A stretch of 64,000 nucleotides of DNA. Origin: a virus. Position 1 is the stretch's first letter; the number at the start of each line of letters is the position of its first letter. The DNA is taken from the IMG/VR virus record IMGVR_UViG_3300023112_000012, positions 1 to 64,000 of that record; one strand, 5' to 3'. This document shows, piece after piece, positions 1-64,000 of the stretch. A model generated the notes under the pieces. The model searched no databases. It saw only the letters and a list, made by a program, of their open reading frames with translations, and was not told where the DNA came from. Position numbers and translations under genes: made by a program.

Positions 1-11
1 CAAGAAGTTTT

Positions 12-197
12 TTATTTTTTAAGAAATTTATATAGACAAATATTAAATAATCCAATTGCACCACTAAAAACAAACACAATAATTGCTAAAATTTCTAGAA
101 TAAAATCATCACCATCATTATTTTTTAAATTGTCCTTCTGATACATTACTGCAGCAATAACACCACATATTACCCATAAAATTTTTAATAAAATCAT
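12..197 (-). CDS. Small two-helix membrane protein
   Basis: Predicted 61-aa protein, not a recognised family. The start is the ATG at 197, preceded by a GAGGAGG ribosome site; upstream in-frame codons lack one. Two hydrophobic stretches (about residues 2-20 and 32-56) separated by a charged loop (KDNLKNNDGDD) predict two transmembrane helices. Its ATG overlaps the TGA of the upstream membrane-protein gene (ATGA), so the two are probably translationally coupled. An envelope role is inferred only. Confidence 0.55.
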   Translation of the reverse strand: MILLKILWVICGVIAAVMYQKDNLKNNDGDDFILEILAIIVFVFSGAIGLFNICLYKFLKK

Positions 198-472
198 TTC
201 TTTTCCTCCTCTTCTAATTCTTTTGTTATTTTGTCTAATTTCTTCTCTAGTCGTCTTGTATACCAACTAGAAATCATCTCTGTTACTCGTTTTGAATCTA
301 ATGTTACACATACAACCAATATCATCTCTGTTATACATTGCAACTTAATCACATGAAACACCGATTCAACCTTTGTCATGTAAAACACAAAATAATTTAA
401 CACTAATGCAATTGTGTTAATTAATAAAGCTGTTCTTGATTTCATGTTCCACATTTTTTTCAATAAACTCAT
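194..472 (-). CDS. Membrane protein with charged C-terminal coil
   Basis: 92-aa protein of unknown function. Hydrophobic segments near residues 13-32 and 42-58 predict two membrane helices, followed by a Lys/Glu-rich helical tail (EKKLDKITKELEEEEKK) likely to lie in the cytoplasm. It is coupled by an ATGA overlap to the next small membrane gene. Possibly a two-gene membrane unit such as a superinfection or lysis factor, but no family signature supports this. Confidence 0.5.
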   Translation of the reverse strand: MSLLKKMWNMKSRTALLINTIALVLNYFVFYMTKVESVFHVIKLQCITEMILVVCVTLDSKRVTEMISSWYTRRLEKKLDKITKELEEEEKK

Positions 473-484
473 AATCTCCTCCTT

Positions 485-703
485 TTATTTGTATTTTCTA
501 AATTTTAATGAATATTGTGTTTTTCTTCCTGATTTACATTCAAATGACCAAACATCTTTAAAACATAAACAATCATTAAAATCAAAATATTCATTAAAAT
601 TTACTCCTAAATATTCACCATTATGTGCTGATAATAACAATAAACTATTAGACAGAAATTTTGTATGTCTGCTTGATTTTTCAAAACACTTATTCAGTTT
701 CAT
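485..703 (-). CDS. MKLNK-family small protein (divergent copy)
   Basis: 72-aa member of a paralogous family in this window whose N-terminus reads MKLNK-x-FEKS followed by a FLSS/FLSN motif. The start at 703 was chosen because MKLNK aligns with the paralogues. It overlaps the end of the upstream gene by 14 nt. The C-terminal half (FNEYFDFNDCLCFKDVW) differs from the other copies. Function unknown; see the family entry in findings. Confidence 0.55.
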   Translation of the reverse strand: MKLNKCFEKSSRHTKFLSNSLLLLSAHNGEYLGVNFNEYFDFNDCLCFKDVWSFECKSGRKTQYSLKFRKYK

Positions 704-977
704 TTTTTCTCCAGTTTTTGAAGATTTTATCAAATTCACACAACCCATACCAATTTCCTGCTAAAACTGTATTTTTATATGCTATTCTTTTATCTGATTT
801 TTTTATATGGTTTTTATATTTTATAATTTCATCATGTGTAAAATAGATAGATTTACTTTTTTTCAAATGATCTATTATATAATTCTGTGAAGATACACAT
901 CCTTTATGCCAATCTGATATTTGATTCATTTGTGTGTGTCTTTCAAGATATTTTATTAATTTATCTATTTTGCTCAT
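690..977 (-). CDS. Hypothetical protein
   Basis: 95-aa basic protein with no family recognised. It sits inside the first MKLNK cluster, linked by an ATGA overlap at 974-977 to the upstream MKLNK gene and by a 14-nt overlap to the downstream one, so it belongs to the same operon. Its N-terminus (MSKIDKLIKYLERH) is predicted helical and does not match the MKLNK motif. Confidence 0.5.
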   Translation of the reverse strand: MSKIDKLIKYLERHTQMNQISDWHKGCVSSQNYIIDHLKKSKSIYFTHDEIIKYKNHIKKSDKRIAYKNTVLAGNWYGLCEFDKIFKNWRKNETE

Positions 978-1192
978 TGATAATCCTCAAATTTATATAA
1001 AATTCCTTGAATTCCATGAATTCCATCAGCGCCAAATTTAACCTGAATAAAAAATTTTTCATGAAAATTGAGATATTTAATAAACAAATAAGGATTTAAA
1101 TAAATTGAATTAAACGGCTCATAATAATGTATTCCACTTGATAAATATTTTTCATATTTATCAGATTTTTCAATCATTTTATTTAGTTTCAT
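974..1192 (-). CDS. MKLNK-family small protein
   Basis: 72-aa paralogue. N-terminus MKLNKMIEKSDKYEKYLSSG is the family motif; the middle (SIYLNPYLFIKYLNFHEKF) and the end (KFGADGIHG...FEDYQ) are nearly the same as in the adjacent gene, so the two are a recent tandem duplication. Start and stop overlap neighbours as ATGA. Function unknown. Confidence 0.6.
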   Translation of the reverse strand: MKLNKMIEKSDKYEKYLSSGIHYYEPFNSIYLNPYLFIKYLNFHEKFFIQVKFGADGIHGIQGILYKFEDYQ

Positions 1193-1395
1193 TGATAATC
1201 CTCAAATTTAAATCTTCCATGAATTCCATCTGCACCAAATTTAATCCTAATATGAAATTTTTCATGAAAATTATGAAAACGAATAAACAAATAAGGATTT
1301 AAATAAATTGAATTTATCAGCTCGTCCCAATGTATTCCACTTGATAGAAATTTGTTATATTTATTTGACTTTTCAAATATTTTGTTTAGTTTCAT
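1189..1395 (-). CDS. MKLNK-family small protein
   Basis: 68-aa paralogue, first gene of the leftward cluster. The motif MKLNKIFEKSNKYNKFLSSG is followed by a hydrophobic/aromatic core and FEDYQ at the C-terminus. Compared with its tandem twin it lacks a few residues near GIHG. It is transcribed from the early promoter at 1423-1450. No signal peptide or membrane helix is evident. Confidence 0.6.
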   Translation of the reverse strand: MKLNKIFEKSNKYNKFLSSGIHWDELINSIYLNPYLFIRFHNFHEKFHIRIKFGADGIHGRFKFEDYQ

Positions 1396-1422
1396 TTCAA
1401 TTTCCTAATTTTATACACTATA

Positions 1423-1450
1423 ATTATACTTATTTTATAAATAATGTCAA
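1423..1450 (-). promoter_or_regulatory. Early sigma70-type promoter
   Basis: On the minus strand: TTGACA (1450-1445), 16-bp spacer ending AATAAG, TATAAT (1428-1423). It reads into the first MKLNK cluster. The spacer contains a rightward TATAAATA late motif. Confidence 0.75.
1436..1443 (+). promoter_or_regulatory. Late promoter (TATAAATA)
   Basis: An exact T4-type late -10 motif about 30 nt upstream of the gp27-like gene. It lies within the spacer of the opposing early promoter. Confidence 0.7.
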
Positions 1451-1472
1451 GCAAATTTTAAAGGTATTTTAT

Positions 1473-2543
1473 ATGGTTGTTCTAAAAAAAGAATTTGACA
1501 GTGTTATTAATGAAATAAAGGAAATAGTTTTAATAACTGATTCTGAAGAATATGATCTAACACTAGCCTTTATTGAAATTAGTATAATTGAATCAATTAG
1601 AAATGTATTTTACACTGGAGAAATAGTTTTCAACGATCAATACAATTTTCGCGAAACTGTTCCTTTCAAGGGAAATGAAAAAATCAGAATATCCTGGAAA
1701 ACATCTCTTTCAAACGATTTCAGAACAAACACTTTTATCTTGAAATCAATTCCATCAATTCAACAAAAAACAAATGCAGTTGATATGAATCATTTTCAAT
1801 TGGTTGATGAAAGATATAAAAAAATGCTATCTAGTCAATACTATGGTTCATACAGCAATAAAACACTAAACACAATAGTAACAGATATATGCAAACACCA
1901 CAAAGTTAAAATAACAACTGGTTTAGATCTATCAGGAATAACATTTTTCAATACATTCAAAAACTCATTGAAAGCTATTGAATATCTAAGAAAATTGAAT
2001 AATAAACCATATGTGTTTTTTCAACAGAATCAATCAATTATTTTCAAAAGCTATGAAGAACTGTTCAAACAAGATACAGAATTAGAATTTATCACAATTC
2101 CAAAAAGAAATGATACAAAATTGATTGAGAACTGGAACAAAAATGATTTGTTTGATTTAACAGATGTTTATGTAAAAGGTGAAAATGGATATAAAAAATT
2201 CAATTCTGATACATTTGCTGGAACATCAAGTGTTGCTGATGTTGAATTGTCTAATGCTAAATTTGTGTTTGATGATAATTTTTTGAATGTTAGATTAAAT
2301 GATAACTCTTCATATATTGAAAAGAACTATTTTAATGATTATCTACAGTTTAAAAAAACAAATCCAGATTCTGATGTGATGGTTGGAAAAATTGCTGATA
2401 TTAAAATGTGGATTGATATTCAGGCTAAAGAAATTTCTAAGTATTCTGGAAAATGGTTAATCACTGATGTTATTCATAAAATAACATCTGATTTGAAATA
2501 TGAACAGAATTTAATATGTATCAAAGAAAGTCCTATTATTTAA
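1473..2543 (+). CDS. Baseplate central hub protein, gp27-like
   Basis: 356 aa, close to T4 gp27 (391 aa). The start at 1473 has AAAGG upstream; an in-frame extension to 1308 runs back through the promoter and is discarded. The C-terminal part carries the hub-type ending 'VGKIADIKMWI...YSGKWLITDVIHKI', seen in gp27 and related D-type hub proteins where a tail-hub barrel is completed. In T4, gp27 forms the trimeric hub under the spike. It is preceded by a late promoter. It is a single rightward late gene among leftward early genes, unlike the clustered T4 arrangement. The assignment rests on the C-terminal pattern and length. Confidence 0.6.
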   Translation: MVVLKKEFDSVINEIKEIVLITDSEEYDLTLAFIEISIIESIRNVFYTGEIVFNDQYNFRETVPFKGNEKIRISWKTSLSNDFRTNTFILKSIPSIQQKTNAVDMNHFQLVDERYKKMLSSQYYGSYSNKTLNTIVTDICKHHKVKITTGLDLSGITFFNTFKNSLKAIEYLRKLNNKPYVFFQQNQSIIFKSYEELFKQDTELEFITIPKRNDTKLIENWNKNDLFDLTDVYVKGENGYKKFNSDTFAGTSSVADVELSNAKFVFDDNFLNVRLNDNSSYIEKNYFNDYLQFKKTNPDSDVMVGKIADIKMWIDIQAKEISKYSGKWLITDVIHKITSDLKYEQNLICIKESPII

Positions 2544-2550
2544 AATTCCA

Positions 2551-2796
2551 CTATCTAAGTGGTTTAAATAAATCATTAATATCAACATCAGGATTTTTAA
2601 GTTCCTCAATAACCCACGGATATATAAATATTCCATTGATTTTAGCAACAGGATAATCAGGATATAATCCAATATTACTACAAATTTTTTTATGTAAATC
2701 AATATCTGTATTAATTTCACAATAAATACCTTTTGATTTTAAAAGAATTACTAATTCTGTAAAATCTTGATCTCCAGCAAAAATATAAGCTCTCAT
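2551..2796 (-). CDS. Small protein with possible glutaredoxin-like fold
   Basis: 81 aa. The pattern strand-helix 'RAYIFAGDQDFTELVILLKSKGIYCEI' then 'YPVAKINGIFIYPWVIEEL' resembles the order of a glutaredoxin (cis-Pro-containing strand, then ING-F-I), but there is no CxxC active site, so redox activity is unlikely. Convergent with the gp27-like gene, 7 nt between stops. The fold is an inference. Confidence 0.45.
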   Translation of the reverse strand: MRAYIFAGDQDFTELVILLKSKGIYCEINTDIDLHKKICSNIGLYPDYPVAKINGIFIYPWVIEELKNPDVDINDLFKPLR

Positions 2797-2850
2797 ATCA
2801 ATCTCCTTTAAATTTAATCTTTTTTTGATTTATTTTATAACTTGTTGTAA

Positions 2851-3006
2851 TTACTCATTTCTTATTGATAACACAACTTTGAATTCTCCATCTTCTTCAT
2901 ATCCAATTTCAATATTCTCTCTAAAAACTCTTTTTTGTAATTCAAGCTTTTCTTTAATCAAAACCTTTGATAGATCTTTTATTATTTTATCTAATTTACT
3001 AGTCAT
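2851..3006 (-). CDS. Short hypothetical protein (51 aa)
   Basis: An open frame starting ATG at 3006 after GGAGATAAGA, encoding a charged helical N-terminus (MTSKLDKIIKDLSKVLIKEK) and ending KVVLSIRNE. The start overlaps the end of the upstream gene by 8 nt, the arrangement typical of this operon. No family recognised. Confidence 0.45.
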   Translation of the reverse strand: MTSKLDKIIKDLSKVLIKEKLELQKRVFRENIEIGYEEDGEFKVVLSIRNE

Positions 3007-3364
3007 TCTTATCTCCATTCAATAAATTAATTATAATTCTTTCATCATTTTTTTTAATTCTTTCATCATTTTTTTTAATAATTAAATTAAATTTTTCAAT
3101 AAATTTTTGTATTTCATTAAATCTTGTATGATTGCTACAATACAAATCTTTAAATTGTGGTGGCATTAAATCAATTAAATGATTTGATATATTACATTTT
3201 CTAATAATTATTTCAATATCATTACAATTTACTATAAATTTAAATTGTGTTAAATATTGCTTATTTTCAATATAGATTTTATTATTATATAAAGTTACAT
3301 CATCTCTTTTTAAATTAATATTTAAAATTGATGTTAAAAGATCATTGCTTATAGAATTAATCAT
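2999..3364 (-). CDS. Hypothetical protein
   Basis: 121 aa from the ATG at 3364, which has AAAGGAG 8 nt upstream within the end of the lipoprotein gene. The C-terminus has a tandem KKNDERI repeat (10-bp-scale DNA repeat 'ttctttcatcatttttttt' at 3038-3079). Function unknown. Confidence 0.5.
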   Translation of the reverse strand: MINSISNDLLTSILNINLKRDDVTLYNNKIYIENKQYLTQFKFIVNCNDIEIIIRKCNISNHLIDLMPPQFKDLYCSNHTRFNEIQKFIEKFNLIIKKNDERIKKNDERIIINLLNGDKND

Positions 3365-3869
3365 TACACTTCTCCTTTCCATGTTTATGACAATTATGTT
3401 TACATTTTCCATGTTTATGTTTCTTTTTATGCTTATGACAATTGTTTGTGTCTTCATCTGGAGTTTCTGTATCTTCTTCAACTTCTAGATCTGTATCATC
3501 TATTTCTTCGACTGAAATTGGACAGACTTCATCATAATCTTCACATAATTCCTCAAACTGAATACATTCTTCAACTAGATAATCTAATTCATCACATTCA
3601 TTTTTGAATTTGGTTAGAAACACAAAACATCTTAAACATTTCAATTCATTTGATAATTCTCCTTCATCAACTGTTTCTAAATCTTCATCTTGGGACTCAA
3701 TTTCTTGATCTACAACACTTTCTTCTTCAACTAATACCAAAGTATCAGTATCAACTTTTTCTTCTTCTATTACGTTGTTATATCCTTCATAATCGACTAT
3801 TCGATCTGAACAATCATAGCAACAACCAATCATAAAAAATGCTAGTGTGATTAAAATTAATTTCTTCAT
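3357..3869 (-). CDS. Lipoprotein with acidic body and His/Cys/Lys-rich tail
   Basis: 170 aa. The start at 3869 gives a classic lipoprotein signal MKKLILITLAFFMIGC (lipobox MIGC, acylated Cys at residue 16). After a Glu/Asp-rich region (about residues 30-140) comes a tail with many His, Lys and Cys (CHKHKKKHKHGKCKHNCHKHG) that should bind transition metals. Export and lipid anchoring are predicted from the signal; metal binding is inferred from composition. Its operon includes the DUF-like gene upstream. It is longer than typical o-spanins and lacks a Pro-rich region, so a lysis role is not favoured. Confidence 0.6.
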   Translation of the reverse strand: MKKLILITLAFFMIGCCYDCSDRIVDYEGYNNVIEEEKVDTDTLVLVEEESVVDQEIESQDEDLETVDEGELSNELKCLRCFVFLTKFKNECDELDYLVEECIQFEELCEDYDEVCPISVEEIDDTDLEVEEDTETPDEDTNNCHKHKKKHKHGKCKHNCHKHGKEKCND

Positions 3870-3882
3870 GATAATTCTCCAT

Positions 3883-4251
3883 TTATTTTTTAACAATCAA
3901 TCTTGTAACGGCCTGAACATGACCCTTTTCATTTCTGATAGCTGTCTTACCACTGTCTGGCGCTACAAATGTAACTCCTTTAACTGGTTCTACAGCATCA
4001 AGAACCATTCTAGAAACAATGCAAAATATATGCACAGTTCCATTATGGTTTAATTCTGAAAAATCAGGAAGATTTGTTACTTCCCCTAATTCAGAAGTCA
4101 CTAGAGGAACACAGTTAAAACCTGCATCCTCTTCTATTGTGTTAACTCGTGGAACGGTTCCACAAGGTTGAAAACTTACATCAAGACCGTCTCTTTGTCT
4201 TAATGTTATTACGTGTGGTGTTGCATTTATGAACATTCTTTTTTCAGTCAT
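3883..4251 (-). CDS. Conserved phage/bacterial protein of unknown function
   Basis: 122 aa. The layout 'FINATPHVITL...CGTVPRV...IVSRMVLDAV...APDSGKTAIRNEKGHVQAVTRLIV' matches a small family widespread in phages and bacteria that has no established function. Length is normal. It is the first gene after an early promoter with a 5' stem-loop (4268-4339) and an AAAGGAGG ribosome site. Confidence 0.6.
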   Translation of the reverse strand: MTEKRMFINATPHVITLRQRDGLDVSFQPCGTVPRVNTIEEDAGFNCVPLVTSELGEVTNLPDFSELNHNGTVHIFCIVSRMVLDAVEPVKGVTFVAPDSGKTAIRNEKGHVQAVTRLIVKK

Positions 4252-4276
4252 AACGACCTCCTTTTAAATTAATTAA

Positions 4277-4339
4277 CAATTGAGTTGAACAACCTCAACT
4301 CTATAATACTATTATCGCATATCTAAATATAAAAGTCAA
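4277..4339 (-). promoter_or_regulatory. Early promoter with 5' stem-loop leader
   Basis: Minus strand: TTGACT (4339-4334), 17-bp spacer, GATAAT (4316-4311). The transcript should begin with GAGTTGA/TCAACTC pairing around a 6-nt loop (near 4281-4301), then TTGTTAATT and the ribosome site. Same design as at 4819 and 5439. Confidence 0.7.
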
Positions 4340-4361
4340 CAATTATTTTGACAAATAAATT

Positions 4362-4760
4362 TTATTCACAGTTTTCCATAAAATCTTCAATTTTCTCCTC
4401 TAACCAAGTTGAAATATCAACTGGTTTTTTTGGTGCATAAAATAAAAAATTTCCGTAGTTATCAAAAACTTCACCATTTTTTATCTCCATTTCCATTTCA
4501 GGGTATACACCCTCTATTTTTTTGAACCATGACATCTTTTTATCATGTTCACTTTCTTTTTCTTTTTTTTCTTCATTTCTTTTTCTCTCAAACTCTTCAG
4601 CTTCAGAGATCAGAGCTTTATATTCATCTTCAGATATCTCAGTATGAGTATCTGATATATTTCTTCTTATACCACCACCGTATATTTTACGGAGGAAAAA
4701 TTTATTGTCTTTTTCATATACATCATAGCTATGACAGCTATCTAAGTTTACATTTCTCAT
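4362..4760 (-). CDS. Hypothetical protein
   Basis: 132 aa, charged, with a Lys/Glu-rich helix in the middle (EEFERKRNEEKKEKESEHDKK). No known family. It has its own early promoter and stem-loop leader, so it is a single-gene unit. Confidence 0.55.
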   Translation of the reverse strand: MRNVNLDSCHSYDVYEKDNKFFLRKIYGGGIRRNISDTHTEISEDEYKALISEAEEFERKRNEEKKEKESEHDKKMSWFKKIEGVYPEMEMEIKNGEVFDNYGNFLFYAPKKPVDISTWLEEKIEDFMENCE

Positions 4761-4785
4761 ATCTATCTCCTCCTTTTAAATTAAC

Positions 4786-4847
4786 AACTGAGCTGAACTA
4801 ACTCAACCCTACAATTTAATTATCGCATATCTAAATGTAGAAGTCAA
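4786..4847 (-). promoter_or_regulatory. Early promoter with 5' stem-loop leader
   Basis: Minus strand: TTGACT (4847-4842), 17-bp spacer, GATAAT (4824-4819), then a hairpin GGGTTGA/TCAGCTC (with G-T pairs) and TTGTTAATTTA before AAGGAGG. Confidence 0.7.
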
Positions 4848-4850
4848 GAA

Positions 4851-5378
4851 TTATTTTTTAAAATATTCTTTTTTATTGTCAGACATTCCTACTGGAGCGT
4901 TTGCATCAGCAACTTTTGCCGCAACTTCTATAGCAAAGAATTCTTTTTCAACTTGTCTGATTATTTCAGCAATTTCAGAATATTCAGAATCAAATCTGGA
5001 ATCCCACATCCCACAATTAGAAGTCAAAATATCTAACAATTCTTTTGCATTTCTAACAGGCTTGAACTGAGGTTCAACCTGTCTGATTTTTGGGCTTATA
5101 CTTAATTTAGACCCATTGATAAAGAATTTTTTTCCGAGAATTTCTTCCTGTGAGGCTTCAAGTCTGGAAAATTCTCTACTTATTGAGTATGTACACTCAA
5201 TAAGAGATTGAACCACAAAAAGATTTCCAAAATATTCCCCTTCTGCTTTCCAGTCTTCAAAACTCTCTACTTTTTCAAAAAGTTCTTCAGACATAATAAT
5301 ACCTGAAAAGATCTCTATCATTCCATTTTCTTTATTTAATTCTTTTTTATTTTTTATTGAAATTCTTTTAATAGTCAT
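4851..5378 (-). CDS. Hypothetical protein
   Basis: 175 aa; start at 5378 placed by GAAGGAGGTCGTT just upstream. Mixed alpha/beta composition; contains NCGMWDSRFDSEYSEIAEIIRQVEKEF. No family recognised. Single-gene early unit. Confidence 0.55.
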   Translation of the reverse strand: MTIKRISIKNKKELNKENGMIEIFSGIIMSEELFEKVESFEDWKAEGEYFGNLFVVQSLIECTYSISREFSRLEASQEEILGKKFFINGSKLSISPKIRQVEPQFKPVRNAKELLDILTSNCGMWDSRFDSEYSEIAEIIRQVEKEFFAIEVAAKVADANAPVGMSDNKKEYFKK

Positions 5379-5398
5379 AACGACCTCCTTCAAATAAA

Positions 5399-5467
5399 TT
5401 AACAACTGAGGTTAAACTGTCTTAACCTCTATACTTTAATTATAGCATAACCAGACACGAAAGTCAA
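5399..5467 (-). promoter_or_regulatory. Early promoter with 5' stem-loop leader
   Basis: Minus strand: TTGACT (5467-5462), 17 bp, TATAAT (5444-5439). The leader contains an 8-bp perfect stem GAGGTTAA/TTAACCTC followed by CAGTTGTTAATTTA and AAGGAGG. The stem-loop probably stabilises the mRNA 5' end. Confidence 0.75.
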
Positions 5468-5473
5468 ACTTTT

Positions 5474-5481
5474 TATAAATA
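5474..5481 (+). promoter_or_regulatory. Late promoter (TATAAATA)
   Basis: Exact late motif 32 nt upstream of the rightward gene at 5513, abutting the divergent early promoter (5439-5467). Confidence 0.65.
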
Positions 5482-5512
5482 AATTTAGAAAATTATTATT
5501 TAGGAGATATAA

Positions 5513-5965
5513 ATGCTTATTTTAAAAGAAAACAACAAATTAATTTTAATTGAAAACAAAAAAAATAAAATATTTTTAACCAAAAAAATTCAAAAAAGAA
5601 CAATAGTTATTGAATTGAATTTTTATAAAGAAAATATTTTTATTGATTTTTATGCTCAAAATAAAATAAAATTAAATAAAAATGTAGGTTCTTTTCATAA
5701 AGGGACAGAGCCACTAAATAATATAGATGAATTTGCTAAAGAATTATGTAAATTCATTATAGAAGCTCATGTTAAATATCAAAATTTAGCTAAAAAATAT
5801 GATGTGAGTCCTTATTATGATGGAATTTTATATTACACTCCTAATAGAGATGAAAAAAGAGAACGTGTTTATAATCGTTTTTTAAAAAAATATATGAAAT
5901 TTTTTAATTATAATGTTGATATAAACAAAAGAAATGATGTAACTGATATTAGAATATGGAAATAA
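5513..5965 (+). CDS. Hypothetical late protein
   Basis: 150-aa, very Lys/Asn/Ile-rich protein. ATG at 5513 follows TTTAGGAGATATAA. A late promoter in front suggests a virion or assembly protein, but nothing in the sequence identifies it. The C-terminus has Tyr/Arg-rich segments (YYDGILYYTPNRDEKRERVYNR). Confidence 0.5.
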   Translation: MLILKENNKLILIENKKNKIFLTKKIQKRTIVIELNFYKENIFIDFYAQNKIKLNKNVGSFHKGTEPLNNIDEFAKELCKFIIEAHVKYQNLAKKYDVSPYYDGILYYTPNRDEKRERVYNRFLKKYMKFFNYNVDINKRNDVTDIRIWK

Positions 5966-5998
5966 TTTTTATAAATGATTGAAAATATTAGATTCTTT

Positions 5999-6805
5999 TT
6001 ATATAATTACATCTTCTATACTTGGATATTCAGTTTCATTGATTGACATAGAAAGACTCATAAATGGCATTCCACTTTTCATTGCTTTAAATTCACCATC
6101 GTCGCCAAATCTAACTGTCACATCACCAATCCCACATTTTTTATATTTTAGAAATCCACTATAATCTGGATAACTAACAAATTCCACATTCCACAAAATA
6201 GGATTCTTGATCACTAATGAATCATAGCTACCAATTGATAATGTTCTGAACAGATTAGCAATTGATCTTAAGTTTAATTCATCTTCTTTTGATTCTGGTT
6301 TTAAAAAATTGAATGTTAGATTAATTGATCTTCTCTGATGTCCCTGATATAATAGTTTGTCGAATGGATTGATTGTTGTTCCTCCAGTAAGTGCCTTTGT
6401 AACTCTTGTTCTAACAGCTTCTGGAACCCCAGCACCTAAACTTCTTGCTGCTAACCAACTGCTATATTCTATAACCTTTCCACCAGTTATTTCACCTGCT
6501 AGCAATTTAGCGCCTTCAACAGATCCCCATTGATTTGATAATGTATCTTCAACTGGTAAAATTGGCATGATGATTGAACTAAAGCTCATTGGTTCGAGTG
6601 TTTCCTTTGTAACTTTATTTGCTATATCAGATACTACTTTTTTGAATTTTGGTATGAATCTAATAAAACATGCACTTTTACTATAATCTTCATTTTGAAT
6701 AAACGTTTTTAATTTTAGAGGAAAAACTAAATTGCCTGTTTTAACTGATGTTATTTTCTCAATATGTTTTTCAAAATCTTCTTTTGTTTTAAATTCTTTT
6801 CCCAT
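5999..6805 (-). CDS. Baseplate tail-tube cap/junction protein, gp48-like
   Basis: 268 aa. The segment 'PFDKLLYQGHQRRSINLTFNFLKPESKEDELNLRSIANLFR' is typical of the gp48/gp54 tail-tube junction family, as is the following WNVEFV...KYKKCGIGDVTVRFGDDGEFKAMKSGMP, which resembles a tube-protein fold ending. In T4 these proteins (gp48 364 aa, gp54 320 aa) cap the baseplate and start tube polymerisation. A leftward late motif lies at 6836-6843. gp48 and gp54 cannot be separated by eye; it is shorter than either. Confidence 0.6.
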   Translation of the reverse strand: MGKEFKTKEDFEKHIEKITSVKTGNLVFPLKLKTFIQNEDYSKSACFIRFIPKFKKVVSDIANKVTKETLEPMSFSSIIMPILPVEDTLSNQWGSVEGAKLLAGEITGGKVIEYSSWLAARSLGAGVPEAVRTRVTKALTGGTTINPFDKLLYQGHQRRSINLTFNFLKPESKEDELNLRSIANLFRTLSIGSYDSLVIKNPILWNVEFVSYPDYSGFLKYKKCGIGDVTVRFGDDGEFKAMKSGMPFMSLSMSINETEYPSIEDVII

Positions 6806-6835
6806 TTTAATAACTCCATATATTTAATACGAAAT

Positions 6836-6843
6836 TATTTATA
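6836..6843 (-). promoter_or_regulatory. Late promoter (TATAAATA)
   Basis: Exact motif on the minus strand, 31 nt before the gp48-like start; it overlaps the end of the upstream protease gene region. Confidence 0.65.
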
Positions 6844-6847
6844 TTTT

Positions 6848-8278
6848 TTAATTAAATAAATCTTTATCTAATAAATCTATTACTCCATCTTCATCTCCAT
6901 CATGAAGTAAATCATTACTATATAACTGTTTCATTGCCCAGCCTCCTTCTAATTTTTTATTGTTTTTAGTAATTCCAAATTTATGTGAATAGAATCCAAA
7001 AACTCTTCTCGATGCTTTATGTGTTCCAGGTGTTGGTATTAAATAAAATAAATCTTTTCCTTTATAATTATCTCCCCATGAATTTTTAACAATAAAATAT
7101 GTTATGTCTTCATTTTCAATATAACCAATTATATTTACAATGTGTCCCTTGTGACCATGATTGTAAAAATGCCTTTTTCCATCTTCATCTATTTCAATTG
7201 AATCACTAAAATTATAATTGCAATCATCAATCAATGTACATTCTCCATCTTTATTTTTATCTTCTTTTTCTTCACATATTCCATTTCTATTTCCGTCCCA
7301 ACAATTTTCAAAAATTTCAAATTCATCTTTTGGTTTGATAATTCTCTTTTGAAAATTATATGGTTTATTTGTTTCAATTAATTCATCATTCTTCATATGA
7401 TTCCAAGGAAGAGCAATAATGATTGTTCTTCCTGAATTTATCATTTTTTTAACTGAATTATCATATTCATTCCAATCAATTTGAAATTCTGTTTCTGTAA
7501 ATTTATTATTGAATAAATTATATTTATATCCTCCAAATGGTTCTGTTAGCTCAGAACACTCTATTTTATCTATTCCATTTGTACATATAGGTCTAATAAA
7601 CATTCTATTTTCAACTGTTTTCATTTCGCTTATATATGATACTGTTGTTGTTTCTGTTTTCTCAATTATTTCATCAAGACATTTTTTCATGTCTATTTTT
7701 ATATTTTTAATAATATCAAACAATTCATAATTTTCATATTTTTCAATATTTTTTATTATGTTTCTACAATTTTTATATTGTTGATATTTTAGAGAAAATA
7801 AAATTGCAGAATTAAAAACTGAATTTTCATTAAAATGATTTGTGTTCCATTCCGATATTTCCCCTGGAAATAATTCATATGGAAAAATAGATTCTGTTGT
7901 TGTTTTTTTAGATCTATCACTAATATAATTATTATTATTATATTGATGCATTGCTTCTGATAGATTAATATTAAGAAAATCTCCATGAAGGTCATTTTTT
8001 TCAACAAGACCTTCTAAATATAGTCCTGTCATTGTTTCTAATGCTGATGTTTCAGCAAATTCTCCACATGTTCCGTGTGGAGCTTGATTTTTTACATTAG
8101 TGACAAAATTGTCACTACAATTCAATAGTGATGTCATTTTCATAACTTCTGTATTTAAATTAATTTGTTCTGAAAATTTAGAACAATCTTTTAGAAAATC
8201 ATTTTCATAGATTGGTTCTGTTCCAACACATCCAACACATCCAACCAAAAAAACAAAAATTAAAAATATTTTTTTCAT
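6848..8278 (-). CDS. Papain-like (C1A) cysteine protease, predicted lipoprotein
   Basis: 476 aa. Signal MKKIFLIFVFLVGCVGC with lipobox Cys at 14 or 17. The papain active-site region is VKNQAPHGTCGEFAE (oxyanion Gln65, nucleophile Cys71), the catalytic His is in GHKGHIVNIIGY (His379) and the Asn in VKNSWGDNY (Asn399): all three papain landmarks in order. Between Cys and His is a long insertion, and Asp-rich calcium-binding-like loops occur (DGNRNGICEEKEDKNKDGE, DGDEDGVIDLLDKD). It should act outside the cytoplasm, anchored to a membrane. It is transcribed from an early promoter at 8314-8342, not a late one, so it is not obviously a virion or lysis protein. Papain-like lipoproteins are rarely described in T4-type phages. 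Confidence 0.75.
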   Translation of the reverse strand: MKKIFLIFVFLVGCVGCVGTEPIYENDFLKDCSKFSEQINLNTEVMKMTSLLNCSDNFVTNVKNQAPHGTCGEFAETSALETMTGLYLEGLVEKNDLHGDFLNINLSEAMHQYNNNNYISDRSKKTTTESIFPYELFPGEISEWNTNHFNENSVFNSAILFSLKYQQYKNCRNIIKNIEKYENYELFDIIKNIKIDMKKCLDEIIEKTETTTVSYISEMKTVENRMFIRPICTNGIDKIECSELTEPFGGYKYNLFNNKFTETEFQIDWNEYDNSVKKMINSGRTIIIALPWNHMKNDELIETNKPYNFQKRIIKPKDEFEIFENCWDGNRNGICEEKEDKNKDGECTLIDDCNYNFSDSIEIDEDGKRHFYNHGHKGHIVNIIGYIENEDITYFIVKNSWGDNYKGKDLFYLIPTPGTHKASRRVFGFYSHKFGITKNNKKLEGGWAMKQLYSNDLLHDGDEDGVIDLLDKDLFN

Positions 8279-8295
8279 AATAAACCTCTTAAATA

Positions 8296-8342
8296 AATTA
8301 ACAACCTATAATAATTATAACTGATTTTTATTAAAATGTCAA
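8296..8342 (-). promoter_or_regulatory. Early promoter
   Basis: Minus strand: TTGACA (8342-8337), 17 bp, TATAAT (8319-8314), then the class-B leader GGTTGTTAATTTATTTAAGAGG before the protease ATG. Confidence 0.75.
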
Positions 8343-8350
8343 AACGTTTT

Positions 8351-8800
8351 TTAGATCTCTTGTAATAAACCTCTTAAAGGATCGATAAAGTATTTCGGTT
8401 TTAATTTAAAATCATCTTTGTTTTCGTGTTTGATTTTGAAAATAAATGCTGGTTCTTTTGTTATGTTCTTTCCATATGAAAAATCTATTGTATCTTCGTT
8501 TAGAATTGTTATATTTCCCCATTCTTGAAGTAATCTAGCAACAGTATTTCTGTGTTGGATATTTTCATCTCTCCAATTAATATCACACCCTGTTAATCCA
8601 TATGCTTCTTTAAAATGTATAATATACCATTCTTTCTTTATCTTGATGAGAAAACATGTTTGATTTAGTGTTTTTGAATTAGGTCTACCAAATCCCATTC
8701 TAGTTAGTGTCTCATTGACTGCACTTGCACCAACATTAAGTTTTATTTTGACCAGATTAGCTGTATCAAATTGATAATTGAATTCTAATTTCTTCTTCAT
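8351..8800 (-). CDS. regA: RegA translational repressor
   Basis: 149 aa (T4 RegA 122 aa). The order 'ETLTRMGFGRP...LNQTCFLIKIKKEWYIIHFKEAYGLTG...RRN/HRNTVARLLQEWG...KLKPKYFI' follows T4 RegA along most of its length (ETLTRMG, HFKE, RD-IAWLLEDWG, KLVPKY). RegA binds early mRNAs near start codons and blocks translation. The start at 8800 follows TGGAGTTTGTT. In T4 regA lies between 62 and 43; here it stands with zinc-ribbon genes, away from gp44/45. About 25 extra residues at the N-terminus. Confidence 0.85.
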   Translation of the reverse strand: MKKKLEFNYQFDTANLVKIKLNVGASAVNETLTRMGFGRPNSKTLNQTCFLIKIKKEWYIIHFKEAYGLTGCDINWRDENIQHRNTVARLLQEWGNITILNEDTIDFSYGKNITKEPAFIFKIKHENKDDFKLKPKYFIDPLRGLLQEI

Positions 8801-8824
8801 AACAAACTCCATTTAATTTAAATA

Positions 8825-9052
8825 TCAATCATGAATTGTGTGACTCCCACCATGACTAGTTGTTGTCCAACATTCACCTTTTATCCTAAACCCTCTAACA
8901 CCATTGTTTTTAGGTTTATGTGTTATTTTCAATAATTCTCCACATTCTTTGCATTTTTGTTCTTTAGAATTTGACATTGAACACATTATTTCAACATCAA
9001 CATCTTTCTTTTTGCATTTTTCATTTGTGCATTTCATGTCATAAAATGGCAT
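8825..9052 (-). CDS. FmdB-type zinc-ribbon protein
   Basis: 75 aa. Begins MPFYDMKCTNEKC and has a second pair KCKECG, the four-Cys ribbon of FmdB-like small proteins; N-terminal MP-Y-C is typical. The C-terminus is His/Thr/Ser-rich (CWTTTSHGGSHTIHD). Metal binding is predicted; the biological role is not known. Confidence 0.55.
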   Translation of the reverse strand: MPFYDMKCTNEKCKKKDVDVEIMCSMSNSKEQKCKECGELLKITHKPKNNGVRGFRIKGECWTTTSHGGSHTIHD

Positions 9053-9061
9053 AATAACCTC

Positions 9062-9232
9062 CTAATTTAATTTTACACCTTCGTCAACTTTTATAAAATA
9101 TTTGCATTTTCCTGTTTCTTCATCTGGTTTAAAATATGCATATGATTGTCTGAGACCAGAAGCTACAACATATCTGTAACAAATTTCTTTCTTTTTGCAA
9201 TTTTTATTTGAACATTTTGAGATATCAACCAT
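9062..9232 (-). CDS. Small Cys-rich putative metal-binding protein
   Basis: 56 aa from ATG 9232 (AAGGAGAAAAGA upstream). Pattern C-x4-C-x4-C...C-x-YF (CSNKNCKKKEICYRY...GKCKYF) suggests a small zinc knuckle. It overlaps the preceding gene by 8 nt. Common type of phage accessory protein; function unknown. Confidence 0.5.
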   Translation of the reverse strand: MVDISKCSNKNCKKKEICYRYVVASGLRQSYAYFKPDEETGKCKYFIKVDEGVKLN

Positions 9233-9488
9233 TCTTTTCTCCTTTGTGCTTAGAAACTCTTTTATCATGAATTTTCAACCATTCTTTAGCACCATATACA
9301 TTTTTGAATAATGGTGAGAGTCTTCTTTTTGAAAATTCTTTTTCTTGAACAACCATTACTAAAAATACACCAAACATTCCTTTTTCTGGAAGAACTTCTT
9401 TTGTGTATTTTGCATTTTTAATTGCTTCTTGCATTTCTGTAAATTCTTCATCATCCATTTTTCCAATTGGTTTTGTCATATCAACCAT
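9225..9488 (-). CDS. Hypothetical protein
   Basis: 87 aa. Acidic N-terminus (KMDDEEFTEMQEAIKNAK) and a short hydrophobic strand GVFLVMVV. Ribosome site TAGGAGGTTAA lies across the stop of the small membrane gene upstream. Unrecognised. Confidence 0.5.
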   Translation of the reverse strand: MVDMTKPIGKMDDEEFTEMQEAIKNAKYTKEVLPEKGMFGVFLVMVVQEKEFSKRRLSPLFKNVYGAKEWLKIHDKRVSKHKGEKNG

Positions 9489-9491
9489 TTT

Positions 9492-9626
9492 TTAACCTCC
9501 TATAATCTGTAATAATATAAAAATTGTAGTTGTGAACGAAAATCCTGAAATGAATCCAAGAATAAAGTCTAAGTGTTTAAAGTGTTTAACAAATTTTTTC
9601 TTTAATGTTTTTCTTTTAGTGTACAA
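9492..9626 (-). CDS. Small membrane protein (44 aa, TTG start)
   Basis: An open frame starting TTG at 9626, eight bases after GGAGG, and running to TAA at 9492. Basic N-terminus (YTKRKTLKKKFVKHFKH) followed by one hydrophobic helix (about residues 20-42, LDFILGFISGFSFTTTIFIL). Its stop is embedded in the next gene's ribosome site, giving tight spacing on both sides. Confidence 0.5.
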   Translation of the reverse strand: MYTKRKTLKKKFVKHFKHLDFILGFISGFSFTTTIFILLQIIGG

Positions 9627-9842
9627 TTAACTATCCTCCAATTTAATAACAACATTTTTATTTAGTATTTCAACTAATTTTTCAACTAGCAATAGCAAAT
9701 ATGCTTTAATTTGATATTTTCTATATTTTTTAAGAACTAAAGACCATTCTATAAATCCATATTCAAGATGTTTTGTTATCTTCATAAATTTAATAAAATG
9801 TTTTGGTGTATTCCAACCAAATATATTTTTAACCTTCTTCAT
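9627..9842 (-). CDS. Hypothetical protein
   Basis: 71 aa, basic and hydrophobic; possible amphipathic helix KAYLLLLVEKLVEILNK. Start overlaps the previous gene by 14 nt. Unrecognised. Confidence 0.45.
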   Translation of the reverse strand: MKKVKNIFGWNTPKHFIKFMKITKHLEYGFIEWSLVLKKYRKYQIKAYLLLLVEKLVEILNKNVVIKLEDS

Positions 9843-10035
9843 TTATAATCCTTTCTTCAAAATTTTCTTTTAAAATTTTTGTTATTAGTTTTTGCTTATT
9901 TTTTATAATATTATGATTTTCGTATCTATTATAAATTTTTAAAGCAAAATCCAATGATTCAGTTGTATATTTCTTTGTGATTGTATAACAATAACAACCG
10001 CCAAATTTTAATATGTATTTAGCTAGTATAAACAT
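9829..10035 (-). CDS. Hypothetical protein
   Basis: 68 aa from the ATG at 10035, overlapping the upstream TGA (TGATG). Contains a GGCYCYTITKKY stretch near the N-terminus. Function not recognised. Confidence 0.45.
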   Translation of the reverse strand: MFILAKYILKFGGCYCYTITKKYTTESLDFALKIYNRYENHNIIKNKQKLITKILKENFEERIINEEG

Positions 10036-10715
10036 CACTCTACCTCATTTAATTTTTTAAAATATGTAAAATCAACTATAACAAGTTCTATATCCTTTGT
10101 TTTTGATTCTATTTCTTCAATACTAAATTTAGACCTATTTCCAAAAACTATAACGTCTGCAACAATTTTATCTGGTAAAATATCCCAAAAATCTGTTTCA
10201 AAAACTATAACGTCTTTTTTGAATCTAGAAGACAAATAAGATTTGCCAATTGCTGATTCTCCTTTGAATAGAAAACAAGGTCTTTTTTCTTTTGCTCTGT
10301 TTGTTTTTTGAAATAAATCCATATTGACACTATAATATCCAGAAGGATAATATTCATCTCCACCCAATTTGCTTAATTCTAGCAAATCACAATGAATTTC
10401 ATCTTTTTCAAAAAAAATTTGTAAATCTACCAAATCTTTTATTTCGTCTATAATAATAAGTTGTTTTGGTTTAAAATTAAATCCATTAAATCTTTTTACT
10501 ACTTTAAATTCAACATTTGCGTATGAAGCACAACACCATCCAGAATAACACTCTCCTTCTTCATCTGTTAATGTTATTTCTACTCTTATATTATTTTCAA
10601 GAATTACACAAAGAACATGTCTTTCAAATTCAGAATCTTTATATTCAAAATCACAATTAGAACCACTTACATATTTTCCTATATACTTTTCAATTCTTAA
10701 CCCTATTATTTTCAT
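10035..10715 (-). CDS. P-loop protein of unknown function
   Basis: 226 aa. The C-terminal half carries a Walker A-like motif in CFLFKGESAIGKSYLSS (about residues 150-166), then a possible Walker B strand ELVIVDF near the end. The N-terminal half is beta-rich with Cys residues (ECYSGWCCASY). A small nucleotide-binding or kinase-like protein is plausible; the substrate is unknown. ATG at 10715 follows GGAGGAATAATTG. Confidence 0.55.
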   Translation of the reverse strand: MKIIGLRIEKYIGKYVSGSNCDFEYKDSEFERHVLCVILENNIRVEITLTDEEGECYSGWCCASYANVEFKVVKRFNGFNFKPKQLIIIDEIKDLVDLQIFFEKDEIHCDLLELSKLGGDEYYPSGYYSVNMDLFQKTNRAKEKRPCFLFKGESAIGKSYLSSRFKKDVIVFETDFWDILPDKIVADVIVFGNRSKFSIEEIESKTKDIELVIVDFTYFKKLNEVE

Positions 10716-10718
10716 CAA

Positions 10719-10922
10719 TTATTCCTCCTCTGGCATTTCTTTCATCATTTTCTGAATTATCTTTTTTCTTTCAATTAGCACTTGTTTAGATGCTTCATCA
10801 ACATGAGATTTCAAACCATTTTCTATTTCCTTTAATGCAATTCGATAAAGAAAAGGCAAAATCTCAAACTCTTTAGGTCCCATTAGAACCACTTTTTTGT
10901 TTTCAGTGTTAACTATTTTCAT
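10719..10922 (-). CDS. Hypothetical protein
   Basis: 67 aa; ATG at 10922 after CAGGAGTATATTG inside the end of the preceding gene. Predicted mostly helical with a charged C-terminus (KKIIQKMMKEMPEEE). Unrecognised. Confidence 0.5.
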   Translation of the reverse strand: MKIVNTENKKVVLMGPKEFEILPFLYRIALKEIENGLKSHVDEASKQVLIERKKIIQKMMKEMPEEE

Positions 10923-11313
10923 CAATATACTCCTGAAGTTCTTTAATTTCTTTCAACTTCTTTTCTATTAATTTCTGTTTTTGTTCTGTTTTTTTGTTTT
11001 CTTTATCTATTCTTTTATCATATTCTTTGTCAGTTTCTTCACGAATACCATAAAGAATGTAATATGCATTATCATAAGATCCTTTGCATATTATTTCTAT
11101 ATTTGAAACACCTGAATTTATATATTTCATTTCTAATGTTGATAATTTATCAATAACATCAGCAATTTTTCCTCCAAACTCATCGCAATCTAACATTTCT
11201 AATCTAATTTGTTTCTTTAGTTTTTTTGGTTTAATCTTTATTTCTTCAATAACTTCTATTTCTTTGTCTTTTGTTTTGTCTTTGTCTTTTGTTTTGTCTT
11301 TGTCATTAGCCAT
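10909..11313 (-). CDS. Charged protein with N-terminal KDKTKDK repeat
   Basis: 134 aa from ATG 11313 (TGGAGGATTGAG upstream). The N-terminus repeats KDKTKDK, encoded by a DNA repeat 'tttgtctttgtcttttgt', and the C-terminus is a long coiled-coil-like Lys/Glu helix (KENKKTEQKQKLIEKKLKEIKELQEYI). The central part is globular. Function unknown. Confidence 0.5.
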   Translation of the reverse strand: MANDKDKTKDKDKTKDKEIEVIEEIKIKPKKLKKQIRLEMLDCDEFGGKIADVIDKLSTLEMKYINSGVSNIEIICKGSYDNAYYILYGIREETDKEYDKRIDKENKKTEQKQKLIEKKLKEIKELQEYIDENS

Positions 11314-11314
11314 C

Positions 11315-12343
11315 TCAATCCTCCATTTCATTTCTAATTTCATAATTTTTAAATAATTCCTGCAATACTTTTTTATTTTCTATTTTCAACTGATTGAAAT
11401 ATTCTTTATCAACATTTTCAACAATTGAAAAATCAACATCTTCATCTATTTCTAAATCTAAATCCTTTATAGAAGTATCAACCTCTTTTGGTTTTAGTTT
11501 TTCTATAATCATATCAATTGAATTAATATATTTATTATCAATTGAATCTATATAAATTTTAACATATTTATTTGTAATAGTCAATAATTTTTTTTCAATT
11601 CCTTGTAAATCTTCATTATCTTTAATAAAATGTTTTTCAAAAAGATTGTTTTTATTTTCCATAAATTCAATTTCTCCTGAATCATTGTCAAAAATCCAAC
11701 AGCCTTTTTTTTCTAATTCACCAAAATTTGTTTGCCAAGGATTTCCAACATATAAAATATTATCCTTTTCTTGTTGATTGTGAAAGTGACCTGAGAAAAC
11801 TTTTGCATAATTTTCATAATCTGATTTAAATATTTGAGATTTCTTACATGTGTAATTTCCAGTCATTTTAAACCCTTTTAATGCAAAATGACCAAATAAA
11901 TAGTTATCCTTTGAGTTGTGTTTAGATATAAACTCAGAAACATATTCATAGTTGTCTGTTGTAATCCATGGAACAAATACCATATTTTTATATTTGTAAC
12001 ATTGATCAACAATTGATAAGTGTTTCAAATTGTCTGAGAAAAAGTTTCCAACTGAATTATATTTGTGTGAATTTTTATAATACATATCATGATTTCCAAC
12101 AATTGCAATATATCCAATATTTGTTTGTCTTTCTATCTCATTAAAAATATCTTTGAATATATTTAGAATTCTATTATCAGTGATTTTTCTTTTATCGTTT
12201 ATATCACCTGTTACAATAATATTTTCTATATTATATTCTTTAATTATTTCTATTAGAGATAAAAGATAATTTTTTTGATAGTTTATAAAAAAATCATCTG
12301 TTTTTACACCGAAATGTAAATCACTCAAAATTAAATGTTTCAT
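11315..12343 (-). CDS. Recombination nuclease subunit gp47 (SbcD/Mre11-like)
   Basis: 342 aa (T4 gp47 339 aa). All metallophosphoesterase motifs are present in order: LSDLHFG, VTGDINDKR, VGNHDMY, FGHFALKG and FSGHFHNQ. With gp46 it forms the ATP-dependent nuclease for recombination and host-DNA degradation. In T4 genes 47 and 46 are adjacent; here gp46 is about 32 kb away on the other strand. ATG overlaps the upstream MKLNK gene stop (ATGA). Confidence 0.9.
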   Translation of the reverse strand: MKHLILSDLHFGVKTDDFFINYQKNYLLSLIEIIKEYNIENIIVTGDINDKRKITDNRILNIFKDIFNEIERQTNIGYIAIVGNHDMYYKNSHKYNSVGNFFSDNLKHLSIVDQCYKYKNMVFVPWITTDNYEYVSEFISKHNSKDNYLFGHFALKGFKMTGNYTCKKSQIFKSDYENYAKVFSGHFHNQQEKDNILYVGNPWQTNFGELEKKGCWIFDNDSGEIEFMENKNNLFEKHFIKDNEDLQGIEKKLLTITNKYVKIYIDSIDNKYINSIDMIIEKLKPKEVDTSIKDLDLEIDEDVDFSIVENVDKEYFNQLKIENKKVLQELFKNYEIRNEMED

Positions 12344-12531
12344 TGATATTCCTCATAGTAAATTCTATCTTCATTTTTATAATAACAAAAGATAATTAAA
12401 TTTTTATAATATTCAATATAAACATTTATATTTATTTGTAAAATATTACTAGAGCTTTTATATAATCCACTTGATAGAAATTGAATTGAATAAAAATTTT
12501 TAGACTTTTCAATACATTTATTGAGCTTCAT
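12340..12531 (-). CDS. MKLNK-family small protein
   Basis: 63 aa from ATG 12531 (ATGA overlap with upstream gene). MKLNKCIEKSKNFYSIQFLSSGLY is the family motif; it ends YYEEYQ like other copies. The middle is Asn/Ile/Tyr-rich and diverged. Last gene of the second cluster before gp47. Confidence 0.6.
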   Translation of the reverse strand: MKLNKCIEKSKNFYSIQFLSSGLYKSSSNILQININVYIEYYKNLIIFCYYKNEDRIYYEEYQ

Positions 12532-12740
12532 AACCAATACCCATGTAATTCTATATCTTGCTGTGTTTCAAAATTTCCTCTTAAATATAAAAAACATTCA
12601 TTTTTACGTGTAAATGAATTATTACTAAAAATTAACACTATATCATTATGGCATATTGCATAATATACTCTATCTATTTTATTAATCCATACATTTTTAA
12701 ATATATCTCTATTAGCTTCAAATATTCTATTCAGATTCAT
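12528..12740 (-). CDS. MKLNK-family small protein, most divergent copy
   Basis: 70 aa. Keeps only MNLNRIFEA at the N-terminus; the LSSG motif is lost and the C-terminus ends ELHGYWL. Membership is inferred from position inside the tandem cluster, the N-terminus, and the same ATGA coupling. Confidence 0.5.
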   Translation of the reverse strand: MNLNRIFEANRDIFKNVWINKIDRVYYAICHNDIVLIFSNNSFTRKNECFLYLRGNFETQQDIELHGYWL

Positions 12741-12931
12741 CTGTATTTCTCATAATCAATTGATAATACAGAATTTTCAGTATCTTTTAACCATACATTA
12801 AAATATGCAATATCAAAATAAATCCATTTCTTATAACTTAATCGTAATCCTTTAGAACCACTTAAATACAAACCACTTGATAGAAATTTAATACCTTCAT
12901 TTGACTTTTCAAATCTTTTGTTAAGCTTCAT
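12737..12931 (-). CDS. MKLNK-family small protein
   Basis: 64 aa. MKLNKRFEKSNEGIKFLSSGLY, then a core with WIYFDIAYFNVWLKDT and end YEKYR. Very similar in the core to the next copy (WIFFDVTYFNVWVKE), indicating tandem duplication. Confidence 0.6.
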   Translation of the reverse strand: MKLNKRFEKSNEGIKFLSSGLYLSGSKGLRLSYKKWIYFDIAYFNVWLKDTENSVLSIDYEKYR

Positions 12932-13137
12932 TTGTATTCCTCATAATTATCAAATGTTTTAAAATTTTCTTTAACCCATACATTAAAATATGTAACATCA
13001 AAAAAAATCCATTCATAATTATTTAGATTTAAATTATAATATCTTATACTATTATAGTATCTTATACCATAATATAATCCACTTGATAAATATTTTTTAT
13101 ATTCATTTGATTTTTCAAATATTTTATTTAGTTTCAT
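12928..13137 (-). CDS. MKLNK-family small protein
   Basis: 69 aa. MKLNKIFEKSNEYKKYLSSGLYY, a short internal repeat (IRYYNS/IRYYNL, from a DNA repeat of 'aatatcttata'), then WIFFDVTYFNVWVKE and end NYEEYK. First of the four tandem copies; its ATG overlaps the stop of the membrane-protein gene. Confidence 0.6.
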   Translation of the reverse strand: MKLNKIFEKSNEYKKYLSSGLYYGIRYYNSIRYYNLNLNNYEWIFFDVTYFNVWVKENFKTFDNYEEYK

Positions 13138-13466
13138 TTTTCATCACATCTTTTCAATTGTTCTAACACTGTAAACCCCTTTGACATTCTATATATTGCA
13201 CCAAAACGAGTTGGTGTTATTTTTTCAATTTTAATTTTCCATTCACCACATCCAAGATTATATTTGAATGTGTGTGTTGTTATGAAAATTTCTTGCTCAG
13301 TGACAACAGGACTTGTCACATCATAATAAACCATTGTAAGACCTAATAGTCCAACAATAGTTATTGTTTTTATTTCTAGAGTTATTCCATTCCAGCTTCT
13401 TGAAATGAATCTTCCAAATGCTGAAACAAAACAACAAATTGCTATTGTAAAACCTATTATATACAT
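13134..13466 (-). CDS. Membrane protein
   Basis: 110 aa from ATG 13466 (TTTGGAGAATAAA upstream). Two hydrophobic helices (about residues 1-20 and 36-52, MYIIGFTIAICCFVSAF and TITIVGLLGLTMVYY) followed by a soluble beta-rich domain of about 55 residues. First gene after an early promoter and leads the second MKLNK operon. Function unknown. Confidence 0.55.
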   Translation of the reverse strand: MYIIGFTIAICCFVSAFGRFISRSWNGITLEIKTITIVGLLGLTMVYYDVTSPVVTEQEIFITTHTFKYNLGCGEWKIKIEKITPTRFGAIYRMSKGFTVLEQLKRCDEK

Positions 13467-13482
13467 TTTATTCTCCAAATCA

Positions 13483-13533
13483 AAAATTAACAACTCACAA
13501 TACTATTATATTCTATCATTAAAGAAAAGTCAA
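13483..13533 (-). promoter_or_regulatory. Early promoter, class-B leader
   Basis: Minus strand: TTGACT (13533-13528), 17 bp, TATAAT (13510-13505), then AGTATTGTGAGTTGTTAATT, the same 20-nt leader as at 39219 on the plus strand. Confidence 0.75.
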
Positions 13534-13644
13534 GATATTTTTTGAAAAAGTTATATTTAAATGGTTCTTAGAGTTTCATATCAAGTGTATGAGGAATAAA
13601 AAATGTTTTTGAATAGTATGTTATAGGATTGGTTGAATGTGTTG
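13534..13644. other. Non-coding gap
   Basis: No ORF or terminator seen. Minus-like similarity of 'tttttgaat...gttgtta' (about 13603-13640) to the dispersed repeat at 25520 and 61171 is weak. Confidence 0.3.
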
Positions 13645-16614
13645 TTAAACAGCTTTAAATTTTCTTAGAAAATATTCTGATTCTCTTCTAATTTTATTCA
13701 TTTGACTTCTTGGAACGAAAAATCCAACAACTCTTGAAATGTTATCAATAATTTCACCACCACATTCAGCACAAACTTTCAAATTATTATCTCCAACATG
13801 AATATGACCATTTTCACATTTATTAAAATTATAATTAACAGCAAAATGTTGTAAACCACATTCAATTGCATATCTCATAATTTTTTTCATGTCTTCTTTT
13901 GATTTTATTTGACTATCAACATTTATATGACAAATACCACCACCTGATAAAGCTTTGAAAAATATTCCTTCATATTTCATTCTATCAAAAATATCCATAT
14001 CAACAGTTAAAGGAATGAATTGATTTGAATACAATTCAAATGGTTGAACTTCTTCTCCATAAATTATTTTGTCTTTTAGTGCAAATTTAGGAGCAAGTGA
14101 TTCACCAGGCACTTCTTCAAGATTATAATTAACATTTTCATTTTCAGACCACTCAGAAGCTTTATCATTAATATAATTAATAATATTTTTTTCAAGAGCT
14201 ATTACATTTTCTTTAAGTTTTCCATTTTCATCATACATATCATTTCCTGTTAAGTGATACATCATTTCATGCATTCCTAGAATACCAATTGTAGAAAATA
14301 ACATTTTATCAATGTTTATATAGTTTAATGGTTTAACAAATTGAAGAAATCCAGCGTCTGCTCTTTTATGTAATAATTTTCTATGTGCCTTTAATGTTTT
14401 ATGAACCATATCTAGTTGATCATCTAAAATTTCATAAAATCTTTCAATTCTATTTTGATCATCTGATTGAAATTCACTTTCAATTGCTACTCTTGGTAAA
14501 TTAATTGATACAACCCTATGACTACCTACTGATAATCCGCCATTCCCAAATGAATCTGCACCATTTAACTTTGTTTGAGAATTCAATCTGCAATTATGTG
14601 TGTTAATTCCTGTTGGTAATGTAAAATATGGATTTGTTTGATCTTTCATTTCAAAACAATATACATATTCATCTTTATAGATATTTGTTATATTTGTTAT
14701 ATTTTTAATTTTAAAATATATTGTGTTGTTTTTGAATTTATATATGTTTTTCTGTTTAGATTTATGTCTATTTTCATACCATCTAATACAATATAAAACA
14801 TGATTTCTATTAAATTCTTCTCCTCTTATCATAACCTTTTCGTCTGTTCTATCTGAAATATTAATAATACTATTTTTACCAAGCGATGTTATTAAAACTT
14901 CAAAATCTTTGGATAATTGTTCTGATGTTGTATATATTCTATTACTATTTCCACCATCTGTTATATACATACCATCCAAAATTCCCTTTCTAAATTCAAT
15001 CGATTGTAAAATCACATCTAAATTTAAACTCTTTTCATAGCAACATGAACCTTTTACCCAACGTTTAATTATTGTATGAAGCTCTTTTGATGATATAACG
15101 CAAGGATAAACATTATTATATTCTTTATAAAGTTTCATTTTCACATTTAAATTCCACTGTTCAAGAGCTTTAGCTATTATTTTGTTTAATTTTTCATATT
15201 TTTCCTTATTAATACTAAAATTAATTCTATTTTTTTCAGAACTACCATCACCAAGATATGCACCAATCAAAACTCCCTGCTCATAAGTTAAATTTTCGCT
15301 ATGTTCTGGTATAGATTTTGTTTCATTTGTATTAAAAGCAATATAATCATTTTCGGTTAAATCTTTTGTTAATTTTTCACCATCAAATGTTAAATTTAAA
15401 TGATCTTCTGTCATTTTTAAAATTTTATTATTAACAGTTTCAACTTGAAATATTTCTCTATTTTGTTTTAAAATTTTAACCATTTTAGCCTTAGACCAAA
15501 ATCCATTTTGCCAAACTTTAAAATTTTCTCTATCAATCATTCTAGTTTCAACAATTTCCTTTATTGTTGATAATTTAACTCCGTTATTACTTGATTTTGT
15601 TAAGACCATTTGATCGTTTGTAAAACAACAAGAAGCAATTTTACCAACTGAATCAGAAACATATACATTCATAATGCTTTTTGAAATATTATGTTCTGCT
15701 ACGATATCAAAAAATTCTTCATCTAATTCTATTTCATTTTCTTTATCATGTAGAAATGCAGATGTGAGAACTGGAAATCTGTATGGTTCATTTGTTGTAG
15801 GATCTCCTTTACAAAAGAATTTCATATATATTTTCTGAATCTTCATTACATAGTCAAAATCTGGTTTTGTAAAATCAGGAAACATATATCCATTAAATAA
15901 TGCTTCTAAATTATTTCTACAAAAAAGACTTAGATTAGTAAATGGACTCTGAGATCCACGAGAAAATTTATTGTTAAAAATATACACAAGAGATTGAAAA
16001 TGATTTTCTATTTGTTTATCAGTTAGATTTTCTTTTTTTGCATAATATGAATAATTCACAAATAAATCACCTATAGCAACAGCCCCTGCCATTTGGCTAC
16101 TGGACAGATTCATCACTGTCTCAATTACTTGACCAATAAATGATGCTGCTGTTTTTGGTGGTATTGCTACTGGTTCACTCCAAGGTCTACCTTCTATCAT
16201 TATTCGTGATGTTGTTGTTGAAAAACAATAAGGGACCTGTACATTTGTTGGGTCATGTAGGTAAATATCCGAATATATTATAGATTTGAATATTTTATTT
16301 GCTTCTTCTTCTCCATATTCTTTTTCAATCATTCTATAAATTAAAAAATAATTTTCTAATTTTAACATTGGTTTTGATAATTCACTAACATAATTAGCAT
16401 GATTTATACCATTATCAACATTAGCATTAGAATCAATACTTATATCAGCAACATTATCTGTTAGAAAATATTTTTTGGAATTCTTTGCAAAATCTAAATT
16501 ATCCCTACTAATTCCTTCAATTTCTAACATCAATCTACCCTTTTCATTTGAATGAATCTTATTGTATAAATCTGAAAAATTCTCTGGAAAATCCATACTA
16601 AACCTTAATGTCAT
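13645..16614 (-). CDS. nrdD: Anaerobic ribonucleotide reductase large subunit NrdD, with intein
   Basis: 989 aa precursor; about 644 aa after removal of a 345-aa intein. Class III RNR reduces ribonucleoside triphosphates using a glycyl radical. Landmarks: the active-site Cys region IASC|CRLNSQTK (split by the intein), a C-terminal Zn site (CENGH...CAEC), and the glycyl loop RVVGFFVPRSQMNK followed by RRESEYFLRKF. The sequence resembles the NrdD type in anaerobic bacteria and T4. nrdG follows one nucleotide upstream, so they are co-transcribed. Activity depends on intein splicing because the intein sits between catalytic cysteines. Confidence 0.9.
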   Translation of the reverse strand: MTLRFSMDFPENFSDLYNKIHSNEKGRLMLEIEGISRDNLDFAKNSKKYFLTDNVADISIDSNANVDNGINHANYVSELSKPMLKLENYFLIYRMIEKEYGEEEANKIFKSIIYSDIYLHDPTNVQVPYCFSTTTSRIMIEGRPWSEPVAIPPKTAASFIGQVIETVMNLSSSQMAGAVAIGDLFVNYSYYAKKENLTDKQIENHFQSLVYIFNNKFSRGSQSPFTNLSLFCRNNLEALFNGYMFPDFTKPDFDYVMKIQKIYMKFFCKGDPTTNEPYRFPVLTSAFLHDKENEIELDEEFFDIVAEHNISKSIMNVYVSDSVGKIASCCFTNDQMVLTKSSNNGVKLSTIKEIVETRMIDRENFKVWQNGFWSKAKMVKILKQNREIFQVETVNNKILKMTEDHLNLTFDGEKLTKDLTENDYIAFNTNETKSIPEHSENLTYEQGVLIGAYLGDGSSEKNRINFSINKEKYEKLNKIIAKALEQWNLNVKMKLYKEYNNVYPCVISSKELHTIIKRWVKGSCCYEKSLNLDVILQSIEFRKGILDGMYITDGGNSNRIYTTSEQLSKDFEVLITSLGKNSIINISDRTDEKVMIRGEEFNRNHVLYCIRWYENRHKSKQKNIYKFKNNTIYFKIKNITNITNIYKDEYVYCFEMKDQTNPYFTLPTGINTHNCRLNSQTKLNGADSFGNGGLSVGSHRVVSINLPRVAIESEFQSDDQNRIERFYEILDDQLDMVHKTLKAHRKLLHKRADAGFLQFVKPLNYINIDKMLFSTIGILGMHEMMYHLTGNDMYDENGKLKENVIALEKNIINYINDKASEWSENENVNYNLEEVPGESLAPKFALKDKIIYGEEVQPFELYSNQFIPLTVDMDIFDRMKYEGIFFKALSGGGICHINVDSQIKSKEDMKKIMRYAIECGLQHFAVNYNFNKCENGHIHVGDNNLKVCAECGGEIIDNISRVVGFFVPRSQMNKIRRESEYFLRKFKAV
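14593..15627 (-). mobile_element. LAGLIDADG intein in NrdD
   Basis: 345 aa (NrdD residues 330-674). Starts with Cys in CFTNDQMVLTK (block A), has a TxxH-like block B (MTEDHLNLTF), two LAGLIDADG motifs (GVLIGAYLGDG and FRKGILDGMYITDGG), and ends with THN before extein Cys (block G). Both splice-site residues and both endonuclease acidic residues are present, so it looks active for splicing and homing. Insertion separates the two adjacent Cys of IASC/CRL, the conserved active site. Confidence 0.9.
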
Positions 16615-16615
16615 C

Positions 16616-17122
16616 CTAACTCCTCTTTTCTATTTTATTATAAACAATACCTTTATCGTACCAGTAAACTTTTTTTAATCCATCTATTCTCCAAATCGAT
16701 TGGTTCCTACTAGCCAACCAAAACTCATCAACACCATCATTCTCTACAAATATCCCAGTTTTCACATAATCAACACCATTAACCTGTCCAACCATATCAT
16801 ATCCAGTATAAACAAATGTTTTATATCCAATTCCTTTTGCAAAAACAGCCAATTCCTCAACAACTTTTTCATTCAAATCGTGCATTGGATCTCCACCACT
16901 AAACACAACCCAATCACATAATATTCTTCTTTTTTCTAATTCATCTTTAATAAATTCAATATCTAATCCACTTGAATCAATAGTCTGTAATTGTGGGTTT
17001 TGACACCCTTTACAATCGTGTATACATCCAGTAAACCAAATTGTGACTGATAGTGTAGACTCACTTAAAAAAGATGGTATATCATTAACTTCTGTTGTGA
17101 TTGCTTTTATATTAGTTTTCAT
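16616..17122 (-). CDS. nrdG: Anaerobic RNR activating enzyme NrdG (radical SAM)
   Basis: 168 aa, usual size. Radical-SAM cluster motif CIHDCKGCQNP (CxxxCxxC) at about residues 33-43 and the SAM-binding FSGGDPM motif. It transfers a hydrogen atom to form the NrdD glycyl radical. Adjacent to nrdD and in the same leftward operon; the upstream neighbour is gp44 at 7 nt. Confidence 0.9.
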   Translation of the reverse strand: MKTNIKAITTEVNDIPSFLSESTLSVTIWFTGCIHDCKGCQNPQLQTIDSSGLDIEFIKDELEKRRILCDWVVFSGGDPMHDLNEKVVEELAVFAKGIGYKTFVYTGYDMVGQVNGVDYVKTGIFVENDGVDEFWLASRNQSIWRIDGLKKVYWYDKGIVYNKIEKRS

Positions 17123-17129
17123 TAAACCT

Positions 17130-18098
17130 CTATTTTTCTGAGTTTAAAATTTGTTTTAAATTGTAAAAGAAAGTTATCATATTATTTATCTTTATAACGT
17201 TATTTTTATCTAAATTTTCGTGATATATTAGAGCATTATAAACTCTTGTTATAGTATTTATATTAGTAGTGAATTCTAATATATTTCTACCTATCCAACT
17301 GAAAATTTTTGTTGATGATTCTGTTTCTGCAAAACTAGCAATTTCTTCATGCTTTGAGTTGATTATTTTCATCAATAAATCTTTGTCTAATTTCTTTGGA
17401 ATGCAATCAACAATTGAGTCTGTTACTGTGTTATTATTTTCAATGACATGTCGTCTTAGCAATTTTAAAACTGATCTGAAATCTGGAAGTGTATTTACAA
17501 TAAATGATTGAAGTGATTTATTTTTTTGATCAAATTCAATACTTTCTTCTTTCAATATTTTAAAAACTCTTTTGATTGCTGGAACTGCTATTTCTTTCTT
17601 TTGTTTTGAAGTATAATTGAAAGATATTTTGTCCATTCTAGAAAGAATTGCATCATCTCCACATTTTTGAATTAATGTGTCATAGTTGTTAGTTGTCATA
17701 ATGACACTACAATTGTTGGAATAGTCTTCTAAAGGCTTTTTCATAGCTTGTAATGCATCTGTTGTGAGTCTATCAGCTTCTTCTAACACAAATAGTTTTC
17801 TGTTTCCATTCATTGATCCAGTCATCATGTATGATTCAAAATTATTTCTGATGAAATCTATTCCATTGTGATGTGAACCGTTCCAAATAACCATTTCCAT
17901 ATTTAGATAATCAGCAAGGATGTTTAACATTGTTGTTTTTCCTATGCCGGGAGTACCTTCCAGAATTAGATGTGGTAAATATTCTTCTTCTATAAATTTA
18001 TCAAATGTGTTTTTAATCCCTTTTGGAAGGATACAATCTGAAAATTCTTGTGGTCTATATTTTTCTTCCCATAGATATGATTCTGCTTTTTTTGACAT
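17130..18098 (-). CDS. Clamp loader ATPase gp44
   Basis: 322 aa (T4 gp44 319 aa). Walker A EGTPGIGKTTML, Walker B-like LFVLEEADRLT, sensor TTNN, and LSRMDKI at the SRC position. With gp62 it loads the gp45 clamp. Start ATG 18098 with GAGGAG upstream. gp62 is not recognisable in the window. Confidence 0.9.
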   Translation of the reverse strand: MSKKAESYLWEEKYRPQEFSDCILPKGIKNTFDKFIEEEYLPHLILEGTPGIGKTTMLNILADYLNMEMVIWNGSHHNGIDFIRNNFESYMMTGSMNGNRKLFVLEEADRLTTDALQAMKKPLEDYSNNCSVIMTTNNYDTLIQKCGDDAILSRMDKISFNYTSKQKKEIAVPAIKRVFKILKEESIEFDQKNKSLQSFIVNTLPDFRSVLKLLRRHVIENNNTVTDSIVDCIPKKLDKDLLMKIINSKHEEIASFAETESSTKIFSWIGRNILEFTTNINTITRVYNALIYHENLDKNNVIKINNMITFFYNLKQILNSEK

Positions 18099-18108
18099 TT
18101 CTCCTCCT

Positions 18109-18462
18109 CTATGAATATTTTTTCATTACTTTACACATTTTGTCAAAAATATCATCTTTAGAATAAATACCACCAGAACCTTTAGAATTTGAAATTTCAT
18201 CGCGAAATTTTCCATCAATTGTAATTGTTAATTCAACACCTCTAGATTCTTCAATTGTAATATAATTTTCATCTCTAAAATTAACTATTAATTTATCTTC
18301 GTTATGTTCTGCAATTGATACACTATCAAAATAACAATCTTCTCCTAATTCATTTACACAAACATCTGGAAAATTATATCTTATATTTTGTTCCAATAAC
18401 AGAAGTAAATTATAATTTTTATTTGATAATGCTTTATCATTTTTATTTTCTTGTGTGTTCAT
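18109..18462 (-). CDS. Hypothetical protein between gp44 and gp45
   Basis: 117 aa. No match to gp62 or RegA by eye. Acidic/beta-rich centre (YFDSVSIAEHNEDKLIVNFRDENYITI...VELTITIDGKF). Located in the replication cluster, so a replisome-associated role is possible. Ribosome site TAGGAGGATATT; a strong hairpin (18478-18501) precedes it. Confidence 0.5.
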   Translation of the reverse strand: MNTQENKNDKALSNKNYNLLLLLEQNIRYNFPDVCVNELGEDCYFDSVSIAEHNEDKLIVNFRDENYITIEESRGVELTITIDGKFRDEISNSKGSGGIYSKDDIFDKMCKVMKKYS

Positions 18463-18477
18463 AATATCCTCCTAAAT

Positions 18478-18501
18478 TGGGTGGTATATTTCAACCACCC
18501 A
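18478..18501 (-). promoter_or_regulatory. Perfect hairpin between gp45 and the next gene
   Basis: 8-bp perfect stem TGGGTGGT/ACCACCCA around an 8-nt loop, just after the gp45 stop and 9-12 nt before the next ribosome site. There is no T-run, so it is not a standard terminator; it may be a processing or attenuation element. Confidence 0.6.
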
Positions 18502-18514
18502 TTGTTATTATAAC

Positions 18515-19291
18515 TTAGCTTTTAAATACAGAATACCATTCGAGCAATTCTTTTTTATCATCATCGCCAATAAATGATCTACCATATAGAAATGTGTCTT
18601 TTGCAGCAACTTTTAATTTATCACCTTTCCTATTTTTTACTTCAATGTTGTGACCTTCAAAAATATAAAAATCCCACGATCCGCTTGATGGAATTGCGTC
18701 AATGTTCAATTGTTTTGAATATGAACCTAGAGAAGCTGTATTTTCACCTTTTAGAATGTGTGTTGATAAATTTTCACAACCAGGTGAATAAACAACTATT
18801 CTCATCTCTTCATCATTGCTATCTTTTTCAAACTTGATGAACGTGTTTGCATCTTTTCCTCTTATGAATGAAGCTGAAGATCTTATTTCATTCATCATTT
18901 TTTCATCAATTGAAAATTTGTAGAAAGAATCTGATTTTAGAAAATCACCACAACTGTTAAATGCATTGTTTCCTGATTCTGCAAGATCTATTTTGAATCT
19001 CATTGCATTTTCATTTGACATTCTGTAGGTTAATGCTCCCGTTAGATCTTTTTTTGAAATAACTAGATCTGATTTGTTGAAAGAAATCACTGGTTCATTG
19101 TACATTACTAGCATTTTCATGAAAGTTGATAGATCTGAAATTCCAAATTCTTTTTCAAAAATTGGTGATGATGGAATGTATCTGATTCCTGTTGTTTTGT
19201 CTTTTTTAACATTTGTGATTTGATCTTTTCCAAACCATAGATCATTTTCAATTGTTGCAATTGATTTGAGTGCAGATAAGTTTAATTTCAT
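18515..19291 (-). CDS. Sliding clamp gp45
   Basis: 258 aa (T4 gp45 228 aa). Begins MKLNLSALKSIATIENDLWF, consistent with the gp45 N-terminus (MKLSKDTTALLKNFATIN); clamp-like alternating beta strands follow. It tethers the polymerase, and in T4 also activates late transcription. Placed between gp44 and gp32 as in related phages. The MKLN start is a coincidence with the MKLNK family: the rest differs. Confidence 0.8.
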   Translation of the reverse strand: MKLNLSALKSIATIENDLWFGKDQITNVKKDKTTGIRYIPSSPIFEKEFGISDLSTFMKMLVMYNEPVISFNKSDLVISKKDLTGALTYRMSNENAMRFKIDLAESGNNAFNSCGDFLKSDSFYKFSIDEKMMNEIRSSASFIRGKDANTFIKFEKDSNDEEMRIVVYSPGCENLSTHILKGENTASLGSYSKQLNIDAIPSSGSWDFYIFEGHNIEVKNRKGDKLKVAAKDTFLYGRSFIGDDDKKELLEWYSVFKS

Positions 19292-19482
19292 TTATTTTCC
19301 TCCTGAAGTTTTTCATTAAAATATTTTTTTGCCTTTGAAAGAATGTGTAACAATATTGCACCAATACATACTGAATATGAATTAAGTGGTGAAATTGAGT
19401 CTAGAATTAATACAGTTGAACCAAATATAATATATGGTGCAAGTTTAAGTGCTACTTTCTTAAATGATTTTATTTTTTTCAT
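19288..19482 (-). CDS. Small membrane protein
   Basis: 64 aa with two hydrophobic segments (about residues 13-28 and 33-48), Lys-rich ends. ATGA overlap with the gp45 start. Unexpected in a replication cluster; function unknown. Confidence 0.5.
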   Translation of the reverse strand: MKKIKSFKKVALKLAPYIIFGSTVLILDSISPLNSYSVCIGAILLHILSKAKKYFNEKLQEENK

Positions 19483-19503
19483 TTATTTTCCTCCTTGTTT
19501 ATA

Positions 19504-20490
19504 TTAGTCATCTATTAGACTATCAACATCAAAATCATCTAAATCTTCTTCAATGATTTCTTCTTTAACTTCAATTGGTGTTGCAACTTCAGAAATTACT
19601 TCTTCTTTAGCAACTTCTTCATTTACTTCAACTTCTTCTTCAACTTCTGATTTATTTCCATAGAAAATATCTATTTTTTCTTTGAGTTCATCATAATCAT
19701 AGAATGTTCCTATTTTCTCAGTTAGATCAAAATCGCCTGAAATAATTTCTTTGATTTTCTCACGATCGCCATTCATGAAAGGACTCGGTCTTAGAAATTT
19801 TGTCCCATCGTATGAATCCCATTGTCCTGCTTTAGCAATTTCAATCCAAATATCAGCACCATTCATAACATCGAAAGGATCAAGACCTTTTTGAATTATA
19901 TTACCTTCTTTATCTACAGCGTCTTTCATATCACCTTTTAAGCATCTCATTAATCTGCCATCAAAATACATTTTTTTGATAGTTCCATTATTTTCTGGAT
20001 TTAATGTATCATCATAGATATATACATTCACCCAACCAGATAATTTTGATTTCTTTTTTTGATATTCTGCATATCCAGAAGGATTTTCATTTGCATTTCC
20101 TACCCACGGATTTAATTCACACATTGGACATTTATGAAGCTCTTCACCTTCAGGAATATCAAAAAATCCTTTATTATTCTTTTTAAATTTCAAATCATTC
20201 TGAAACCTAAGACAATTGAAATTCAATTTCTGATTTCCTTTTCTTAGTTTGTGAACTTTTTTCTGTAACATAAAAAGATTATCAATTCCAGAAAATTCAT
20301 TTTCATGAAAGTTTGGAATCATTCTTAATTTTATAGTGTTTTTTTCACCGTTTTTACCTGACGATAAGAAATAAACATCATTATCATCTTGATAAGAATT
20401 CTCAGTTGTTGATGGTTCTTTAACTGATAAAGAATCATCTTTTAACTCACCATTAAACATAGCATCAAATTTAGCATCAAAGTTACTCAT
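19504..20490 (-). CDS. Single-stranded DNA-binding protein gp32
   Basis: 328 aa (T4 gp32 301 aa). Has the Zn-binding part of the core (HKCPMCELNPW), aromatic/basic DNA-binding core, and an acidic C-terminal tail (EEVEVNEEVAKEEVISE ... DDFDVDSLIDD) as used for protein contacts. Start ATG at 20490 after AAAAGGAGAAAAATGT. In T4 gp32 regulates its own mRNA; no pseudoknot was evident here. Confidence 0.85.
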   Translation of the reverse strand: MSNFDAKFDAMFNGELKDDSLSVKEPSTTENSYQDDNDVYFLSSGKNGEKNTIKLRMIPNFHENEFSGIDNLFMLQKKVHKLRKGNQKLNFNCLRFQNDLKFKKNNKGFFDIPEGEELHKCPMCELNPWVGNANENPSGYAEYQKKKSKLSGWVNVYIYDDTLNPENNGTIKKMYFDGRLMRCLKGDMKDAVDKEGNIIQKGLDPFDVMNGADIWIEIAKAGQWDSYDGTKFLRPSPFMNGDREKIKEIISGDFDLTEKIGTFYDYDELKEKIDIFYGNKSEVEEEVEVNEEVAKEEVISEVATPIEVKEEIIEEDLDDFDVDSLIDD

Positions 20491-20576
20491 ACATTTTTCT
20501 CCTTTTTGTTTTCTAGCATTTCGTTTTTTGCAATCATCTTTGTTGCAAGTTGCATTATTATACTTATTTTTTTCAT
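20487..20576 (-). CDS. Possible 29-aa leader peptide before gp32
   Basis: ATG at 20576 to a TGA overlapping the gp32 ATG (ATGA). Met/Lys-rich helix. Ribosome site is weak (GGAAGGA about 20 nt upstream). It could couple gp32 translation, or be chance. Confidence 0.3.
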   Translation of the reverse strand: MKKISIIMQLATKMIAKNEMLENKKEKNV

Positions 20577-20580
20577 TTTA

Positions 20581-20922
20581 TTAACAAAAATCATATCCTT
20601 CCTCAACTTCATGTGATTTTCCAAACATGTTTTTTTCTTTTAGTTCTAATTCTAAAAGTCTTTTAAAATTTGATTCTTGCATGAATTTTGTTTCAAAGAA
20701 ATCTTCATCAACAATTCCTTCTTTATGATATATCATCATTGCATCATAATATGAATTCATTAATTGACCAAGATTGATAAGTGAATCATGAATGAACTGA
20801 ACAGATAGTTCATTTGTTTGAATATAATCTCTTAATTCAACTGGAATATAATCTTCAACAACTTTTCCAGTTTCAATACCAAGATCATTTGCTCTTTTGA
20901 CATGCTCTCTGATGTCTTTCAT
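20581..20922 (-). CDS. Hypothetical protein upstream of gp32
   Basis: 113 aa from ATG 20922 (TTTAGGAGGAATTGAAA). Helical, acidic, ending EVEEGYDFC. In T4 the late co-activator gp33 (112 aa) lies near gene 32; size and position agree, but no sequence identity is visible, so this is only a thought. First gene after an early promoter. Confidence 0.5.
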   Translation of the reverse strand: MKDIREHVKRANDLGIETGKVVEDYIPVELRDYIQTNELSVQFIHDSLINLGQLMNSYYDAMMIYHKEGIVDEDFFETKFMQESNFKRLLELELKEKNMFGKSHEVEEGYDFC

Positions 20923-20958
20923 TTTCAATTCCTCCTAAAGAACGATTTTACATATACT

Positions 20959-20986
20959 ATTATACTTATTTTTTAAAGAATGTCAA
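20959..20986 (-). promoter_or_regulatory. Early promoter, class A
   Basis: Minus strand TTGACA (20986-20981), 16-bp spacer TTCTTTAAAAAATAAG, TATAAT (20964-20959). Drives the gp32-gp45-gp44-nrd operon. Confidence 0.8.
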
Positions 20987-20994
20987 GCTTTTTT

Positions 20995-21002
20995 TATAAA
21001 TA
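20995..21002 (+). promoter_or_regulatory. Late promoter (TATAAATA)
   Basis: Exact motif 29 nt before the gp14 start, back-to-back with the early promoter above. Confidence 0.75.
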
Positions 21003-21030
21003 AACATAGAATTATTTTTAGGAGTAAATT

Positions 21031-21663
21031 ATGAGTTATGAAAATCCATTATGGAATCGATACAATCAATATCAAAGCAATGTAGAATATACAACAAAAA
21101 AGAATATGATTGATGACATGATAGCGCAAAAAGGGTTTGATGTATTTTATCTACCAAAAACAACACCAGATATTGACAAACTATTCGGTGAAGATCCAAC
21201 ACAAATATATAGTTCAGGAATTCAACTTACTGTTTATGGCGATGTGAAAAATTGGTCTAGTGGTGAAGAACTATTTGGAAAGTTTGGGTTTATAAGTGAC
21301 TGGTCAAATATAATTCAAATAACAGTTGGAAAGTGGCAAAGTAGAACCAGTACAACGGAACCAACAATTGATAGTTTGTTTTATATTCCTAACTTCGGAA
21401 AATGGTTTCAAGTTTCATCAGAAAACACAAGGGAACCATTCTATTTTGCTGGTCAACCATTAGTATATAATATTCCTATATCTGAGTATAAATTTTCACA
21501 TGAAGTTATTTCTACTGGTGTTGATGATATTGATGATAATGTTCCAAATTCAGAACAATATATAAATGATGAAAATGAAGTTGTTGAAGAAATTGAAAAG
21601 GAAGAAGATATTTTGACTGAGTTTGATGATTTAAATAATTTATTTAATGATGATCCAGAATAG
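21031..21663 (+). CDS. Neck protein gp14
   Basis: 210 aa (T4 gp14 256 aa). The N-terminal pattern 'NMIDDMIAQKGFDVFYLPKTTPDIDKLFGEDP' and 'FG.FGFISDWSNIIQITVGKW' match the T4-type neck/head-closure family. Acidic tail (EEIEKEEDILTEFDDLNNLF). In T4 gp13 and gp14 form the collar that closes the head after packaging. Preceded by a late promoter; isolated from gp13 (35.8 kb). Confidence 0.75.
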   Translation: MSYENPLWNRYNQYQSNVEYTTKKNMIDDMIAQKGFDVFYLPKTTPDIDKLFGEDPTQIYSSGIQLTVYGDVKNWSSGEELFGKFGFISDWSNIIQITVGKWQSRTSTTEPTIDSLFYIPNFGKWFQVSSENTREPFYFAGQPLVYNIPISEYKFSHEVISTGVDDIDDNVPNSEQYINDENEVVEEIEKEEDILTEFDDLNNLFNDDPE

Positions 21664-21696
21664 ATTTTTCACTCATTTATATTTACCCATGCTTTA

Positions 21697-21731
21697 CTAA
21701 AATCCTAACCAACTAGACGACACTCACCACG
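21697..21731 (-). pseudogene. Degenerate tRNA-like 5' half
   Basis: On the minus strand, GTGAGTGTCGTCTAGTTGG starts a segment with a tRNA acceptor and D-arm, which aligns with tRNA-His (24026-24050) and its upstream flank. The anticodon and T arms have no match, so it is a remnant. Confidence 0.45.
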
Positions 21732-21737
21732 ATAAAC

Positions 21738-21818
21738 TTATTTATTTTCTTCTTCATCTAGAAGTGATATATATTCAAAGTTTCTATCTATATCACAATA
21801 ATCTCTTAATCTATTCAT
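21738..21818 (-). CDS. Possible 26-aa peptide
   Basis: ATG 21818 (overlapping the upstream stop by 8 nt) to TAA 21738; acidic end SLLDEEENK. Short; the overlap style matches real genes here, but the support is weak. Confidence 0.3.
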   Translation of the reverse strand: MNRLRDYCDIDRNFEYISLLDEEENK

Positions 21819-22197
21819 TTAAAACCTCAACTTTGAAAATATCTCTAAAATTTTTGACTTTAAATCCGAATTTCTCTTCTTTGATGAATTCTCTCAATGA
21901 TACGCTCAATTCATCAATATAATCCAAATATTTAATTCTTTCGTATATAGTTTCCGGGTTTATGACATTATAAAGTAATTCTTTGCCAACCATAAATGAA
22001 CCATTTTTAAACTCTACAACACCCTCAAGTTTTTCAAGATACACCTCATCAACTGAGTAGTTCAATTGTGGTTCTACGTCGAAATAATCCATAGCGTCAG
22101 AGTGATTTTCATACAAAGATATATAAGATATTTTGTCACCTACATATATTTCAATATTATTAGAATCCTTAAGACCCTCGATATTATGCTTTTTCAT
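21811..22197 (-). CDS. Hypothetical protein
   Basis: 128 aa from ATG 22197 (AAAAAGGAGAGGATA). Acidic, with FKNGSFMVGKELLYNVINPETIYERIKYL. Unrecognised. First gene after an early promoter. Confidence 0.5.
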   Translation of the reverse strand: MKKHNIEGLKDSNNIEIYVGDKISYISLYENHSDAMDYFDVEPQLNYSVDEVYLEKLEGVVEFKNGSFMVGKELLYNVINPETIYERIKYLDYIDELSVSLREFIKEEKFGFKVKNFRDIFKVEVLNE

Positions 22198-22228
22198 TAT
22201 CCTCTCCTTTTTGTTCATCACTAAATAA

Positions 22229-22277
22229 AATTAACAATTTACTTTTATATTATCGCATGTATTAAATCAAATGTCAA
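22229..22277 (-). promoter_or_regulatory. Early promoter, class-B leader
   Basis: Minus strand TTGACA (22277-22272), 17 bp, GATAAT (22254-22249), then AAATTGTTAATTTTATT. Confidence 0.7.
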
Positions 22278-22294
22278 CACTTTTTTCAATTATT

Positions 22295-23764
22295 TTATGT
22301 TTTTATTTCTTTTTCATATACTGGATGTTGTTCCATTTCATAAAAGTCCTTTCTTTTTATGTAATGATTATACAAATATCCATATGGTGAATAATTATTA
22401 TTATATTCTATTTTATCGACTATTTCCCATACAGTTGCTTTGTCTTTAGATTCGTGTTTACGCATGAGACGACCAATTGACTGAATACAAGTATAATTCT
22501 TTATTCCTGGTGATTCAGTAAAAATAGATGTATGTATATTTTTAACAGATTCTCCAGTACTGAACACTCTATAACTAGCAACTAAAATACAATCTACATT
22601 TTCTTCTAATGTTTTTTTTATTTCTTCTCTTGATTTTGTTAAAATAGATCCATCTATATACATAATATTCTTATTTGGAAATTTTTTCTTAAGTATTCTA
22701 ACAATACTCTTTCCGTATTTTATTAATTTAAACAAACATAAAACATTTTGTTTGTCATATTTTTCAATGATCTGTGTTATTACTTTCTTTTTCTTGTCAT
22801 TTTGATTAACAAAATAACATTCATCTTGATAATTCATTTTTTGATATACTTTTGGATAATTTAATATTAGACTTTTTATTTCAATATCAGGAGCAAATCC
22901 CATATTTATTAATTCACGTTGACTGACACTATAAGTTAATTTACCAAGTAACCCAGTTATTACTTTTGAGTTTAGATCATCTAATGGCATTGTTCCAGTA
23001 ACTCCAGATTTATATTCTGCATTAATACATTTTTCTAAAATTTTCTTTTTTAAAACAGGACTTTTTGCTCCATGACATTCATCCACTAAAACCATTTCAA
23101 ATTGATCTAGAAAACTAGATGGTTTATTCTGTAAACTCTGCCAAGTTGTTAGAAGACAACTTTCATCAAATTCATCAAACTTTTCTTGTTCACTATTTAA
23201 CTTTCTTACTAGTTTTCCTATAATGATTTTATCATTTGTTTCTGCATATTCTATAAAATTTCCATAAATTTGATTAACTAGATTAATACTTGGTACAATT
23301 ATCAATGATTTTTTTGATTTGTCCTTTCTTATTAATTTGAAAAACATTATTAAAATATAAATTATCAATGATTTTCCAGAACTCGTACATGACAAAACTG
23401 TCTGTTGTTTATTTCTAATTACTTTCATTATTGAATCTTTCTGAAAAAATCTAGGAGTTAGAGAAGGTTTAACCACTTCAATCAACTTATCATATTGTTC
23501 ATCAGTAAACTTGTTTCTTGTCTTTAATTTATCATCTAAAACAAAAGATATACCCACTGACAAGCAGAAATCAATCAATTCACTCAAAAGTCCTTTGTAA
23601 AGATATTTGTCTCTGTATAAGAACTTATAAGTCTTTGTTACTTTCTTTCTGTTTTCCCATGTTTCATATGTATGTGTGAATTTGTTTTTGATCAGACGAA
23701 AAGTTTCATTTGAAAGTGTTTTCAAAGAAATGAAAACGTTGTTGTGATAGTTGATATGTAGCAA
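22295..23764 (-). CDS. uvsW: ATP-dependent helicase UvsW
   Basis: 489 aa (T4 UvsW 503 aa). TTG start at 23764 with GGAGG nine bases upstream. SF2 motifs: Walker A CTSSGKSL, Walker B LVDECHGAKS, motif III GVTGTMP, motif VI QSIGRLMRKHES. UvsW unwinds branched DNA and R-loops at the switch to recombination-dependent replication. A leftward TATAAATA lies 29 nt ahead, matching late expression of T4 uvsW. Confidence 0.85.
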   Translation of the reverse strand: MLHINYHNNVFISLKTLSNETFRLIKNKFTHTYETWENRKKVTKTYKFLYRDKYLYKGLLSELIDFCLSVGISFVLDDKLKTRNKFTDEQYDKLIEVVKPSLTPRFFQKDSIMKVIRNKQQTVLSCTSSGKSLIIYILIMFFKLIRKDKSKKSLIIVPSINLVNQIYGNFIEYAETNDKIIIGKLVRKLNSEQEKFDEFDESCLLTTWQSLQNKPSSFLDQFEMVLVDECHGAKSPVLKKKILEKCINAEYKSGVTGTMPLDDLNSKVITGLLGKLTYSVSQRELINMGFAPDIEIKSLILNYPKVYQKMNYQDECYFVNQNDKKKKVITQIIEKYDKQNVLCLFKLIKYGKSIVRILKKKFPNKNIMYIDGSILTKSREEIKKTLEENVDCILVASYRVFSTGESVKNIHTSIFTESPGIKNYTCIQSIGRLMRKHESKDKATVWEIVDKIEYNNNYSPYGYLYNHYIKRKDFYEMEQHPVYEKEIKT

Positions 23765-23792
23765 AATATAATACCTCCAATGTTACTGAAGA

Positions 23793-23800
23793 TATTTATA
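23793..23800 (-). promoter_or_regulatory. Late promoter (TATAAATA) of uvsW
   Basis: Exact leftward motif 29 nt upstream of the TTG start. Confidence 0.65.
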
Positions 23801-23846
23801 TTTTGATTATTTAAACAGAAATCAAGAATTATTTGACATTAAAAAA

Positions 23847-23922
23847 TGGAGCCTACAGTAGGGATCAAACCTACGACCTACAGGTTACAAATCTGTTGCT
23901 CTATCAACTGAGCTATGTAGGC
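23847..23922 (-). tRNA. tRNA-Thr (anticodon TGT)
   Basis: Cloverleaf by eye: acceptor GCCTACA/TGTAGGC, D arm GCTC/GAGC, anticodon stem ACAGA/CCTGT with loop TTTGTAA (A-C mismatch closing the loop), T arm GTAGG/CCTAC, encoded CCA. Decodes ACA, a codon favoured in AT-rich DNA. Confidence 0.9.
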
Positions 23923-23940
23923 ACCTAGTAACATTAAACT

Positions 23941-23969
23941 GCATAGTAACATAAATAGTGTTACTGTGC
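23941..23969. repeat. 11-bp inverted repeat between two tRNAs
   Basis: GCATAGTAACA/TGTTACTGTGC with a 7-nt loop (one G-T pair). It probably forms a hairpin in the tRNA-His to tRNA-Thr transcript; 'agtaaca' recurs beside it. Confidence 0.6.
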
Positions 23970-23977
23970 AAAAAAAG

Positions 23978-24051
23978 TGTGACTGAAGAGACTCGAACTC
24001 TCATTACTGGGACCACAACCCAGTGTCCTATCCAATTGGACGACAGTCACC
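23978..24051 (-). tRNA. tRNA-His (anticodon GTG)
   Basis: Acceptor GTGACTG/CAGTCAC with an extra 5' G, D arm GTCC/GGAC, anticodon stem CTGGG/CCCAG with loop TTGTGGT, T arm GAGAG/CTCTT. CCA is not encoded, so the host must add it. The discriminator base reads A rather than the usual C. Confidence 0.8.
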
Positions 24052-24072
24052 ATAATCAAACTTATTTATTTT

Positions 24073-24633
24073 TTATTCAAATTCAAAAACATCAACATCG
24101 ATCTCTTGCCAAACTTTTTCATCAACTTGATAAAATCTGAAAACAGATTCATCAACAACAACTTTAAAGTTTTCTTCATTATCCTTTTCAATAGAATCAG
24201 ATATTTCGCTCATGTAGTCTAAAAACTCTTGTGAAAGGTGTGTTGAACAATTTTCATCCAGATCAACATATCTTTCAAGCATGAGTTTTTTTGTTCCTTT
24301 GAGTGCTTTGTCTTTGCCTCTTGGAAGAAAGGTGATGATGATTAGATGTTTTCCGCCGTCTTTATCTTTATAATCTTCTCTATAATCAACAACTATTCCC
24401 TGTTTGAGTGACTTGGAGAAAAACAAATATGGTCCAAATGCATTTTTGAAAGATTTGATCTTATCGATAGATCTTTTGTAAAGTGTTTCAATTTCATTCT
24501 TAGATAGTTTGGATCTTTCTATTTGTCTAATTGTAGAATGTTTGGTTACAATCACTTTCTTTCCTTTGTGAGCAAATACAACTTCTGAACTTTCTTCTAA
24601 TTTGATTTTGTTTCCTTCTTTTATGATTTTCAC
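24073..24633 (-). CDS. Hypothetical protein
   Basis: 186 aa; GTG start after GGAGAATTTAA. Central part 'KHSTIRQIERSKLSKNEIETLYKRSIDKI ... GIVVDYREDY' loosely resembles DUF4258-like or RelE-like domains (H...R...), but without clear catalytic residues. N-terminus MKIIKEGNKIKLEESS resembles that of the 60877 gene (RKVIREGNEWKLVE). Confidence 0.5.
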   Translation of the reverse strand: MKIIKEGNKIKLEESSEVVFAHKGKKVIVTKHSTIRQIERSKLSKNEIETLYKRSIDKIKSFKNAFGPYLFFSKSLKQGIVVDYREDYKDKDGGKHLIIITFLPRGKDKALKGTKKLMLERYVDLDENCSTHLSQEFLDYMSEISDSIEKDNEENFKVVVDESVFRFYQVDEKVWQEIDVDVFEFE

Positions 24634-25118
24634 TTAAATTCTCCAATTTTATAAAAATGATCATAAAACTTCCTAACATGCTTATTATAAGATCTTTTCA
24701 CAAGATATAATCTATCTTTGATTTCTTCAAATCCTTCCTTTTCAAAAAAATAAGGATAATCATCTATTAGAATCATATCAGAATTGTTTTTCAACAAATC
24801 AACTTTTTCTTCAAAATTCTTTGTGAAAATGATATCATTGTTGAGAAAGAAAATCCTATCAAGAAACATCTTTGTCCAATATTCTCTGTCAGGCTTTCCA
24901 CATTGGTTTGTTAGAAAGGTTATGTGTTTCAAACCAATTCTGTTGATATCTGCAATAACATCTGGAAATGATGGACAATCATACAAATATTTCTTAGGAT
25001 CAATTTTCATTTTGTCCCATGCTTCTTTTGGAAGTTTCCAAGTTTGTATATTGTCAACTCCAAGTCCTTTGACAAAATCACGAATAACTCCATCAACATC
25101 AAAAAAATATTTTTTCAA
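24630..25118 (-). CDS. HAD-family phosphatase (nucleotidase-like)
   Basis: 162 aa; TTG start at 25118 with GGAGG upstream (the 25130 TTG lies upstream of that site). HAD motif I YFFDVDGVIRDF, motif II FLTNQ, motif III/IV MILIDDYPYFF. Likely a 5'(3')-nucleotidase or similar phosphatase acting in nucleotide metabolism. Start overlaps the preceding gene's stop region. Confidence 0.7.
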   Translation of the reverse strand: MKKYFFDVDGVIRDFVKGLGVDNIQTWKLPKEAWDKMKIDPKKYLYDCPSFPDVIADINRIGLKHITFLTNQCGKPDREYWTKMFLDRIFFLNNDIIFTKNFEEKVDLLKNNSDMILIDDYPYFFEKEGFEEIKDRLYLVKRSYNKHVRKFYDHFYKIGEFK

Positions 25119-25119
25119 A

Positions 25120-25428
25120 TCAACCTCCAAATATATCTTTCATTGATTTTTTGAATTCTTTTTCCAAGAATTCTTTTGCTTCTTTTTCAGTCATAACATC
25201 CTCAAATTTATAAGGTGTTACAGAAGGTTTTTTATCAACTGGTTCTAAAATCAATCTCACAACCATTTTATCACCATTGTAAAAATTGACATGACCAAAA
25301 ACCAATCGTTTTGCTAATGTTCTGTTAGTAAATTTTCCGTCTGCTATATCTTCTATATTTGCACGAAGATAAACAGATTTTCCAATTTCGAATTCTTCTG
25401 GAATGTTTGATGTATTTCTTTCTTTCAT
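25120..25428 (-). CDS. Hypothetical protein
   Basis: 102 aa; acidic N-terminus and a Lys/Glu-rich C-terminal helix (TEKEAKEFLEKEFKKSMKDIFGG). First gene after an early promoter, ahead of the HAD gene. Confidence 0.5.
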   Translation of the reverse strand: MKERNTSNIPEEFEIGKSVYLRANIEDIADGKFTNRTLAKRLVFGHVNFYNGDKMVVRLILEPVDKKPSVTPYKFEDVMTEKEAKEFLEKEFKKSMKDIFGG

Positions 25429-25453
25429 GATAACCTCCTAAATTTTAAAACAA

Positions 25454-25493
25454 CCTACAATTTAATTATAATTTATTTTTTTAGAAAAGTCAA
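25454..25493 (-). promoter_or_regulatory. Early promoter
   Basis: Minus strand TTGACT (25493-25488), 17 bp, TATAAT (25470-25465), leader GTAGGTTGTTTTAAAATTTAGGAGG. Confidence 0.7.
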
Positions 25494-25519
25494 GGATTAT
25501 TTTGTTTTTCTTTGTGACG

Positions 25520-25600
25520 CCATAGAGCAACTTTCACATTAAACCCTTACATAGACATTAAAAAAGTGTTTTTGTTTCTCAGAACGATAATATGACGTTT
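25520..25600. repeat. Dispersed non-coding repeat, copy 1
   Basis: Shares about 38 of 46 nt (core caactttcacat...catagacatt) with 61171-61217 in the same orientation, plus a later 'aacgat' block. No ORF. Lies between the dNMP kinase stop and the promoter of the next gene. Confidence 0.6.
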
Positions 25601-26140
25601 TTAGATGGTGTTTAGAATAGTTTTGATTGATTCATTTTCCATTATTTCACAATCTTTAAAAAATGGAATACATTTTTGAGCAAATGCTTCTGAACTGTGA
25701 TTTTTTAATTCATATCGCTCTGATTTATAATTACAAAATATAAATTTAGCACCACAATCAATTAAACAATTTACCTCGTTTGTAAATCTACAATCAGTTA
25801 TCAAAATATAATCCTCAGTTGATGAATTAATTTTTAACATCATTTTATTCACCCAGACATTTTTATCATAATTTCTCATTATATCTGTTCCAAGTCTGAT
25901 TAAAATTTCACGTCCAGAAAATTCACCACCAAAAAAAGAAAATGTTGATTTTTTGAATTTTTCATACTCCTCTTCCGTTTTTGGTGTCCATCCAATTAAC
26001 AACCAAATCATTTCACGCAATGCATCTGCAAATTTGATTGTTTTAACAGTCCTATCTTTCGATTCTAGATGTTTTTTCATCTCATTGGCTTGATAGTCCT
26101 TACCCGATCCAATTACGCCAATATATGCTATTATTTTCAT
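25601..26140 (-). CDS. Deoxynucleoside monophosphate kinase (gp1-like)
   Basis: 179 aa. P-loop IGVIGSGKDYQA at the N-terminus, then FADALREM and GREILIRLGTDIMRNYDKNVWVNKM, the substrate region of phage dNMP kinases. Phosphorylates dNMPs for DNA synthesis. T4 gp1 is 241 aa; this is a shorter type. In an operon with helicase and methyltransferase. Confidence 0.8.
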   Translation of the reverse strand: MKIIAYIGVIGSGKDYQANEMKKHLESKDRTVKTIKFADALREMIWLLIGWTPKTEEEYEKFKKSTFSFFGGEFSGREILIRLGTDIMRNYDKNVWVNKMMLKINSSTEDYILITDCRFTNEVNCLIDCGAKFIFCNYKSERYELKNHSSEAFAQKCIPFFKDCEIMENESIKTILNTI

Positions 26141-26149
26141 GCTTGCCTC

Positions 26150-27544
26150 CTAAATAAAATCTGGTAAAATCATATCATATGTATAAAGATGATCTTCTGA
26201 ATTATCTTCTTTATTTTCTAATATATTTTTTTTCATATATTTATTTGTCATTCCTACCATTTTTTTAATCATTTCATTTGCTTGTTTTTCTTTTCTTTTT
26301 ATATTTTTTAAAACTGTGCCTTCTTTGTGTGATATCACAAAATAAACATTAACTTTTCTTTGTTGTCCAAATCTCCAACACCTTCTTATTGCTTGATATA
26401 TTTGTTCAAAAGAATCTGATAAACCAGTAAACACTATATTATTACAATGCTGCCAGTTCATACCAAAACCTGCTATTTTTGGTTTAGTAACTAAACATTT
26501 TATTTTTTCTTTCTGAAATCCTAGCATTGATTCAACTTTATGTTTATTTTTGTCAGATCCCTTTATTTCAACTGAATCTATAATTTTATTAGATAATGTT
26601 TTTGATTCGTCATTTAAGTCACACCAAACAAGCCAATAATCACTAGATTTATTCACTAAATCAGCAGTATAATCAGTTCTTATATCAATTGTTGATTTTC
26701 TTGCATTTCTTCTTTCTGATAATGTTTTTGATGAATTGTCTAATATATATTCACCTGTAAAAATATCAATTCTTAAATCATCAGAATCAACTATTATTTC
26801 ATTTATTTCTAATTCTGGTAAATCATATCTATCATCTTCAAATCCTAATTCTTTTGGGTGTGTTAAAACACATCCCCATGTTGCAACCCACTCCCAAAAT
26901 TTATCTTGTGCATGTGGTTTTATTAACCATTTTTTAGTATCTCCAGCATCATTAAAAAAGAATGTTGATAACATATGTTTATATTGTAATACATCTAAAA
27001 ATTCAGAATGATTTCCAAGTTCCATATAATCATTAGGAGATGGTGTTGCAGTAAAACAGAATTTATACGAATATTTTTTAAATTTTTCAATAATCAAATT
27101 TCTATATTTTCCTGTAAAATTTTTTAAAATTGATGATTCGTCCAAAATAATGCAATCAAATTTATCAACTTCAACATTTTCAATTTGTTCATAATTTATA
27201 ATGTTAATTCCTTCTTTAAATCCATATCTAAGATTATTAATATTTAAATTTAATTTTTCTTTAGCTTCTCTAATAGTTTGTTCAGATACAGCAAGAGGTG
27301 CGAATATAATAACATTCACATTCTTTGTTTTGTTTATTATATTTGCTATTTCTAACTGAATTAAAGTTTTGCCTAATCCTGTTGATGCAAAAACAGCACT
27401 TTTACCATTTCTAATTGCCCATTTAATAATGCTTTTTTGAAAATCAAACAAAACAGGATTTATATCATCTAATTCAATATCAAATCCAGTATATTCAAAT
27501 TTTATTATTTTACTTTTTATGAAATCATTATAATTATTATTCAT
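26150..27544 (-). CDS. SNF2-type DEAD/DEAH helicase
   Basis: 464 aa. Walker A ASTGLGKTLIQL, Walker B CIILDESSILKNFTG, and C-terminal motif QAIRRCWRFGQQRKVNVYFV typical of SNF2-family translocases. Nine nucleotides downstream of a DNA methyltransferase gene in the same operon, an arrangement seen in several phages. May act with the methyltransferase in DNA modification, anti-restriction, or recombination; substrate unknown. Confidence 0.75.
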   Translation of the reverse strand: MNNNYNDFIKSKIIKFEYTGFDIELDDINPVLFDFQKSIIKWAIRNGKSAVFASTGLGKTLIQLEIANIINKTKNVNVIIFAPLAVSEQTIREAKEKLNLNINNLRYGFKEGINIINYEQIENVEVDKFDCIILDESSILKNFTGKYRNLIIEKFKKYSYKFCFTATPSPNDYMELGNHSEFLDVLQYKHMLSTFFFNDAGDTKKWLIKPHAQDKFWEWVATWGCVLTHPKELGFEDDRYDLPELEINEIIVDSDDLRIDIFTGEYILDNSSKTLSERRNARKSTIDIRTDYTADLVNKSSDYWLVWCDLNDESKTLSNKIIDSVEIKGSDKNKHKVESMLGFQKEKIKCLVTKPKIAGFGMNWQHCNNIVFTGLSDSFEQIYQAIRRCWRFGQQRKVNVYFVISHKEGTVLKNIKRKEKQANEMIKKMVGMTNKYMKKNILENKEDNSEDHLYTYDMILPDFI

Positions 27545-27553
27545 TTTAACTCC

Positions 27554-28483
27554 TTAAATAAAAGTAAATTCATCTGTATCATCAAATTTAGAAAGATTTA
27601 ATTTCATTTGTTCAAAATATTCTTTTTTTAATTCAATTGCTATTGCTTTTCTTTCTAAATTTAAAGCACAATAAGGTTCAGTTCCAACACCACCAAATGG
27701 ACTCAAAACAACATCTCCAGGATTTGAATATAACATTAAACATCTATGAATAGAATCAAGCTGTGTTGGACACATGTGTTTTGTGTCTCCTTCTCCTTTT
27801 TCTGCTCTATAATTTAATGTTTTTGTTTGTCTAACATCCATCCAAACTGGGCTAGCTAATCTTCTCCAAAAATTATGAGAATATTTTATATCATCTTTAT
27901 CAAATTCTGGAGGATTACTTCCTGGATATTCTAAATTACAAAATCCATCTTTATGTGATACAAAGTTTTCATTATCTCCTCTTTTTTTCATTGTGATTAT
28001 ATAATCAGGTAATCCAGATCTACAAACACTTGAATCTTTTACTATTTGTTTATGAGCAAGTCCTATTGCTTTTGTTCTAACAGCCTCAATTAATGGATCT
28101 TTCCATATACAATGACGTGAATGATAAATCATATCATATTTTTGATGCATTCTTATTATTTCTCCAGGAAAATCTCTTAATCCCATAAATCCGTGTTTTG
28201 ATTTTGAATATGGTGTATCCATACAATGAATTGAAATAAGTCTACCAGGTTTTAATATTCTTTCTGTTTCTTTAATAATATAATCATAATGTGTAAGAAA
28301 ATCTAAATCATTCAATGAATTAGATATATCATGTATTGAATCTGTATAATTAAATAAATCAAAGAATGGTGGACTATAAACAATATAATCAATTGAATTG
28401 TCTGGAATACCTTGTAAAATTTTACAAGAATCACCATTGTAAATAGAATAATTTTCTGTAATTTTTTGATCAATAACTTTCAT
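27554..28483 (-). CDS. DNA methyltransferase (N6-adenine or N4-cytosine type)
   Basis: 309 aa. Motif IV DYIVYSPPFFDLF near residue 35, and SAM motif PFGGVGTEPYCALNLERKAIAIELKKEYF near the C-terminus: the beta-class order (catalytic before SAM motif). N4 or N6 target cannot be told apart. First gene after an early promoter. No linked restriction gene; probable defence or regulatory modification. Confidence 0.8.
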   Translation of the reverse strand: MKVIDQKITENYSIYNGDSCKILQGIPDNSIDYIVYSPPFFDLFNYTDSIHDISNSLNDLDFLTHYDYIIKETERILKPGRLISIHCMDTPYSKSKHGFMGLRDFPGEIIRMHQKYDMIYHSRHCIWKDPLIEAVRTKAIGLAHKQIVKDSSVCRSGLPDYIITMKKRGDNENFVSHKDGFCNLEYPGSNPPEFDKDDIKYSHNFWRRLASPVWMDVRQTKTLNYRAEKGEGDTKHMCPTQLDSIHRCLMLYSNPGDVVLSPFGGVGTEPYCALNLERKAIAIELKKEYFEQMKLNLSKFDDTDEFTFI

Positions 28484-28518
28484 AATACCTCCTTATGAAT
28501 AAAATAAAAACTATCTAT

Positions 28519-28546
28519 ATTATACTTATTTTTTTCTATAAGTCAA
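28519..28546 (-). promoter_or_regulatory. Early promoter, class A
   Basis: Minus strand TTGACT (28546-28541), 16-bp spacer ending AATAAG, TATAAT (28524-28519). It overlaps the end of the ThyX-like gene. Confidence 0.75.
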
Positions 28547-29116
28547 GAACTTTTCATATCTTTTTTTGATATCACTCAGATCATAGTCTTTATATTCATT
28601 TCTGAATTGATTGAAAAATCCACAATTGTTCATTTCTGGACATCCAAACCTATACACACATTCAGGCACACAAACAAGATATAGTTCTGGTTCTTCTTCT
28701 TTGAATGTTTCTAGAAGTGATTTCCATGCTTCTCTAGTCTCTTTGTGTGATTGATTACATAACCGTTTTCTAGATATGTTGATGATTGCTTGTGCGTTTG
28801 CCTCACAATTGTGGTTAACTGGTGTGTCTTGTGGTGATTTGTCTCTGTTGTTGTTTGTTCTATCATTTCTTTGTGTGGATATGAAATGAATTGTCCCAAT
28901 TGAATGTCTGCTGAAATGTGTTGCAATCCAACTTTTCAAACCTTTCCACGTCCAGTCTATTTTTAATTTCCTAATTGGTGAATGTTCTGCAATCAATAGA
29001 TTTAGTTTGAATTTTTTAGATGGTTCTTTATCAAGTGGTGATTTATTAACTGTGTTTCTTGCTGCTGAAAGAATACTTGTCCATGTGTTAGATATGTTGT
29101 TTAGAATGACTTTCAA
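28526..29116 (-). CDS. ThyX-like flavin thymidylate synthase-related protein
   Basis: 196 aa. 'ATHFSRHSIGTIHFISTQRNDR' corresponds to the RHR-type signature region of ThyX, and 'ISRKRLCNQSHKETREAWKSL...CVPECVYRFGCPE' to the C-terminal conserved block. ThyX makes dTMP with FAD. It lacks the exact RHRx7S spacing, so activity is not assured. Start ATG at 29116. Confidence 0.5.
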   Translation of the reverse strand: MKVILNNISNTWTSILSAARNTVNKSPLDKEPSKKFKLNLLIAEHSPIRKLKIDWTWKGLKSWIATHFSRHSIGTIHFISTQRNDRTNNNRDKSPQDTPVNHNCEANAQAIINISRKRLCNQSHKETREAWKSLLETFKEEEPELYLVCVPECVYRFGCPEMNNCGFFNQFRNEYKDYDLSDIKKRYEKFLTYRKK

Positions 29117-29140
29117 GTGTGTGCTCCTGTTGTTTGCTGT

Positions 29141-29296
29141 TCAAATGATTAAATTTCTAATATGATTATTTTTCATTCGTTTATATGCTCTAATACTGCT
29201 TCCTATATAAACTTTATTATTAACCAAATTAGTAATTTTATAAATTACACAAATTTCTTTTTTAATTATTTTTTCTAATAATTCTTGACTTTTCAT
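29141..29296 (-). pseudogene. Truncated GIY-YIG endonuclease remnant
   Basis: 51 aa, MKSQELLEK...VIYKITNLVNNKVYIGSS...YKR. This matches the first about 50 residues of the intact 264-aa protein at 56772 (same GIY-YIG region), then ends. It lacks the catalytic Glu and DNA-binding domain. ATG at 29296 with ACGGAG upstream. Confidence 0.7.
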
Positions 29297-29326
29297 CTTG
29301 ATCTCCGTATAATATATATAACTTAT

Positions 29327-29382
29327 AGGGTGTGTCACTCCGTAACACAAAGTTGAATGAATTCCAGTTCATTCAACACCCT
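29327..29382 (-). ncRNA. Three-way-junction element, copy 1
   Basis: On the minus strand three stems close without leftover bases: P1 AGGGT/ACCCT (29378-29382 with 29327-29331), P2 10 bp GTTGAATGAA/TTCATTCAAC with 6-nt loop, P3 7 bp GTGTTAC/GTGACAC with GGA loop, joined by TTT. Preceded on the minus strand by a 20-nt sequence identical to copy 2 (43301-43320). Confidence 0.65.
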
Positions 29383-29392
29383 TTCTATTATT

Positions 29393-29400
29393 TATTTATA
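29393..29400 (-). promoter_or_regulatory. Late promoter (TATAAATA)
   Basis: Exact leftward motif; transcription would start just before the three-way-junction element and read into the GIY-YIG remnant. Confidence 0.55.
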
Positions 29401-29413
29401 AAAACATATAGAA

Positions 29414-29442
29414 ACAAAAAAGGCGCCCAAGAAGGACGCCTT
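29414..29442 (-). terminator. Rho-independent terminator
   Basis: Minus strand AAGGCGTCC/GGGCGCCTT (9 bp, one G-T pair), loop TTCTT, followed by a T-run. Terminates the leftward structural gene 29472-30347. Confidence 0.85.
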
Positions 29443-29471
29443 ATATCGGAGAGTTGAGAGTTGGGTATTAA

Positions 29472-30347
29472 TTAAGCAGTAAATGTTATTGGTGGAGAAA
29501 CAACTTTTCTACCATCATCAAATTTAACAACAGCGTAAACAGTTGGTCCACCTGTGGCTTCTTCCACATCCACATCCACGGTTCCATCAAGCTCACTAAC
29601 AAGTAAAAGTGTTTGTTTTGCTTCTAATACTGCAAGAATATCACCAGCAGTTCCTATAGCTAAACTATCGCTTGTAGCAACAGGAACAATTCCTCTGTTA
29701 TCGCTAGAAATATAAAATTCTACAATACCAGCAGAATTAACTAGTGCATCACCAGCAGAATCAAGAAGTTGCATTCCTACATTAATTTTATCAGATCCTT
29801 CAGCGCCAATTGTCCATATAACAGCGTCTGCTACCACTTCATCAATTAAAGTAACAGTGATAGTGGTGATTCCCGTTCCGCTTGCAGGATCTTTTATAGT
29901 GCCAGAAAAATTCAATCTTGTTCCAAGTGTTTTTAAAAGTGCTTGTGGTTTGATGTAGAAAGTTGTTGTAGCAGCCGCAGTGATTGCTCCGACTGCAAGA
30001 GTGATTGTTTCATAGTCAGTTGTTCCAGCTGCATTCTGAACTTTGATTACAATAGTACTTCCCGTTGGTAGATCTTCACCAGTTGTAGTTGCATCTATCT
30101 TAAGAAGTTTTTCTCCTGTAAAACCATCCATATCGAAATCATACGCGGTGTCTCCTGCTGTAGATGCTAAAGACAGAGCATTAACAGGTTTTGTCCAATC
30201 AGTGTTTGCAACTAAAATACCAGCATCCACTAGATCTGAACCATAGTCTTCATCTAAATCAACTGAAACACCATCAGCAATAAATTTTGTTATGCCTGAA
30301 TATAAATCCAGCGTACAATCAATAAGTGTTGTGTAACTTTTTTTCAT
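29472..30347 (-). CDS. Probable virion protein (Ig-like, beta-rich)
   Basis: 291 aa. ATG 30347 with TTGGAGAAAAA upstream (the upstream TTG has none). Ala/Thr/Val-rich, beta-strand repeats (e.g. TITVTLIDE, ending VYAVVKFDDGRKVVSPPITFTA), typical of head-decoration or tail adhesin proteins. Higher G+C and different codon use than neighbours. It has a late promoter and its own terminator, so it is a single-gene, highly expressed unit. A precise match was not found by eye. Confidence 0.6.
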   Translation of the reverse strand: MKKSYTTLIDCTLDLYSGITKFIADGVSVDLDEDYGSDLVDAGILVANTDWTKPVNALSLASTAGDTAYDFDMDGFTGEKLLKIDATTTGEDLPTGSTIVIKVQNAAGTTDYETITLAVGAITAAATTTFYIKPQALLKTLGTRLNFSGTIKDPASGTGITTITVTLIDEVVADAVIWTIGAEGSDKINVGMQLLDSAGDALVNSAGIVEFYISSDNRGIVPVATSDSLAIGTAGDILAVLEAKQTLLLVSELDGTVDVDVEEATGGPTVYAVVKFDDGRKVVSPPITFTA

Positions 30348-30385
30348 TTTTTTCTCCAAAAATTTTAATTAGTAATTACCATCTT

Positions 30386-30393
30386 TATTTATA
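30386..30393 (-). promoter_or_regulatory. Late promoter (TATAAATA)
   Basis: Exact leftward motif 39 nt before ATG 30347, overlapping the stop of the gene ahead. Confidence 0.7.
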
Positions 30394-30892
30394 TATTCTC
30401 TAATATTCTTTCAACCAGTTGTTTCTTATTGCCTTTGTCATCAACTTTCAACGTCTTGCATATCTTTTTCAATTCTTTGTTTTTCAATTCGTACAAGTCT
30501 GCTTCTTTGTATTTATTATCTTCTGTAGCATTTTCAACAGGAATTATAGGTTCTATTTCAATTTCCTCTGAAATTGTTCCATCTGCTTCGACAACTTGTA
30601 TTGTATCATAAAATTCTACTTCAATTTCTTTTTCTTCTTCAACTTCTTCATCAACTTTAATAACTTGTGAAATAGAAATATCATTAAGTGAATCATCAAG
30701 AACAACATTTATATCTACTTCTTCAACTTTTTCTTTAATCTTTGGTGCAAAAAATTGTGAATAAGCTGTATATTCACTATCTTCCAATTTAACAATATCT
30801 CCAAACTTTAATGTCAATGTTTTGTTTCTGTTAAATGATATTGTAATTGGTTTTCCTTCATTTCTTCCTATGAAAACATACATTTTCTTCAT
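30389..30892 (-). CDS. Late protein with C-terminal SAP/HeH-like domain
   Basis: 167 aa. N-terminal beta region, an acidic linker (EEVEEEKEIEVEFYD), and a C-terminal ELKNKELKKICKTLKVDDKGNKKQLVERILE that looks like a SAP/HeH DNA-binding motif found at the ends of some phage tail and head proteins. Ribosome site GGAGGTAATAAAAA. Late unit. Confidence 0.55.
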   Translation of the reverse strand: MKKMYVFIGRNEGKPITISFNRNKTLTLKFGDIVKLEDSEYTAYSQFFAPKIKEKVEEVDINVVLDDSLNDISISQVIKVDEEVEEEKEIEVEFYDTIQVVEADGTISEEIEIEPIIPVENATEDNKYKEADLYELKNKELKKICKTLKVDDKGNKKQLVERILENI

Positions 30893-31140
30893 TTTTTATT
30901 ACCTCCTAGCAATTTCTTTAAATTTATTTTCACTTTATTGTAATTTACATATATATCGGAGTTTCTAAAATTTGCCATATATTTTTGAATTCTATCTGGA
31001 ATGCAATTTCTTTTTATCAACTTTGAAAATTCATTTTTATTCATATCAAAACATTTCTTTTTATAATGTTCTGAATCAGGTTCAGATTTTTGGGTTACAT
31101 CATACGTTGCAATTCCACTTGTTGTCATTGTTTCATTCAT
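30889..31140 (-). CDS. Hypothetical late protein
   Basis: 83 aa; no family. C-terminus RKVKINLKKLLGGNKK. Its stop overlaps the next gene's start. Behind a late motif at 31172-31179. Confidence 0.5.
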   Translation of the reverse strand: MNETMTTSGIATYDVTQKSEPDSEHYKKKCFDMNKNEFSKLIKRNCIPDRIQKYMANFRNSDIYVNYNKVKINLKKLLGGNKK

Positions 31141-31171
31141 TTTATTTCTCTTTTATTGTTTTATATTTGTT

Positions 31172-31179
31172 TATTTATA
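31172..31179 (-). promoter_or_regulatory. Late promoter (TATAAATA)
   Basis: Exact leftward motif, 32 nt ahead of ATG 31140. Confidence 0.65.
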
Positions 31180-31183
31180 ATTT

Positions 31184-32227
31184 TCAAAACCATTCAAAAT
31201 CATTTTTTTCAATGCAATTACTATTTTTCTTTAAAACCATTATTTTTTCATCATTTTCAACTAATTCCTTTGATCCTGATTTTTTTCTTGAAATATTTTT
31301 CATATCTATCTCATCATATAAATAAAATCCATTGTCTATACATATTTTCATTGTGTCATTATAAAGATCATATTTTTTATATGGTTTAATATTAACCAAT
31401 AGAGTTCCTTCGTTTATTAAATATTTTTCAATATTAATAACAGTATTTTTCCAGTAATCATTTAACCAATCTTCATAATTTGTATTCTCATTACAACTTT
31501 GTTTACCTATCTTATAATCCTCTAGTAAAAAATAAGGAGGACTAGAAAAAGCAACTCCCATTTTATCTTCATATTCTGGAATAAATAATTCACTACCTTG
31601 ACATTTAACATCAAATGTTGCGTTTTTATGATAATTTGTTTCTAAAAATAATTGTCCTAGTTCTTTTAATCTAGGTGTTAAAAGATAATTTGGATCTGTT
31701 CCAAAATAATTTATATTACATGATAATGAACCAAGTAATCTATCACCCCAACCACATGAATAATCATAATAATTGTTGTTTATGTTATATTCATATAAAA
31801 TTTTTCTAACTTGACTTATTGGAAAATTTGTTGGTTTTTTTGCAACACCTATACCAGCAAGTCTAAAAACTGTATCCATTTTATTAGATATACTTTCATT
31901 TTCTTCAAAATATCCTTTTAATTTTTCAACTTGTTTAATAAAATGACCCAAAATATCATTACTTTCAAAAACATCTTCAATAGACCATTTTGCACTATGA
32001 ACAACAACCTTTGATTGTATGTCTCTAAAAAAATATTTTTTAATATTTGAAACTTTAATTGTTCCACTTGAAATATATTCTAATTCTTCGACAACTTCTT
32101 TAATATCTGGTTTCTTAAAATATTCTTCTTTTAAATTAATACGTTCTTTCTCTGTTATTTCACACCATGTTTTTGTTTTAAAAGTTTTTCCTTTATATTC
32201 TATAATTTTTATTTTTTCATAGCACAT
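31184..32227 (-). CDS. Second SAM-dependent DNA methyltransferase
   Basis: 347 aa. SAM motif YDYSCGWGDRLLGSL, catalytic-type motif VAFSSPPYF (SPPY), order alpha-like (SAM before SPPY), with C-terminal KKSGSKELVENDEKIMVLKK. Distinct from the 27554 enzyme. Probable DNA N6/N4 methylase; the recognition sequence is unknown. Starts directly after the TPR-like gene's TAA. Confidence 0.7.
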   Translation of the reverse strand: MCYEKIKIIEYKGKTFKTKTWCEITEKERINLKEEYFKKPDIKEVVEELEYISSGTIKVSNIKKYFFRDIQSKVVVHSAKWSIEDVFESNDILGHFIKQVEKLKGYFEENESISNKMDTVFRLAGIGVAKKPTNFPISQVRKILYEYNINNNYYDYSCGWGDRLLGSLSCNINYFGTDPNYLLTPRLKELGQLFLETNYHKNATFDVKCQGSELFIPEYEDKMGVAFSSPPYFLLEDYKIGKQSCNENTNYEDWLNDYWKNTVINIEKYLINEGTLLVNIKPYKKYDLYNDTMKICIDNGFYLYDEIDMKNISRKKSGSKELVENDEKIMVLKKNSNCIEKNDFEWF

Positions 32228-32458
32228 TTAAACACCATATTTTTTAATTATTAATTCCTTGGCTGATTCTATAATTTTTTCACAATCAAAATTTAATTGT
32301 TTATAAAAACTACTAAAACTAAAACATTCATATGCTCTATTAAGAATATCTAATTCTTCTTTGTTAAAAATTCTATTAAATGTTTTAAATATTTTTAAAG
32401 ATTTTTTATATTCTTTATTTTTAAAATGTTCTTTAGCAATATCAGTTTTTGTTTTCAT
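32228..32458 (-). CDS. Small helical protein
   Basis: 76 aa; two or three helices with TPR-like look (AKEHFKNKEYKKSLKIFKTFN). Function unknown. Confidence 0.5.
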   Translation of the reverse strand: MKTKTDIAKEHFKNKEYKKSLKIFKTFNRIFNKEELDILNRAYECFSFSSFYKQLNFDCEKIIESAKELIIKKYGV

Positions 32459-32461
32459 AAA

Positions 32462-33499
32462 TCAAACACCAGTCGACCCAAAACCATTTTCTCCACGATC
32501 GGTTTCATCAAGTTCTTTTACATATTCATAATTTTCTATATTTATTGGAATTGTTAATAACTGTGCTATTCTATCACCAACATTAACTTTAAATGGTTTA
32601 TCTCCAAAATTATATAAAAGAATTTTAACTTCCCCTGTGTACGTTGAATCTATACACCCTGCACCAACTTGAATTCCGTGTTTTACTGATAATCCACTTC
32701 TGGACCATATTATGCCAACATATTCATTTGGAATTTTTATATATAAATCTGTTGATAATAATTTTCTAGCATTTGGTTCAATTATAATTTCTTCATTTGA
32801 TTTTATATCTAACCCAGCATCAAATATATGTCTTTTATATAATTTAGAACCTTTTTGTTTTCCTTTAATTTTTTTATATCTTCCCTTTTCATCTCTTTTC
32901 ATTTTCATGTCTTTTACATGTAATGAAGTATGATCACCCAATGACATAATTTCTAAGTTTTCAATTGTATTATTTAATTTATTTAGATCTTTATGATGAA
33001 TAACAACAGAAGGATCTAAAAATAATTCGTCAAAATCTTTTACACCAATTAAATATTCAGAATCTGGATAATTTGCTCTTAAATGTTCTTCCATTATTAT
33101 TCTATGTAAAAAAATTTTGTTACTACTATTTTTAAATGGATGTGTTAAACATCTCAAATCTAAATATCCGTAATTAGTTAAAGATAAATCACCCTTATAT
33201 GTTGAATTTAATTCTCCTTTTAATCCATATTGATGATTTTTTTCACCTAGAAATTCAGTCTTTTTAAGCTCATATGCACATTCTTTAGAACAACATATTT
33301 TTTCTTTATCTTTTAATCTGTTTAATCTATGAGGTTTAACATGAAATGTTTTTCCACATATTGAACATTTTACGTTATCTGATAATTTTTTTGAAATATC
33401 AGAACATTTTCTAGAACAATATTTTGCTTCTCCTTTCTTAAATCTACTAGGATATATTTCAAATGTTTTTCCACATTGTAAACAAGTAAGTTTAATCAT
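32462..33499 (-). CDS. HNH endonuclease-dUTPase fusion
   Basis: 345 aa. N-terminus has two zinc-ribbon-like motifs (CLQCGKTF...CSRKC and CSICGKTF...CSKEC), then an HNH motif (SVVIHHKDLNKLNNTIENLEIM, about residues 165-186), then a full dUTPase: DAGLDI (motif 1), WSRSGLSVKHG (2), CIDSTYTGEVKILLY (3), GDRIAQLL (4), RGENGFGSTG (5). The domain order is typical of a homing-endonuclease gene fused in frame to a host gene. Whether one protein or processed is unknown. Lies next to a second dUTPase. Confidence 0.8.
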   Translation of the reverse strand: MIKLTCLQCGKTFEIYPSRFKKGEAKYCSRKCSDISKKLSDNVKCSICGKTFHVKPHRLNRLKDKEKICCSKECAYELKKTEFLGEKNHQYGLKGELNSTYKGDLSLTNYGYLDLRCLTHPFKNSSNKIFLHRIIMEEHLRANYPDSEYLIGVKDFDELFLDPSVVIHHKDLNKLNNTIENLEIMSLGDHTSLHVKDMKMKRDEKGRYKKIKGKQKGSKLYKRHIFDAGLDIKSNEEIIIEPNARKLLSTDLYIKIPNEYVGIIWSRSGLSVKHGIQVGAGCIDSTYTGEVKILLYNFGDKPFKVNVGDRIAQLLTIPINIENYEYVKELDETDRGENGFGSTGV

Positions 33500-33509
33500 T
33501 TAAATCTCC

Positions 33510-33908
33510 TTATATTTCTTTTAAATTTTCAACAACAACAATGTCTGCTTTGGGCACATATTGAAGCACTCCCTGAGCGATTCTCATGCCCTTCTTAACA
33601 CGAAAAGAATAATCTGATGTATTGTATAGGATGATCTTTATTTCATTATTATTATTTTCATCTATAGTGCCTGGTGCATTAAGAACAGTCAAACCTTCCC
33701 TTGCAGCAAGTCCACTTCTTGGTCTTATTTGAATTTCATAACCTTTTGGAATTTGACACCTTATTCCAGTGGATATGATTTTCCTTTTTCCTTTTGGAAT
33801 TATGACAGTTTCATTTGCAGCAATATCAAACCCACTTGCACCTTCTGTCTGATATTCAGGTATCTTTACACCTTTGTCTAATTTTAATTTTAAAACTTGA
33901 TTTTCCAT
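33510..33908 (-). CDS. dUTPase lacking motif 5
   Basis: 132 aa from ATG 33908 (AAAGGAGGAAGA). Motifs: ASGFDI (1), RPRSGLAA (2), GTIDENNNNEIKIIL (3; normally has Tyr), GMRIAQGVLQ (4). It stops before the Gly-rich motif 5 that closes the active site in trimers. It may need the C-terminus of the neighbouring fusion or be inactive. Confidence 0.8.
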   Translation of the reverse strand: MENQVLKLKLDKGVKIPEYQTEGASGFDIAANETVIIPKGKRKIISTGIRCQIPKGYEIQIRPRSGLAAREGLTVLNAPGTIDENNNNEIKIILYNTSDYSFRVKKGMRIAQGVLQYVPKADIVVVENLKEI

Positions 33909-34001
33909 TCTTCCTCCTTTGAAAAATTCTCTGATCATCTTATCTTCATTTATTATTTTCATTTTTCACCATTCTCAAACCTCTTTTAATATTAATTAAT
34001 T

Positions 34002-34214
34002 TCATTTATTATTTTCATTTGTTTTCCATTTAAATGTTCCTAATGAAATTGTAGTTCCTGAATATTCTTTTCCACAATTTTTACATTTATATATGTGTGA
34101 GTTTGCAGGTCCATATACACTATCAAATTCTTCCTCTTTAAATATTTCATAATCATGTTTATCATTCATACACTTTATATCTTTCCATAAAGTTGTTAGT
34201 ATCTTTTTAATCAT
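34002..34214 (-). CDS. Small zinc-ribbon protein
   Basis: 70 aa. HDYEIF...YKCKNCGKEYSG has a CxxC knuckle; only one pair, so either half a ribbon or a dimer. Function unknown. Confidence 0.5.
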   Translation of the reverse strand: MIKKILTTLWKDIKCMNDKHDYEIFKEEEFDSVYGPANSHIYKCKNCGKEYSGTTISLGTFKWKTNENNK

Positions 34215-34484
34215 TTACTTTTCCTCATCCATTTCTTTTTCTATTTGTTTTGAATAATCTAGCAACGCCTTAGAATGTTTTTCGATCTGTTCTGATGTCA
34301 TGTGTTTAGAAAATGATAAAGTGCTGTCAACAAAGTCTGCTTTGCTATTAAGCGCTATTGCTGTTAAGGTCATTTCAACAAATAAACCTTTATCTTCACC
34401 AAAGAACTTTTGTGTCCAATCATTTAGAATTAGGTTTAATTCTGTCATTGCGTTTGTTTTTTCAACTAATTTTTTTTCTTTCAT
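34215..34484 (-). CDS. Hypothetical protein with MKEKKLVEK N-terminus
   Basis: 89 aa, helical. The first nine residues (MKEKKLVEK) and the ribosome-site sequence equal those of the gene at 35432, though the rest is unrelated. ATG 34484 after GAGGATTAAA. Confidence 0.5.
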   Translation of the reverse strand: MKEKKLVEKTNAMTELNLILNDWTQKFFGEDKGLFVEMTLTAIALNSKADFVDSTLSFSKHMTSEQIEKHSKALLDYSKQIEKEMDEEK

Positions 34485-34485
34485 T

Positions 34486-34752
34486 TTAATCCTCATTTCC
34501 ACAATTATTTGACATTATTTCTATTACTGTAAGATGACAATATTCACCACCATTCAAAATACATTGTTTATATGCATTTTGATATTCGGTAGTTCTTTTA
34601 CATCGGCTTTCCTTCCTAATATCATCAATAGTTATAATATAAGAAAGAATGATAATTAATATAACAAGAATACTAAGTTTTGTTGTCTTATTTGTAGGAT
34701 CATGATCATATTCCCATTTTCCTGTTTTTTTATTTTTAACTAATATTGACAA
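34486..34752 (-). CDS. Membrane protein with Cys-rich C-terminus
   Basis: 88 aa, TTG start at 34752 after GAGGAGGAAGGAAA. One hydrophobic helix (about residues 26-42) and four Cys in the C-terminal half (likely outside). Function unknown. Confidence 0.5.
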   Translation of the reverse strand: MSILVKNKKTGKWEYDHDPTNKTTKLSILVILIIILSYIITIDDIRKESRCKRTTEYQNAYKQCILNGGEYCHLTVIEIMSNNCGNED

Positions 34753-35018
34753 TTTCCTTCCTCCTCTTTTGGTGTAATATCATGTTTCTCTTGTTTTTCA
34801 TCAACCAAAAATACATAAATATCTTTCTTACTTTTGTATTTTGCATATATTTTCAAATACTATATACTCTTGCTCATAACATACTCATATTTGATGATAA
34901 GTCGCTCAAATGAATATTTACAATAAAATAGAACACTTGTTGTAATTTTGACATCTTCTGGAATTTCAACAGTGAAAAATTCGTCTGTCTCTTTAGTCGT
35001 GTAATTATATCACTCATT
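34740..35018 (-). pseudogene. Decayed small gene
   Basis: After the stop of the gene at 35010 one frame reads a coding-looking peptide (TTKETDEFFTVEIPEDVKITTSV...), then an in-frame TAG (near 34868), then KKDIYVFLVDEKQEKHDITPKEEE. An ATG at about 35018 starts in another frame. The pattern suggests a frameshifted and stopped gene. Confidence 0.4.
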
Positions 35019-35432
35019 TCGACACCCATTATAACTTTGTTTAATATTACAATTAATTTTACTAGTTGTTTTATATTCAACAAGTTGAAATACAATTTCA
35101 TACCATAAACATATATTACAATAATCTAAAATACTATTGTCAGTTTCATATTCTTCAGGATTTTTTAATATTATATCTATTATTTTTAAATATTCATTAT
35201 TATTTAAACTAAAAAATGATTTTTTTAGGTGTTCTATTATTTTTGATTTAGCTTCAGATTTCATTTTTTCATATGTATCATTTTTCAAACTTATTAAATA
35301 TTTTGGTGTTAATACTCTTCCTTCATTTATTATTATTTTTTCTACTGTTGTATTAGCAAATTCACACTTTTCACCAATACATTTTTTTCCAACCAATGGA
35401 CATACTTTTTCAACAAGTTTTTTTTCTTTCAT
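35010..35432 (-). CDS. Cys-containing hypothetical protein
   Basis: 140 aa, N-terminus MKEKKLVEK then VCPLVGKKCIGEKCEFA, a small Cys cluster (C-x6-C-x4-C) seen in many phage accessory proteins, possibly metal binding. C-terminal part less defined. First nine codons match the gene at 34484. Confidence 0.5.
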   Translation of the reverse strand: MKEKKLVEKVCPLVGKKCIGEKCEFANTTVEKIIINEGRVLTPKYLISLKNDTYEKMKSEAKSKIIEHLKKSFFSLNNNEYLKIIDIILKNPEEYETDNSILDYCNICLWYEIVFQLVEYKTTSKINCNIKQSYNGCRNE

Positions 35433-35433
35433 T

Positions 35434-35724
35434 TTAATCCTCCTTTAAATAATAACATCCATTAGGTGAGCTACAACACCCACCAACAAACAATGAACAA
35501 TCAGAACAATTAGGTTTGAATTTCTGTTTCTTTGTTTCAGAATTTCTTTCATTAAATTTTGTAATTAATTCTTCTTTGGTATTTGCATACAATTCATCAC
35601 CATATTCACACATACAAAGTGCAACATGTGATGGTTGATTTTTATTAGCTTCTTGTGAAAAAATAGTTGGATAATGATTACATTTTTTACATTTTACAAA
35701 TCCAACTACATTTATTTCTTTCAT
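35434..35724 (-). CDS. Lar-like zinc-ribbon protein
   Basis: 96 aa. VKCKKCNHYPTIFSQ...CMCEYGDELYANTKEELITKFNERN resembles Lar-family restriction-alleviation domains (two CxxC pairs followed by a T-E-A-W-N-like helix), then a second Cys-rich part (CSDCSLFVGGCCSSPNGC). Lar proteins modify type I restriction; here this is only a resemblance. First gene after an early promoter. Confidence 0.45.
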   Translation of the reverse strand: MKEINVVGFVKCKKCNHYPTIFSQEANKNQPSHVALCMCEYGDELYANTKEELITKFNERNSETKKQKFKPNCSDCSLFVGGCCSSPNGCYYLKED

Positions 35725-35757
35725 ATTAACCTCCTAATATAATAAAATGTTATTATA

Positions 35758-35785
35758 ATTATACTTATTTTATAAATAATGTCAA
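35758..35785 (-). promoter_or_regulatory. Early promoter, class A
   Basis: Minus strand TTGACA (35785-35780), 16-bp spacer ending AATAAG, TATAAT (35763-35758). Confidence 0.75.
35771..35778 (+). promoter_or_regulatory. Late promoter (TATAAATA)
   Basis: Exact rightward motif in the spacer of the opposing early promoter; it precedes the gp13 gene by 34 nt. Confidence 0.7.
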
Positions 35786-35811
35786 GATAAATTTTAAAAA
35801 AGGTGAAAATA

Positions 35812-36516
35812 ATGACAACTTTAGCAGATTTTAAAACAAGAATACTTAATAATATGGGTGATGGATTTCATGTAGTTGAACTAACAGATCCTCAATTTAC
35901 TAATGTATACAGACGTTCAATGAAAAGGATGATAGAAATGCATTATGATGGCGCAAAAGAGCAAGTTTATGTGCTAACACTTACTTCTGGAACAACTGAA
36001 TACACACTACCAAGTAATATTCACTCAGTAACTGGATATTATAAAGCTGATAATTCAGCAGCAGGTGGAACACCATCATGGAGAAAACTATTCTTAGAAA
36101 GAAATATGACTAGTATAGCATTAGGCAATATAATGGATTATTCAATCTTTACTGCTTATATGAGAGATATTGATATAACATTTGGGCAAAAACATCTGTT
36201 TAGTTTTAATAAAAATACAAAGAAATTACAATTCCTAAACACTCAAGGATTAAATGATATTGCTCTTGAAGTGTGGATTGACAATTCTATTGATGATAGT
36301 GAATATTTACATGATGATGAATTTTTTGAAGAATTTGTAACACAGAAATGTATACTACAATGGTGTATGAATTTAAAAAAATATTCAGGGGAATTATTAA
36401 GTGGAACTACTGTAAATTGGCAAGAAATGGAACAAACTGCAAGAGAAGAACTTGAAAAATTAGAACAAAGAATGAAAGAAGAATACATGGAGGTGTATGA
36501 TATAATGATTGGATAG
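35812..36516 (+). CDS. Neck protein gp13
   Basis: 234 aa (T4 gp13 309 aa). ATG 35812 after AAAGGTGAAAATA; the GTG at 35803 lies in the ribosome site. 'DPQFTNVYRRSMKRMIEMHYDGAKEQVYVLTLTSGTTEYTLPSNI' and 'DDEFFEEFVTQKCILQWCMNLKKYSG' follow the gp13 type (DPQ...I..F, then FI.K.A...Q.G..L.KY). Head closure with gp14. Late promoter in front. Confidence 0.7.
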   Translation: MTTLADFKTRILNNMGDGFHVVELTDPQFTNVYRRSMKRMIEMHYDGAKEQVYVLTLTSGTTEYTLPSNIHSVTGYYKADNSAAGGTPSWRKLFLERNMTSIALGNIMDYSIFTAYMRDIDITFGQKHLFSFNKNTKKLQFLNTQGLNDIALEVWIDNSIDDSEYLHDDEFFEEFVTQKCILQWCMNLKKYSGELLSGTTVNWQEMEQTAREELEKLEQRMKEEYMEVYDIMIG

Positions 36517-36934
36517 GATTAACTGTGTTATATTATTCAAAAAGTCAAGGACATAATCTGTAATATTTTAAAAACAAAAAAATCTCTATTATATTCTATA
36601 AATTAATGTAAAAAACATACTGAAATATTATTATTATTTTATTTAATTTCAATAATTCAAATAATGTTAAATATTTTTGATAAACTTAATATATAATTTA
36701 ATTTCTAATGTTGTTTGATCGTTCAAGGAACTCACAAACTTAGAATTTTAATAATTTTTTTGTTTTTGTTATAATTATTTTCTTTTTTCTTAAATTATTC
36801 AGTATTGTAATTAATATGTAAATTTCTTAATTATTTTATAATAATTCAAACATCGAATAATAAATTGACACAGTTATATTATTACTATGAATAAATTTCT
36901 TAAAAATAAAACAAACATTTAGAAAAATTAAATC
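36517..36934. other. 418-bp AT-rich non-coding region between convergent genes
   Basis: No ORF of size. Contains TAACTGTGT at 36520 and its inverse ACACAGTTA at 36868, with 'gttatattatt' repeated beside each (36527, 36873). A TTGACA at 36865 has no good -10. Unusually long for a gap between converging genes. Confidence 0.4.
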
Positions 36935-39052
36935 TTAATCAAGACCTAATAAATTTTTTCTAATGTCATCTATTGTAGTTAGACCCATGATTAGTTCTAT
37001 CTCAAATAGATTTGCTTCATCTTCATCAATTTCTCCATAGAGACCACCTATTTTCATACCAAGAGATTCTACTAGATCAATCACCATTTGTCTTTCTTCA
37101 TTGATTTTGACAATTTTAACTTTGTTGTCAAATTCTTTTATGAAGTTTTCAATGATTTTTTTGTTTTTAATATGATAATCTTTCATTCTAAATTTTTCAG
37201 AAAAATAATCATAATAGATTGATTCATCAATCATTGTGTTGTTGATCCAATTTTTAAAGATTCTTGTTTCTTCATCTTTGATTTCAGAATAGATTGCAGT
37301 TTTGAAGCCGTTCAGTTTTTGATGACAAAGATCAGAGAAAATATATTTCTTTAGATCTTTAACATTTTTAAATTCTGTTTCACCTAGTATTTTGTGTAAA
37401 AGATAAACTGGTGACATTAATTCAAAACATTCTTTCATCCTTTTTTTTCTTTTGAAATTTTTAGATTCTTGATCAGCTCTTTCTAACCATGTTTTAACAT
37501 AGTCTTTGTGATCCGAACACAAAATTAAATCTTTAAATTTTTCTTTGCAAACTTCAATTGCTTCTTCTTTTACATAATCTTCTGGATTTGAAAAATCATC
37601 TTTGATGTCATTGATTATATCAAAAAATTCTATTTCTTCTAGATACTCTGTTGTATCTATATTGATTAGAGATTCTTCAACATACCATTTTCCTTTTAAT
37701 TCATGCTCTTCCAAGGAAATGTTAATTGCAACATCATTTGGATGTGTAAACATTGGTGATCTAAGAATGTCTTGAATTGTTTTGATAGATTCAAGCTTTT
37801 CTTTGATCAATTCATTGTCCATTTTTTCTAGATAATCTTTGATGATTTCAAATACGCAGAAAACAGTTTTTCTTTCTTTTTTCAATTCTGAAAATCGTTC
37901 TCTTGATTCATAACAAAAATCTTGATATGAAGTTTTGTTGAATGTGACTTCGTTCTTGGTTTCGGACGTAGTTGATGATGGTGAATCATCTTTTAACTTG
38001 TTCACATTCTCGTCCTTGTATTTCTTGTCGTAATACTCTTTTTTGTGTATATTAGAATTTTTGATTTCTAGATCAATTGCTTTCTTTGAATTTGGTGTGC
38101 AAGAACTAGAATCTTCTACATAATATAATTTATCTTGATTTGATATGTTTCTGTAGAATTTAATAGCATTTTTGTATATTTCTTCAGTCCACTTGCAAAA
38201 TGATAGATCTAAAACATCTTTTTCTATTGGTAATCTTTCCCATTTTTGATTCATGAAAAAATCTTTTGTCATTTTTGAAACATTAGTATAGAACATTTCA
38301 CCTAATAAGAAAAGATTTTTATAATCTGGATTATATGAATACAATCCTAATAATTGTTTTGCATTTTTGATTGCTTTATCAGTGAAATAAATTCCTCTAA
38401 TTCTATTATTATTAGAAACATTTGTTATTCTCTTTTCATCTATAGTTGCATCTGAAAATTTAATTCTATAATCAAAATTATTCTCTTTGCAGATGGATTT
38501 AAATTGATCTGGTGTGATACCACAAATATTTTCTATATGTTTGTATCTAAAAGTTAAATTCGTTTCACTATGCGGTAGATTCGAAGCTAGAGCACATATT
38601 GCAACTAATAAAGTTTGTGGAAGTTTTCCATTTGATTTAGCAATTGATTCATAATTAATATTTACCGTACCTAGACTAGGAAAAAAGAAACCCATTTTGT
38701 TCCAATATTCATTTTCTTTGCCTTTATAAAAATATAGATTTTTATCTTTTCCAACTAATTGATTATTATCACCATACATTGAATTATAATTGTGTGAAAG
38801 AGTATCTAAAATAGATTGCACTTCTGATTCTTTTTTGTTTAGTGTTTTTGCAATTTCTTTTGCTGTTAATGAAATATAGAATTTTGAGTTTGTTCTATTT
38901 TGATAATTTTCATTACCTAGAAGAAGAAGTTGAAGGATTTTCATTGTTAGTTTTTTAGAGTATTTGTATTTTTTTATTGAATTAACACATCTATAAAGAT
39001 ATGATAACTCTGATAATCTTCTAATGTTTTGATCAAACCCAATATTATTCAA
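36935..39052 (-). CDS. Large late protein, unknown (705 aa)
   Basis: TTG start at 39052 after AGGAGGATTTTGT. N-terminus (about residues 30-90) resembles a winged helix-turn-helix: KKLTMKILQLLLLGN...SLTAKEIAKTLNKKESEVQSILDTL. The remainder is helical and charged; no catalytic motif. A late motif 26 nt ahead means it is made with virion proteins. Not recognised as any T4 protein. A DNA-associated or initiator-like role is inferred from the HTH only. Confidence 0.55.
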   Translation of the reverse strand: MNNIGFDQNIRRLSELSYLYRCVNSIKKYKYSKKLTMKILQLLLLGNENYQNRTNSKFYISLTAKEIAKTLNKKESEVQSILDTLSHNYNSMYGDNNQLVGKDKNLYFYKGKENEYWNKMGFFFPSLGTVNINYESIAKSNGKLPQTLLVAICALASNLPHSETNLTFRYKHIENICGITPDQFKSICKENNFDYRIKFSDATIDEKRITNVSNNNRIRGIYFTDKAIKNAKQLLGLYSYNPDYKNLFLLGEMFYTNVSKMTKDFFMNQKWERLPIEKDVLDLSFCKWTEEIYKNAIKFYRNISNQDKLYYVEDSSSCTPNSKKAIDLEIKNSNIHKKEYYDKKYKDENVNKLKDDSPSSTTSETKNEVTFNKTSYQDFCYESRERFSELKKERKTVFCVFEIIKDYLEKMDNELIKEKLESIKTIQDILRSPMFTHPNDVAINISLEEHELKGKWYVEESLINIDTTEYLEEIEFFDIINDIKDDFSNPEDYVKEEAIEVCKEKFKDLILCSDHKDYVKTWLERADQESKNFKRKKRMKECFELMSPVYLLHKILGETEFKNVKDLKKYIFSDLCHQKLNGFKTAIYSEIKDEETRIFKNWINNTMIDESIYYDYFSEKFRMKDYHIKNKKIIENFIKEFDNKVKIVKINEERQMVIDLVESLGMKIGGLYGEIDEDEANLFEIELIMGLTTIDDIRKNLLGLD

Positions 39053-39077
39053 ACAAAATCCTCCTAAAACTTTCTCT

Positions 39078-39085
39078 TATTTATA
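39078..39085 (-). promoter_or_regulatory. Late promoter (TATAAATA)
   Basis: Exact leftward motif 26 nt before the TTG start of the 705-aa gene. Confidence 0.65.
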
Positions 39086-39189
39086 TTATATGCATAAAAA
39101 ATTAAAAATCAAGTCTTTTTTGCATTTATTTTGTAACTATCTAAAATTATTAAATTAAATTTTTATTATTTATTTTTTTATTTTTTAGC

Positions 39190-39239
39190 TTGACATTATT
39201 TGTAAAATCGATTATAATAGTATTGTGAGTTGTTAATTT
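39190..39239 (+). promoter_or_regulatory. Early promoter, class-B leader
   Basis: TTGACA (39190-39195), 17 bp, TATAAT (39213-39218), then AGTATTGTGAGTTGTTAATTT. Drives the rightward operon from 39256. Confidence 0.75.
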
Positions 39240-39255
39240 AATTAAGGAGATTATC

Positions 39256-39870
39256 ATGAAAACTACTTTAGGGAAAATAAAATCTTTCAATCCGTGTGTA
39301 CCCGGCTGGAAAAAATTATGTAAATCTTTAGGGACAACAAACCTAGATACTGAAGTTTCAATACTTCAGATTTTAGAAATCAATGGTGTGGAAGATGCTT
39401 TTTGGGCACTTCGCACCCAAGAATATGAAGACTACTGTATTGTCATTGCGGATATTGAAGAATCTACACTTCATATTTTTGAGGAAGAACATCCTAAAGA
39501 TGTTCGACCTAGAAATTTAATTCAAGCTATTAGGAATTACAAAGTACGTAAAATTTCTAAAAAAGAACTTATTACATTTCATAATTCTGCTTGTATTGCT
39601 TATAATGCTGTTGCCTATGATGCTGTTAATACTACTACTGCTGCTGCTACTGCCGCTAATGCTGCTGCTTCTGTTTATGCTGCTGATGCTGCTAATGATA
39701 CTGATGTTGATGCTACTTATGCTTATGCTGCTGTTGTTAGTGCTGCTGTTGCTGCCTATTATGCTGCTGATGCTGATAATGCTGTTGATGCTGCTGATGC
39801 TTATGCTTATGCTAAAGAAAACCAATGGGAGATTAATGAAAATATATTAAGAAAACATTTGGAGAAATAA
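39256..39870 (+). CDS. CVPGW-domain protein with Ala/Asp/Tyr low-complexity repeat
   Basis: 204 aa. The N-terminal half (PCVPGWKKLCKSLG, then ILEINGVEDAFWALR) matches a family found in phages and bacteria (sometimes called putative immunity protein) that often has Ala-rich helical repeats. Residues about 115-190 here consist almost wholly of A, D, V, Y, N, T, encoded by GCT-like triplets. First gene of the operon. Function unknown. Confidence 0.6.
   Translation: MKTTLGKIKSFNPCVPGWKKLCKSLGTTNLDTEVSILQILEINGVEDAFWALRTQEYEDYCIVIADIEESTLHIFEEEHPKDVRPRNLIQAIRNYKVRKISKKELITFHNSACIAYNAVAYDAVNTTTAAATAANAAASVYAADAANDTDVDATYAYAAVVSAAVAAYYAADADNAVDAADAYAYAKENQWEINENILRKHLEK
39600..39815 (+). repeat. 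Imperfect triplet repeat (GCT/GAT/GTT)
   Basis: About 216 nt of near-continuous GCT, GAT, GTT, ACT, AAT codons within the gene above. Slippage-prone; copy number may vary between isolates. Confidence 0.7.
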
Positions 39871-39871
39871 T

Positions 39872-40054
39872 ATGAAAAAAGATGATCAAGTAAAAGTTTC
39901 TTCGATTAATGAAAAATTAGATTTCATTGATGGTAAAATTGGAACGATTAAAGAAATCGTTAATTCTTTATATAAAGGTCAAGTAATATATAAGGTATTA
40001 TTTGATAAAATTGGTCATCTATACATAAGAAAAGAGTATCTCATAGTATTATAA
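39872..40054 (+). CDS. Small hypothetical protein (KOW-like look)
   Basis: 60 aa, KVSSINEKLDFIDGKIGTIKEIV then YKVLFDKIGHLYIRKEYL; beta-rich, possibly a small nucleic-acid-binding barrel. Ribosome site TGGAGAAATAAT. Confidence 0.45.
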   Translation: MKKDDQVKVSSINEKLDFIDGKIGTIKEIVNSLYKGQVIYKVLFDKIGHLYIRKEYLIVL

Positions 40055-40075
40055 ATTTATATTAAGGAGAATGTC

Positions 40076-40282
40076 ATGAAAGTTAAAAGATTAAGTAAAA
40101 ACAGAGTTCAGGTAAATGAGAAAGTTATCTTTGTTAGAACATGTAAATCTGATGAAGAAGATTTTAATTTTCATAATGTAAAAATATACAAAAAATGTTT
40201 TGGTGCGGAGATTGACATCAATTGTACTAAAACAACATTAAGAGTAATTAATTTTTTAAATGAAGAAGGAATTAAACAATGA
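40076..40282 (+). CDS. Small hypothetical protein
   Basis: 68 aa, Lys-rich. AAGGAGAATGTC upstream. Its stop overlaps the metallophosphoesterase start. Unrecognised. Confidence 0.45.
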   Translation: MKVKRLSKNRVQVNEKVIFVRTCKSDEEDFNFHNVKIYKKCFGAEIDINCTKTTLRVINFLNEEGIKQ

Positions 40283-40770
40283 GTAGAGATTATTTTTTAG
40301 CAGATACACATTTTTATCATGAAAACATTTTGCTTTATGAAACGTTTAGAAGTCAATTTGCTAATATTTTTGAAATGAATAAAACTATCATAAAAAATTG
40401 GAATAATAAAGTTTCAAAAAAAGCTAGAATATGGTTTTTAGGAGACTTCAGTTTTGGAAACAAAGAACAAACAACAAATATTTTGAACCAATTGAATGGT
40501 GAAAAAATACTAATTCCTGGAAATCATGATAGAAGACGAACCAGAACATGGTGGCTGAGTGTTGGGTTTGATAGGGTTATTGAATATCCAATCATATACA
40601 AAAATGAATATGTGTTGAGCCATGAACCAATTGATATTGGTTTAAAGAATATACATGGTCATTTGCATTCAAAAATTGTTGGAAAAAATGGATTTGTTTG
40701 TGTGAGTTGTGAACAGGTTAAATACACACCAATTCACTTTGAAGAGGTTAATATGAGGTTTGAACAATGA
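40279..40770 (+). CDS. Metallophosphoesterase
   Basis: 163 aa. Motifs LADTHFYH, FLGDFSFG, IPGNHDRRR, LSHEPID and GHLHSK: a complete small calcineurin-type phosphoesterase. Likely acts on a phosphodiester or nucleotide; substrate unknown. In the operon of unknowns. Confidence 0.75.
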   Translation: MSRDYFLADTHFYHENILLYETFRSQFANIFEMNKTIIKNWNNKVSKKARIWFLGDFSFGNKEQTTNILNQLNGEKILIPGNHDRRRTRTWWLSVGFDRVIEYPIIYKNEYVLSHEPIDIGLKNIHGHLHSKIVGKNGFVCVSCEQVKYTPIHFEEVNMRFEQ

Positions 40771-40844
40771 AATATACAAAAAGAAATTGTGTAATGTCAA
40801 CTATATTAAGTTGTCATAATAATTGTATGAATATATTCTTTTGA
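40767..40844 (+). CDS. Possible 25-aa peptide
   Basis: ATG overlaps the upstream TGA; Cys-containing (CVMSTILSCHNNC). Short; the overlap style is the only support. Confidence 0.25.
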   Translation: MKYTKRNCVMSTILSCHNNCMNIFF

Positions 40845-40859
40845 AATAAGGAGGATTAA

Positions 40860-41144
40860 ATGTTAATATATAGAATGTGTTGTCAAGAAGAGTTTGAAGA
40901 TATAATTAATAAACCATCTTTGAGAAGCAGATTTCAATTCTATGCAACAAATATAGAATGGTTAATAGAAAGGGTTTGCGATGGTAACTTTAACAATTCC
41001 AAATTTAAACCATCTAAATATGCACATTTGGTGGTTTTCGAGATTTCCAATATAGATTTAAAACATTTTCGTAAACAGGGAATAAATGAATTGATTTTAG
41101 ATAGAAGAGATATTAATTTGATTCAATTTAGGAGGATATTATGA
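40860..41144 (+). CDS. Hypothetical protein
   Basis: 94 aa. 'IYRMCCQEEFEDIINKPSLRSRFQFYATNIEWLIERV' then 'YAHLVVFEISNIDLKHF...NELILDRRDINLIQF'. Looks like a conserved phage family with conserved R, F, W, E, D-R-R; function unknown. AAGGAGGATTAA upstream. Confidence 0.5.
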   Translation: MLIYRMCCQEEFEDIINKPSLRSRFQFYATNIEWLIERVCDGNFNNSKFKPSKYAHLVVFEISNIDLKHFRKQGINELILDRRDINLIQFRRIL

Positions 41145-41168
41145 GAGAGATTAAATTTGGAGGGGTAA

Positions 41169-41528
41169 ATGAAAGAAATAGATCATAAAGCCAATTCAAT
41201 AATGTTTTTATTGCAAATAATAGAACGTGAATTTTTAAATAACATTTATACATTTGATAATTTTGGAAGTGATACAGTTCAATCATTTTCTGTTAAAACT
41301 CTTAGAAAATTTAATGAAATGATTGAACTGCCACACATAATTAACAAAGAAGGGAAAAAATGGCATCATATAGATAATACAGATCCAGAAGTTAAAACAG
41401 TAACTGGATCTGTAAAACGGTCATATCATGAACCAACATTTCAATATAAAATTTTTTACATGTATGATGAAAAATCTAGAGGATCAACAACATTATATTA
41501 TGCATATACAGTCACGGAGGGAGAATGA
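41169..41528 (+). CDS. Hypothetical protein
   Basis: 119 aa, ATG after GGAGGGGTAA. His/Tyr-containing beta-rich C-terminus. No family. Ends overlapping the next start. Confidence 0.45.
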   Translation: MKEIDHKANSIMFLLQIIEREFLNNIYTFDNFGSDTVQSFSVKTLRKFNEMIELPHIINKEGKKWHHIDNTDPEVKTVTGSVKRSYHEPTFQYKIFYMYDEKSRGSTTLYYAYTVTEGE

Positions 41529-41926
41529 AAACAATATATGAAAAAACAGATTTAAACGTTTACGAACCAGAATTTGTATTGAAACAAATTCCTTCTTTAC
41601 ATGCCACGGAAATTGATAGAATGACCAATTTAGTGACAAAATATAATAATAAAAAATCTGAATATAATAAATTAAGAAAAGGAAGAATTGAATTTTATAT
41701 GCTCAGTGATGAAGCAGAATATGATATTCAATCTATAATTAAATCAAAGGAAGATAGAGATATTTTTCTTAAAAATTCAAACGAAGAAATTATTGAACTT
41801 GAGAAATCAATTAAGGAGTTGAAAAATAAAATTGATGAATGTGAAAGAAATATAAATTATCTTAAAGGTGTTGGATTTAACATTCAGACAATGTTAGATT
41901 ATCAGAAATTTAGAAACGGACAATGA
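41525..41926 (+). CDS. Coiled-coil hypothetical protein
   Basis: 133 aa. Residues about 80-120 form a coiled coil (EEIIELEKSIKELKNKIDECERNI). ACGGAGGGAGA upstream. Function unknown. Confidence 0.5.
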   Translation: MKTIYEKTDLNVYEPEFVLKQIPSLHATEIDRMTNLVTKYNNKKSEYNKLRKGRIEFYMLSDEAEYDIQSIIKSKEDRDIFLKNSNEEIIELEKSIKELKNKIDECERNINYLKGVGFNIQTMLDYQKFRNGQ

Positions 41927-41938
41927 GAGGAAAAATGA

Positions 41939-42070
41939 ATGGACTATGGTGAAATTAGAAGTGATTTTTTAGAATTAACTTATCAACTTAATGAAGTAAG
42001 AACAAATCAGAAAAAAATTATTGAAATGATTGAGAGTTTGAAAAAACATTTATCAGAAAAAAATGAATAA
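41939..42070 (+). CDS. Small coiled-coil protein (43 aa)
   Basis: MDYGEIRSDFLELTYQLNEV then QKKIIEMIESLKKHLSEKNE; ATG 41939, AGAGG 9 nt ahead. Converges with the endonuclease gene at 42073. Confidence 0.4.
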   Translation: MDYGEIRSDFLELTYQLNEVRTNQKKIIEMIESLKKHLSEKNE

Positions 42071-42072
42071 TA

Positions 42073-43218
42073 TTATATTAAATTTCCTTTACCATCAAAA
42101 ATCATAAACATGAATTCATATCCTTGATTCAAACATGCTTGTCGCTTTGCTAGATTTTTTTCAAGATTAACTTCATATGTATAAGTTGATTTTACTTCTA
42201 TTATTAAGTTTTCAGAAGGAATGTAGATATCGGGTGTATATACTCTATTTTTATCTTCAAATATATACTTAATTTTTGGAACATTTGTTGATTTAGTGAT
42301 AATATCACTTTCTTCATACAACTCAACTAGAAAATCTAATGCTAAATGTTCATATCCTTGAACTAGTCTTGTATTGCCACTAGGCATTGTGTATTGTTTA
42401 GAAGTAAATCTTGATTTTTGATTTTTTTCAAATATTTCTGGATTATGCATAGGATGATCAACGCCATATCTTTCTTGACATGTCTGTTTTGATTTTTCTT
42501 GTTTGTCTTCAGATTGTAAATAATATTCACATCCATATTTTTCTTGACAAGTTTGTTTTAATTTTTCTTTAAATTCTTTTGTTTGCGAATAATGATCAAC
42601 ATCATATTTTTCTTTTATTGTTTCTTTCATTTTGGTTTTCACTTCTTTAGATTGAAGTGGGTAACTAACTCCATGATTATTCATACACGTTTCTTCTTTC
42701 TGCTTCTTTATCTTTGGATCTTTGCTAGGATTACTAACTCCATGATTATTCATACACGTTTCTTCTTTCTGCTTCTTTATCTTTGGATCTTTGATAGGAT
42801 GTTTATATCCAGTTCTTTCAAAATATGTTTGGTTTGATTTTTCTCTAATTTCTTCTGATTTTAAAGGGTTTGTAACTCCATGATTTTTCATGCAAGTTTC
42901 TTCTTTTTGTTTTTTTATTATGTCAGATTTACTTGGGTTATCAACACCATAATTCTTTAACCATGTTTCTTTAGTCTTTTTTTGTACTTCTTTTGAATTA
43001 GTAGAACACTTATTTGAACAAAATCGTCTATATCCTTGTCCAATACTTTTAAATCTTGTTTCTTTTCCACATTCTAAACACACACCTTCATTTTCTTGTT
43101 TAAAATATGTATCATAATATTTTTTAGATTTCATTTTATGAGTTTTTAAATGATTTCCTAAACTTTGAAAACTTTTAAACTCTCTTTCACAAATCTGACA
43201 TTTAATTTTTTCTTTCAT
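42073..43218 (-). CDS. Putative homing endonuclease: C2H2-type zinc fingers, HGV repeats, PD-(D/E)XK-like domain
   Basis: 381 aa. N-terminus has CxxC-H-type finger (CQICEREFKSFQSLGNHLKTH) and a CxxC...C zinc motif (CLECGKETRF...CSNKC), then repeats of about 23 residues with 'KKQKEETCMNNHGVSNPS', then a C-terminal nuclease-like core YTPDIYIPSENLIIEVKSTYTY (D...E-V-K). This domain order is known from phage free-standing endonucleases. It lies opposite to flanking genes, an insertion typical of homing genes. Ribosome site GAGGTTGAATC. Confidence 0.65.
   Translation of the reverse strand: MKEKIKCQICEREFKSFQSLGNHLKTHKMKSKKYYDTYFKQENEGVCLECGKETRFKSIGQGYRRFCSNKCSTNSKEVQKKTKETWLKNYGVDNPSKSDIIKKQKEETCMKNHGVTNPLKSEEIREKSNQTYFERTGYKHPIKDPKIKKQKEETCMNNHGVSNPSKDPKIKKQKEETCMNNHGVSYPLQSKEVKTKMKETIKEKYDVDHYSQTKEFKEKLKQTCQEKYGCEYYLQSEDKQEKSKQTCQERYGVDHPMHNPEIFEKNQKSRFTSKQYTMPSGNTRLVQGYEHLALDFLVELYEESDIITKSTNVPKIKYIFEDKNRVYTPDIYIPSENLIIEVKSTYTYEVNLEKNLAKRQACLNQGYEFMFMIFDGKGNLI
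42664..42793. repeat. Tandem repeat, 61 identical nt with 69-nt period
   Basis: 42664-42724 and 42733-42793 are identical, encoding two HGV repeats of the endonuclease. Recent duplication of the module. Confidence 0.85.
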
Positions 43219-43232
43219 GATTCAACCTCATA

Positions 43233-43240
43233 TATAAATA
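43233..43240 (+). promoter_or_regulatory. Orphan late motif (TATAAATA)
   Basis: Exact motif on the plus strand but no late gene follows until small ORFs at 43394. May be chance. Confidence 0.3.
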
Positions 43241-43247
43241 GATTAAC

Positions 43248-43305
43248 AGGGGCAAACATCAACCTCGTTTGCAAGTTCATTGTGCGTCAACACAATGAAC
43301 ACCCT
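43248..43305 (-). ncRNA. Three-way-junction element, copy 2
   Basis: Minus strand: P1 AGGG/CCCT (43302-43305 with 43248-43251), P2 GTTCATTGTG/CACAATGAAC (10 bp, 6-nt loop), P3 GCAAAC/GTTTGC (6 bp, 9-nt loop), with two-base linker. Same architecture as copy 1, different arm sequences. It precedes the endonuclease gene at 43218. Confidence 0.65.
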
Positions 43306-43335
43306 TTCTATTATTTATTTTTATTTAAATAATTC

Positions 43336-43363
43336 TTGACATTCTTTAAATTATAAGTATAAT
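43336..43363 (+). promoter_or_regulatory. Early promoter, class A
   Basis: TTGACA (43336-43341), spacer 16 ending ATAAG, TATAAT (43358-43363), then the leader GTTGTTCTTTGGAGG. Confidence 0.75.
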
Positions 43364-43393
43364 ATATTAAAGTTGTTCTTTGGAGGAATAAAA

Positions 43394-43477
43394 ATGGTTC
43401 AGTTAATTTCAAAAATGATTTCAAAAATAGAAGAATTAGATAAAAAAATAGAAAACTTGACAAATAAGGAAAAATAA
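43394..43477 (+). CDS. Small coiled peptide (27 aa)
   Basis: MVQLISKMISKIEELDKKIE, ATG after TTTGGAGGAATAAAA. The second promoter overlaps its 3' end. Short but has an excellent ribosome site. Confidence 0.4.
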   Translation: MVQLISKMISKIEELDKKIENLTNKEK

Positions 43478-43484
43478 GTATAAT
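43457..43484 (+). promoter_or_regulatory. Early promoter, class A
   Basis: TTGACA (43457-43462), 16-bp spacer ending AATAAG, TATAAT (43479-43484). Drives the gene at 43510. Confidence 0.7.
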
Positions 43485-43509
43485 TAAATAAAAGTTAAAG
43501 GAGGTGATA

Positions 43510-43872
43510 ATGAATGATTTAGAACAAAAGATATTTAAGAAAATCAATGAAATTACTTTATGTAGATTAAAAGAATCTAATTTTATAGCTAAAGGATATA
43601 TTAAATATAAAGATTATAGTATTAGTGTTATAGAAGTAAAAAATATTATTGATGATACTGGTGATATTGATATATGTTATGAAATTAAAGTTAAGTTAGA
43701 AACAACAACTAAAAATAAAATTATTTTTAAAAAAAGAATAGAAAAAAATAATAAAGAATTTAAAGATAAAATAAACACAATTGAATATTTTTTAACAGAA
43801 ACAGAAAGAATTTTCAATAGACGTGAAAATGAAAGAATAGAAAAATTTCAAAAAGAATTTTTGGAGGCATAA
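43510..43872 (+). CDS. Hypothetical protein
   Basis: 120 aa from ATG 43510 (AAAGGAGGTGATA; the GTG at 43504 is in the ribosome site). Lys-rich with beta middle (IDICYEIKVKLETTTKNK). Unrecognised. Confidence 0.5.
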   Translation: MNDLEQKIFKKINEITLCRLKESNFIAKGYIKYKDYSISVIEVKNIIDDTGDIDICYEIKVKLETTTKNKIIFKKRIEKNNKEFKDKINTIEYFLTETERIFNRRENERIEKFQKEFLEA

Positions 43873-43873
43873 A

Positions 43874-44188
43874 ATGTTGAATCTTCATGTAGAAAAAAAG
43901 GTATATTCAAGTACATTTGAAATACTAATTGCTAAGAAGCCTATGTTTCTTAGAGTTGGTCCAGTTGAGATAAGATCAAAACATGGATGGCTAATCGTTT
44001 ATCAATATGATTCAGAAACAAAAATTTATCCACACTCTAAAGAAATATTTTTAGGAAATGATTGTTCACACAAAGAAATAACAACAAAAATCACCGATAA
44101 CTTTGATATTAAAGAATTTGAAGAAGAACTTAGATATGTTATATCAATGTGGAATAAAATGTGTGAAGAAAATGAAACTAATTTCTAG
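43874..44188 (+). CDS. Hypothetical protein
   Basis: 104 aa. Beta-rich N-terminus, C-terminal helix. TTGGAGGCATAAA upstream, one nt after the previous stop. Unrecognised. Confidence 0.45.
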   Translation: MLNLHVEKKVYSSTFEILIAKKPMFLRVGPVEIRSKHGWLIVYQYDSETKIYPHSKEIFLGNDCSHKEITTKITDNFDIKEFEEELRYVISMWNKMCEENETNF

Positions 44189-44198
44189 AGGGAATAAA

Positions 44199-44585
44199 AT
44201 GAAACGAATTTTAAAAGTTTATGAAGAAATTAATAAACAAATGATAGAAGAAATAATAGATGAACCAATAATTAATTTTCAAAAAATAATTGCTTCTAAT
44301 GATTCTATAAGTAATAGTTTAGTTATATCATTTGATATTAATGACAAAGAATTTTTTATTCAATTTGATGAAAATTTATTTTATAAATTAACACATTCTT
44401 CAACATTGTGTCAGTGTGATATTGAATTTTATTTGAAAGTCAATAAAATAGTTCAAGATTTAGATAAGATTGATAAAGGTCCAATTGAATTACAAGCTGA
44501 AGAATTATATAAAGAAATTGACGAATTTAATCAAGAATATCAAATGCTAGATGTTAAATATCTTTTTAATACTGGAGATTATTAA
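44199..44585 (+). CDS. Hypothetical protein upstream of gp46
   Basis: 128 aa from ATG 44199 (AGAGGGAATAAA). Acidic (pI low by composition), helical ends. Its TAA overlaps the gp46 ATG. May be coupled to gp46 translation. Confidence 0.45.
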   Translation: MKRILKVYEEINKQMIEEIIDEPIINFQKIIASNDSISNSLVISFDINDKEFFIQFDENLFYKLTHSSTLCQCDIEFYLKVNKIVQDLDKIDKGPIELQAEELYKEIDEFNQEYQMLDVKYLFNTGDY

Positions 44586-46681
44586 TGTTTAAAAAATTAA
44601 TTCTTAGAAATTTTTTATCAGTTGGAAATAAACCACAAACAATTAATTTTAAAGATGGGATTAATCTTTTATCAGGTGAAAATGGTGTTGGAAAATCAAC
44701 AATTATTAAAGCATTAAAACTAATTTTGTTTAATAATGTTGGTGATAAAAAATCTAAAACAGAATTAATTAATTGGGACAATAAGAAAAATATGTTTGTT
44801 GAATTACAATTTACAAAAAATAATTTAGAATATATTGTTGGAAGATCTTTAAAATGTAAAGATAAAGATGATTTTTATTTGTTTAAAGACGATAAAAAAC
44901 AAAATTTTTCAGATGAAAAAAGTTTTTCAGATGATATTCATAAATTATTAAATGTTAATCCAAAAATTGCAAGTCAAACAATTTTTCTTGATGCTGAATT
45001 TTATGTTCCTTTTTTATCATTAACTAAAGATAAAAAAAGAGATTTTATTAGACCAATTTTTGATTTGATGAAATATGATGAAATGAAAGAATTAATAAAA
45101 AAGGATATAAAAATACTTGATAATGAAATAAGTAATTCAACTCAAAATAAAGCAATTCTAAGTGAAAAAAAGAACACTGTGATTGTTTCTATAGAAAATC
45201 AAAAACAGTCTTTATATGACGATAATTCTAATCGAGAAGAACTATTAAAAACATGTTTAGATGAATTAAAAACATTTGAGACTGAAAAAGATAATTTTAC
45301 ATTGTTAGATTCTGATGAATATGAGAAAAAGAATATTGATTTGAAAGAAAAACTTTTAAAATGTGAAAAAACAATAATACGAAAAGAAGCAAATAAAGAA
45401 AAGGTTGAAGAATCTAAAAAGTCAATTGAGAAAAAGAATGTTGATTTGAAGGAGAAAAAGAAAGAATTATCTGAAAATGAAAATATAATCTATCAAAAAC
45501 CTTTAACACAATTGATTATAGATGATATTAATTCTAAAGTTGAACAAAGTAAACTAAATCTATCAAATATCAAAAATGAATCTAATCTATTATTTAAAGC
45601 AAATAAATTCTATGAGAAAAATGATGAATGTAAGGAATGTGGGCAATTTATCAATGAAATATTTAAAGCTGAACAATTGAAAAATAATAATAAAATAATA
45701 GATAAAAATTTAAAATCTTGTGAATTAATTAAAAAAGAACTAGAAAGACTCAATGATCATAAACAACAATATTCAAAATATGAAAAAGAATTAAAAGAAT
45801 ATGAAAGAAATGTTTATGAAAATAATATCAAGATTAAACAATTAAATGAATCAATAGCACAATTAGAAACAGATATAAAAACTGATAAATCAAAAATTGT
45901 TGAAATTGATGAAGAGTATATTGAAAAATTACATAAAGCAAAGACAAAAATTGAAAAAAGAATTGAAGAAAATAATAAAATTATTTCTAAATCAAACGAA
46001 AACAATTCTAAATACAACAAAATTATTTCTGATATCTCTTTAAAGAATCAAGAAACTAAATCAAACGAAAAAAGAATTGAAGAAAATAATATAAAAATTA
46101 AAACATTAAATGATGATACACAAGTAAAAGAAATAGAAGAAAGAATTGAAAGATTGAATATTTTTATTGAAGAAAAGAACGACAAAAAGAATAATTTATT
46201 AAATCTTCTATTGTGTGTTGGAGATAATGGTATCAAAAAATATATAATTGGAAAATCAGTTCCATTTTTGAATCAAATTGCTAAGAAATATTGTGAAGCT
46301 ATTAATTCTAAGTTTATGATCAAATTTAATAGAAATGGGCTAGATGTTGATATTGTTAGAAGAGGAAAAAATGTTTCTTTTTGGTCACCATCATCTGGGC
46401 AAAGACAACGATTGAATTTAGTTATTATGTTTGTTTTCATACAATTCATGAAAATTAAAACAAATCAGACTTTTCCAGCTATTTTTTTTGATGAAATATT
46501 AAATAGTTCTTTAGATGAAAATGGGATCAATGATTTGTTAGTGATATTAAAAGAATTGAAAAATGATATTTCATATATATACTTGATATCACATGATAAT
46601 AATACAAAAGCGTTATGTGATAATGAAATTAAAGTTGAAATGAATGGCAGATTTACAAATTATAAACAATTGGAGAATTAA
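44585..46681 (+). CDS. Recombination nuclease ATPase gp46 (SbcC/Rad50-like)
   Basis: 698 aa (T4 gp46 560 aa; here longer coils). Walker A SGENGVGKSTI (residues 30-40), long coiled coil with the Zn hook KECGQF (Cys349 and Cys352), ABC signature SSGQRQRLNL near 604, Walker B PAIFFDEIL. Partner of gp47 (11315). It processes DNA ends in recombination-dependent replication. Confidence 0.9.
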   Translation: MFKKLILRNFLSVGNKPQTINFKDGINLLSGENGVGKSTIIKALKLILFNNVGDKKSKTELINWDNKKNMFVELQFTKNNLEYIVGRSLKCKDKDDFYLFKDDKKQNFSDEKSFSDDIHKLLNVNPKIASQTIFLDAEFYVPFLSLTKDKKRDFIRPIFDLMKYDEMKELIKKDIKILDNEISNSTQNKAILSEKKNTVIVSIENQKQSLYDDNSNREELLKTCLDELKTFETEKDNFTLLDSDEYEKKNIDLKEKLLKCEKTIIRKEANKEKVEESKKSIEKKNVDLKEKKKELSENENIIYQKPLTQLIIDDINSKVEQSKLNLSNIKNESNLLFKANKFYEKNDECKECGQFINEIFKAEQLKNNNKIIDKNLKSCELIKKELERLNDHKQQYSKYEKELKEYERNVYENNIKIKQLNESIAQLETDIKTDKSKIVEIDEEYIEKLHKAKTKIEKRIEENNKIISKSNENNSKYNKIISDISLKNQETKSNEKRIEENNIKIKTLNDDTQVKEIEERIERLNIFIEEKNDKKNNLLNLLLCVGDNGIKKYIIGKSVPFLNQIAKKYCEAINSKFMIKFNRNGLDVDIVRRGKNVSFWSPSSGQRQRLNLVIMFVFIQFMKIKTNQTFPAIFFDEILNSSLDENGINDLLVILKELKNDISYIYLISHDNNTKALCDNEIKVEMNGRFTNYKQLEN

Positions 46682-46683
46682 AA

Positions 46684-46935
46684 ATGTTTCTAAATGATAT
46701 AAAAATAAGCCGAGTGAATAGTATTCAGTTTTGGGTTGCATTAGAAATAGCTGGAAAATATATAAAAGAAAATGAAACAGAAAAAATATACAATGATACG
46801 TTTTTTCTGTATGAAAGAAATATTAAAATAACAGGAAAACATCCGATAAAAATTAAGCGTGGATATAATAATTATTGGTTAACATGCAGAAAAACAAAAA
46901 CAATGTATATTATAGAAATAAGAAATGCTATTTAA
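46684..46935 (+). CDS. Hypothetical protein
   Basis: 83 aa; ATG after GGAGAATTAAAA. Beta-rich end (YWLTCRKTKTMYIIEI). Unrecognised. Confidence 0.45.
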   Translation: MFLNDIKISRVNSIQFWVALEIAGKYIKENETEKIYNDTFFLYERNIKITGKHPIKIKRGYNNYWLTCRKTKTMYIIEIRNAI

Positions 46936-46960
46936 TAAATAAACAAAATAGGAGGTAATC

Positions 46961-47317
46961 ATGAGTTTATTAAGAAAACAACTGTTGTATATAAAAGACA
47001 ACATAATTAAAAGACGTTATAAATTAAAGGAATTACATAACAAGAAAAAAGAATTATCAATACAAATTTCAGAAATCAAACAAACACTCTTAGATAATAT
47101 TACAGAGAAGAAAGATGATAAGGGTAAGGCTCTATATTCTAATGCAACAAAACGTGATTCGGCACTGAAATATGCGCTTGTAGAGCATAAAGAATATAAT
47201 ACAAAATCTAAACTTTTGGTTGATCTTGAAGATGAAATAAAAGAATGTGAAATTGAATTAGATAGTTTTAAAATTGATATGAAAATTGAAGAAATTTGTT
47301 CTAGGTATCAGGTATGA
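46961..47317 (+). CDS. Coiled-coil protein
   Basis: 118 aa; two coiled-coil segments and the central motif KGKALYSNATKRDSALKY that resembles a family conserved in phages. Possibly binds DNA or a replisome partner. AGGAGGTAATC upstream. Function unknown. Confidence 0.5.
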   Translation: MSLLRKQLLYIKDNIIKRRYKLKELHNKKKELSIQISEIKQTLLDNITEKKDDKGKALYSNATKRDSALKYALVEHKEYNTKSKLLVDLEDEIKECEIELDSFKIDMKIEEICSRYQV

Positions 47318-47649
47318 ATATAAAAAAATCGTACATAAAATATATCAAAAAAAAATTTGAATATATTAGTTATCTTGATGATGATGGAAATGGTGCTGAA
47401 TTGGATATTAGAAAAAGAAAACTAACAATTCATGAAAATAAAGATTCACAAAATAAATTGAAATTACAATTCACACGGTCTTTGAAATGTTATAATTTTT
47501 TTGAAGTTGCAAAACAGATTTTGAAAATGGCATTAAGAAAAACATTTAGAGATGAATTTACATTTTACATTTGCACAAAAAAAGGCAATTGGGATTTGTT
47601 AAGTAAGTTAAGAAGTAGTGATGAAATGAAAATTAATGAAGGAGAATAA
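47314..47649 (+). CDS. Hypothetical protein
   Basis: 111 aa, basic; ATG overlaps the upstream stop. No family. Confidence 0.45.
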   Translation: MNIKKSYIKYIKKKFEYISYLDDDGNGAELDIRKRKLTIHENKDSQNKLKLQFTRSLKCYNFFEVAKQILKMALRKTFRDEFTFYICTKKGNWDLLSKLRSSDEMKINEGE

Positions 47650-47650
47650 A

Positions 47651-47968
47651 ATGACTGTAGCAATAGCACGTGTTGGAACAACTTATATAATAGGCGATTA
47701 CATAGATAACAAAATGAAAGATTGTTTTATATTGAAATCAGAAGCACAAATGAATCCACAGACACAACAAGTTGAAATAGATGAATATATATTACCAATA
47801 TTTCCATATGGTTTGTCAAATTCTGATGATAGACCAATATATGATTATGATGAATCTGAATATAAAGATTTAAAAACTGTAAAAATGATAGCTATTACTA
47901 ATAAATCATATGCTGATTTTTTAGAAAATAAATACAATAAAATTGTTGGAAGGCAAATAATATTATGA
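47651..47968 (+). CDS. Conserved phage protein, unknown
   Basis: 105 aa from ATG 47651 (GAAGGAGAATAAA). 'CFILKSEAQMNPQTQQVEIDEYILPIFPYGLS' and 'SYADFLENKYNKIVGRQI' look conserved with proteins of other marine or enteric T4-likes; the strand pattern could be an Sm-like barrel, not verified. Confidence 0.5.
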   Translation: MTVAIARVGTTYIIGDYIDNKMKDCFILKSEAQMNPQTQQVEIDEYILPIFPYGLSNSDDRPIYDYDESEYKDLKTVKMIAITNKSYADFLENKYNKIVGRQIIL

Positions 47969-48144
47969 TTAAGTTAATTAAAAAATATTTTAAAAAACTT
48001 AAAGAATATTACGAAATTAATGCAAATGAAATTATTGAAAGGAAATTTAATATTGAATTTGAAGAACGATTAAGAAAAGATTGTGAAAAGATTGGATTTG
48101 ATTATGATGTTATTATGAAATATATAGAAGATAGCAAGAAATGA
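47965..48144 (+). CDS. Small charged protein (59 aa)
   Basis: MIKLIKKYFKKLKEYYEINA...; ATG overlaps the upstream TGA and its own TGA overlaps the next ATG. Helical. Function unknown. Confidence 0.45.
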   Translation: MIKLIKKYFKKLKEYYEINANEIIERKFNIEFEERLRKDCEKIGFDYDVIMKYIEDSKK

Positions 48145-48386
48145 TTGAATTAATACTAACTATAGATAAAATATATATAGATGTTAATATTCAAAATGAT
48201 ATTGAACGTAATATCATAATTTTATATATAACTAATAATTTAGATAATTGTAAATTTCAAGTGGATATGATAAATAATAAAATTATTGTTGAAAAAGACG
48301 AATATAATGAAATATATCAAGAAATTTCTCATATATTCGATTATATCTCTAAAACAAATGAATTCTATCTAAGAAAAAAATCATAA
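48141..48386 (+). CDS. Hypothetical protein
   Basis: 81 aa, Asn/Ile-rich, alternating beta/helix. ATG coupled to the previous stop. Last gene of the early block before gp4. Confidence 0.45.
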   Translation: MIELILTIDKIYIDVNIQNDIERNIIILYITNNLDNCKFQVDMINNKIIVEKDEYNEIYQEISHIFDYISKTNEFYLRKKS

Positions 48387-48428
48387 AAAATAAATAGTTT
48401 CATATATTAATTATATGGGATTATTAAA

Positions 48429-48971
48429 ATGGTGAGAAAAAAACCAAACTATCAACAAGGAAAAATCTTTTTAATTACTGAAGAACACAAAAAGAAGTAT
48501 TGTGGTAATTCTAATCAAATAATATATAGATCTGGATGGGAAAGAGATTTCTGCAAATATCTATTAAATAATAAATGTGTTACAAAACTAGTTATGGAAG
48601 AGGTTATAATAAATTATATTTCACCAATTGATGGCAATAAACATAGATATTTTATGGATTTTTATTTTGAAATTACCGATAAAAATGGAGAAATAAAAAG
48701 AGTGTTATGTGAAGTAAAACCATTTGCACAAACACAACCACCAACAAAATCATTAACAAAGACAGGAAGAAAATCAAAAAAAAGAGAATCAACATATCAA
48801 AAACAAATTAGAACATATATGGTTAATATGGCTAAATGGGAAGCAACAAAGAGATTTGCTGAAAAGAATGATTTAATATTTTTGATTTTAACTGATCATC
48901 CTGATGCTAATTTTAGATATGAAACTAAATTTAAATTGTGGACTACTGAAGAACTAGGATTAAATTTATAA
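48429..48971 (+). CDS. Head completion protein gp4
   Basis: 180 aa (T4 gp4 150 aa). 'IIYRSGWERDFCKYL...VMEEVIINYISPIDGNKHRYFMDFYFEI...LCEVKPFAQTQPP' follows T4 gp4 (IIYRSSWE, EEI, SPIDG-HRYFPDF, EVKP), including a nuclease-like D...E-V-K core. Acts after packaging to complete the head before tail joining. Has a 30-residue extension of K/R-rich linker (TGRKSKKRESTYQKQ). Confidence 0.8.
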   Translation: MVRKKPNYQQGKIFLITEEHKKKYCGNSNQIIYRSGWERDFCKYLLNNKCVTKLVMEEVIINYISPIDGNKHRYFMDFYFEITDKNGEIKRVLCEVKPFAQTQPPTKSLTKTGRKSKKRESTYQKQIRTYMVNMAKWEATKRFAEKNDLIFLILTDHPDANFRYETKFKLWTTEELGLNL

Positions 48972-48974
48972 ATA
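48967..48974 (+). promoter_or_regulatory. Late promoter (TATAAATA)
   Basis: Exact motif overlapping the gp4 stop, leading to the endonuclease and virion-protein genes. Confidence 0.6.
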
Positions 48975-48996
48975 GAAATAGTTATTAACAAAATGT

Positions 48997-50235
48997 ATGG
49001 ATATGATGGTAGTAAAAAACTTAACATTGAGCGAAGAAAATAATTTTTTTTGTTGTGAATGTGAAAGAACATTTAAAAGTTTATCTGGTCTTAGTATTCA
49101 TGTTAATAGAATGCATAAAGATATAGCTGGAAAAATACTAATAAAATATATTAGACAATTTGTAGAATCTGTAGATGGGTATAAACTTTTAAGTGATGCT
49201 TATATTAATAGTAAAACTATTCTAGAAATTCAGTGTATTAAGTGTCACAAATTCAAGATGAGATGGGATTGCTTTCAACAAGGTCAAAGATGCCCAATTT
49301 GCTGCAATGAATCAAAGAGATTATCAATATCAGAAGTTAAGAAATATATTGAAAGTTTTAAAGATTATAAGCTTTTGTGTAAAGATTATATTAATAATAA
49401 AACTAATCTAAATATGATTTGTCCATATGGTCATGTATTTAAAATGAATTTTGATAGATTTCAACAAGGTCAAAGATGTCCGGTGTGTTATGGTAATAAA
49501 AAGAAAACTATTGAAGAAATTAGAGAATTTGTAGAATCAAAAGAATATAAACTTTTGAGTGATACTTATATTAATAATTCGACAAAATTAGATATGATTT
49601 GTCCAGATGGTCATATATTTAAAATGTGTTGGAATAATTTTATGTTTGGAAATAGATGTCCGGTGTGTTATGGTAATAAAAAGAAAACTATTGAAGAAAT
49701 TAGAAAGTATGTTGAACAAGAAGGTTATATATTATTAAGCAAAGAATATATAAATTCACATAGTAATCTTGAAATAAAATGTTCAAGTGGACATGTATTT
49801 AAAATGAATTGGACAAACTTCAGTAGTGGAAAAAGATGTCCCAAATGTAAAAGGTCTAAAGGGGAAGAAATAATTGCTAAAATATTAGAATCAAATTATA
49901 TAGAGTTTGAAACACAAAAACGGTTTGATGAGTGTAAAAACATATTGCATCTGCCTTTCGATTTTTATATACCATCATTAAACATTCTGATAGAATATGA
50001 TGGCGAACAACACTTTAAACCTTTTAGTTTTAGTAGTAATAGAACTCAGGAAACTATGAACATTAATTTTATTAATATTATGTTGAGAGATGAAATAAAA
50101 ACTAATTTCGCAAGTTCAAATAATATTAAATTGCTTAGAATTTCTTATTACAATTTTTATAATATAGAAGAAATTATCAAAAAACATTTAAATATATGGA
50201 TTAAAAATGTTAATTACAAAAATACAAGAAAATAA
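48997..50235 (+). CDS. EDxHD-type (Vsr-like) homing endonuclease with zinc-finger repeats
   Basis: 412 aa. A C2H2-type finger (CCECERTFKSLSGLSIHVNRMH) is followed by four repeats of about 60-70 residues, each 'CxxGHxFKMxWxxFxxGxRCPxC' (treble-clef-like zinc units). C-terminus: GEEIIAKILE...LPFDFYIPSLNILIEYDGEQHFKPF (E...D...D-G-E-Q-H), then later acidic residues, the EDxHD pattern. Such enzymes are Vsr-like homing endonucleases of T4-like phages. It ends 29 nt into the next gene. Confidence 0.75.
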   Translation: MDMMVVKNLTLSEENNFFCCECERTFKSLSGLSIHVNRMHKDIAGKILIKYIRQFVESVDGYKLLSDAYINSKTILEIQCIKCHKFKMRWDCFQQGQRCPICCNESKRLSISEVKKYIESFKDYKLLCKDYINNKTNLNMICPYGHVFKMNFDRFQQGQRCPVCYGNKKKTIEEIREFVESKEYKLLSDTYINNSTKLDMICPDGHIFKMCWNNFMFGNRCPVCYGNKKKTIEEIRKYVEQEGYILLSKEYINSHSNLEIKCSSGHVFKMNWTNFSSGKRCPKCKRSKGEEIIAKILESNYIEFETQKRFDECKNILHLPFDFYIPSLNILIEYDGEQHFKPFSFSSNRTQETMNINFINIMLRDEIKTNFASSNNIKLLRISYYNFYNIEEIIKKHLNIWIKNVNYKNTRK

Positions 50236-50872
50236 ATTAAAGCGTGCAGGCAGCTGGTTTGCTAATTTGTTCAAAAGAACTATTTCAAACAAGAAGAAAG
50301 ATAGTAGACCAACAGATATAACAGATTTTGGGCAATCTGCTAAAAAAATAAGAAATTGGAATTTATATGTTATGACGTATGATGCACTAAATAAAAAAAC
50401 ACTTGAAACTTGGGATAGCATTCCAATGTTCTTTCCTTTTAGTGGTGAAGCTGGAGCGAGTGGTCCAAAAATAAAAGGTATAAATACTCACTATCTTAGA
50501 CCTGATCTAAGATTAGCATTTTTTGAACAATTAACAACATTGATGGAAAAAACAGCATCAAAGAAAGGATATGATCCAAATGATTTAGATTCTGTTCCTC
50601 CAAATGTATTTGAACCTGTTATAGGTCGATACATGAATGCAATATACACAGGCTCCATTGGTGGTCCTGGAAAATATTTACGTGCAGCTATTCGTACATA
50701 TTTAATATCACATATTAGATCAAAATGGACATTAATAAATCCTTCTGAATATGAAAACGCATCTAGAGTTATATTGCCAAAATGGAATAATTCGAGTGCG
50801 TCAGAAACTTATAAATACGTTGCTGAACAATATAACAAATATAAAAACAACAACTGGAATAATATTTATTAG
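50207..50872 (+). CDS. Putative virion protein (DNA end-protector-like family)
   Basis: 221 aa. Near residue 60 'LYVMTYDALNKKTLETWDSIPMFFPF...KIKGINTHYLRPDLR' resembles a family in T4-likes (YDAKxxxTLPYWDxFP...NLHYLPPxLR) annotated as structural or DNA-end protector proteins. Adjacent to gp4 as gp2 is in T4. Late context. Family naming is by memory of the motif; function inferred. Confidence 0.45.
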   Translation: MLITKIQENKLKRAGSWFANLFKRTISNKKKDSRPTDITDFGQSAKKIRNWNLYVMTYDALNKKTLETWDSIPMFFPFSGEAGASGPKIKGINTHYLRPDLRLAFFEQLTTLMEKTASKKGYDPNDLDSVPPNVFEPVIGRYMNAIYTGSIGGPGKYLRAAIRTYLISHIRSKWTLINPSEYENASRVILPKWNNSSASETYKYVAEQYNKYKNNNWNNIY

Positions 50873-50876
50873 AAAA

Positions 50877-50884
50877 TATAAATA
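50877..50884 (+). promoter_or_regulatory. Late promoter (TATAAATA)
   Basis: Exact motif 34 nt before the portal gene. Confidence 0.7.
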
Positions 50885-50917
50885 AAATAGATATAAAAAA
50901 TAAAATAGGAAAATAAA

Positions 50918-52342
50918 ATGAGAGATTTAAAAGAAAGTAGATTTACAAAAGAACTTGATGCAAGTAATTTTAATCAGGTAGTTGTTGATAAGGATTATAT
51001 TTCTGCTGGAAATTTCTTTGGTAAATTCTTTGAATCTGATGATCAAGTGAAAAAAGATCAAGGAATTAAAGAACTAGTTAGAAAATATAGAAGATATGCT
51101 CAATTTCCAAAAGTTTCAAAGGCTGTCACTATTATTTCAAATGGTATGGTTATATCTGAAGATGGTGAGAGTGTTGTTGATATTAATGTAGATAAGCTTA
51201 ACACATTAAATTCTACTGCTGAAAAAAGAATAAAAAATGCTATTCCAGAATTATTTTCAGAAGTGAAAAGAATGTTGTTATTTGATATGTATGGTGTAGA
51301 CCATGTTAAACAGTGGTATATTGATGGTGGATTATTTGTTTATTTTGAAGGACAGGATAAAAAAGGAATAACTGAAATTAGAGTACTTGATAGATGTAAA
51401 TTAACATTAGTAAAAGAAGGAACAAAATTAATTTATGAATATGATTTTCCAAAAGGTAAGAGACAAATAAATTTTAAGAATGTTATTTTTATACCATCTG
51501 GGTTGGTTGATCCAACAACAAATATGAATATTGGATATCTTAACAAAGCAATAAGACCAGTGAATTTACTTAATATGTTAGAAAATTCTTTAGTTGTTTA
51601 TAGATTTGTTAGAGCACCTGAAAGATATATTTTTCAAATTGATGTTGCTGGTAAAAATAAAAAGAAAGGACAACAATATATAAAAAATATGATGTCTAAA
51701 TATAGATCTAAATTTAACATTGATACTCTAACTGGTGAATTGAATAGTTCAAATATGACAATGGCAATGCAAGAAAATTTCTGGTTTGCAAAAACAAACT
51801 CTCAAAATGGAGGTCATTCTATTGATTCAATTGGTGGAAGTGGTGCATCTGGATTTGATAATTTAGATGATGTTAAATATTTTCGTGAAGAAGTCTATAA
51901 TGCATTACATGTTCCAGTTAGTAGATTACAACCAGAAGCTTCATTTGCTTTTGGAGCGAGAACAGAAGAAATATCAAGAGATGAAAATGATTTTCAAGAA
52001 TTTAAGAATTATCTAAGAAAGAGATTTTCTTTACTATTTACAGAATTAATAGGAATTCATGGAAACTTAAAGGGATCTTTTCAAAAAACTGAATACAACG
52101 AAGTTAAAAATGATATTAGATACAAATTTAAGAATGATTCAATATATTATGAAGCAAAGAAAAGAGCTAAATTAGAAGCTAGAATGGAAATGCTTCAACA
52201 ATATGGTGATCAAATATTAAAATGGTATGGTGAGCCTTATCTTAGAAAGGAAGTTCTTGGTCAAAATGATGAAGAAATAAAACAATATAAAAAAGATGCT
52301 AAAGAGTGGGAAAAACAAAATCCATCAAATGAGGAAATGTGA
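50918..52342 (+). CDS. Portal protein gp20
   Basis: 474 aa (T4 gp20 524 aa). Conserved blocks: RYAQFPKVSKAVTIISNG, IPSGLVD, LVVYRFVRAPERYIFQIDVA, GASGFDNLDDVKYFREEVYNALHVPVSRL. Forms the dodecameric portal. ATG after AATAGGAAAATAA. Next to gp21/22/23 as in T4. Confidence 0.9.
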   Translation: MRDLKESRFTKELDASNFNQVVVDKDYISAGNFFGKFFESDDQVKKDQGIKELVRKYRRYAQFPKVSKAVTIISNGMVISEDGESVVDINVDKLNTLNSTAEKRIKNAIPELFSEVKRMLLFDMYGVDHVKQWYIDGGLFVYFEGQDKKGITEIRVLDRCKLTLVKEGTKLIYEYDFPKGKRQINFKNVIFIPSGLVDPTTNMNIGYLNKAIRPVNLLNMLENSLVVYRFVRAPERYIFQIDVAGKNKKKGQQYIKNMMSKYRSKFNIDTLTGELNSSNMTMAMQENFWFAKTNSQNGGHSIDSIGGSGASGFDNLDDVKYFREEVYNALHVPVSRLQPEASFAFGARTEEISRDENDFQEFKNYLRKRFSLLFTELIGIHGNLKGSFQKTEYNEVKNDIRYKFKNDSIYYEAKKRAKLEARMEMLQQYGDQILKWYGEPYLRKEVLGQNDEEIKQYKKDAKEWEKQNPSNEEM

Positions 52343-52599
52343 TGAAGAAATACATTCTAATTGGAGGATTATTATGGTTGACAAAAAAATGGTTAATGAG
52401 ATCTGGAAGAATGTTGAGAAAAAATGGTCTTAAATATGGAGATAGAGTTATTAAAAAATCGATTGATCCTTGGGGAAAGGTCAAATTGATTTCAGGTCTT
52501 TTATTAAAAAAAGATGGAATTCCAAAAGTTTATCTGGATAAAGCAATAAGTGGTAAAAATCTTGTTAGTTGGGATGAAAGTTTTCAAAAAATTAAATAA
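52342..52599 (+). CDS. Small basic protein between gp20 and gp21
   Basis: 85 aa. Hydrophobic N-terminus (YILIGGLLWLTKKWLM) then basic C-terminus. T4 has gp67 and gp68 (prohead core) at this position; position agrees but the sequence does not obviously match. Ribosome site GAGGAAATGTG overlaps the gp20 stop. Confidence 0.5.
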   Translation: MKKYILIGGLLWLTKKWLMRSGRMLRKNGLKYGDRVIKKSIDPWGKVKLISGLLLKKDGIPKVYLDKAISGKNLVSWDESFQKIK

Positions 52600-52616
52600 T
52601 ATATGAGGAAGAAAAA

Positions 52617-53282
52617 ATGACTGACAAAAAATTAATAGAAAACATTTCAAATGATGACTATGAGATTATCACAGAGTCAAATGGTGACAAAAAAGATTAT
52701 ATCATCAAAGGTGATTGGATGGTATCTGAGAAAAAAAATCTAAATGGTAGAAAATATCAAAAAAATGAATTCGAAAAAGAGATTGAAAGAATTCAACCAA
52801 TTATTGAATCAAATCGAATGTATGGTGAATTAGATCATGGTGAAAATGGAACTATTGAACTTCATAGAATATCACATAAGTTTATATTAGCTAAAATGAA
52901 TGGAAATAATATATTTGCTGAGGCTAAGATTCTTGACACACCAAATGGAAAAGCGATAAAAGTATTAATTGATGAAGGGTTTAAGCCTGGTGTTTCCAGT
53001 AAAGGTCGAGGAAAACTAGTTAATGTTAAAAATAACAATGAAAGTTACAATTTAGTTACTAATTTTTCTATTGAGTCTATTGGTGATATTGTTTACAATC
53101 CATCAGCACAAGTTTTTCCAGAAGTTTTTCTTGAAATGATTATGGAAAATGACAAAAGAATGGAAGAGATTTTTAAATTGAAATTAATAGAAGATATTCA
53201 AAAAGATGTTAGAAATACATCAAATCTATCTGAAGAAAGAATTAAAGCATTTAATAAGTTAATTAATGAATTAAATAAATAA
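52617..53282 (+). CDS. Prohead protease gp21
   Basis: 221 aa (T4 gp21 212 aa). Catalytic His in YGELDHG and Ser in GVSSKGRG are both present; also DWMVSEKKNLNGRKY at the N-terminus. Serine protease that matures the prohead and degrades the core. Confidence 0.85.
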   Translation: MTDKKLIENISNDDYEIITESNGDKKDYIIKGDWMVSEKKNLNGRKYQKNEFEKEIERIQPIIESNRMYGELDHGENGTIELHRISHKFILAKMNGNNIFAEAKILDTPNGKAIKVLIDEGFKPGVSSKGRGKLVNVKNNNESYNLVTNFSIESIGDIVYNPSAQVFPEVFLEMIMENDKRMEEIFKLKLIEDIQKDVRNTSNLSEERIKAFNKLINELNK

Positions 53283-53312
53283 TATATGAATTATTAATAA
53301 ATGGAGATTAAA

Positions 53313-55202
53313 ATGGAGATTAAAACTATTCTTGAAAATCTAGAGAAAGAAAAAATTAATTCTTTTATGGATATAGTTGACAATCCAGAAAAGACATTTG
53401 AAATGTTTGAAAACTGGTGTGATTTAAATTTAGAAGAGAAAATTGATGAAATGAAAGCAACATTGAAAAATCATTTTTTTCCTGTTGTTGAAGAAAAGAA
53501 AGATTATAAAGAATTTTTTAGTATAAGTTTAAAAAAGTTTGCTAAGAAATTTGATAAGAAAGAAGATATAAATGATTTTAGTGATGAAGAAAAAAAAGAA
53601 TTTTATGATTATATAGATAAAAATTGGGAAGGTGAGAAAGAGAAAAAAGAAGTTGAAGAGTCTGTTGATCTTGAAGAAAAATATGCGGGAAAATTTGCAT
53701 CAGTTCATATAATGACACCTATGGATTTTTTCAAATTTCAGAAAACACATAAAAAAATTAAATGTAAAGAAGATAGTAAATATATCAATTGTTTTATGAT
53801 GAAAACACACGTTGCAACATATGATAAGGACAAACATCTTTTATACACAAATTTAGATAAAGATGAAATATTTGAAGATATAAATAATAATGAAGATAAC
53901 AAAATTATTGAAAATAATAAAGAGGAAAAGAAGATGAACAGAGATGAATTATTTGGAAAAACAGATGCAATGAGAGATATTGATGGTAATACTGTTAAAG
54001 AATCTTTTGAAAATCTGTCTGAAGAGTATGTTAAAGCTTATAAAGAAGTTATAGCAGAAAATGAAGCAAAAATAGCAGAAGAAAGAGCAAGTTTAACAAT
54101 TGCAGATCTTTATGATGTTGTTGTTGAAATGAAAAAAGAAATCAAAGAATTGAAAATTGAAGAGAAAGAAGAAACTGAAGATAAAGAACCTGTAAAAGAA
54201 GAATCTACACATGATTACATGATTGGTTATGTACATGGATACGAAGATTTTGATAAAGGTCTCAACGAAATGAAAGTTGAAGATCGTGATGAAAATGATT
54301 ATGCAATTGCTTACAGAGATGGTTGGAATACAGCAATTTCAGAAAAGGTTGATGAAGAAGATGAAATGGAAGCTACTTATGATAATGGATATGCAGAAGG
54401 ATTTAAAGATGCATACAATGCAAATGATGTTGCTGAAATTAAAGAAGATGAAGAATTAGTTGAATTTAAAAAAGGTTATGAAAAAGGTCTAGAAGAAGGT
54501 CTTGCTAAATTGAATGAAGATCTTGAAAAATTTAACGGTCTTGTAGGTGAAGACAAAGTCAAAGAAATTGCTGAAAAACTTGTTGCTGAAAGAAATGAAG
54601 AAGAATTTGTTGCTTGGATGAATGATATTAAAGATCTTGCTGAATCTGATGAAGATAAAGATTTCATTATAAAGTTTCTAATTGAAGAAAATAATAGAGT
54701 TGTTGAAGATGAAGAATTGAAAATTGAAGTTTGTGAAAAAGTTGAAGATTTAGAAACTGAAGATAAAGAATCTGTAAAAGAAGAATATATTGCATTTGAT
54801 AAAAAAGCTGTTTGTCCATATTGTAGAGTTGAAGGAAAAATCTGGGTTATGAAAGAAGATGTTGAACTTGAAGAAGGAAAAATGAAATACAAATGTGAAG
54901 GTTGTGGAAAAAGCATGAATGATCTTAAAAAAGTTAAAGAAGATGTTGAAGAAAATAAAATTGATGTAACAAAAATAATTGAAGAATCTAAAAAAGATCT
55001 TAAATATGATACAACTAAAGATAGATTTGATGAATTGGTTGCATCACTTGAAGTTGAAGATGAAAAAGATCTAGAAGAAGCAATAAAAACAATCAAAGAC
55101 GAATTAAAAGAAGGTGAAGTTGTTGATGAAGACAAAGACGAAAAATCATTTTTGACTGAGGAAGAACAGAAACTTAAAGATAGGGGCTTTGAATTAATAT
55201 AA
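53313..55202 (+). CDS. Prohead scaffold gp22-like, extended
   Basis: 629 aa, highly acidic, coiled coil throughout (T4 gp22 269 aa). ATG 53313 with GGAG upstream; an ATG 12 nt earlier is a tandem duplicate of the same 12 nt. N-terminal ~30 kDa unique part, then repeated acidic segments, and a four-Cys zinc ribbon (CPYCRVEGK...CEGCGKSM, around residues 500-531). Located between gp21 and gp23, so scaffold is inferred; the ribbon is odd for gp22. Confidence 0.7.
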   Translation: MEIKTILENLEKEKINSFMDIVDNPEKTFEMFENWCDLNLEEKIDEMKATLKNHFFPVVEEKKDYKEFFSISLKKFAKKFDKKEDINDFSDEEKKEFYDYIDKNWEGEKEKKEVEESVDLEEKYAGKFASVHIMTPMDFFKFQKTHKKIKCKEDSKYINCFMMKTHVATYDKDKHLLYTNLDKDEIFEDINNNEDNKIIENNKEEKKMNRDELFGKTDAMRDIDGNTVKESFENLSEEYVKAYKEVIAENEAKIAEERASLTIADLYDVVVEMKKEIKELKIEEKEETEDKEPVKEESTHDYMIGYVHGYEDFDKGLNEMKVEDRDENDYAIAYRDGWNTAISEKVDEEDEMEATYDNGYAEGFKDAYNANDVAEIKEDEELVEFKKGYEKGLEEGLAKLNEDLEKFNGLVGEDKVKEIAEKLVAERNEEEFVAWMNDIKDLAESDEDKDFIIKFLIEENNRVVEDEELKIEVCEKVEDLETEDKESVKEEYIAFDKKAVCPYCRVEGKIWVMKEDVELEEGKMKYKCEGCGKSMNDLKKVKEDVEENKIDVTKIIEESKKDLKYDTTKDRFDELVASLEVEDEKDLEEAIKTIKDELKEGEVVDEDKDEKSFLTEEEQKLKDRGFELI

Positions 55203-55205
55203 ATA
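55198..55205 (+). promoter_or_regulatory. Late promoter (TATAAATA) of gp23
   Basis: Exact motif 41 nt before the capsid ATG, overlapping the gp22 stop. Confidence 0.75.
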
Positions 55206-55245
55206 TATAAAAAAACGATTACTAACTTATTTTTTGGAGAAAAAA

Positions 55246-56655
55246 ATGGCTAAAGAAAGAAACTTACTAGTGGAGGGTCTTAAAACGACTTCTGAAACTG
55301 CTGTTGAAAAATACAGCAATGTCCTTGAAGGACAAGGTATTGGTGATGAATTTCAGAAAAAAGAAATTATTGCAACACTAATTGAAAATCAGCTTGAAAG
55401 TCTTGAAGATCTTGCTGAAACAAACACAACTGCTGATGTTGCTGTTATGGATAAACTTTTTATACCTATGATTTCAAGGGCATTCAAACAGCTTGCTCCT
55501 CTTGAGATTTTTGGAAATTTTGTAATGAAAGCTGATACTGGAAAAGCTTTTTACATGACTAATCACTACACAAACAGTGAAGCTATTCCTGTTGATATTG
55601 ATGATGGTAGATTTTTGATTGTTGCTGATAGTTCAAGTTTTACAGTTGGTGGAGATATATCTTCAACTGCTGATGCTGGTGTTGGAAAAGTTAGATATAT
55701 TGAAGCTCTTAATCATATTCTTTTTGTTGAAATAGTTTCTGGTGATTTTGCTGCTGCTGATGAAGTTGATAATACAGCATCTTTTTCTTCTAGAGAAACA
55801 ACTGTTTCTAATGTATTTGATAGTGAAATGGGAATGACTCTTCTTGCTGATTATGCTGCATTTGCTAGTTTAGTACTTGGTGAAGCTGCTAGTACAAATA
55901 TGAAAGAAGTTGAACTCAAAATTGATAGTTTTGATGTTGCTGCTATTCCTCATAAAATTAAATCACGTTATACAAGAGAATTGTTAAGACGTCTTAAAGA
56001 TTATCATGGATTAAATGGAAAACGTTTGATTTCTAGTCTTGGTGCTGATGCGCTTGCTGGTGGAATCAACAAAGGTTGTTTCAATCTTGTAAAAACTAAT
56101 TCTATTACTGGTGGAATTAAAACATGGGATTATGATGTTGCTGATGGTAGATATGAAAGAGAAAAATATGACAATCTAATTGCTGGTTTGATGAGAGTTT
56201 CAAATGAACTTCTTCAAGCTAATCACCTTGTAATGGGTAATTATATTGTTGTTGATCCAATTTCTTATGCTAGTTTACTTGCAAGTGGAAAACTTGATAC
56301 TTCAATGCTTCCTGGAAAAATGGCTAATATTATGATGAATCCTTTTGGCGGAATTCTTAATGGTGTTTTCAGAGTTTATGTTAATGTTTTTGAAACAAGT
56401 ACTGTTATTGATATGGGTTGTAAAGATTTTAGTGGTGATGCAGCATCAGAAACTAAGGCAGGATCTTTCTTTTGTCCGTATTTAACATATGCAGAGTATG
56501 AAACAATCAAGGATGAAACCGGCCAGCCTGTTTCCTTCTTTGAATCATTTTATGCGTTCAAAAACCATCCAATGGCGAACACAACAGGGAACAACGACTT
56601 CTTCAGAAGAATCGTAATTTCAAATTTGCCTGGAAGTGTTGTAGGAACAATATAA
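55246..56655 (+). CDS. Major capsid protein gp23
   Basis: 469 aa (T4 gp23 521 aa). ATG 55246 (TTTTGGAGAAAAA). Contains the T4-type pattern 'AVMDKLFIPMISRAFKQLAPLEIFGNFVMKADTGKAFYM' and 'RIVISNLPGSVVGTI' at the C-terminus. N-terminal acidic segment QLESLEDL is a likely cleavage area for gp21 (I/LxE). Richer in G+C and GCT/GGT codons than neighbours, as expected of a highly expressed gene. Confidence 0.9.
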   Translation: MAKERNLLVEGLKTTSETAVEKYSNVLEGQGIGDEFQKKEIIATLIENQLESLEDLAETNTTADVAVMDKLFIPMISRAFKQLAPLEIFGNFVMKADTGKAFYMTNHYTNSEAIPVDIDDGRFLIVADSSSFTVGGDISSTADAGVGKVRYIEALNHILFVEIVSGDFAAADEVDNTASFSSRETTVSNVFDSEMGMTLLADYAAFASLVLGEAASTNMKEVELKIDSFDVAAIPHKIKSRYTRELLRRLKDYHGLNGKRLISSLGADALAGGINKGCFNLVKTNSITGGIKTWDYDVADGRYEREKYDNLIAGLMRVSNELLQANHLVMGNYIVVDPISYASLLASGKLDTSMLPGKMANIMMNPFGGILNGVFRVYVNVFETSTVIDMGCKDFSGDAASETKAGSFFCPYLTYAEYETIKDETGQPVSFFESFYAFKNHPMANTTGNNDFFRRIVISNLPGSVVGTI

Positions 56656-56682
56656 GTTAAATTTATTTGACTATATTTTATG

Positions 56683-56707
56683 GGCACTCTTCGGAGTGCC
56701 TTTTTTT
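56683..56707 (+). terminator. Rho-independent terminator
   Basis: GGCACTC-TTCG-GAGTGCC (7 bp, TTCG tetraloop) followed by seven T. After gp23. Confidence 0.95.
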
Positions 56708-56710
56708 ATC

Positions 56711-56738
56711 TTGACATTCTTTAAAAAATAAGTATAAT
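56711..56738 (+). promoter_or_regulatory. Early promoter, class A
   Basis: TTGACA, 16-bp spacer TTCTTTAAAAAATAAG, TATAAT (56733-56738). Lies 3 nt after the terminator T-run. First of a duplicated pair (57710). Confidence 0.8.
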
Positions 56739-56767
56739 AGTAAATGTAAAATTGTTATTTAGAGGTT
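56711..56767 (+). repeat. Duplicated promoter-leader, copy 1
   Basis: 46 nt identical with 57710-57755 and 55 of 57 nt overall (to 56767/57766). The two copies flank the GIY-YIG gene. Confidence 0.9.
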
Positions 56768-56771
56768 AGAA

Positions 56772-57566
56772 ATGAAATGTCAAGAAATTTTAGAAACTAA
56801 ACCATCTGTTTTTGGTAAATATTGCGGGATATATAAAATTGTTAATTTAATTAATAATAAAGTTTATATTGGTTCAAGTGTTGATATTTTTAAAAGATGG
56901 AAAAAGGGTCATTTAAGAACTTTAAATAAAAATGAACACGATAATAAATATTTACAAAGATCTTGGAATAAATATAGTTCTGAAAATTTTGAATTTGAAA
57001 TAGTTAAAATTTGTTCGGAAATGCTTTTATTAGAAATGGAATCATTCTATTTAGATAAATTTTGTGGTTGTAATAGTGATATAAATTATAATTTAATGGA
57101 TCCGTTGAGACTTGAAATAACAAATGAGTATAGAAAATTAGTATCAGAACAAACAAAAGGTTCAAATAATCCAAGAGCTTTAATAAATGAGCAAACAGTA
57201 AAAGAAATTAAAACAATACTAAACATGTGTTACAAATATAAGTTAAAAATAACTACAAAACTTGTTTCTGAAATGTTTAGTGTATCTGAACATATAATAA
57301 GAAATATAAAAAGTGAAAAAACGTGGAAACATGTGTCAATAGATGAAAAAATTTTATACACACAAAAAATACATAGACGTGGTGAAGATAGTATAGACAC
57401 AAATCTAACAAATGATATTGTTAGAGAAATAAAAATTTTATTACAATTAAGAAATGAAACTGAACTTAAACTAACATATAAATTTATTGCAGAAATGTAT
57501 GATATAACATATAGAGTAGTTGAAAAAATAGCATATAACATAACATGGAAACATATTCATATATAA
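56772..57566 (+). CDS. GIY-YIG homing endonuclease
   Basis: 264 aa. GIY motif YCGIYKIVNLINNKVYIGSS, catalytic Arg in RWKKGH and Glu in LLLEMESFYL; C-terminal half has two related helix-turn-helix-like repeats (KLVSEMFSVSEHIIRNI and KFIAEMYDITYRVVEKI) for DNA binding. It is free-standing between gp23 and the recombination genes. ATG after AGAGGTTAGA. Confidence 0.9.
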   Translation: MKCQEILETKPSVFGKYCGIYKIVNLINNKVYIGSSVDIFKRWKKGHLRTLNKNEHDNKYLQRSWNKYSSENFEFEIVKICSEMLLLEMESFYLDKFCGCNSDINYNLMDPLRLEITNEYRKLVSEQTKGSNNPRALINEQTVKEIKTILNMCYKYKLKITTKLVSEMFSVSEHIIRNIKSEKTWKHVSIDEKILYTQKIHRRGEDSIDTNLTNDIVREIKILLQLRNETELKLTYKFIAEMYDITYRVVEKIAYNITWKHIHI

Positions 57567-57709
57567 CACCAATTTAATCAATCCCATACACAACTATCAA
57601 TTAATCCTGTTTACCTATTTAAATCGATCAATTCAAACCCTCATACACTATTATATTGACATTCTTTATTAAATAATCTATCAAAAAATAAAAATCTTTC
57701 AAAAATCGA
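57567..57709. other. Non-coding gap
   Basis: No ORF. Holds a partial third copy of the class A -35 region (TTGACATTCTTTA at 57656) without a convincing -10. Confidence 0.5.
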
Positions 57710-57737
57710 TTGACATTCTTTAAAAAATAAGTATAAT
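57710..57737 (+). promoter_or_regulatory. Early promoter, class A
   Basis: TTGACA (57710-57715), 16 bp, TATAAT (57732-57737). Drives the uvsX-gp41 unit. Confidence 0.8.
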
Positions 57738-57766
57738 AGTAAATGTAAAATTGTTCTTTGGAGGTT
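57710..57766 (+). repeat. Duplicated promoter-leader, copy 2
   Basis: See copy 1 at 56711. Confidence 0.9.
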
Positions 57767-57770
57767 GTAT

Positions 57771-57902
57771 ATGGAAAGAGAATTATTACAATCATTAGAA
57801 AGATTAGTCTCAATGACTAATAATGGTTTCAAAATCTTCAATTCAGAAGATCTAAAACAAGCAGAAGAATTAATAAAAAAATGTAAAAGGAGGTTAAAAT
57901 GA
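57771..57902 (+). CDS. Small hypothetical protein (43 aa)
   Basis: ATG 57771 after TTTGGAGGTTGTAT; helical (ERELLQSLERLVSM ... KQAEELIKKCKRRLK). Its TGA overlaps the next ATG. First gene behind the promoter. Confidence 0.45.
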   Translation: MERELLQSLERLVSMTNNGFKIFNSEDLKQAEELIKKCKRRLK

Positions 57903-58105
57903 AAAGAAAACTTTCATTTGATGGTGTGGAAGGCGTATGTAATTTTCACACAATGATTTCTGCAAATGGTCAAGTGCATGGAATTTTTATCATAAATGGT
58001 GAAGAAGAGATTAGATTCACTATTAATCTAGATGATTTGATAGATTCTAAATTTGAAGAAATTGCAACAGAATATAAAAATGACACGGAGGTTTTATATG
58101 GCTAA
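57899..58105 (+). CDS. Hypothetical protein before uvsX
   Basis: 68 aa; beta-rich, 'GVCNFHTMISANGQVHGIFIINGEEEIRFTINL'. AAAGGAGGTTAAA upstream. Overlaps the UvsX start by 8 nt. Unrecognised. Confidence 0.5.
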   Translation: MKRKLSFDGVEGVCNFHTMISANGQVHGIFIINGEEEIRFTINLDDLIDSKFEEIATEYKNDTEVLYG

Positions 58106-59261
58106 GAAATTATCAATTGCTGATAGAATTTTAAATGCTAATTCAAACAAATACGCATCAAGAATCCTTGACTCAACAATTTATGAAATAAAAGAATATC
58201 ATGATATGGGTAACTATATGCTTAATGCAATTGTTTCAGGAAGTATATTTGGTGGAATTCCTACAGGAAAACTAATTGAATTTTCCGGTGATAGTTCAAC
58301 TGGTAAATCTTATTTGTTAATCAATTCATTGTTGTTTTTTGTTAAAAATAATCCAAAAAATTATGTTATTTTATTTGAGTCTGAAGGATCAATTGTCAAG
58401 GAAAAGATGGAAAAATCTTTGTCTGATAATGAGAATGATAGATTTCTAACATTTCCTGTTAAATTTCATGAAGATTTACATCAACAAACAGCAGAAATTA
58501 TTGAAATGATCAAAGAATTAAAAGCAGAAGATCCAAATATTAATTTCTTTTATTGCTTGGATTCTCTAGGTATGTTGTCACCTAGAAAACAGCATGAAAA
58601 TATGCTAAAGGGAAAGGATGTCAAAGTTATGACAGAACCACAATTGATCAAAGCTTATTTCAATATGATTACGATGCCATTTGCTGAATTTGATGTTGCT
58701 TGTGCATATACTAATCATATATACGCTGATTTTATGAATGCTGGTTATGGTCGGGTTGCTGAGGTTGATAAAAAGAAAACAAAGGGTGGTCAAGGTGCTG
58801 AATATTCACCTGACGTTAAAATTAGACTTCTGAAAGCAAAAACAAGAGATCAAGAAGGTGTTGGTGCAAATGATTTATATGTTCCAAAAACATCAGACGG
58901 CAATGGAATTGTTACAGGTACAAAGGTAAAAATTATCCCTACAAAATCAAGATTTATTGCAGAAAAGATTTCAAAGGTTGAATTAGATATTAGATTTAAG
59001 GTTGGTATGGATAGATATTCTGGTTTGTGGCAATTTCTTGAAAATCATAAATTAGTTAAGCGAGTAAAAGGTGGATCAAAAGGTTCTAAAATATCAATTC
59101 CAGAAATAGGATTTGAAGTTTTTTCAAGTGAATTGAAAGGTAAAAAGAAATCAGAATTTTGGACAAGGGAATTATTAGAATATGTTGATAAGAAATTCAA
59201 ATTTTTCTATGAGTTAGAGACACAAAAAGATCAAACACTTGATGATGAAATAGGAGTTTAA
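58098..59261 (+). CDS. uvsX: Recombinase UvsX (RecA-like)
   Basis: 387 aa (T4 UvsX 391 aa). ATG 58098 with CGGAGG upstream. Walker A SGDSSTGKSYLL, FYCLDSLGMLSPR (Walker B), and the conserved GG-GAEYSPDVKI region. Catalyses strand exchange in recombination-dependent replication. Followed by gp41 as in T4. Confidence 0.9.
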   Translation: MAKKLSIADRILNANSNKYASRILDSTIYEIKEYHDMGNYMLNAIVSGSIFGGIPTGKLIEFSGDSSTGKSYLLINSLLFFVKNNPKNYVILFESEGSIVKEKMEKSLSDNENDRFLTFPVKFHEDLHQQTAEIIEMIKELKAEDPNINFFYCLDSLGMLSPRKQHENMLKGKDVKVMTEPQLIKAYFNMITMPFAEFDVACAYTNHIYADFMNAGYGRVAEVDKKKTKGGQGAEYSPDVKIRLLKAKTRDQEGVGANDLYVPKTSDGNGIVTGTKVKIIPTKSRFIAEKISKVELDIRFKVGMDRYSGLWQFLENHKLVKRVKGGSKGSKISIPEIGFEVFSSELKGKKKSEFWTRELLEYVDKKFKFFYELETQKDQTLDDEIGV

Positions 59262-59262
59262 T

Positions 59263-59391
59263 ATGAAACTATTTTTTAAAAAATATGAAAAAGAAGAATT
59301 ATTACATGATTTATTCAAAGAAGAAGAAAAATTAGAAGATAATGATTTATTTCCTGGATTCTTAGCAGGTGTTCATGAAGAAGAAATCTAA
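59263..59391 (+). CDS. Small acidic protein between uvsX and gp41
   Basis: 42 aa, ATG 59263 with TAGGAG upstream, overlapping the gp41 start by 17 nt. Acidic (KEEEKLEDNDLFPG). T4 has gene 40 at this position; similarity is positional only. Confidence 0.4.
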   Translation: MKLFFKKYEKEELLHDLFKEEEKLEDNDLFPGFLAGVHEEEI

Positions 59392-60772
59392 GATAGAACC
59401 AATTTCAGAAATGAATCTTATTAGATTTCTTTTGAATAATGCAGCATATCGATCAGAAGTGTTTTCAAATATTAAAAGAAATATGTTTAAAAGTGATTTA
59501 TGTGCAGAAGTATTTGATACAATATACAATTATTATACTAGATTTCAGAAAATGCCATTAGACAATATTGAAATATTAATTCTTAATAATGAATTAAAAC
59601 AAGATAAAAAAATCATTGATGAAAAACTAGCTATTGTTAGATGTGATAAAAATAATTACAATCTTTCTGATATTGATCCATTTCTACAATCTACTGAAGT
59701 ATGGTGGAAAAATAGAACATTTGCACTTATGGCGTTAGATTGTGCAACACAATATAAAAGTATTGAAAAAAATGGATTTGATACTTCTTCAATTGATGAA
59801 AAATTAAAAGAAGTTCAAACATTTAGTTTTGGAAAAGATGAAATGTTGGATTGGCATAATGATGGAACAATGAAAGAAATATATGATGATCCAGAAATAA
59901 GACAAAAATTTCTTTCAAACATATGGAATAGATCAACTGGTGGTGGAATGCCTAAAAAGTGTTTATTCGTTATTATGGGTGCATCTGGAGCTGGAAAGAG
60001 TCGTTTATTACATAGTCTTGCATGTGACCATATGAGAGAAAATAAAAAGAACATTGTTTTATATTTTTCGCTTGAAATGACAAAGAAAGATATTGCTCAG
60101 AGAACAGAAGCTAATTTTTTCAATATGCCTGTTAAAAAGTGTAAACAAATGTTTCATGAAAATAATGATGAGTGGTCTATCAGAAGAGAAAGATTTAGAA
60201 ACAAATATGGAAAAATAATTGTAGATGATAAATCAGATCACACACCAGCATCAATAAGAGCAAAAATTGAAACAATGATTCAAAAAGATCTTGCACCAAC
60301 TATGGTTATTGTAGATTATATTGGATTAGTGAAAAGTGGTATTAATTCTGATAATATGTATCTGAATGGATCAACTGTGTCAAAGGCTTTATTATCAATG
60401 TCTAAAGATTTTGAAATTCCAGTTCTAGCAGCGGTTCAACCAAATAGAAAAGGAGCTGAACAAATGATGAATGGTAAACAAACAGACCAAAATGGTGTTT
60501 CTGAGTCAAAAGCAATTTTTGATGATTCTGATATTTTTGTTAGTTTGAATATGACACATGAAGAAGAGGAAAATGGAAGACAGAGAATTTCAATTATAAA
60601 AAACAGACATCATAATAGAAAAGAAACTATCATTGGTGAATTGCATCCAGAAATATATAAAGTTGATTTTCTTGAATTTGATAAAGGTGGAGATTCTGAA
60701 AATGAAACTGTTTATAATGAAAACAATGATACGAATAAATTTGATAATTCATGTGATAATTTACCTTTTTAA
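59375..60772 (+). CDS. Replicative helicase gp41 (DnaB-like)
   Basis: 465 aa (T4 gp41 475 aa). ATG 59375 (GTG at 59369 also possible). Walker A IMGASGAGKSRLL, DnaB motif VDYIGLV, QPNRKG and the C-terminal SIIKNRH region. N-terminal domain precedes the ATPase. C-terminal extension is acidic. Loaded with gp61/gp59, not seen here. Confidence 0.85.
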   Translation: MKKKSKIEPISEMNLIRFLLNNAAYRSEVFSNIKRNMFKSDLCAEVFDTIYNYYTRFQKMPLDNIEILILNNELKQDKKIIDEKLAIVRCDKNNYNLSDIDPFLQSTEVWWKNRTFALMALDCATQYKSIEKNGFDTSSIDEKLKEVQTFSFGKDEMLDWHNDGTMKEIYDDPEIRQKFLSNIWNRSTGGGMPKKCLFVIMGASGAGKSRLLHSLACDHMRENKKNIVLYFSLEMTKKDIAQRTEANFFNMPVKKCKQMFHENNDEWSIRRERFRNKYGKIIVDDKSDHTPASIRAKIETMIQKDLAPTMVIVDYIGLVKSGINSDNMYLNGSTVSKALLSMSKDFEIPVLAAVQPNRKGAEQMMNGKQTDQNGVSESKAIFDDSDIFVSLNMTHEEEENGRQRISIIKNRHHNRKETIIGELHPEIYKVDFLEFDKGGDSENETVYNENNDTNKFDNSCDNLPF

Positions 60773-60811
60773 ATCATTATTTATTAACATTTTTTTCAAA
60801 TTGTGTGATAA

Positions 60812-60819
60812 TATAAATA
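60812..60819 (+). promoter_or_regulatory. Late promoter (TATAAATA)
   Basis: Exact motif 58 nt before the gene at 60877. Confidence 0.6.
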
Positions 60820-60876
60820 GTTCTATACAATTGAGTTTATGAATAATTACTAATTAAAAATTTATGGAGAATTAAA

Positions 60877-61158
60877 ATGAGAAAAGTTATTAGAGAAGGA
60901 AACGAGTGGAAATTAGTTGAGAAGAAATTTGATTTTTCAATTGGCGATAAAATGACATTTGCTGATTTAGTTGATAAATTGAATTATAAAGATAAAACAA
61001 AAGAAAAAGCTAAAAATTATAGTTATAAAAATGTTGATAAAAAATCTAATAATGATTATGAATTTGATAATGGTGTTTCATCAGTAACATTTGAAGTAGA
61101 TAAAGATAAATTTAATTATTTAACAAAAATAAAAATTGTTGATTTTTATGAATTGTAA
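60877..61158 (+). CDS. Hypothetical late protein
   Basis: 93 aa; ATG after TGGAGAATTAAA. Starts RKVIREGNEWKLVEKKF, like the 24633 gene. Lys/Asp-rich. Behind a late promoter, ahead of baseplate genes. Confidence 0.5.
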   Translation: MRKVIREGNEWKLVEKKFDFSIGDKMTFADLVDKLNYKDKTKEKAKNYSYKNVDKKSNNDYEFDNGVSSVTFEVDKDKFNYLTKIKIVDFYEL

Positions 61159-61170
61159 TTCATAGCAACA

Positions 61171-61250
61171 CCATATAACAACTTTCACATCAAATACTTT
61201 CATAGACATTCAAAAACTATAAACACGCTCTTAAACGATGCTACGTGTCT
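61171..61250. repeat. Dispersed non-coding repeat, copy 2
   Basis: Same orientation as 25520-25600; 'caactttcacat...catagacatt...aacgat'. No ORF. Lies between 61158 and the gp25 promoter. Confidence 0.6.
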
Positions 61251-61287
61251 TAAATACACATTTAAATATATCTTTTGATTTGAATTT

Positions 61288-61295
61288 TATAAATA
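61288..61295 (+). promoter_or_regulatory. Late promoter (TATAAATA)
   Basis: Exact motif 30 nt before gp25. Confidence 0.75.
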
Positions 61296-61324
61296 AAATA
61301 TATAATTATTTTTAGGAGTAAATT

Positions 61325-61708
61325 ATGGCTACAAAAATTGATTTGGACCCTAGCATGAGACTCAATTCAAACAAAGGGATTTTTATTAAAACAGGTGATG
61401 ATGCTGTTGTTCAACAAATACGTGATATAATTTTTACACAAAAAGGTGAGAAGCTTTTTCAACCTGATACTGGTTGTAACATTGGTGATTTTTTACATGG
61501 TTCTGTTAATAGATTGAATGCAATGAGCATAAAAGATATTATATATGATAATATTAACAATCAAGTTGAAGACATTATAATTACAGAATCAGATATAATT
61601 GTCAACACAGATAGAGATGCTGGTGCTTATAATATTACAATAAAATATCGTGAAAATGAATTACAAGAAGAAACAGAATTAAATTTCTCAATTAGTGTTT
61701 TTAGATAG
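61325..61708 (+). CDS. Baseplate wedge gp25
   Basis: 127 aa (T4 gp25 132 aa). 'VVQQIRDIIFTQKGEKLFQPDTGCNIGDFLHG' is the gp25 signature (I...L...GE...P.G...L). Baseplate sheath-initiator. ATG after TTTAGGAGTAAATT. Confidence 0.85.
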   Translation: MATKIDLDPSMRLNSNKGIFIKTGDDAVVQQIRDIIFTQKGEKLFQPDTGCNIGDFLHGSVNRLNAMSIKDIIYDNINNQVEDIIITESDIIVNTDRDAGAYNITIKYRENELQEETELNFSISVFR

Positions 61709-61737
61709 ATCAAAAAATATTTTCTTATATACATTTT

Positions 61738-61745
61738 TATAAATA
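61738..61745 (+). promoter_or_regulatory. Late promoter (TATAAATA)
   Basis: Exact motif 31 nt before gp6. Confidence 0.75.
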
Positions 61746-61775
61746 AACTTAACTAAATTTAAAGGAGATGTTTAA

Positions 61776-63896
61776 ATGACAAGAAAGATAAAGTTGAATG
61801 AATCTGATTACGGATTGATAAAAAATAATCTTGTTGAGTGGATGAAACGAGATGATAGTCCTTTCAAAAATGCAAATTTCAATACTAGTTCCCTTTCAGG
61901 ATTATTAGATTTATGCTGTTATGTTGCTTTTTATCTCAGTGTTCAGCTGAATAAAACAGTAGAAGAAATTTTCATGAATACAGCAGAAATTGAAAATACA
62001 ATTTATTCACTTATTAAAAATTTCAATTATATTCCAAAAATGAGAATTCCAGCAAAGAAAAAATTAAGAATTGAATATGAAACAACTGATTTTTCACCGG
62101 ACGATAAATTTAAAATATACATTAATAATGTTAATTATACAACCAATTTAAAAATAATACCCACTTTAAGAGACAAATTTCAAGCACAATATTATGAAGA
62201 TGTATCTGTTACTGCTTTTTTAAATGAAAATAACTCTTATTTCAATACAGAATACAGAACACTTTATGATGGTGTTACATTAGGTTTACAAGCAATTGTT
62301 CCTGCATATCAGGCAGATTGGGAATATACACAAGAAACAATTGATATATCATCAGATCAATATATTGATTTAATGGAGGATGTAACAACTTATTGGGATG
62401 ATAGAGTTATTACAGATACTATTAGAGTTTTTGTTCAAGAATTAGGTGGAAATTGGTATGAATACAGAAATCTAAAAAATGGTTTATTTGATGAAAATCT
62501 TAGAGCTTATAACATTGAATTTGATAAAGATAAAGGAATTAGGATCAAATTTGACATTGATAACCTTTCTAGAGAATTACAAGCAACAGATGTTGTTAGA
62601 GTATTTTATGTTGTAACAGATGGTGAAGATGCAAATGAAATATCAGGAACACAAGAATTCACAAATTCAGATTTTAATGATGTTAGAATTCTAAAAATAA
62701 ATGACGATGGAACAACCACAACAGTTTTTGAATCTCTCAATAATGATTCAACTGTTGATGCTAATTTTTCAGCTAAACTCGTTGATGATAATGGTGATTC
62801 AGCATTTCTTGATAATGGTTCTGGTAGACAAAGTTTAGAATCTATTAAAGAATCAGCAACATTGTTTTATTCAACACAAGGAAGAGCAGTAACAGAATCA
62901 GATTATAATTCATTGTTACAATCTAAATTTACAGAGTTCAAAGATATTCGTGCTTGGGGCGGTCAAAAAGAGTTTTTAGATGTTGAACAAATCATGAATG
63001 ATGCTATAACAGATAATACTAGTATTAATTTCGATGGGACTAATTACACAGGACCAACTGGTGCTTGGTTAGAGGTTTTAGAGACAACTAGACTAAATCA
63101 ATATAACTCAGAGATATTATCAATTGAATCTGTTGATTTTGATGATATAACAAGTGGAAAATATACACGTGACGTTGGTTGGGTTTATTATTCAATGTTT
63201 GATGAAGGTTTTCAGTTTATTGAAGATCAGACTGATATAGATCAAGTATCTGAATTTTTGAATGATTATAAAATTCTTACAATATATAACAAATATTTCA
63301 CTCCTAATTTTACATTATTAAAACCAAAAATATCTATCAAATTAAATGCACAATATGCAAAAGAATTCAACATTTCTGAAATGAAAGATAATATAAAAGA
63401 ATTTGTTAATAGTAAAAGTGCATTTGGCGCTAGTTTTGATATTAGAGATTTACAAAATTATATTGAGAGTTTTGATTCTGTTTCATCAATTAAGAATTTT
63501 GATTATAATGTAAAATTCAAAGTTAAAAATAAAACAGAAGGATTGTATGACAAATATATTTATGTTAGAGCATATACACCTATGGTTGGTGAAATAAATG
63601 ATGTACTAATGAATATGACAATTCCACCAATTCCACCATCAACAACACCTACAACAGGGAATGTAACAATAACAACAGTCGATGATATTGTTAGATTGAA
63701 TGGAAATGAAGTTGGTAGTATTAATAAAGAATTAGGATTGATGAGATTTAAAAATTATGATGGTTCAAATGCATTTTTTACTGATGGAACTTTCTATATT
63801 GATAATGTTAAATTAATTGGAAATATAATTGGTAGCGTCCGAGAGAACATAATTGGTATTGAATCAACAACAGATATTGATTTAACAGTGGAGTAA
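61776..63896 (+). CDS. Baseplate wedge gp6
   Basis: 706 aa (T4 gp6 660 aa). 'YGLIKNNLVEWMKRDDSPFKNANFNTSSLSGLLDLCCYVAFYL' at the N-terminus and 'GRAVTESDYNSLLQSKFTEFKDIRAWGGQKE' are typical of gp6/J-type wedge proteins. Forms the wedge ring. The C-terminal 60 residues after PIPPSTTPTTGN look like an added beta domain. AAAGGAGATGTTTAA upstream. Confidence 0.8.
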   Translation: MTRKIKLNESDYGLIKNNLVEWMKRDDSPFKNANFNTSSLSGLLDLCCYVAFYLSVQLNKTVEEIFMNTAEIENTIYSLIKNFNYIPKMRIPAKKKLRIEYETTDFSPDDKFKIYINNVNYTTNLKIIPTLRDKFQAQYYEDVSVTAFLNENNSYFNTEYRTLYDGVTLGLQAIVPAYQADWEYTQETIDISSDQYIDLMEDVTTYWDDRVITDTIRVFVQELGGNWYEYRNLKNGLFDENLRAYNIEFDKDKGIRIKFDIDNLSRELQATDVVRVFYVVTDGEDANEISGTQEFTNSDFNDVRILKINDDGTTTTVFESLNNDSTVDANFSAKLVDDNGDSAFLDNGSGRQSLESIKESATLFYSTQGRAVTESDYNSLLQSKFTEFKDIRAWGGQKEFLDVEQIMNDAITDNTSINFDGTNYTGPTGAWLEVLETTRLNQYNSEILSIESVDFDDITSGKYTRDVGWVYYSMFDEGFQFIEDQTDIDQVSEFLNDYKILTIYNKYFTPNFTLLKPKISIKLNAQYAKEFNISEMKDNIKEFVNSKSAFGASFDIRDLQNYIESFDSVSSIKNFDYNVKFKVKNKTEGLYDKYIYVRAYTPMVGEINDVLMNMTIPPIPPSTTPTTGNVTITTVDDIVRLNGNEVGSINKELGLMRFKNYDGSNAFFTDGTFYIDNVKLIGNIIGSVRENIIGIESTTDIDLTVE

Positions 63897-63899
63897 ATT

Positions 63900-64000
63900 A
63901 TGACTAGTTATCCAAAAACATTAACATCATTTGAAAGAAGATTTTTAAAGGAATATATTAGAGTTGAATATCCTCAATATGCAAATTTTGCACATGAATT
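63900..64000 (+). CDS. Partial gene, C-terminus beyond window
   Basis: 33 residues seen (TSYPKTLTSFERRFLKEYIRVEY...). ATG after GTGGAGTAAATT. In T4 gp7 follows gp6; too short to identify. Confidence 0.4.
   Translation, partial: MTSYPKTLTSFERRFLKEYIRVEYPQYANFAHE

Follow-up and report, generated by a model that had tools for sequence, protein, structure and literature searches.

A small gene family with a conserved N-terminal head in two operons, probably translationally coupled, of a T4-like phage

For most of the small early genes in T4-like phages, no function is known. The locus at 485-1395 of the viral DNA analysed here (the window; 64 kb, from a virus record of 67 kb that is classed as a single contig; G+C 26%) raises the question in the following form. 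Three small genes there begin with a common N-terminal sequence, the head. Are they genuine and related genes, how are they expressed, and what use might a phage make of them?

Judged by its gene content, the phage is a T4-like myovirus. PHROG matches in the window include the T4-type portal, major head protein, baseplate wedge, UvsX, gp46, gp44 and RegA, and the gp47 of the window was matched by tblastn to T4-type gp47 at ~29-31% identity. For the major head protein, the best-ranked phage records among the matches listed, all of them cyanophages, reach only 25-27% identity, which argues for a deep branching of the phage. Parts of the window (45918-60966) recur at 99.95-99.97% identity in two IMG/VR contigs from a single other sample; these contigs stop short of both gene clusters described below, and no related isolate spanning either cluster was found. 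The following features lie elsewhere in the window. The protein encoded at 10035-10718 (minus strand) belongs to PHROG 10007 (E 6e-65), for which there are only six phage records, at 38-46% identity and from unrelated hosts (Bacillus, Vibrio, Acinetobacter, Pseudoalteromonas), one of them annotated as a putative phosphotransferase. A long minus-strand ORF, 13645-16614, reads in translation like an anaerobic ribonucleotide reductase with an intein-like insert. At 32462-33499 (minus) an HNH-endonuclease region is fused to a dUTPase domain, and the adjoining ORF, 33510-33962 (minus), is 43% identical to the dUTPase part. A GIY-YIG endonuclease gene lies at 56772-57566 (plus), and a short ORF at 29141-29350 (minus), perhaps a truncated copy, is 55% identical to the N-terminus of that endonuclease. 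By blastn, a ~187 bp tandem repeat of 80% identity (49360-49723, plus) was found inside a terminase/HNH-like gene, 48997-50235.

The family has at least six members, all on the minus strand and 63-72 residues long: three at 485-1395 (cluster 1) and three at 12340-13137 (cluster 2), the second cluster having been left out of an earlier note on the cluster-1 genes. The order of genes in cluster 1 is as follows. The operon is headed by m1395 (1189-1395, 68 aa), which has its own leader. Next is m1192 (974-1192, 72 aa), a near duplicate of m1395, with an ATGA overlap of stop and start codons; then an unrelated gene of 95 aa (690-977), with ATGA and a GAGG Shine-Dalgarno (SD) sequence; then the divergent m703 (485-703, 72 aa), whose start is the ATG at 703 within a longer mechanical ORF. 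Downstream in the same operon, and also on the minus strand, is a 92-aa gene (194-472), probably for a membrane protein, with the SD AAGGAGG before its ATG. The product of 690-977 has a profile E of 1.6 and no Pfam family at the Pfam cut-off, and that of 194-472 gave in Pfam a weak, sub-threshold match to AI-2E_transport. The chain of three genes all coupled by overlapping codons, as first described, holds for the ATGA at 974-1192. The gene at 485-703 overlaps 690-977 by 14 nt, not by a stop/start codon, m1395 begins the operon, and the fourth, unrelated gene had been overlooked. The surroundings of cluster 1 are genes without known function; for the tail-gene neighbour at 1473-2543 the scan found no relative.

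Cluster 2 is located between the clamp-loader block and gp47. The first gene of its operon is unrelated (13134-13493, minus strand; probable start ATG 13466 after the SD GGAG, 110 aa), and its product has no Pfam match. It is followed on the same strand by m13137 (12928-13137, 69 aa), m12931 (12737-12931, 64 aa), a reading frame of 70 aa (12528-12740), and m12531 (12340-12531, 63 aa), the last of which is coupled to the downstream gene for the gp47/SbcD-like nuclease (11315-12343). The frame at 12528-12740, in the coupled chain with ATGA overlaps at both ends, may be a decayed family member; its head (MNLNRIFEAN...) weakly resembles those of the family, with a shuffle z of 2.5-5.4, but at a profile E of 0.28 it is not distinguished from chance.

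The heads of the six members follow the consensus MKLNKx[FI]EKS, then K/Q-[FY]-L-S, over ~20 residues. The common head first reported for 485-703, 974-1192 and 1189-1395 is real, with exact coordinates, although the consensus printed for it was inexact: m1192 replaces one F by I and another by Y, and m703 reads MKLNKCFEKSSRHTKFLSNS. When HMM profiles were built with one member left out and run against all ORFs of the window, each of the six members was recovered, at E from 3e-8 to 4e-21 (m1395, 9e-21, with a profile E of 4e-28; m1192, 4e-21; m703, 4e-11; m13137, 9e-21; m12931, 2e-16; m12531, 3e-8), and the best non-member scored ~0.01 to 0.08. Compared with each other, the cluster-1 heads give shuffle z values of ~8 to 18. 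Pooled over the heads, synonymous differences greatly exceed non-synonymous ones (pS 0.55 vs pN 0.18). Taken together, the head scores, the leave-one-out recovery and this excess of synonymous differences establish the cluster-1 ORFs as genuine coding genes rather than chance frames; the same pattern of selection rejects a non-coding repeat. The head is probably an amphipathic helix. AlphaFold2, in two runs with pLDDT of 52 and 48, placed an N-terminal helix (residues 4-17 of m1395) before a beta meander, a fold that at such poor pLDDT is suggested as a hint only.

The age of the family was approached through its codons. Since codon usage in this genome is very skewed, identical codons at positions with the same residue were compared with independent codon choice. 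In head pairs with unrelated bodies, 101 of 161 codons are identical vs 90.6 expected (sd 8.4, P 0.12). Recent recombination that swapped heads onto new bodies is rejected, as 101/161 is not above this expectation. The heads thus retain little synonymous memory, and it follows that the family is old and the head is held by selection at the level of amino acids; the synonymous sites look near saturated. One pair is exceptional: the m1192 and m13137 heads have 13 of 14 codons identical (P 0.002, uncorrected for the 15 pairs), which may reflect local conversion.

Beyond residue 22, four groups of bodies can be told apart: m1395 with m1192 (z 29.9), m13137 with m12931 (z 11.5), m12531, and m703. 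Scores between groups are at the level of shuffled sequences, the best being m703/m12931 (z 2.8), and a profile comparison of the two body pairs with hhalign, a weak test with two sequences per side, gave no signal. A conserved head with a variable body, as the earlier note had it, is a fair description across the six members. Within cluster 1 only m703 has a different body and so 'differs downstream', as m1192 and m1395 share 71-75% identity from end to end. In the best alignable body pair (codons 21-57), dN is 0.18 and dS 0.35, with no sign of positive selection. That earlier proposal had also read the variable bodies as diversification against variable host targets. This is possible. The synonymous sites in the heads are close to saturation, and an old family of duplicates that diverged fast in the ordinary way would account for the pattern just as well.

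All six members end in aromatic-x-x-Tyr-[KQR]. In five of them the tail encodes [FY]E(D/E/K)Y as [TTT/TAT] GAG [GAT/GAA/AAA] [TAT/TAC] x TGA, and the next ATG overlaps the stop codon as ATGA. At four of these junctions the ATGA start has GAGG 6-7 nt upstream, namely before 12931 (tail YEEYK of m13137), 12343 (tail YEEYQ of m12531), 1192 and 977, so that stop/start overlap and an SD in the upstream 3' end occur together; at the fifth junction GAG precedes 12740 (tail YEKYR of m12931). No such SD precedes 13137 or 12531. The Glu codon of the tail is GAG in 5/5 cases, and GAG makes up 9.6% of Glu codons genome-wide (ORFs of at least 200 aa); taken as five independent cases, this has a chance probability of 8e-6, or of ~9e-4 with each pair counted once. 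The sole member without an overlapping downstream start, m703, also lacks the GAG tail (FRKYK, with AGA AAA) and is followed after its stop by the separate SD AAGGAGG. Since the tail codons double as the SD of the next gene, part of the tail conservation is explained by RNA and not by protein. With one stretch serving as protein motif and as Shine-Dalgarno sequence, the tail illustrates how the structure of a gene can promote the expansion of such arrays in tandem.

The two clusters have separate promoters, both strong and of the sigma70 type that is looked for in T4-like early accessory genes. That of cluster 1, TTGACA-16-TATAAT (1450-1423, minus; 12/12 matches), matches the promoter at 35785-35758 without a difference over 28 nt. 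That of cluster 2, TTGACT-17-TATAAT (13533-13505, minus; 11/12 matches), is followed by the leader element GTTGTTAATTTT. The 'one early promoter' first assigned to cluster 1 is real as a promoter, and from their sigma70 form we infer that both cluster promoters would act early. In the window there are nine exact TTGACA-N16/17-TATAAT promoters vs 0.4 expected in Markov-1 sequences: at 39190, 43336, 43457, 56711 and 57710 on the plus strand, and at 35785, 20986, 8342 and 1450 on the minus strand. Many of them have an extended form in common, such as TTGACATTCTTTAAAAAATAAGTATAAT, and appear as a phage-wide class of strong promoters.

Some side observations concern the leaders. The element GTTGTTAATTTA or a close variant lies between the promoter and the SD of several genes (4271-4279, 4777-4788, 5395-5406, 8294-8305 and 13483-13494 on the minus strand; 39229-39240 on the plus strand), and matches with at most one mismatch number 9 vs 2.3 expected. 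It is present at cluster 2 and absent from cluster 1; other strong promoters carry AATTGTT[AC]TTT instead. In three successive minus-strand leaders (5429-5408, 4809-4790 and 4301-4282), an 8-9 bp hairpin stands directly before the element in the form TTGTTAAT, and each follows a TTGACT-17-[TG]ATAAT promoter, giving repeated promoter-hairpin cassettes. The leader element resembles the SELEX consensus of T4 RegA, aaAAUUGUUAUGUAA (PMC3014915), and the phage encodes RegA at 8351-8812.

The remark in the earlier note that the family was not recognised is borne out within the limits of the searches. No match above a curated or convincing score was found in Pfam, PHROGs, NCBIfam, the PDB or PADLOC, the last being a library of defence systems, and tblastn of phage records (three family queries) and plasmids (one query), with E limits of 1 or 10, gave no relative. 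Scans of IMG/VR and GTDB genomes with family queries found none, although these required exact short peptides or patterns, which distant relatives could escape; five pattern matches in GTDB were rejected as chance, with no head before the motif. A family profile found nothing in 36 IMG/VR records reached via gp47, the major head protein or the portal, which are mostly fragments and lack a positive control. Within the limits of each search, then, the sequence family is new and seemingly confined to the lineage of this phage, and its kind is already known.

What might these proteins do? In T4-like phages, accessory genes that are small, coupled, duplicated and driven by strong sigma70 promoters most often serve host takeover or counter-defence, and T4 TifA (see below) offers a precedent. 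We prefer, tentatively, the reading that the family may quite possibly consist of such early accessory proteins, tandem-duplicated and translationally coupled, in which a basic head stays constant while the body, probably rich in beta structure, diverges. Gene duplication would have given rise to the family, and the two strong sigma70-type promoters would drive it as translationally coupled operons in which C-terminal codons carry the SD of the next gene, such that translation of one copy would feed the next. The proteins would bind and modulate host factors early, in host takeover or counter-defence; the constant head would be the surface for contact or assembly that all share, and the body would decide which partner is bound. 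The operon context, genes without known function and gp47, does not itself point to defence. A modular inhibitor set is also conceivable, though improbable: one docking helix on six proteins with four unrelated bodies, each directed against a different host factor, and an SD-bearing tail by which a new tandem copy would be translated at once.

The rival that survives best, although we think it unlikely, is that the proteins are nucleic-acid-binding or replication accessory proteins, in which the basic head (charge +1.8 to +3.8) would bind DNA or RNA and the gp47-adjacent gene would work with the recombination machinery. The translational coupling of cluster 2 to gp47 and its place between the clamp-loader block and gp47 agree with this. 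However, that coupling may be incidental, cluster 1 sits among genes without known function, and the bodies are not basic as a rule (pI 5.0-9.1).

We give a still lower probability to internal proteins ejected with the DNA, with the head as a capsid-targeting sequence and the bodies as injected counter-defence proteins, in the manner of T4 IPI. Prohead proteases of the T4 type cleave after Glu (PMC5694885), all six heads have Glu at position 8, and basic character is clear in five of the proteins (pI 8.5-9.6), the other having a pI of 7.9. The residue two before the cleaved Glu is, however, characteristic of the protease motif of each phage, as in the A-x-E of SPN3US (PMC5694885), and in this family that residue, residue 6, is C, M, I, C, R and I, so that the heads present no characteristic residue-x-Glu site. 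Moreover, conservation runs 12 residues beyond Glu8, needless for a cleaved targeting peptide. On whether conservation between members is confined to the targeting part, the observations point both ways: the bodies are unrelated in their four groups, and the C-terminal aromatic-x-x-Tyr is common to all.

Very improbable is the proposal that the genes have no selected role and are the decaying noise of a recent amplification; m703 and 12528-12740 are indeed divergent, but all six frames are open, the expression signals are intact, and selection on the head, conserved at saturated synonymous divergence, disfavours it. Bacteriocin-like leader-core peptides, with a constant leader cleaved after SG to release variable cores, are scarcely credible, for although the head ends in SSG in five of six members and the remainder varies, m703 ends its head in SNS, the head has no long hydrophobic stretch, the C-terminus is conserved too, the bodies are long and beta-like, and there was no Pfam match among the few neighbour genes examined.

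Sets of paralogues that keep one part constant offer a way in: the head can be the bait for a partner shared by all, and comparison of the bodies can address specificity. Without a function, the finding stays modest, and its place among known systems is as follows. The nearest architectural parallel is with T4 IPI, IPII and IPIII, which are small proteins of a T4-type phage with a conserved N-terminal targeting part and diverse bodies (PMC3012670). Unlike them, the present family has no consistent residue-x-Glu motif; it is not filed with them because the residue two before Glu8 varies and conservation continues past Glu8, and there was no sequence match in Pfam, PHROGs, the PDB or phage records. 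At the level of translation, stop/start overlaps coupled through an SD inside the upstream gene are common to most bacterial groups, and this SD usually matters for reinitiation (PMC6728339). The family has the same overlap and internal SD, but differs from ordinary ATGA pairs in that the SD codons recur within its C-terminal motif and are missing in the copy without an overlapping downstream start. Finally, the toxin inhibitors TifA and Dmd of T4 are, like the family, small proteins of a T4-type phage. TifA (85 aa, formerly without known function) inhibits ToxN, and its accessory locus is readily amplified in tandem under selection (PMC9391042). No sequence similarity to TifA or Dmd was found, and, unlike fresh amplifications of that sort, the copies of the present family are old and strongly diverged.

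Follow-up and report, generated by a model that had tools for sequence, protein, structure and literature searches.

The window analysed here is a 64,000-nucleotide stretch of a 67 kb viral genome record that is possibly a fragment. Within it, between regA and the gene for a baseplate tail tube cap, lies a gene for a predicted papain-like lipoprotein (hereafter the protease). The gene and the features that surround it are all on the minus strand:

5999–6805, minus: downstream neighbour, baseplate tail tube cap gene (gp48/54-like; phrog_230, 6e-17)
6836–6843, minus: T4-type late motif TATAAATA of the tail tube cap gene, 30 nt before the start of that gene
6848–8278, minus: papain-like (Peptidase_C1) putative lipoprotein gene, 476 aa; an ORF with SD and ATG, PF00112 above cut-off and a papain fold in the model
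6851–6901, minus: C-terminal DGDEDGVIDLLDKDLFN acidic loop, residues 460–476 (motif scan; low-confidence part of the model)
7073–7144, minus: His379...Asn399-Ser-Trp401-Gly motif, residues 379–402 (invariant in alignment A2; PF00112 match 374–407)
7220–7303, minus: CWDGNRNGICEEKEDKNKDGECTLIDDC insertion, residues 326–353, with two DxNxDG-type loops and 4 Cys (resembles the repeats of a Myxococcota protein, L035)
8066–8086, minus: Gln65...Cys71 catalytic motif QAPHGTC, residues 65–71 (invariant Q and C in A2)
8222–8278, minus: predicted lipoprotein signal peptide and lipobox, residues 1–19, LVGC14, alternative Cys17 (sequence and regex scan)
8314–8342, minus: sigma70-type early promoter TTGACA-17-TATAAT, 12/12 (ATG 36 nt past the -10 box)
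8351–8812, minus: upstream neighbour, homologue of the RegA translational repressor (PF01818, 2.1e-18; phrog_242)

The phage belongs to the T4 superfamily as a divergent myovirus. Its portal is 34% identical to cyanophage gp20, and it carries homologues of the gp23-like capsid, the head protease, gp25 and the gp6 wedge, the tail tube cap, Hc2, Ad2, UvsX, UvsY, gp41, gp32, gp45, gp46, gp44 and RegA. The RegA and tail cap neighbours had no relatives in IMG/VR, and a capsid search of the same collection found only an identical fragment; the capsid protein encoded at 1179–2597 of viral contig IMGVR_UViG_3300023276_001087 (L002) is 100% identical to that of the window.

A sequence-only reading of the gene had placed Cys71, His379 and Asn399 in papain order, and its numbering is correct. 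Two more papain landmarks are present: the oxyanion residue Gln65, which stands six residues ahead of Cys71 as in papain, and Trp401 of the NSWG motif. All five residues were invariant across an alignment with 20 relatives (A2), with the reservation that invariance of the His/Asn motif is biased, IVKNSWG having been the search pattern for most of the aligned rows. Peptidase_C1 (PF00112) was the sole significant Pfam family for the protease (E=6.2e-7, 30.2 bits against a curated cut-off of 20.7 bits), and a second engine, used for the genome search, returned 23.9 bits for it. Among PDB sequences searched with phmmer, cathepsin H scored 1.6e-5 and aligned in two places, at the Cys motif (DNFVTNVKNQAPHGTCGEFAETSALE) and at the His/Asn motif; a match at both motifs indicates more than chance.

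Predicted structures pointed the same way. An AlphaFold model of the single sequence was unusable (pLDDT 32). A second model, for which 20 papain-like proteins of viral contigs and two MAGs were aligned, had a low mean pLDDT of 53, though its catalytic blocks were good: residues 51–90, 271–290 and 381–400 stood at pLDDT 74–89, and the core blocks at 80–89. Papain-like peptidases filled the top of the Foldseek list against the PDB (best E 1e-4), including a secreted dipeptidyl aminopeptidase of Parabacteroides distasonis and Legionella Lpg2622. The best VIA-align match was rhodesain (6ex8_A; Z 14.8, 192 residues, 3.2 A, span 48–437), and BFVD gave weak matches only, one of them annotated 'Peptidase C1A, papain C-terminal' from an uncultured Caudovirales phage. 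The papain core that the sequence-only reading called for is present by both Foldseek and VIA-align, so that reading is not refuted; because the alignment was seeded with papain-like relatives, we treat the model as supportive and not as independent of the sequence call. The sequence profile, the active-site set and the predicted fold support a papain-family enzyme with a complete active site; peptidase activity is predicted.

The protease gene starts at an ATG at 8278 behind the SD AAGAGG. Its N-terminus, MKKIFLIFVFLVGC, has the layout M-KK-IFLIFVFLVG-C14, with the basic n-region, hydrophobic stretch and lipobox ([LVI][ASTVI][GAS]C) of a bacterial lipoprotein, as called by regex and not by SignalP. 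Just three ORFs in the 64 kb window passed the lipobox regex, and the lipobox signal claimed earlier is borne out by it as LVGC14. This clean lipobox is what supports the prediction of a lipoprotein. Some 35 residues separate the lipid Cys from the start of the mature-like core, so the protease would have no large inhibitory propeptide. The gene is ordinary for this phage in both GC content (24.7%) and codon usage (0.064, range 0.044–0.116), and recent foreign insertion is therefore unsupported by composition. A second predicted lipoprotein (MKKLILITLAFFMIGC), at 3357–3866 on the minus strand, is acidic in its body and rich in His, Lys and Cys in its tail (CHKHKKKHKHGKCKHNCHKHGKEKC); a search for its family gave no confident match.

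In papain, 134 residues lie between Cys and His; in the protease the Cys71–His379 spacing is 308. The CWDGNRNGICEEKEDKNKDGECTLIDDC insertion falls within this interval, just ahead of the catalytic His379, and contains a CWD...EDKNKDG calcium-loop-like repeat. It is similar to the repeat CWDxNxNxxCDxxEDxNxDGxC, present in many copies in the Myxococcota protein L035, which also has collagen-like stretches. L035 was rejected as a relative of the peptidase, since the match covers the CWD repeat and not the peptidase. The insertion repeat matched 3/188 Myxococcota genomes at E 0.001 and had no match in Bacteroidota, in a search run without a positive control. A motif scan found DxDxDG at residues 328, 340 and 460, in agreement with the calcium-loop-like segments named in the sequence-only reading; the loop pattern suggests that the protease may bind calcium.

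The genome has two promoter classes. Perfect 12/12 TTGACA-16/18-TATAAT sites numbered nine in 64 kb, against 0.4 expected from Markov shuffles, and stood mostly directly before start codons. Of all TTGACA/TTGACT plus TATAAT sites, 11/14 had a start (an SD plus the ATG of an ORF 45 codons long or longer) within 90 nt, usually 33–38 nt past the -10 box, compared with 5–8% of random positions. This set precedes non-virion genes. Beyond the hexamers, its promoters have in common an element resembling GTTGTTAATTT or TTGTTCTTT, located downstream of the -10 box and ahead of the SD. Examples are:

39190, 43336, 56711 and 57710, plus: promoters with a GTTGTTAATTT- or TTGTTCTTT-like element
20986, 13533 and 8342, minus: promoters with the same type of element, the last being that of the protease gene

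The other class is marked by TATAAATA, the T4 late consensus (PMC1524935). The count of this motif, 24 against 19 expected, shows no enrichment, and 11 of the 24 copies stood 28–57 nt ahead of a start. Eight of the genes so preceded are virion genes:

1473: hub/tail
21031: Hc2
35812: Ad2
50918: portal
55246: capsid
61325 and 61776: wedge
6805: tail tube cap

The sigma70-type promoter reported ahead of the protease gene is a perfect TTGACA-17-TATAAT at 8342–8314. With a promoter of the early set and no late motif in front, the gene has the marks of a T4-type early gene; the tail tube cap gene next to it has its own late motif, so the timing of the two neighbours is separated. This split of promoters between adjacent genes is the strongest support for early expression of the protease as predicted from sequence. 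The claim of early expression is thus well supported by the early-class promoter on the protease gene and the late motifs on virion genes, and a late-gene or virion origin was rejected on promoter class. Elsewhere in the window, a gene for a homing endonuclease, which has a perfect early promoter to itself, is inserted directly after the late capsid gene (56772–57566, plus). Another gene behind an early promoter (39256–39870, plus) encodes a protein that has an Ala-rich repeat (AAYYAADADNAVDAADAYAYA) at its C-terminus and matches phrog_18326, a family of unknown function.

Searches for close relatives of the protease found none by back-translated patterns in IMG/VR or in GTDB genomes and none by tblastn in 50,697 phages; a motif-pattern scan gave no match, and a plasmid search gave one weak match, to a Deinococcus C1 peptidase. 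No homologue with a known target or tested function was found, nor did the literature yield anything on point on phage papain-like lipoproteins. A scan of IMG/VR for DNA coding for IVKNSWG returned 22 stretches, mostly of papain-like proteins, and an alignment query added more. Ordinary signal peptides were seen by eye in six of these papain-like proteins (L009, L016, L031, L021, L004 and L005), and no lipobox was seen among the viral relatives inspected. phrog_16701, a phage 'peptidase' that is papain-like as the protease is, was matched by 7/7 scanned viral papain-like proteins; its profile did not list the protease at E up to 0.1. One viral relative lies amid SSB, MazG-like and RusA-like early genes (L016, 8869–9768, plus), and another lies near a small holin-like membrane protein and a carboxypeptidase-like ORF (L009, 3633–4427, minus), all names being read from sequence. 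Exported papain-like enzymes thus appear to occur in phages unrelated to this one, and the theme may not be confined to it. Among the relatives found, the predicted lipid-anchored, early-promoter, CWD-inserted form appears here only.

Compared with papain family C1 (PF00112; cathepsins, chymopapain, rhodesain), the protease shares the Gln-Cys-His-Asn-Trp order and the fold over 48–437, and differs in having no large propeptide and a predicted lipid anchor, and in the calcium-loop-like insertion just before His. Closest in overall layout are C1 peptidases that bacteria export and that carry long inserts (L026, L036, P. distasonis BDI_2249 and Legionella Lpg2622). The bleomycin-hydrolase-like C1 peptidases (PF03051), represented by L026 and L036 from Bacteroidota, resemble it in their long Cys-His insertion and exported bacterial examples and gave the best Foldseek E-values against it; the exported BDI_2249 (5wdk, 3pw3) offers a further comparison, and L036 matched both halves of the protease by blastp. 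Insert length pointed to this branch, but PF03051, which matches L026 and L036, had no match to the protease at E up to 0.1, and the assignment was rejected.

We propose, at about an even chance, that the gene encodes a protease, made early and placed in the envelope, whose action on host envelope proteins benefits the phage. A catalytically competent papain-family cysteine peptidase would be made from an early promoter of this T4-superfamily phage. After export by Sec it would receive its lipid at Cys14 and so be anchored in the host envelope. The anchor would probably lie in the outer membrane if the host has one and follows the E. coli +2 rule, since Val and not Asp follows the lipid Cys. 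The enzyme would then cut host envelope proteins early in infection and alter the infected cell to the phage's benefit, possibly by removing receptors from further phages or by disabling an envelope defence. Export, location, activity, substrate and benefit are what we infer from the features above. Action on host surface proteins, superinfection exclusion and disarming of an envelope defence, all raised by the sequence-only reading, are plausible; the protease had no defence-system match among PADLOC models.

Early phage lipoproteins such as T5 Llp give superinfection exclusion by binding (PMC9586334). The protease is likewise a predicted early phage lipoprotein, and it differs in size and domain from Llp, which is small, blocks FhuA by binding and has no protease domain. 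Small binding lipoproteins are a known means by which phages alter the host envelope, and an early membrane-anchored protease would be a catalytic way to the same end: a proteolytic, not binding-based, superinfection exclusion in which a papain-type enzyme on the envelope cuts receptors or defence proteins. We advance this tentatively, as possible and on balance doubtful. In its narrow form, the protease would cut the phage's own outer-membrane receptor and so block later adsorption or injection. The early promoter, the predicted envelope anchor and, by analogy, the early receptor inactivation by T5 Llp speak for this form, and an envelope protease could explain quick inactivation of many receptor copies. 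Known lipoprotein exclusion factors bind and do not cut, however, and the neighbouring tail tube cap gene counts for little as evidence, since it carries a separate late motif. Receptor cutting is in our judgement a possibility on the unlikely side, and its probability is contained within that of the broader envelope protease.

Other explanations lie outside the envelope-protease reading. The gene might be host-derived cargo, encoding a secreted protease that digests periplasmic or external protein to feed the infected cell or is directed at neighbours; it would then have no dedicated anti-phage or anti-defence role. Signal peptides are found on papain-like proteins of bacteria (L026, L036) as well as of unrelated phage contigs (L009, L016, L031), secreted P. 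distasonis dipeptidyl aminopeptidase and Legionella Lpg2622 are in the Foldseek top list, and the CWD module is like the repeats of a bacterial repeat protein. We nevertheless consider cargo unlikely, given that, for a lytic-type phage, a consensus early promoter fits a quick infection task and that no close bacterial homologue was found. The promoter, of the early and not the late class, also weighs against a lysis aid that, as infection ends, would loosen the envelope at the links between outer-membrane proteins and peptidoglycan. None of the genes beside the protease gene was identified as a lysis gene, and even with the holin-like and carboxypeptidase-like ORFs that adjoin the secreted papain-like protein of L009, this role seems highly improbable. 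Equally hard to credit is a dead or non-proteolytic papain fold serving as an envelope binding protein. Inactive papain folds exist (2b1m, for example, from the VIA-align comparison, has no catalytic Cys), the protease has Gly instead of the usual Trp after Cys71, and its insertions are long, yet none of the five active-site positions has been lost, and a binding protein would have no need of them.

The window holds further features of note. An anaerobic ribonucleotide reductase gene, NrdD, is split by an intein that contains both splicing and LAGLIDADG-like domains (13645–16614, minus) and is followed by an NrdG-like ORF whose identity was read from sequence (16616–17122); the NrdD/NrdG-like genes suggest an anaerobic or facultative host. 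Three similar stem-loops, at 5429–5408, 4809–4790 and 4301–4282 on the minus strand, are each followed by AGTTGTTAAT or AATTGTTAAT and precede small unknown genes.

Follow-up and report, generated by a model that had tools for sequence, protein, structure and literature searches.

The window analysed here comprises the first 64,000 nt (positions 1-64000) of an IMG/VR virus record 67 kb in length. It has a G+C content of 26% and, judging by the proteins it encodes, is part of a divergent, uncultured T4-like phage: besides proteins of the gp46-like, head-closure and helicase types, it encodes a major capsid protein that matches gp23 of known T4-likes at ~26% identity. With only the T4 protein as query, no relative of gp55 was found in these 64 kb. 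At two places on the minus strand, a sequence able to fold into a three-way junction (stems P1, P2 and P3) lies directly upstream of an endonuclease-type reading frame, amid the following features:

29415-29442, minus strand: intrinsic terminator-like hairpin and T run, by sequence and fold, parting copy 1 from the upstream gene 29472-30359
29393-29400, minus strand: late-promoter-like TATAAATA of copy 1, 10 nt before P1
29375-29396, minus strand: block identical to copy 2, AATAAATAATAGAAAGGGTGTT, comprising promoter-like box, P1 5' strand and P2 base
29327-29382, minus strand: three-way junction copy 1, consensus pairs P1 29382-29379/29330-29327, P2 29377-29368/29361-29352, P3 29349-29343/29337-29331
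29303-29308, minus strand: ribosome-binding site (RBS) ACGGAG, serving the GIY-YIG fragment and not included in the fold; the P3 hairpin repeats TACGGAG
29141-29296, minus strand: 51-aa GIY-YIG fragment ORF, starting 30 nt after P1 of copy 1
28526-29116, minus strand: ThyX-like ORF with TTG start and AGGAG before it; Thy1 match at 2.7e-4, below gathering
43312-43319, minus strand: promoter-like box AATAAATA of copy 2, one mismatch relative to TATAAATA
43298-43319, minus strand: identical block of copy 2, matching that of copy 1
43248-43305, minus strand: three-way junction copy 2, P1 43305-43302/43251-43248, P2 43300-43291/43284-43275, P3 43272-43266/43258-43252
43226-43229, minus strand: RBS GAGG for the gene behind copy 2; the P3 loop repeats GAGGTTGA
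42073-43218, minus strand: 381-aa homing endonuclease-like ORF with C2H2 finger, DUF7487 and TnsA-like end, starting 29 nt after copy 2 P1

The frame behind copy 1 is the GIY-YIG remnant that the earlier note had taken it for: its 51 residues are 55% identical to the first 49 of a paralogue, and a 69-aa frame of the fragment matches Pfam GIY-YIG (2.1e-4) and SegE_GIY-YIG (8.4e-5), both slightly below gathering; the fragment also matches phrog_314 (3.5e-7). It is truncated relative to that full-length paralogue (56772-57566), which has a sigma70-type promoter instead and is not preceded by such a junction. Directly behind the fragment follows the ThyX-like ORF, whose motif region is divergent; this association of a thymidylate synthase with GIY-YIG at 28526-29116 recalls td/I-TevI. 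For copy 2, the context proved stronger than previously stated, in that it, too, precedes a homing endonuclease, one of a different type (phrog_3339, 6e-35; Pfam DUF7487, 3e-81). Scanning of the proteins brought up five endonuclease ORFs in all; two of these have the element upstream, and it is missing before 48997-50235 and before the HNH-dUTPase ORF 32462-33499. The former is an HNH endonuclease-like ORF with internal repeats of ~180 nt (60 aa); the latter, on the minus strand, fuses an HNH endonuclease with a dUTPase domain and adjoins an apparent second dUTPase ORF (33510-33962, minus strand), recognised by eye only. A further repeat region, made of near-tandem units of 9-15 nt, extends over a long stretch (39585-39819) within ORF 39256-39870.

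How well founded is the fold? For the minus strand of copy 1, RNAfold returns precisely the structure first described—P1 of 5 bp, P2 of 10 bp with a 6-nt loop, P3 of 7 bp with a 3-nt loop, and just three unpaired junction bases (UUU). This fold has -23.1 kcal/mol (z -4.04), with none of 200 shuffles as stable; the element alone (29382-29327) reaches -22.1 kcal/mol (z -4.26). A geometric scan for three-way junctions over both strands of the 64 kb listed five other places, all with weaker stems, making copy 1 the strongest three-way junction of the window under the rules of that scan. The second copy, whose existence the earlier note had implied, is indeed present at 43305-43248 on the minus strand and folds at -22.3 kcal/mol alone (z -3.99) and -23.7 kcal/mol with flanks; it is absent from the scan list because its P1 has 4 bp and the scan required 5.

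Both copies have in common a block of 22-23 nt, covering the promoter-like box, P1 and the base of P2, together with the UU junction, while their distal arms differ. The alignment shows identity across AATAAATAATAGAAAGGGTGTT, at the AAC-TT following P2 and at the CCCT that closes P1. The consensus of 21 pairs (P1 4 bp, P2 10 bp, P3 7 bp), in which copy 1's fifth P1 pair (U-A) is traded for a P3 pair, holds at 42 of 42 cells across the two copies: nine pairs are changed on both sides, two on one side via G-U, and ten are invariant. None of 500 shuffled controls matched this compensation and slid controls came nowhere near it, although these statistics overstate the case somewhat, because there are only two sequences and they also served in part to choose the structure. 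Copies 1 and 2 alone give the full 21-pair fit on either strand of the 64 kb when the P3 loop may have 3-9 nt; 20 pairs are reached at two further places, with A-U- and G-U-rich stems. The element is real, non-random and structured.

Being inverted repeats, the elements fold on the opposite strand as well (copy 1 -19.5, copy 2 -22.4) and also as DNA. Energy alone therefore cannot pick the strand; the orientation of promoter and ORF does. Where only one side of a pair has changed, the result is G-U in coding sense in both cases, which weakly favours an RNA of that strand. Folding on both strands and as DNA, in an AT-rich, repeat-rich genome, would equally suit inverted repeats that arose by chance or act at the DNA level, for instance as hairpin DNA or a mobile-element end, with no function as RNA. 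We consider this very unlikely: there are two GC-containing 21-pair fits with a common core, G-U pairs would be mismatches in DNA, and common element ends were not seen. The suggestion that the fold marks the end of a mobile DNA element was not borne out, the two loci sharing no convincing similarity apart from the 23-nt core (the runner-up is a match of 13 nt, E 0.025); among the scanned ORFs, no transposase was recognised.

Compensatory changes exist between the two copies. The earlier note would have counted a lack of such changes in further genomes against the fold; since no further genome came to light at all, the structure is neither supported nor refuted outside this virus. Neither 22 other phage records nor the IMG/VR or GTDB genomes scanned by pattern (113, 94, 28, 83 and 22 stretches) yielded a third member; the only true match of the scans, L018, was the same virus, agreeing with the window at 99.99% across 10,103 nt. 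From the two copies we derived a covariance model (R1) and applied it to their own record plus 13 phage records and then to nine T4-likes, giving best non-self E values of 0.058 (Klebsiella phage K64-1), 0.066 and 0.094 (Aeromonas phage 65); the K64-1 and phage 65 candidates fold as hairpins and were rejected. Within the window, R1 found no convincing copy elsewhere, the next best hit (E 0.32) being copy 1 on the reverse strand. R1 was also run on locus sets (100 + 100 + 44 + 1 + 81 + 22), leaving aside some small loci, those of the own record, and L211, which is once more the L018 contig. There, the best non-self match (E 0.0016) consisted of three near-identical single terminator hairpins fetched by the promoter word, and the candidates in L137 and L182 were likewise discarded as single hairpins. 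Protein-led searches for relatives yielded contigs of the same sample series plus one distant GIY-YIG protein (26%), and in one case none. Divergent members would be missed by these approaches, because they used exact core words, close protein relatives and a two-sequence model. With no further genome, covariation therefore rests on two sequences from one genome, from which a phylogenetic covariation signal cannot be established.

The late-promoter-like motif reported just upstream of copy 1 is in place, TATAAATA occupying 29393-29400; copy 2 has AATAAATA instead. In T4-type late promoters, the motif precedes the transcription start by ~13 nt. Taking this spacing to apply, copy 1 transcripts would presumably start at ~29387-29382; at most ~5 nt separate the predicted start from the fold, which closes before the RBS is reached. 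TATAAATA is not over-represented in the window overall (24 occurrences vs 18.5 expected). Ten of the 24 lie 25-60 nt before a start bearing a Shine-Dalgarno (SD) sequence, the highest value among 56 words of the same composition; these well-placed sites, which include those of the capsid gene (55198), 61288 and 61738, have leaders of 23-35 nt. At 14 other TATAAATA sites, picked for an ORF start close downstream, the 60 nt that follow the word fold at -1.4 to -5.8 kcal/mol, compared with -20.7 and -23.4 for the two copies.

A promoter abutting a stem-loop with variable arms, tied to variable genes, is reminiscent of the PeSL cassettes of T4-like phages. The copies might accordingly be DNA cassettes of this kind, swapped by recombination at a conserved promoter, whose stem-loops have no specific role as RNA. 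Such an origin would account for an identical block of 22-23 nt between otherwise unrelated flanks, and further pairs of sigma70-type early promoter and hairpin do occur near 4300, 4810 and 5430 on the minus strand. Yet recombination would have only a short homology of 23 nt to act on, and arms with compensated changes imply selection for pairing; we regard this explanation as unlikely. PeSLs consist of a terminator and an early promoter, whereas in our copies a three-way junction sits downstream of a late-type promoter, with neither a U run nor a -35 box. A part played by PeSLs in gene shuffling among T4-likes is reported in PMC4503421.

Near 4300, 4810 and 5430 (minus strand) and at 18490, a sigma70-type early promoter is immediately followed by a hairpin of 7-8 bp with a 6-nt loop, and a comparable hairpin lies upstream of 18109-18462. 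Three of these hairpins share a common promoter sequence and keep their pairs despite changes. They are not claimed here as a covarying sister class, because 122 of 500 shuffles equalled the seven pairs kept in three sequences.

What, then, might the junction do to the genes behind it? In both copies it ends 18-20 nt before the SD, such that the stable fold does not contain the RBS. In the predicted late RNA, most SD bases are open in copy 1, and several RBS bases of copy 2 pair with the coding sequence. One reading invokes temporal control of translation in the style of I-TevI, mobE and segB: an upstream segment would mask the RBS on read-through RNA, late messages would escape, and the junction would merely bring the segments together. 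Masking on read-through RNA is documented for T4 endonucleases (PMC2988022). In line with this, a copy 1 RNA read through from 29470 should, by prediction, close the SD (unpaired probability ~0) through pairing of UCUCCGAUAUAA (29452-29441) to UUAUACGGAGA, and for an RNA from 29386 the SD is predicted to be mostly open. However, such masking is not exceptional: for copy 1, 87 of 1000 shuffled upstream stretches pair equally well (rank 7 of 88 gene starts), and for copy 2, 264 of 1000 (rank 18 of 88). Masking by an upstream segment is thus predicted for copy 1 but no stronger than expected, is not significant against shuffles in either copy, and leaves the conserved junction unexplained; this type of control appears unlikely.

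A different effect on translation could emanate from the P3 loop, where each copy repeats its own SD (TACGGAG in copy 1, GAGGTTGA in copy 2), potentially offering ribosomes a standby site or a decoy, or serving as target of a translational regulator. These repeats are copy-specific (7 and 8 nt, with only 4 nt in the cross comparison), and equal lengths were shared by 85 and 51 of 5000 shuffled spacers. Of 154 SD-ATG leaders in the window, three and two reach the observed word lengths, counting the own gene and, for copy 2, the P3 site as well. In addition, P3 of copy 2 contains an AUG from which a frame of 14 codons runs to a UGA that overlaps the start codon (AUG) of the endonuclease. On the other hand, the repeats were spotted post hoc, each has a p of only ~0.01-0.02, SD words are stereotyped, and that in P3 of copy 1 is half paired; altogether, we think it quite unlikely that this is what the element is for. 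Independently of this, the frame overlap ATGA in copy 2 (43218-43260, minus strand) is as in translational coupling, and in copy 1 the ORF starts 14 codons beyond an in-frame GUG in P3.

The element matches no Rfam 15 family, in agreement with the earlier note, which had matched it to no known motif: Rfam gives just two tRNAs in the window, the best sub-threshold matches to the element falling far below gathering. Nor did we find a three-way-junction leader of phage endonucleases described in the literature searched (open-licence PMC papers). The nearest known arrangement is the leader of seg43, a segD-like GIY-YIG endonuclease gene of Aeromonas phage 25, where a very stable structure sits just 5' of an unmasked RBS (PMC2988022). 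When refolded, this leader forms a 9-bp hairpin (-19.3 kcal/mol, z -3.81); it differs in being a single hairpin that abuts the RBS, without a three-way junction or a match to our covariance model. The I-TevI, I-TevII, I-TevIII, mobE and segB leaders similarly combine a late or middle promoter with RNA structure before a phage endonuclease gene (PMC2988022, PMC3014915), but there the RBS is masked by the structure, and the late promoter is positioned such that late transcripts miss part of the fold. In copies 1 and 2, by contrast, the promoter precedes the fold as a whole, and the RBS lies beyond it. The 5'-terminal stem-loops of ompA and papA stabilise their mRNAs. They resemble our element in placing a stable structure within a few nucleotides of the 5' end and the RBS downstream (papers cited in PMC3997798), yet are single stem-loops of host genes without common sequence, and stabilisation by the phage junction would be an analogy.

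The analysis shows the sequence, its two copies, their compensated pairs, the gene context and the contrast with other late-type leaders; from these, we infer that the element is transcribed from the predicted start, folds in vivo and protects the 5' end of its message. It may well be a structured 5' leader, a cis-acting RNA of late endonuclease messages that caps their 5' end, a proposal we hold with moderate confidence. Transcription from a T4-type late promoter would start within ~5 nt of P1, and the first ~55 nt of the message would fold into a compact three-way junction—with an AGGG/CCCU P1, U and UU junctions, and two long arms free in sequence and constrained to pair—followed by an AU-rich spacer of ~30 nt carrying the RBS. 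By capping the 5' end of selfish endonuclease messages, the fold could shield them from 5'-end-dependent decay, and it may further keep the leader from pairing with the RBS, such that the endonuclease would be made late and independently of neighbouring genes. Several points weigh against this reading: its basis of two sequences in a single genome, AATAAATA in place of TATAAATA at copy 2, the absence of a gp55 relative from the window in the search with the T4 protein, the folding of the opposite strand, and the predicted pairing of RBS bases in copy 2, which makes RBS accessibility uneven. We presume protection of the 5' end to be the leading function, because RBS masking is not exceptional in copy 1 and the hairpin of the nearest arrangement, seg43, leaves the RBS unmasked. 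In copy 1, the endonuclease has decayed, and the leader would now serve the GIY-YIG fragment and the ThyX-like ORF behind it. A bolder version, to our minds a rather unlikely one, would place the element in a class of its own among the leader RNAs of phages, as a junction cassette travelling with, or recruited by, unrelated selfish endonuclease genes, with a fixed core and promoter, drifting arms, and an SD-copying P3 loop that sets endonuclease translation.

Free-standing endonuclease genes must fit the transcription programme of their host phage without harm to it. The element described here is probably a new form of the leader structures by which phages control such genes and, as a short RNA, is directly testable. 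If the shared, compensated leader holds, the regulatory front end would be an asset separable from the nuclease—one that, in copy 1, outlives the decay of the nuclease itself.

Follow-up and report, generated by a model that had tools for sequence, protein, structure and literature searches.

Two minus-strand loci in the 64,000-nucleotide window, which comes from a 67-kb IMG/VR record, carry a late promoter of the T4 type followed within a few nucleotides by a sequence predicted to fold into a three-way RNA junction, and in two of its three helices the stem letters differ between the copies while the pairing is kept. The junction is read here as the 5'-terminal leader of late mRNAs, which would shield the 5' end and insulate the ribosome-binding site, raising the yield or the lifetime of the message; this function stands at about an even chance or less.

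Anatomy and rarity of the two junctions

Copy 2 occupies positions 43305-43248 (minus), and folding bears out the coordinates and layout given for it in an earlier, sequence-only reading of this DNA (P1 of 4, P2 of 10 and P3 of 6 bp). P1 (43305-43302/43251-43248) is a 4-bp helix, AGGG/CCCU, that encloses the other two. P2 (43300-43291/43284-43275) has 10 bp and a 6-nt loop (43290-43285), and P3 (43272-43266/43258-43252) has 6 bp plus one G·U pair, with its loop at 43265-43259. The RNA reads AGGG U GUUCAUUGUG-UUGACG-CACAAUGAAC UU GCAAACG-AGGUUGA-UGUUUGC CCCU, and the fold reaches -27.7 kcal/mol over a 116-nt stretch (z = -3.0). Copy 1, at 29382-29327 (minus), has the same fold (z = -3.1), with P1 at 29382-29379/29330-29327, P2 at 29377-29368/29361-29352 and P3 at 29349-29343/29337-29331. 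Both copies were delimited by folding, alignment, a junction scan and RNAalifold.

The mechanical junction scan, which required a P1 enclosing two adjacent strong hairpins, returned only two loci in the window, copy 1 and copy 2, and no comparable junction in 12 windows simulated under a first-order Markov model or in 2.43 Mb of other DNA. At the gathering score Rfam recognised no family at the junctions, where the matches were weak and far below that score; in the window it found two tRNAs only. Hammerhead and twister ribozymes were also considered, and their core motifs are absent.

Conservation of pairing

MAFFT aligned the copies in a common register, and the only gap, of 2 nt, lies in the P3 loop. 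In this alignment all 21 pairs form in each copy: 10 are unchanged, nine are altered on both sides, and two are altered on one side in a manner compatible with G·U pairing, as RNA would predict. Beside the nine two-sided changes, 11 further pair types were counted. P1 is identical in all four pairs, P2 keeps six of its 10 pairs with the other four changed on both sides, and P3 keeps none of its seven, five being altered on both sides and two on one side only. The arms had been said to share almost no sequence, which holds for P3 and is an overstatement for P2. The broader claim of conserved structure with changed sequence is upheld for these two copies of one phage, which make a single evolutionary comparison, as no pair of the 21 is broken.

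When the pairing partner was slid by 1-3 columns, pairing fell to 37-45%, and one of 500 shuffles matched the real pairing. RNAalifold, run without a supplied structure, predicted exactly the same 21 pairs. In the late transcript as predicted, the helices form with probabilities of 0.89/0.97 for P1, 0.96/1.0 for P2 and 0.88/0.92 for P3. P1, the UU linker and the start region are conserved between the copies, and the loops are not. Since P1 is invariant, the covariation backs P2 and P3 rather than the junction as a whole, which rests on energy and conservation. P2 and P3 are thus conserved mainly as helices, and the case that selection acts on shape near the 5' end is evenly balanced.

The shared flank as a late promoter

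The flank described earlier as identical in 20 of 20 positions is indeed so; it has only two occurrences in the window, where 0.09 would be expected, and the identity extends to 23 nt (AAATAAATAATAGAAAGGGTGTT, at 43297-43319, minus, in copy 2; exact match and alignment). It had been regarded as part of an unknown element, and motif enrichment together with T4 spacing identifies it instead as a T4-type late promoter with the first transcribed bases. In intergenic DNA no more than 60 nt ahead of predicted genes, TATAAATA ranks first among 56 octamers of the same composition, with 11 sites (six for the runner-up), and in the window it usually lies 25-57 nt from the start codon. Copy 1 has this box in its exact form at 29393-29400 (minus), as located by enrichment and alignment, and the column-aligned box of copy 2, TAAAAATA at 43316-43323 (minus), differs from it by one mismatch; both belong with T4-type late promoters, a class with the box one helical turn before the start, AT-rich DNA downstream and late genes behind it. 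Late boxes of T4 span positions -13 to -6 relative to the transcript start (PMC1524935), and by this rule transcription would begin at 43310 (minus) in copy 2 and at about 29387 (minus) in copy 1, some 5 nt before P1 in either case.

The box lies 96 nt from the start codon at one copy and 97 nt at the other. Subtraction of the 56-58-nt junction leaves about 40 nt, an ordinary late leader, so that the junction appears to be inserted where the message begins. About 20 nt 3' of the copy 2 junction the sequence has a Shine-Dalgarno motif, GAGG (43226-43229, minus). A divergent early promoter of the sigma70 type, TTGACA-16-TATAAT (43336-43363, plus), serves plus-strand genes near copy 2, and an ordinary intrinsic terminator of the upstream gene (29420-29442, minus) stands directly before the copy 1 promoter.

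Other structured leaders in the window

Among 41 promoter-proximal leaders that were scored, none is as structured as the two with the junction (-23.1 and -20.9 kcal/mol), whereas late leaders at exact TATAAATA boxes without a junction range from -1.4 to -5.8 kcal/mol. A related design is seen on early messages, three of which carry one hairpin at their 5' end, behind an early sigma70 promoter (4282-4301, 4790-4809 and 5408-5429, all minus). These hairpins are placed between the start and a shared leader, TTGTTAATT, and their stems differ yet stay paired. The same leader occurs without a hairpin at four early leaders (8305 minus, 13494 minus, 22238 minus and 39229 plus), and the tail of copy 2, GTTAATCTATTTA, resembles it. 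As the early hairpins hold the same start-proximal position, structure at the 5' end seems to be a recurring design of this phage, of which the junction would be an elaborate late form, and this suggests a reusable 5'-end architecture. A further leader hairpin, GGGTGGTTGAAATATACCACCC (18463-18514, minus), lies just upstream of the Shine-Dalgarno sequence of gene 18109-18462.

Genes behind the two leaders

Copy 2 is followed by a full-length homing endonuclease gene (42073-43218, minus), inserted antisense to its neighbours, whose product consists of a C2H2 zinc finger, a repeated middle and a DUF7487 C-terminal part. It matches Pfam PF24308 (3e-81) and PF13912, and the homing endonuclease family PHROG 3339 (6e-35). 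Copy 1 is followed by a truncated GIY-YIG endonuclease remnant of 51 residues (29141-29296, minus), with matches to PF19835 (8e-5) and PF01541 (2e-4) that are both just under the cut-off. The sequence-only reading had placed an endonuclease gene on the same strand after each copy; the placement and the copy 2 gene stand, and what follows copy 1 is only the remnant. As a marker of endonuclease genes the junction fails, since the copy 1 endonuclease is truncated and the other endonuclease genes of the window lack a junction, that at 48997 (plus) having a plain late promoter and the GIY-YIG gene at 56772 (plus) an early one. The leader accompanies endonuclease units, but not every such unit has one, and an intact endonuclease is not required.

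Within the DUF7487 endonuclease gene, near-identical tandem units of 69 nt (42659-42934, minus) are 96% identical between two of them, which indicates a recently expanded repeat array. The next gene in the copy 1 unit (28526-29116, minus) encodes a ThyX-like protein with a weak match to PF02511 (2.7e-4, below the cut-off); its sequence contains CVPECVYRFGCPEMNNC, a Cys-rich motif, and translation probably starts at a TTG preceded by AGGAG.

Proposed function of the leader

In the proposed mechanism, the late promoter would start transcription about 5 nt upstream of P1, the first 60 nt or so of RNA would fold into a compact three-way junction, and a normal AU-rich leader of about 40 nt with its own Shine-Dalgarno sequence would follow. 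The junction would guard the 5' end of the late transcript against pyrophosphohydrolase or 5'-end-dependent decay and would insulate the ribosome-binding site from upstream sequence, and the outcome would be a higher yield or a longer lifetime of the late endonuclease message. Hairpins at the 5' end make mRNA more stable in E. coli and in B. subtilis, and enzymes of the RppH type need at least two unpaired 5' nucleotides, the B. subtilis enzyme preferring at least three (PMC3997798). From the inferred start, five unpaired nucleotides are predicted ahead of P1, which may suffice for RppH-type enzymes and so weakens the role in decay protection; with this many free, protection may be incomplete, and the function has an even chance at best. 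Against the leader role it also counts that most late genes lack a junction and that the copy 2 box has one mismatch. Protection of the 5' end together with insulation of the late message would be the best-supported option, and the leader is probably an mRNA-protecting or expression-tuning cap.

A less likely possibility is that a start-site-anchored junction module was acquired, together with its late promoter, by unrelated endonuclease units, and that a phage or host factor recognises its shape instead of its stem letters. If true, such a modular, shape-read junction would be a new class of structured late-leader RNA.

An RNA operator, at which a phage or host protein acting as a translational or decay regulator would read P1 or the linkers and the shape instead of the stem letters, is unlikely. 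The conservation of P1, the UU linker and the start region beside freely changing stems would suit such a site, and the RNA-binding regulators of T4 include gp43, gp32 and RegA (PMC3014915), but there is no known binding partner, the loops differ between the copies, and only two sites occur in 67 kb.

It is equally doubtful that the element is a promoter/stem-loop cassette of the PeSL kind, spreading by recombination and serving solely as a promoter for a newly arrived gene. PeSLs mediate gene shuffling in T4-like phages (Arbiol 2010 and Comeau 2014, as cited in PMC4503421). The block shared by the two copies runs from the promoter box to the end of P1 and precedes two unrelated endonucleases, one of them broken, and the phage also has early leaders that combine a promoter with a hairpin. 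Recent spread, however, should have preserved the stem letters, whereas here the stems have diverged with the pairing kept. PeSLs resemble the present element as short modules of promoter and stem-loop that recur at several places in one genome, but they unite early sigma70 promoters with terminator stem-loops; here the promoter is late and the junction is 5'-terminal and no good terminator, there being no terminator-like site in copy 2 and a weak one in copy 1.

A timing switch of the kind described for I-TevI, segB and Aeh1 mobE, in which the Shine-Dalgarno sequence would be hidden in read-through RNA and exposed in late RNA, is likewise improbable. In those genes a hairpin hides the ribosome-binding site until the late promoter truncates it, and such switches are known for several T4-type endonucleases (PMC2988022). 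The same class of gene and the same late promoter beside the structure are found here (with the copy 1 endonuclease truncated), and promoter-encoded A/U sequence can lengthen P1 in read-through RNA. Pairing of the ribosome-binding site in read-through RNA and its release in late RNA were not seen: computed accessibility of the Shine-Dalgarno sequence in late versus read-through RNA is 0.26 versus 0.05-0.30 for copy 1 and 0.28 versus 0.20-0.63 for copy 2, values that are about equal and give no consistent switch. Unlike in T4, the entire junction follows the start and is kept in the late transcript, and copy 1 has a terminator upstream of it.

It is very unlikely that the arms are DNA palindromes, either stems kept perfect without selection on RNA by template-switch (quasipalindrome) mutagenesis, a process able to repair imperfect palindromes, or operators for autorepression by the endonuclease. 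They are inverted repeats just downstream of a promoter, and I-TevI autorepresses its own late promoter (PMC2988022), but the stem letters differ between the copies and would call for two different repressors, the closure of P1 around both arms would be superfluous for DNA sites, and the G·U pairs, at 57-67 in copy 1 and at 58-66 in copy 2, disrupt the symmetry of the DNA and not the pairing of the RNA, which favours RNA over DNA. An intrinsic terminator, a G+C-rich stem with a T run behind it, is rejected, and with it the earlier reading's own refuting case of hairpins explained as ordinary terminators: copy 2 has none, in copy 1 only P2 passes the pattern, weakly and marginally, with three G-C pairs and an interrupted T run, and the structure is located right after a promoter.

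Search for relatives

The flank is not widespread in the viral and genome contigs scanned, so that the other refuting case of the earlier reading, the flank common without hairpins, did not arise either. Scans of viral contigs for a 17-mer of the flank, for the flank with P2 allowing a gap, and for the flank with P1 closure gave other matches without a three-way junction, as did an 18-mer scan of genome contigs, and a scan of viral contigs for the late box with the flank found no three-way junction among the other matches listed. A covariance model, run over the window, T4 and 40 other phage or virus records (among them Lak phages, a Vibrio phage, a Synechococcus phage and 34 IMG/VR records), recovered only the two known copies. 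Most of the structure is missing from its weak match in LR756500 (E 0.17), and hairpins noted in three other records follow a capsid gene and look like terminators. The upstream regions of DUF7487 homologues in four records have no such leader. Beyond two near-identical contigs of the same metagenome, no close relative of the phage was found in the collections, the best gp20 in other phages being at most 38% identical, and for this reason absence of the element elsewhere is weak evidence.

Comparison with known leaders

Homing endonucleases of phages must fit the expression programme of the phage, and in T4 the structure of leader RNA is one route. The leader hairpins of I-TevI, I-TevII, I-TevIII, segB and Aeh1 mobE resemble the present case in phage type, endonuclease gene and adjacent late promoter. 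There, a single hairpin occupies the ribosome-binding site by pairing and is absent from RNAs begun at the late promoter, whereas the late transcript here contains the entire three-way junction, which shows no selective masking of that site. Closest among the published cases is seg43 of Aeromonas phage 25, in which a highly stable structure ahead of a GIY-YIG endonuclease leaves out the ribosome-binding site (PMC2988022); it differs as a single hairpin that touches the Shine-Dalgarno sequence, in a split gene 43 region, and has no three-way junction. The leader stem-loops of ompA, papA and aprE are similar in that structure stands a few nucleotides from the 5' end and the stem letters are secondary; they are single stem-loops of bacterial genes, and a stabilising role for the present junction is an inference by comparison.

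Structured leaders on endonuclease genes of T4-like phages are already known, and what is new is a 5'-terminal three-way junction in the late transcript. If the proposed reading is true, it would be a structurally richer route, a 5'-terminal junction common to unrelated endonuclease units with helices kept by compensation. The leader RNA is small, about 60 nt, and directly testable.

The phage

The window covers part of the genome of a divergent T4-like phage, with a gp20-like portal, a gp23-like major head protein, UvsX, UvsY, a clamp loader and a gp46/47-like nuclease. It also encodes a class III anaerobic ribonucleotide reductase of 989 amino acids (13645-16614, minus; best match PHROG 25611), which suggests an anaerobic host. 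The product of 32462-33499 (minus) combines a weak HNH-like region (residues 1 to about 212) with a dUTPase domain (227-344), a possible endonuclease-dUTPase fusion or insertion. Dense in-frame repeats of 9-15 nt at 39585-39819 (plus) give a tract rich in Ala, Asp and Tyr within the ORF 39256-39870.
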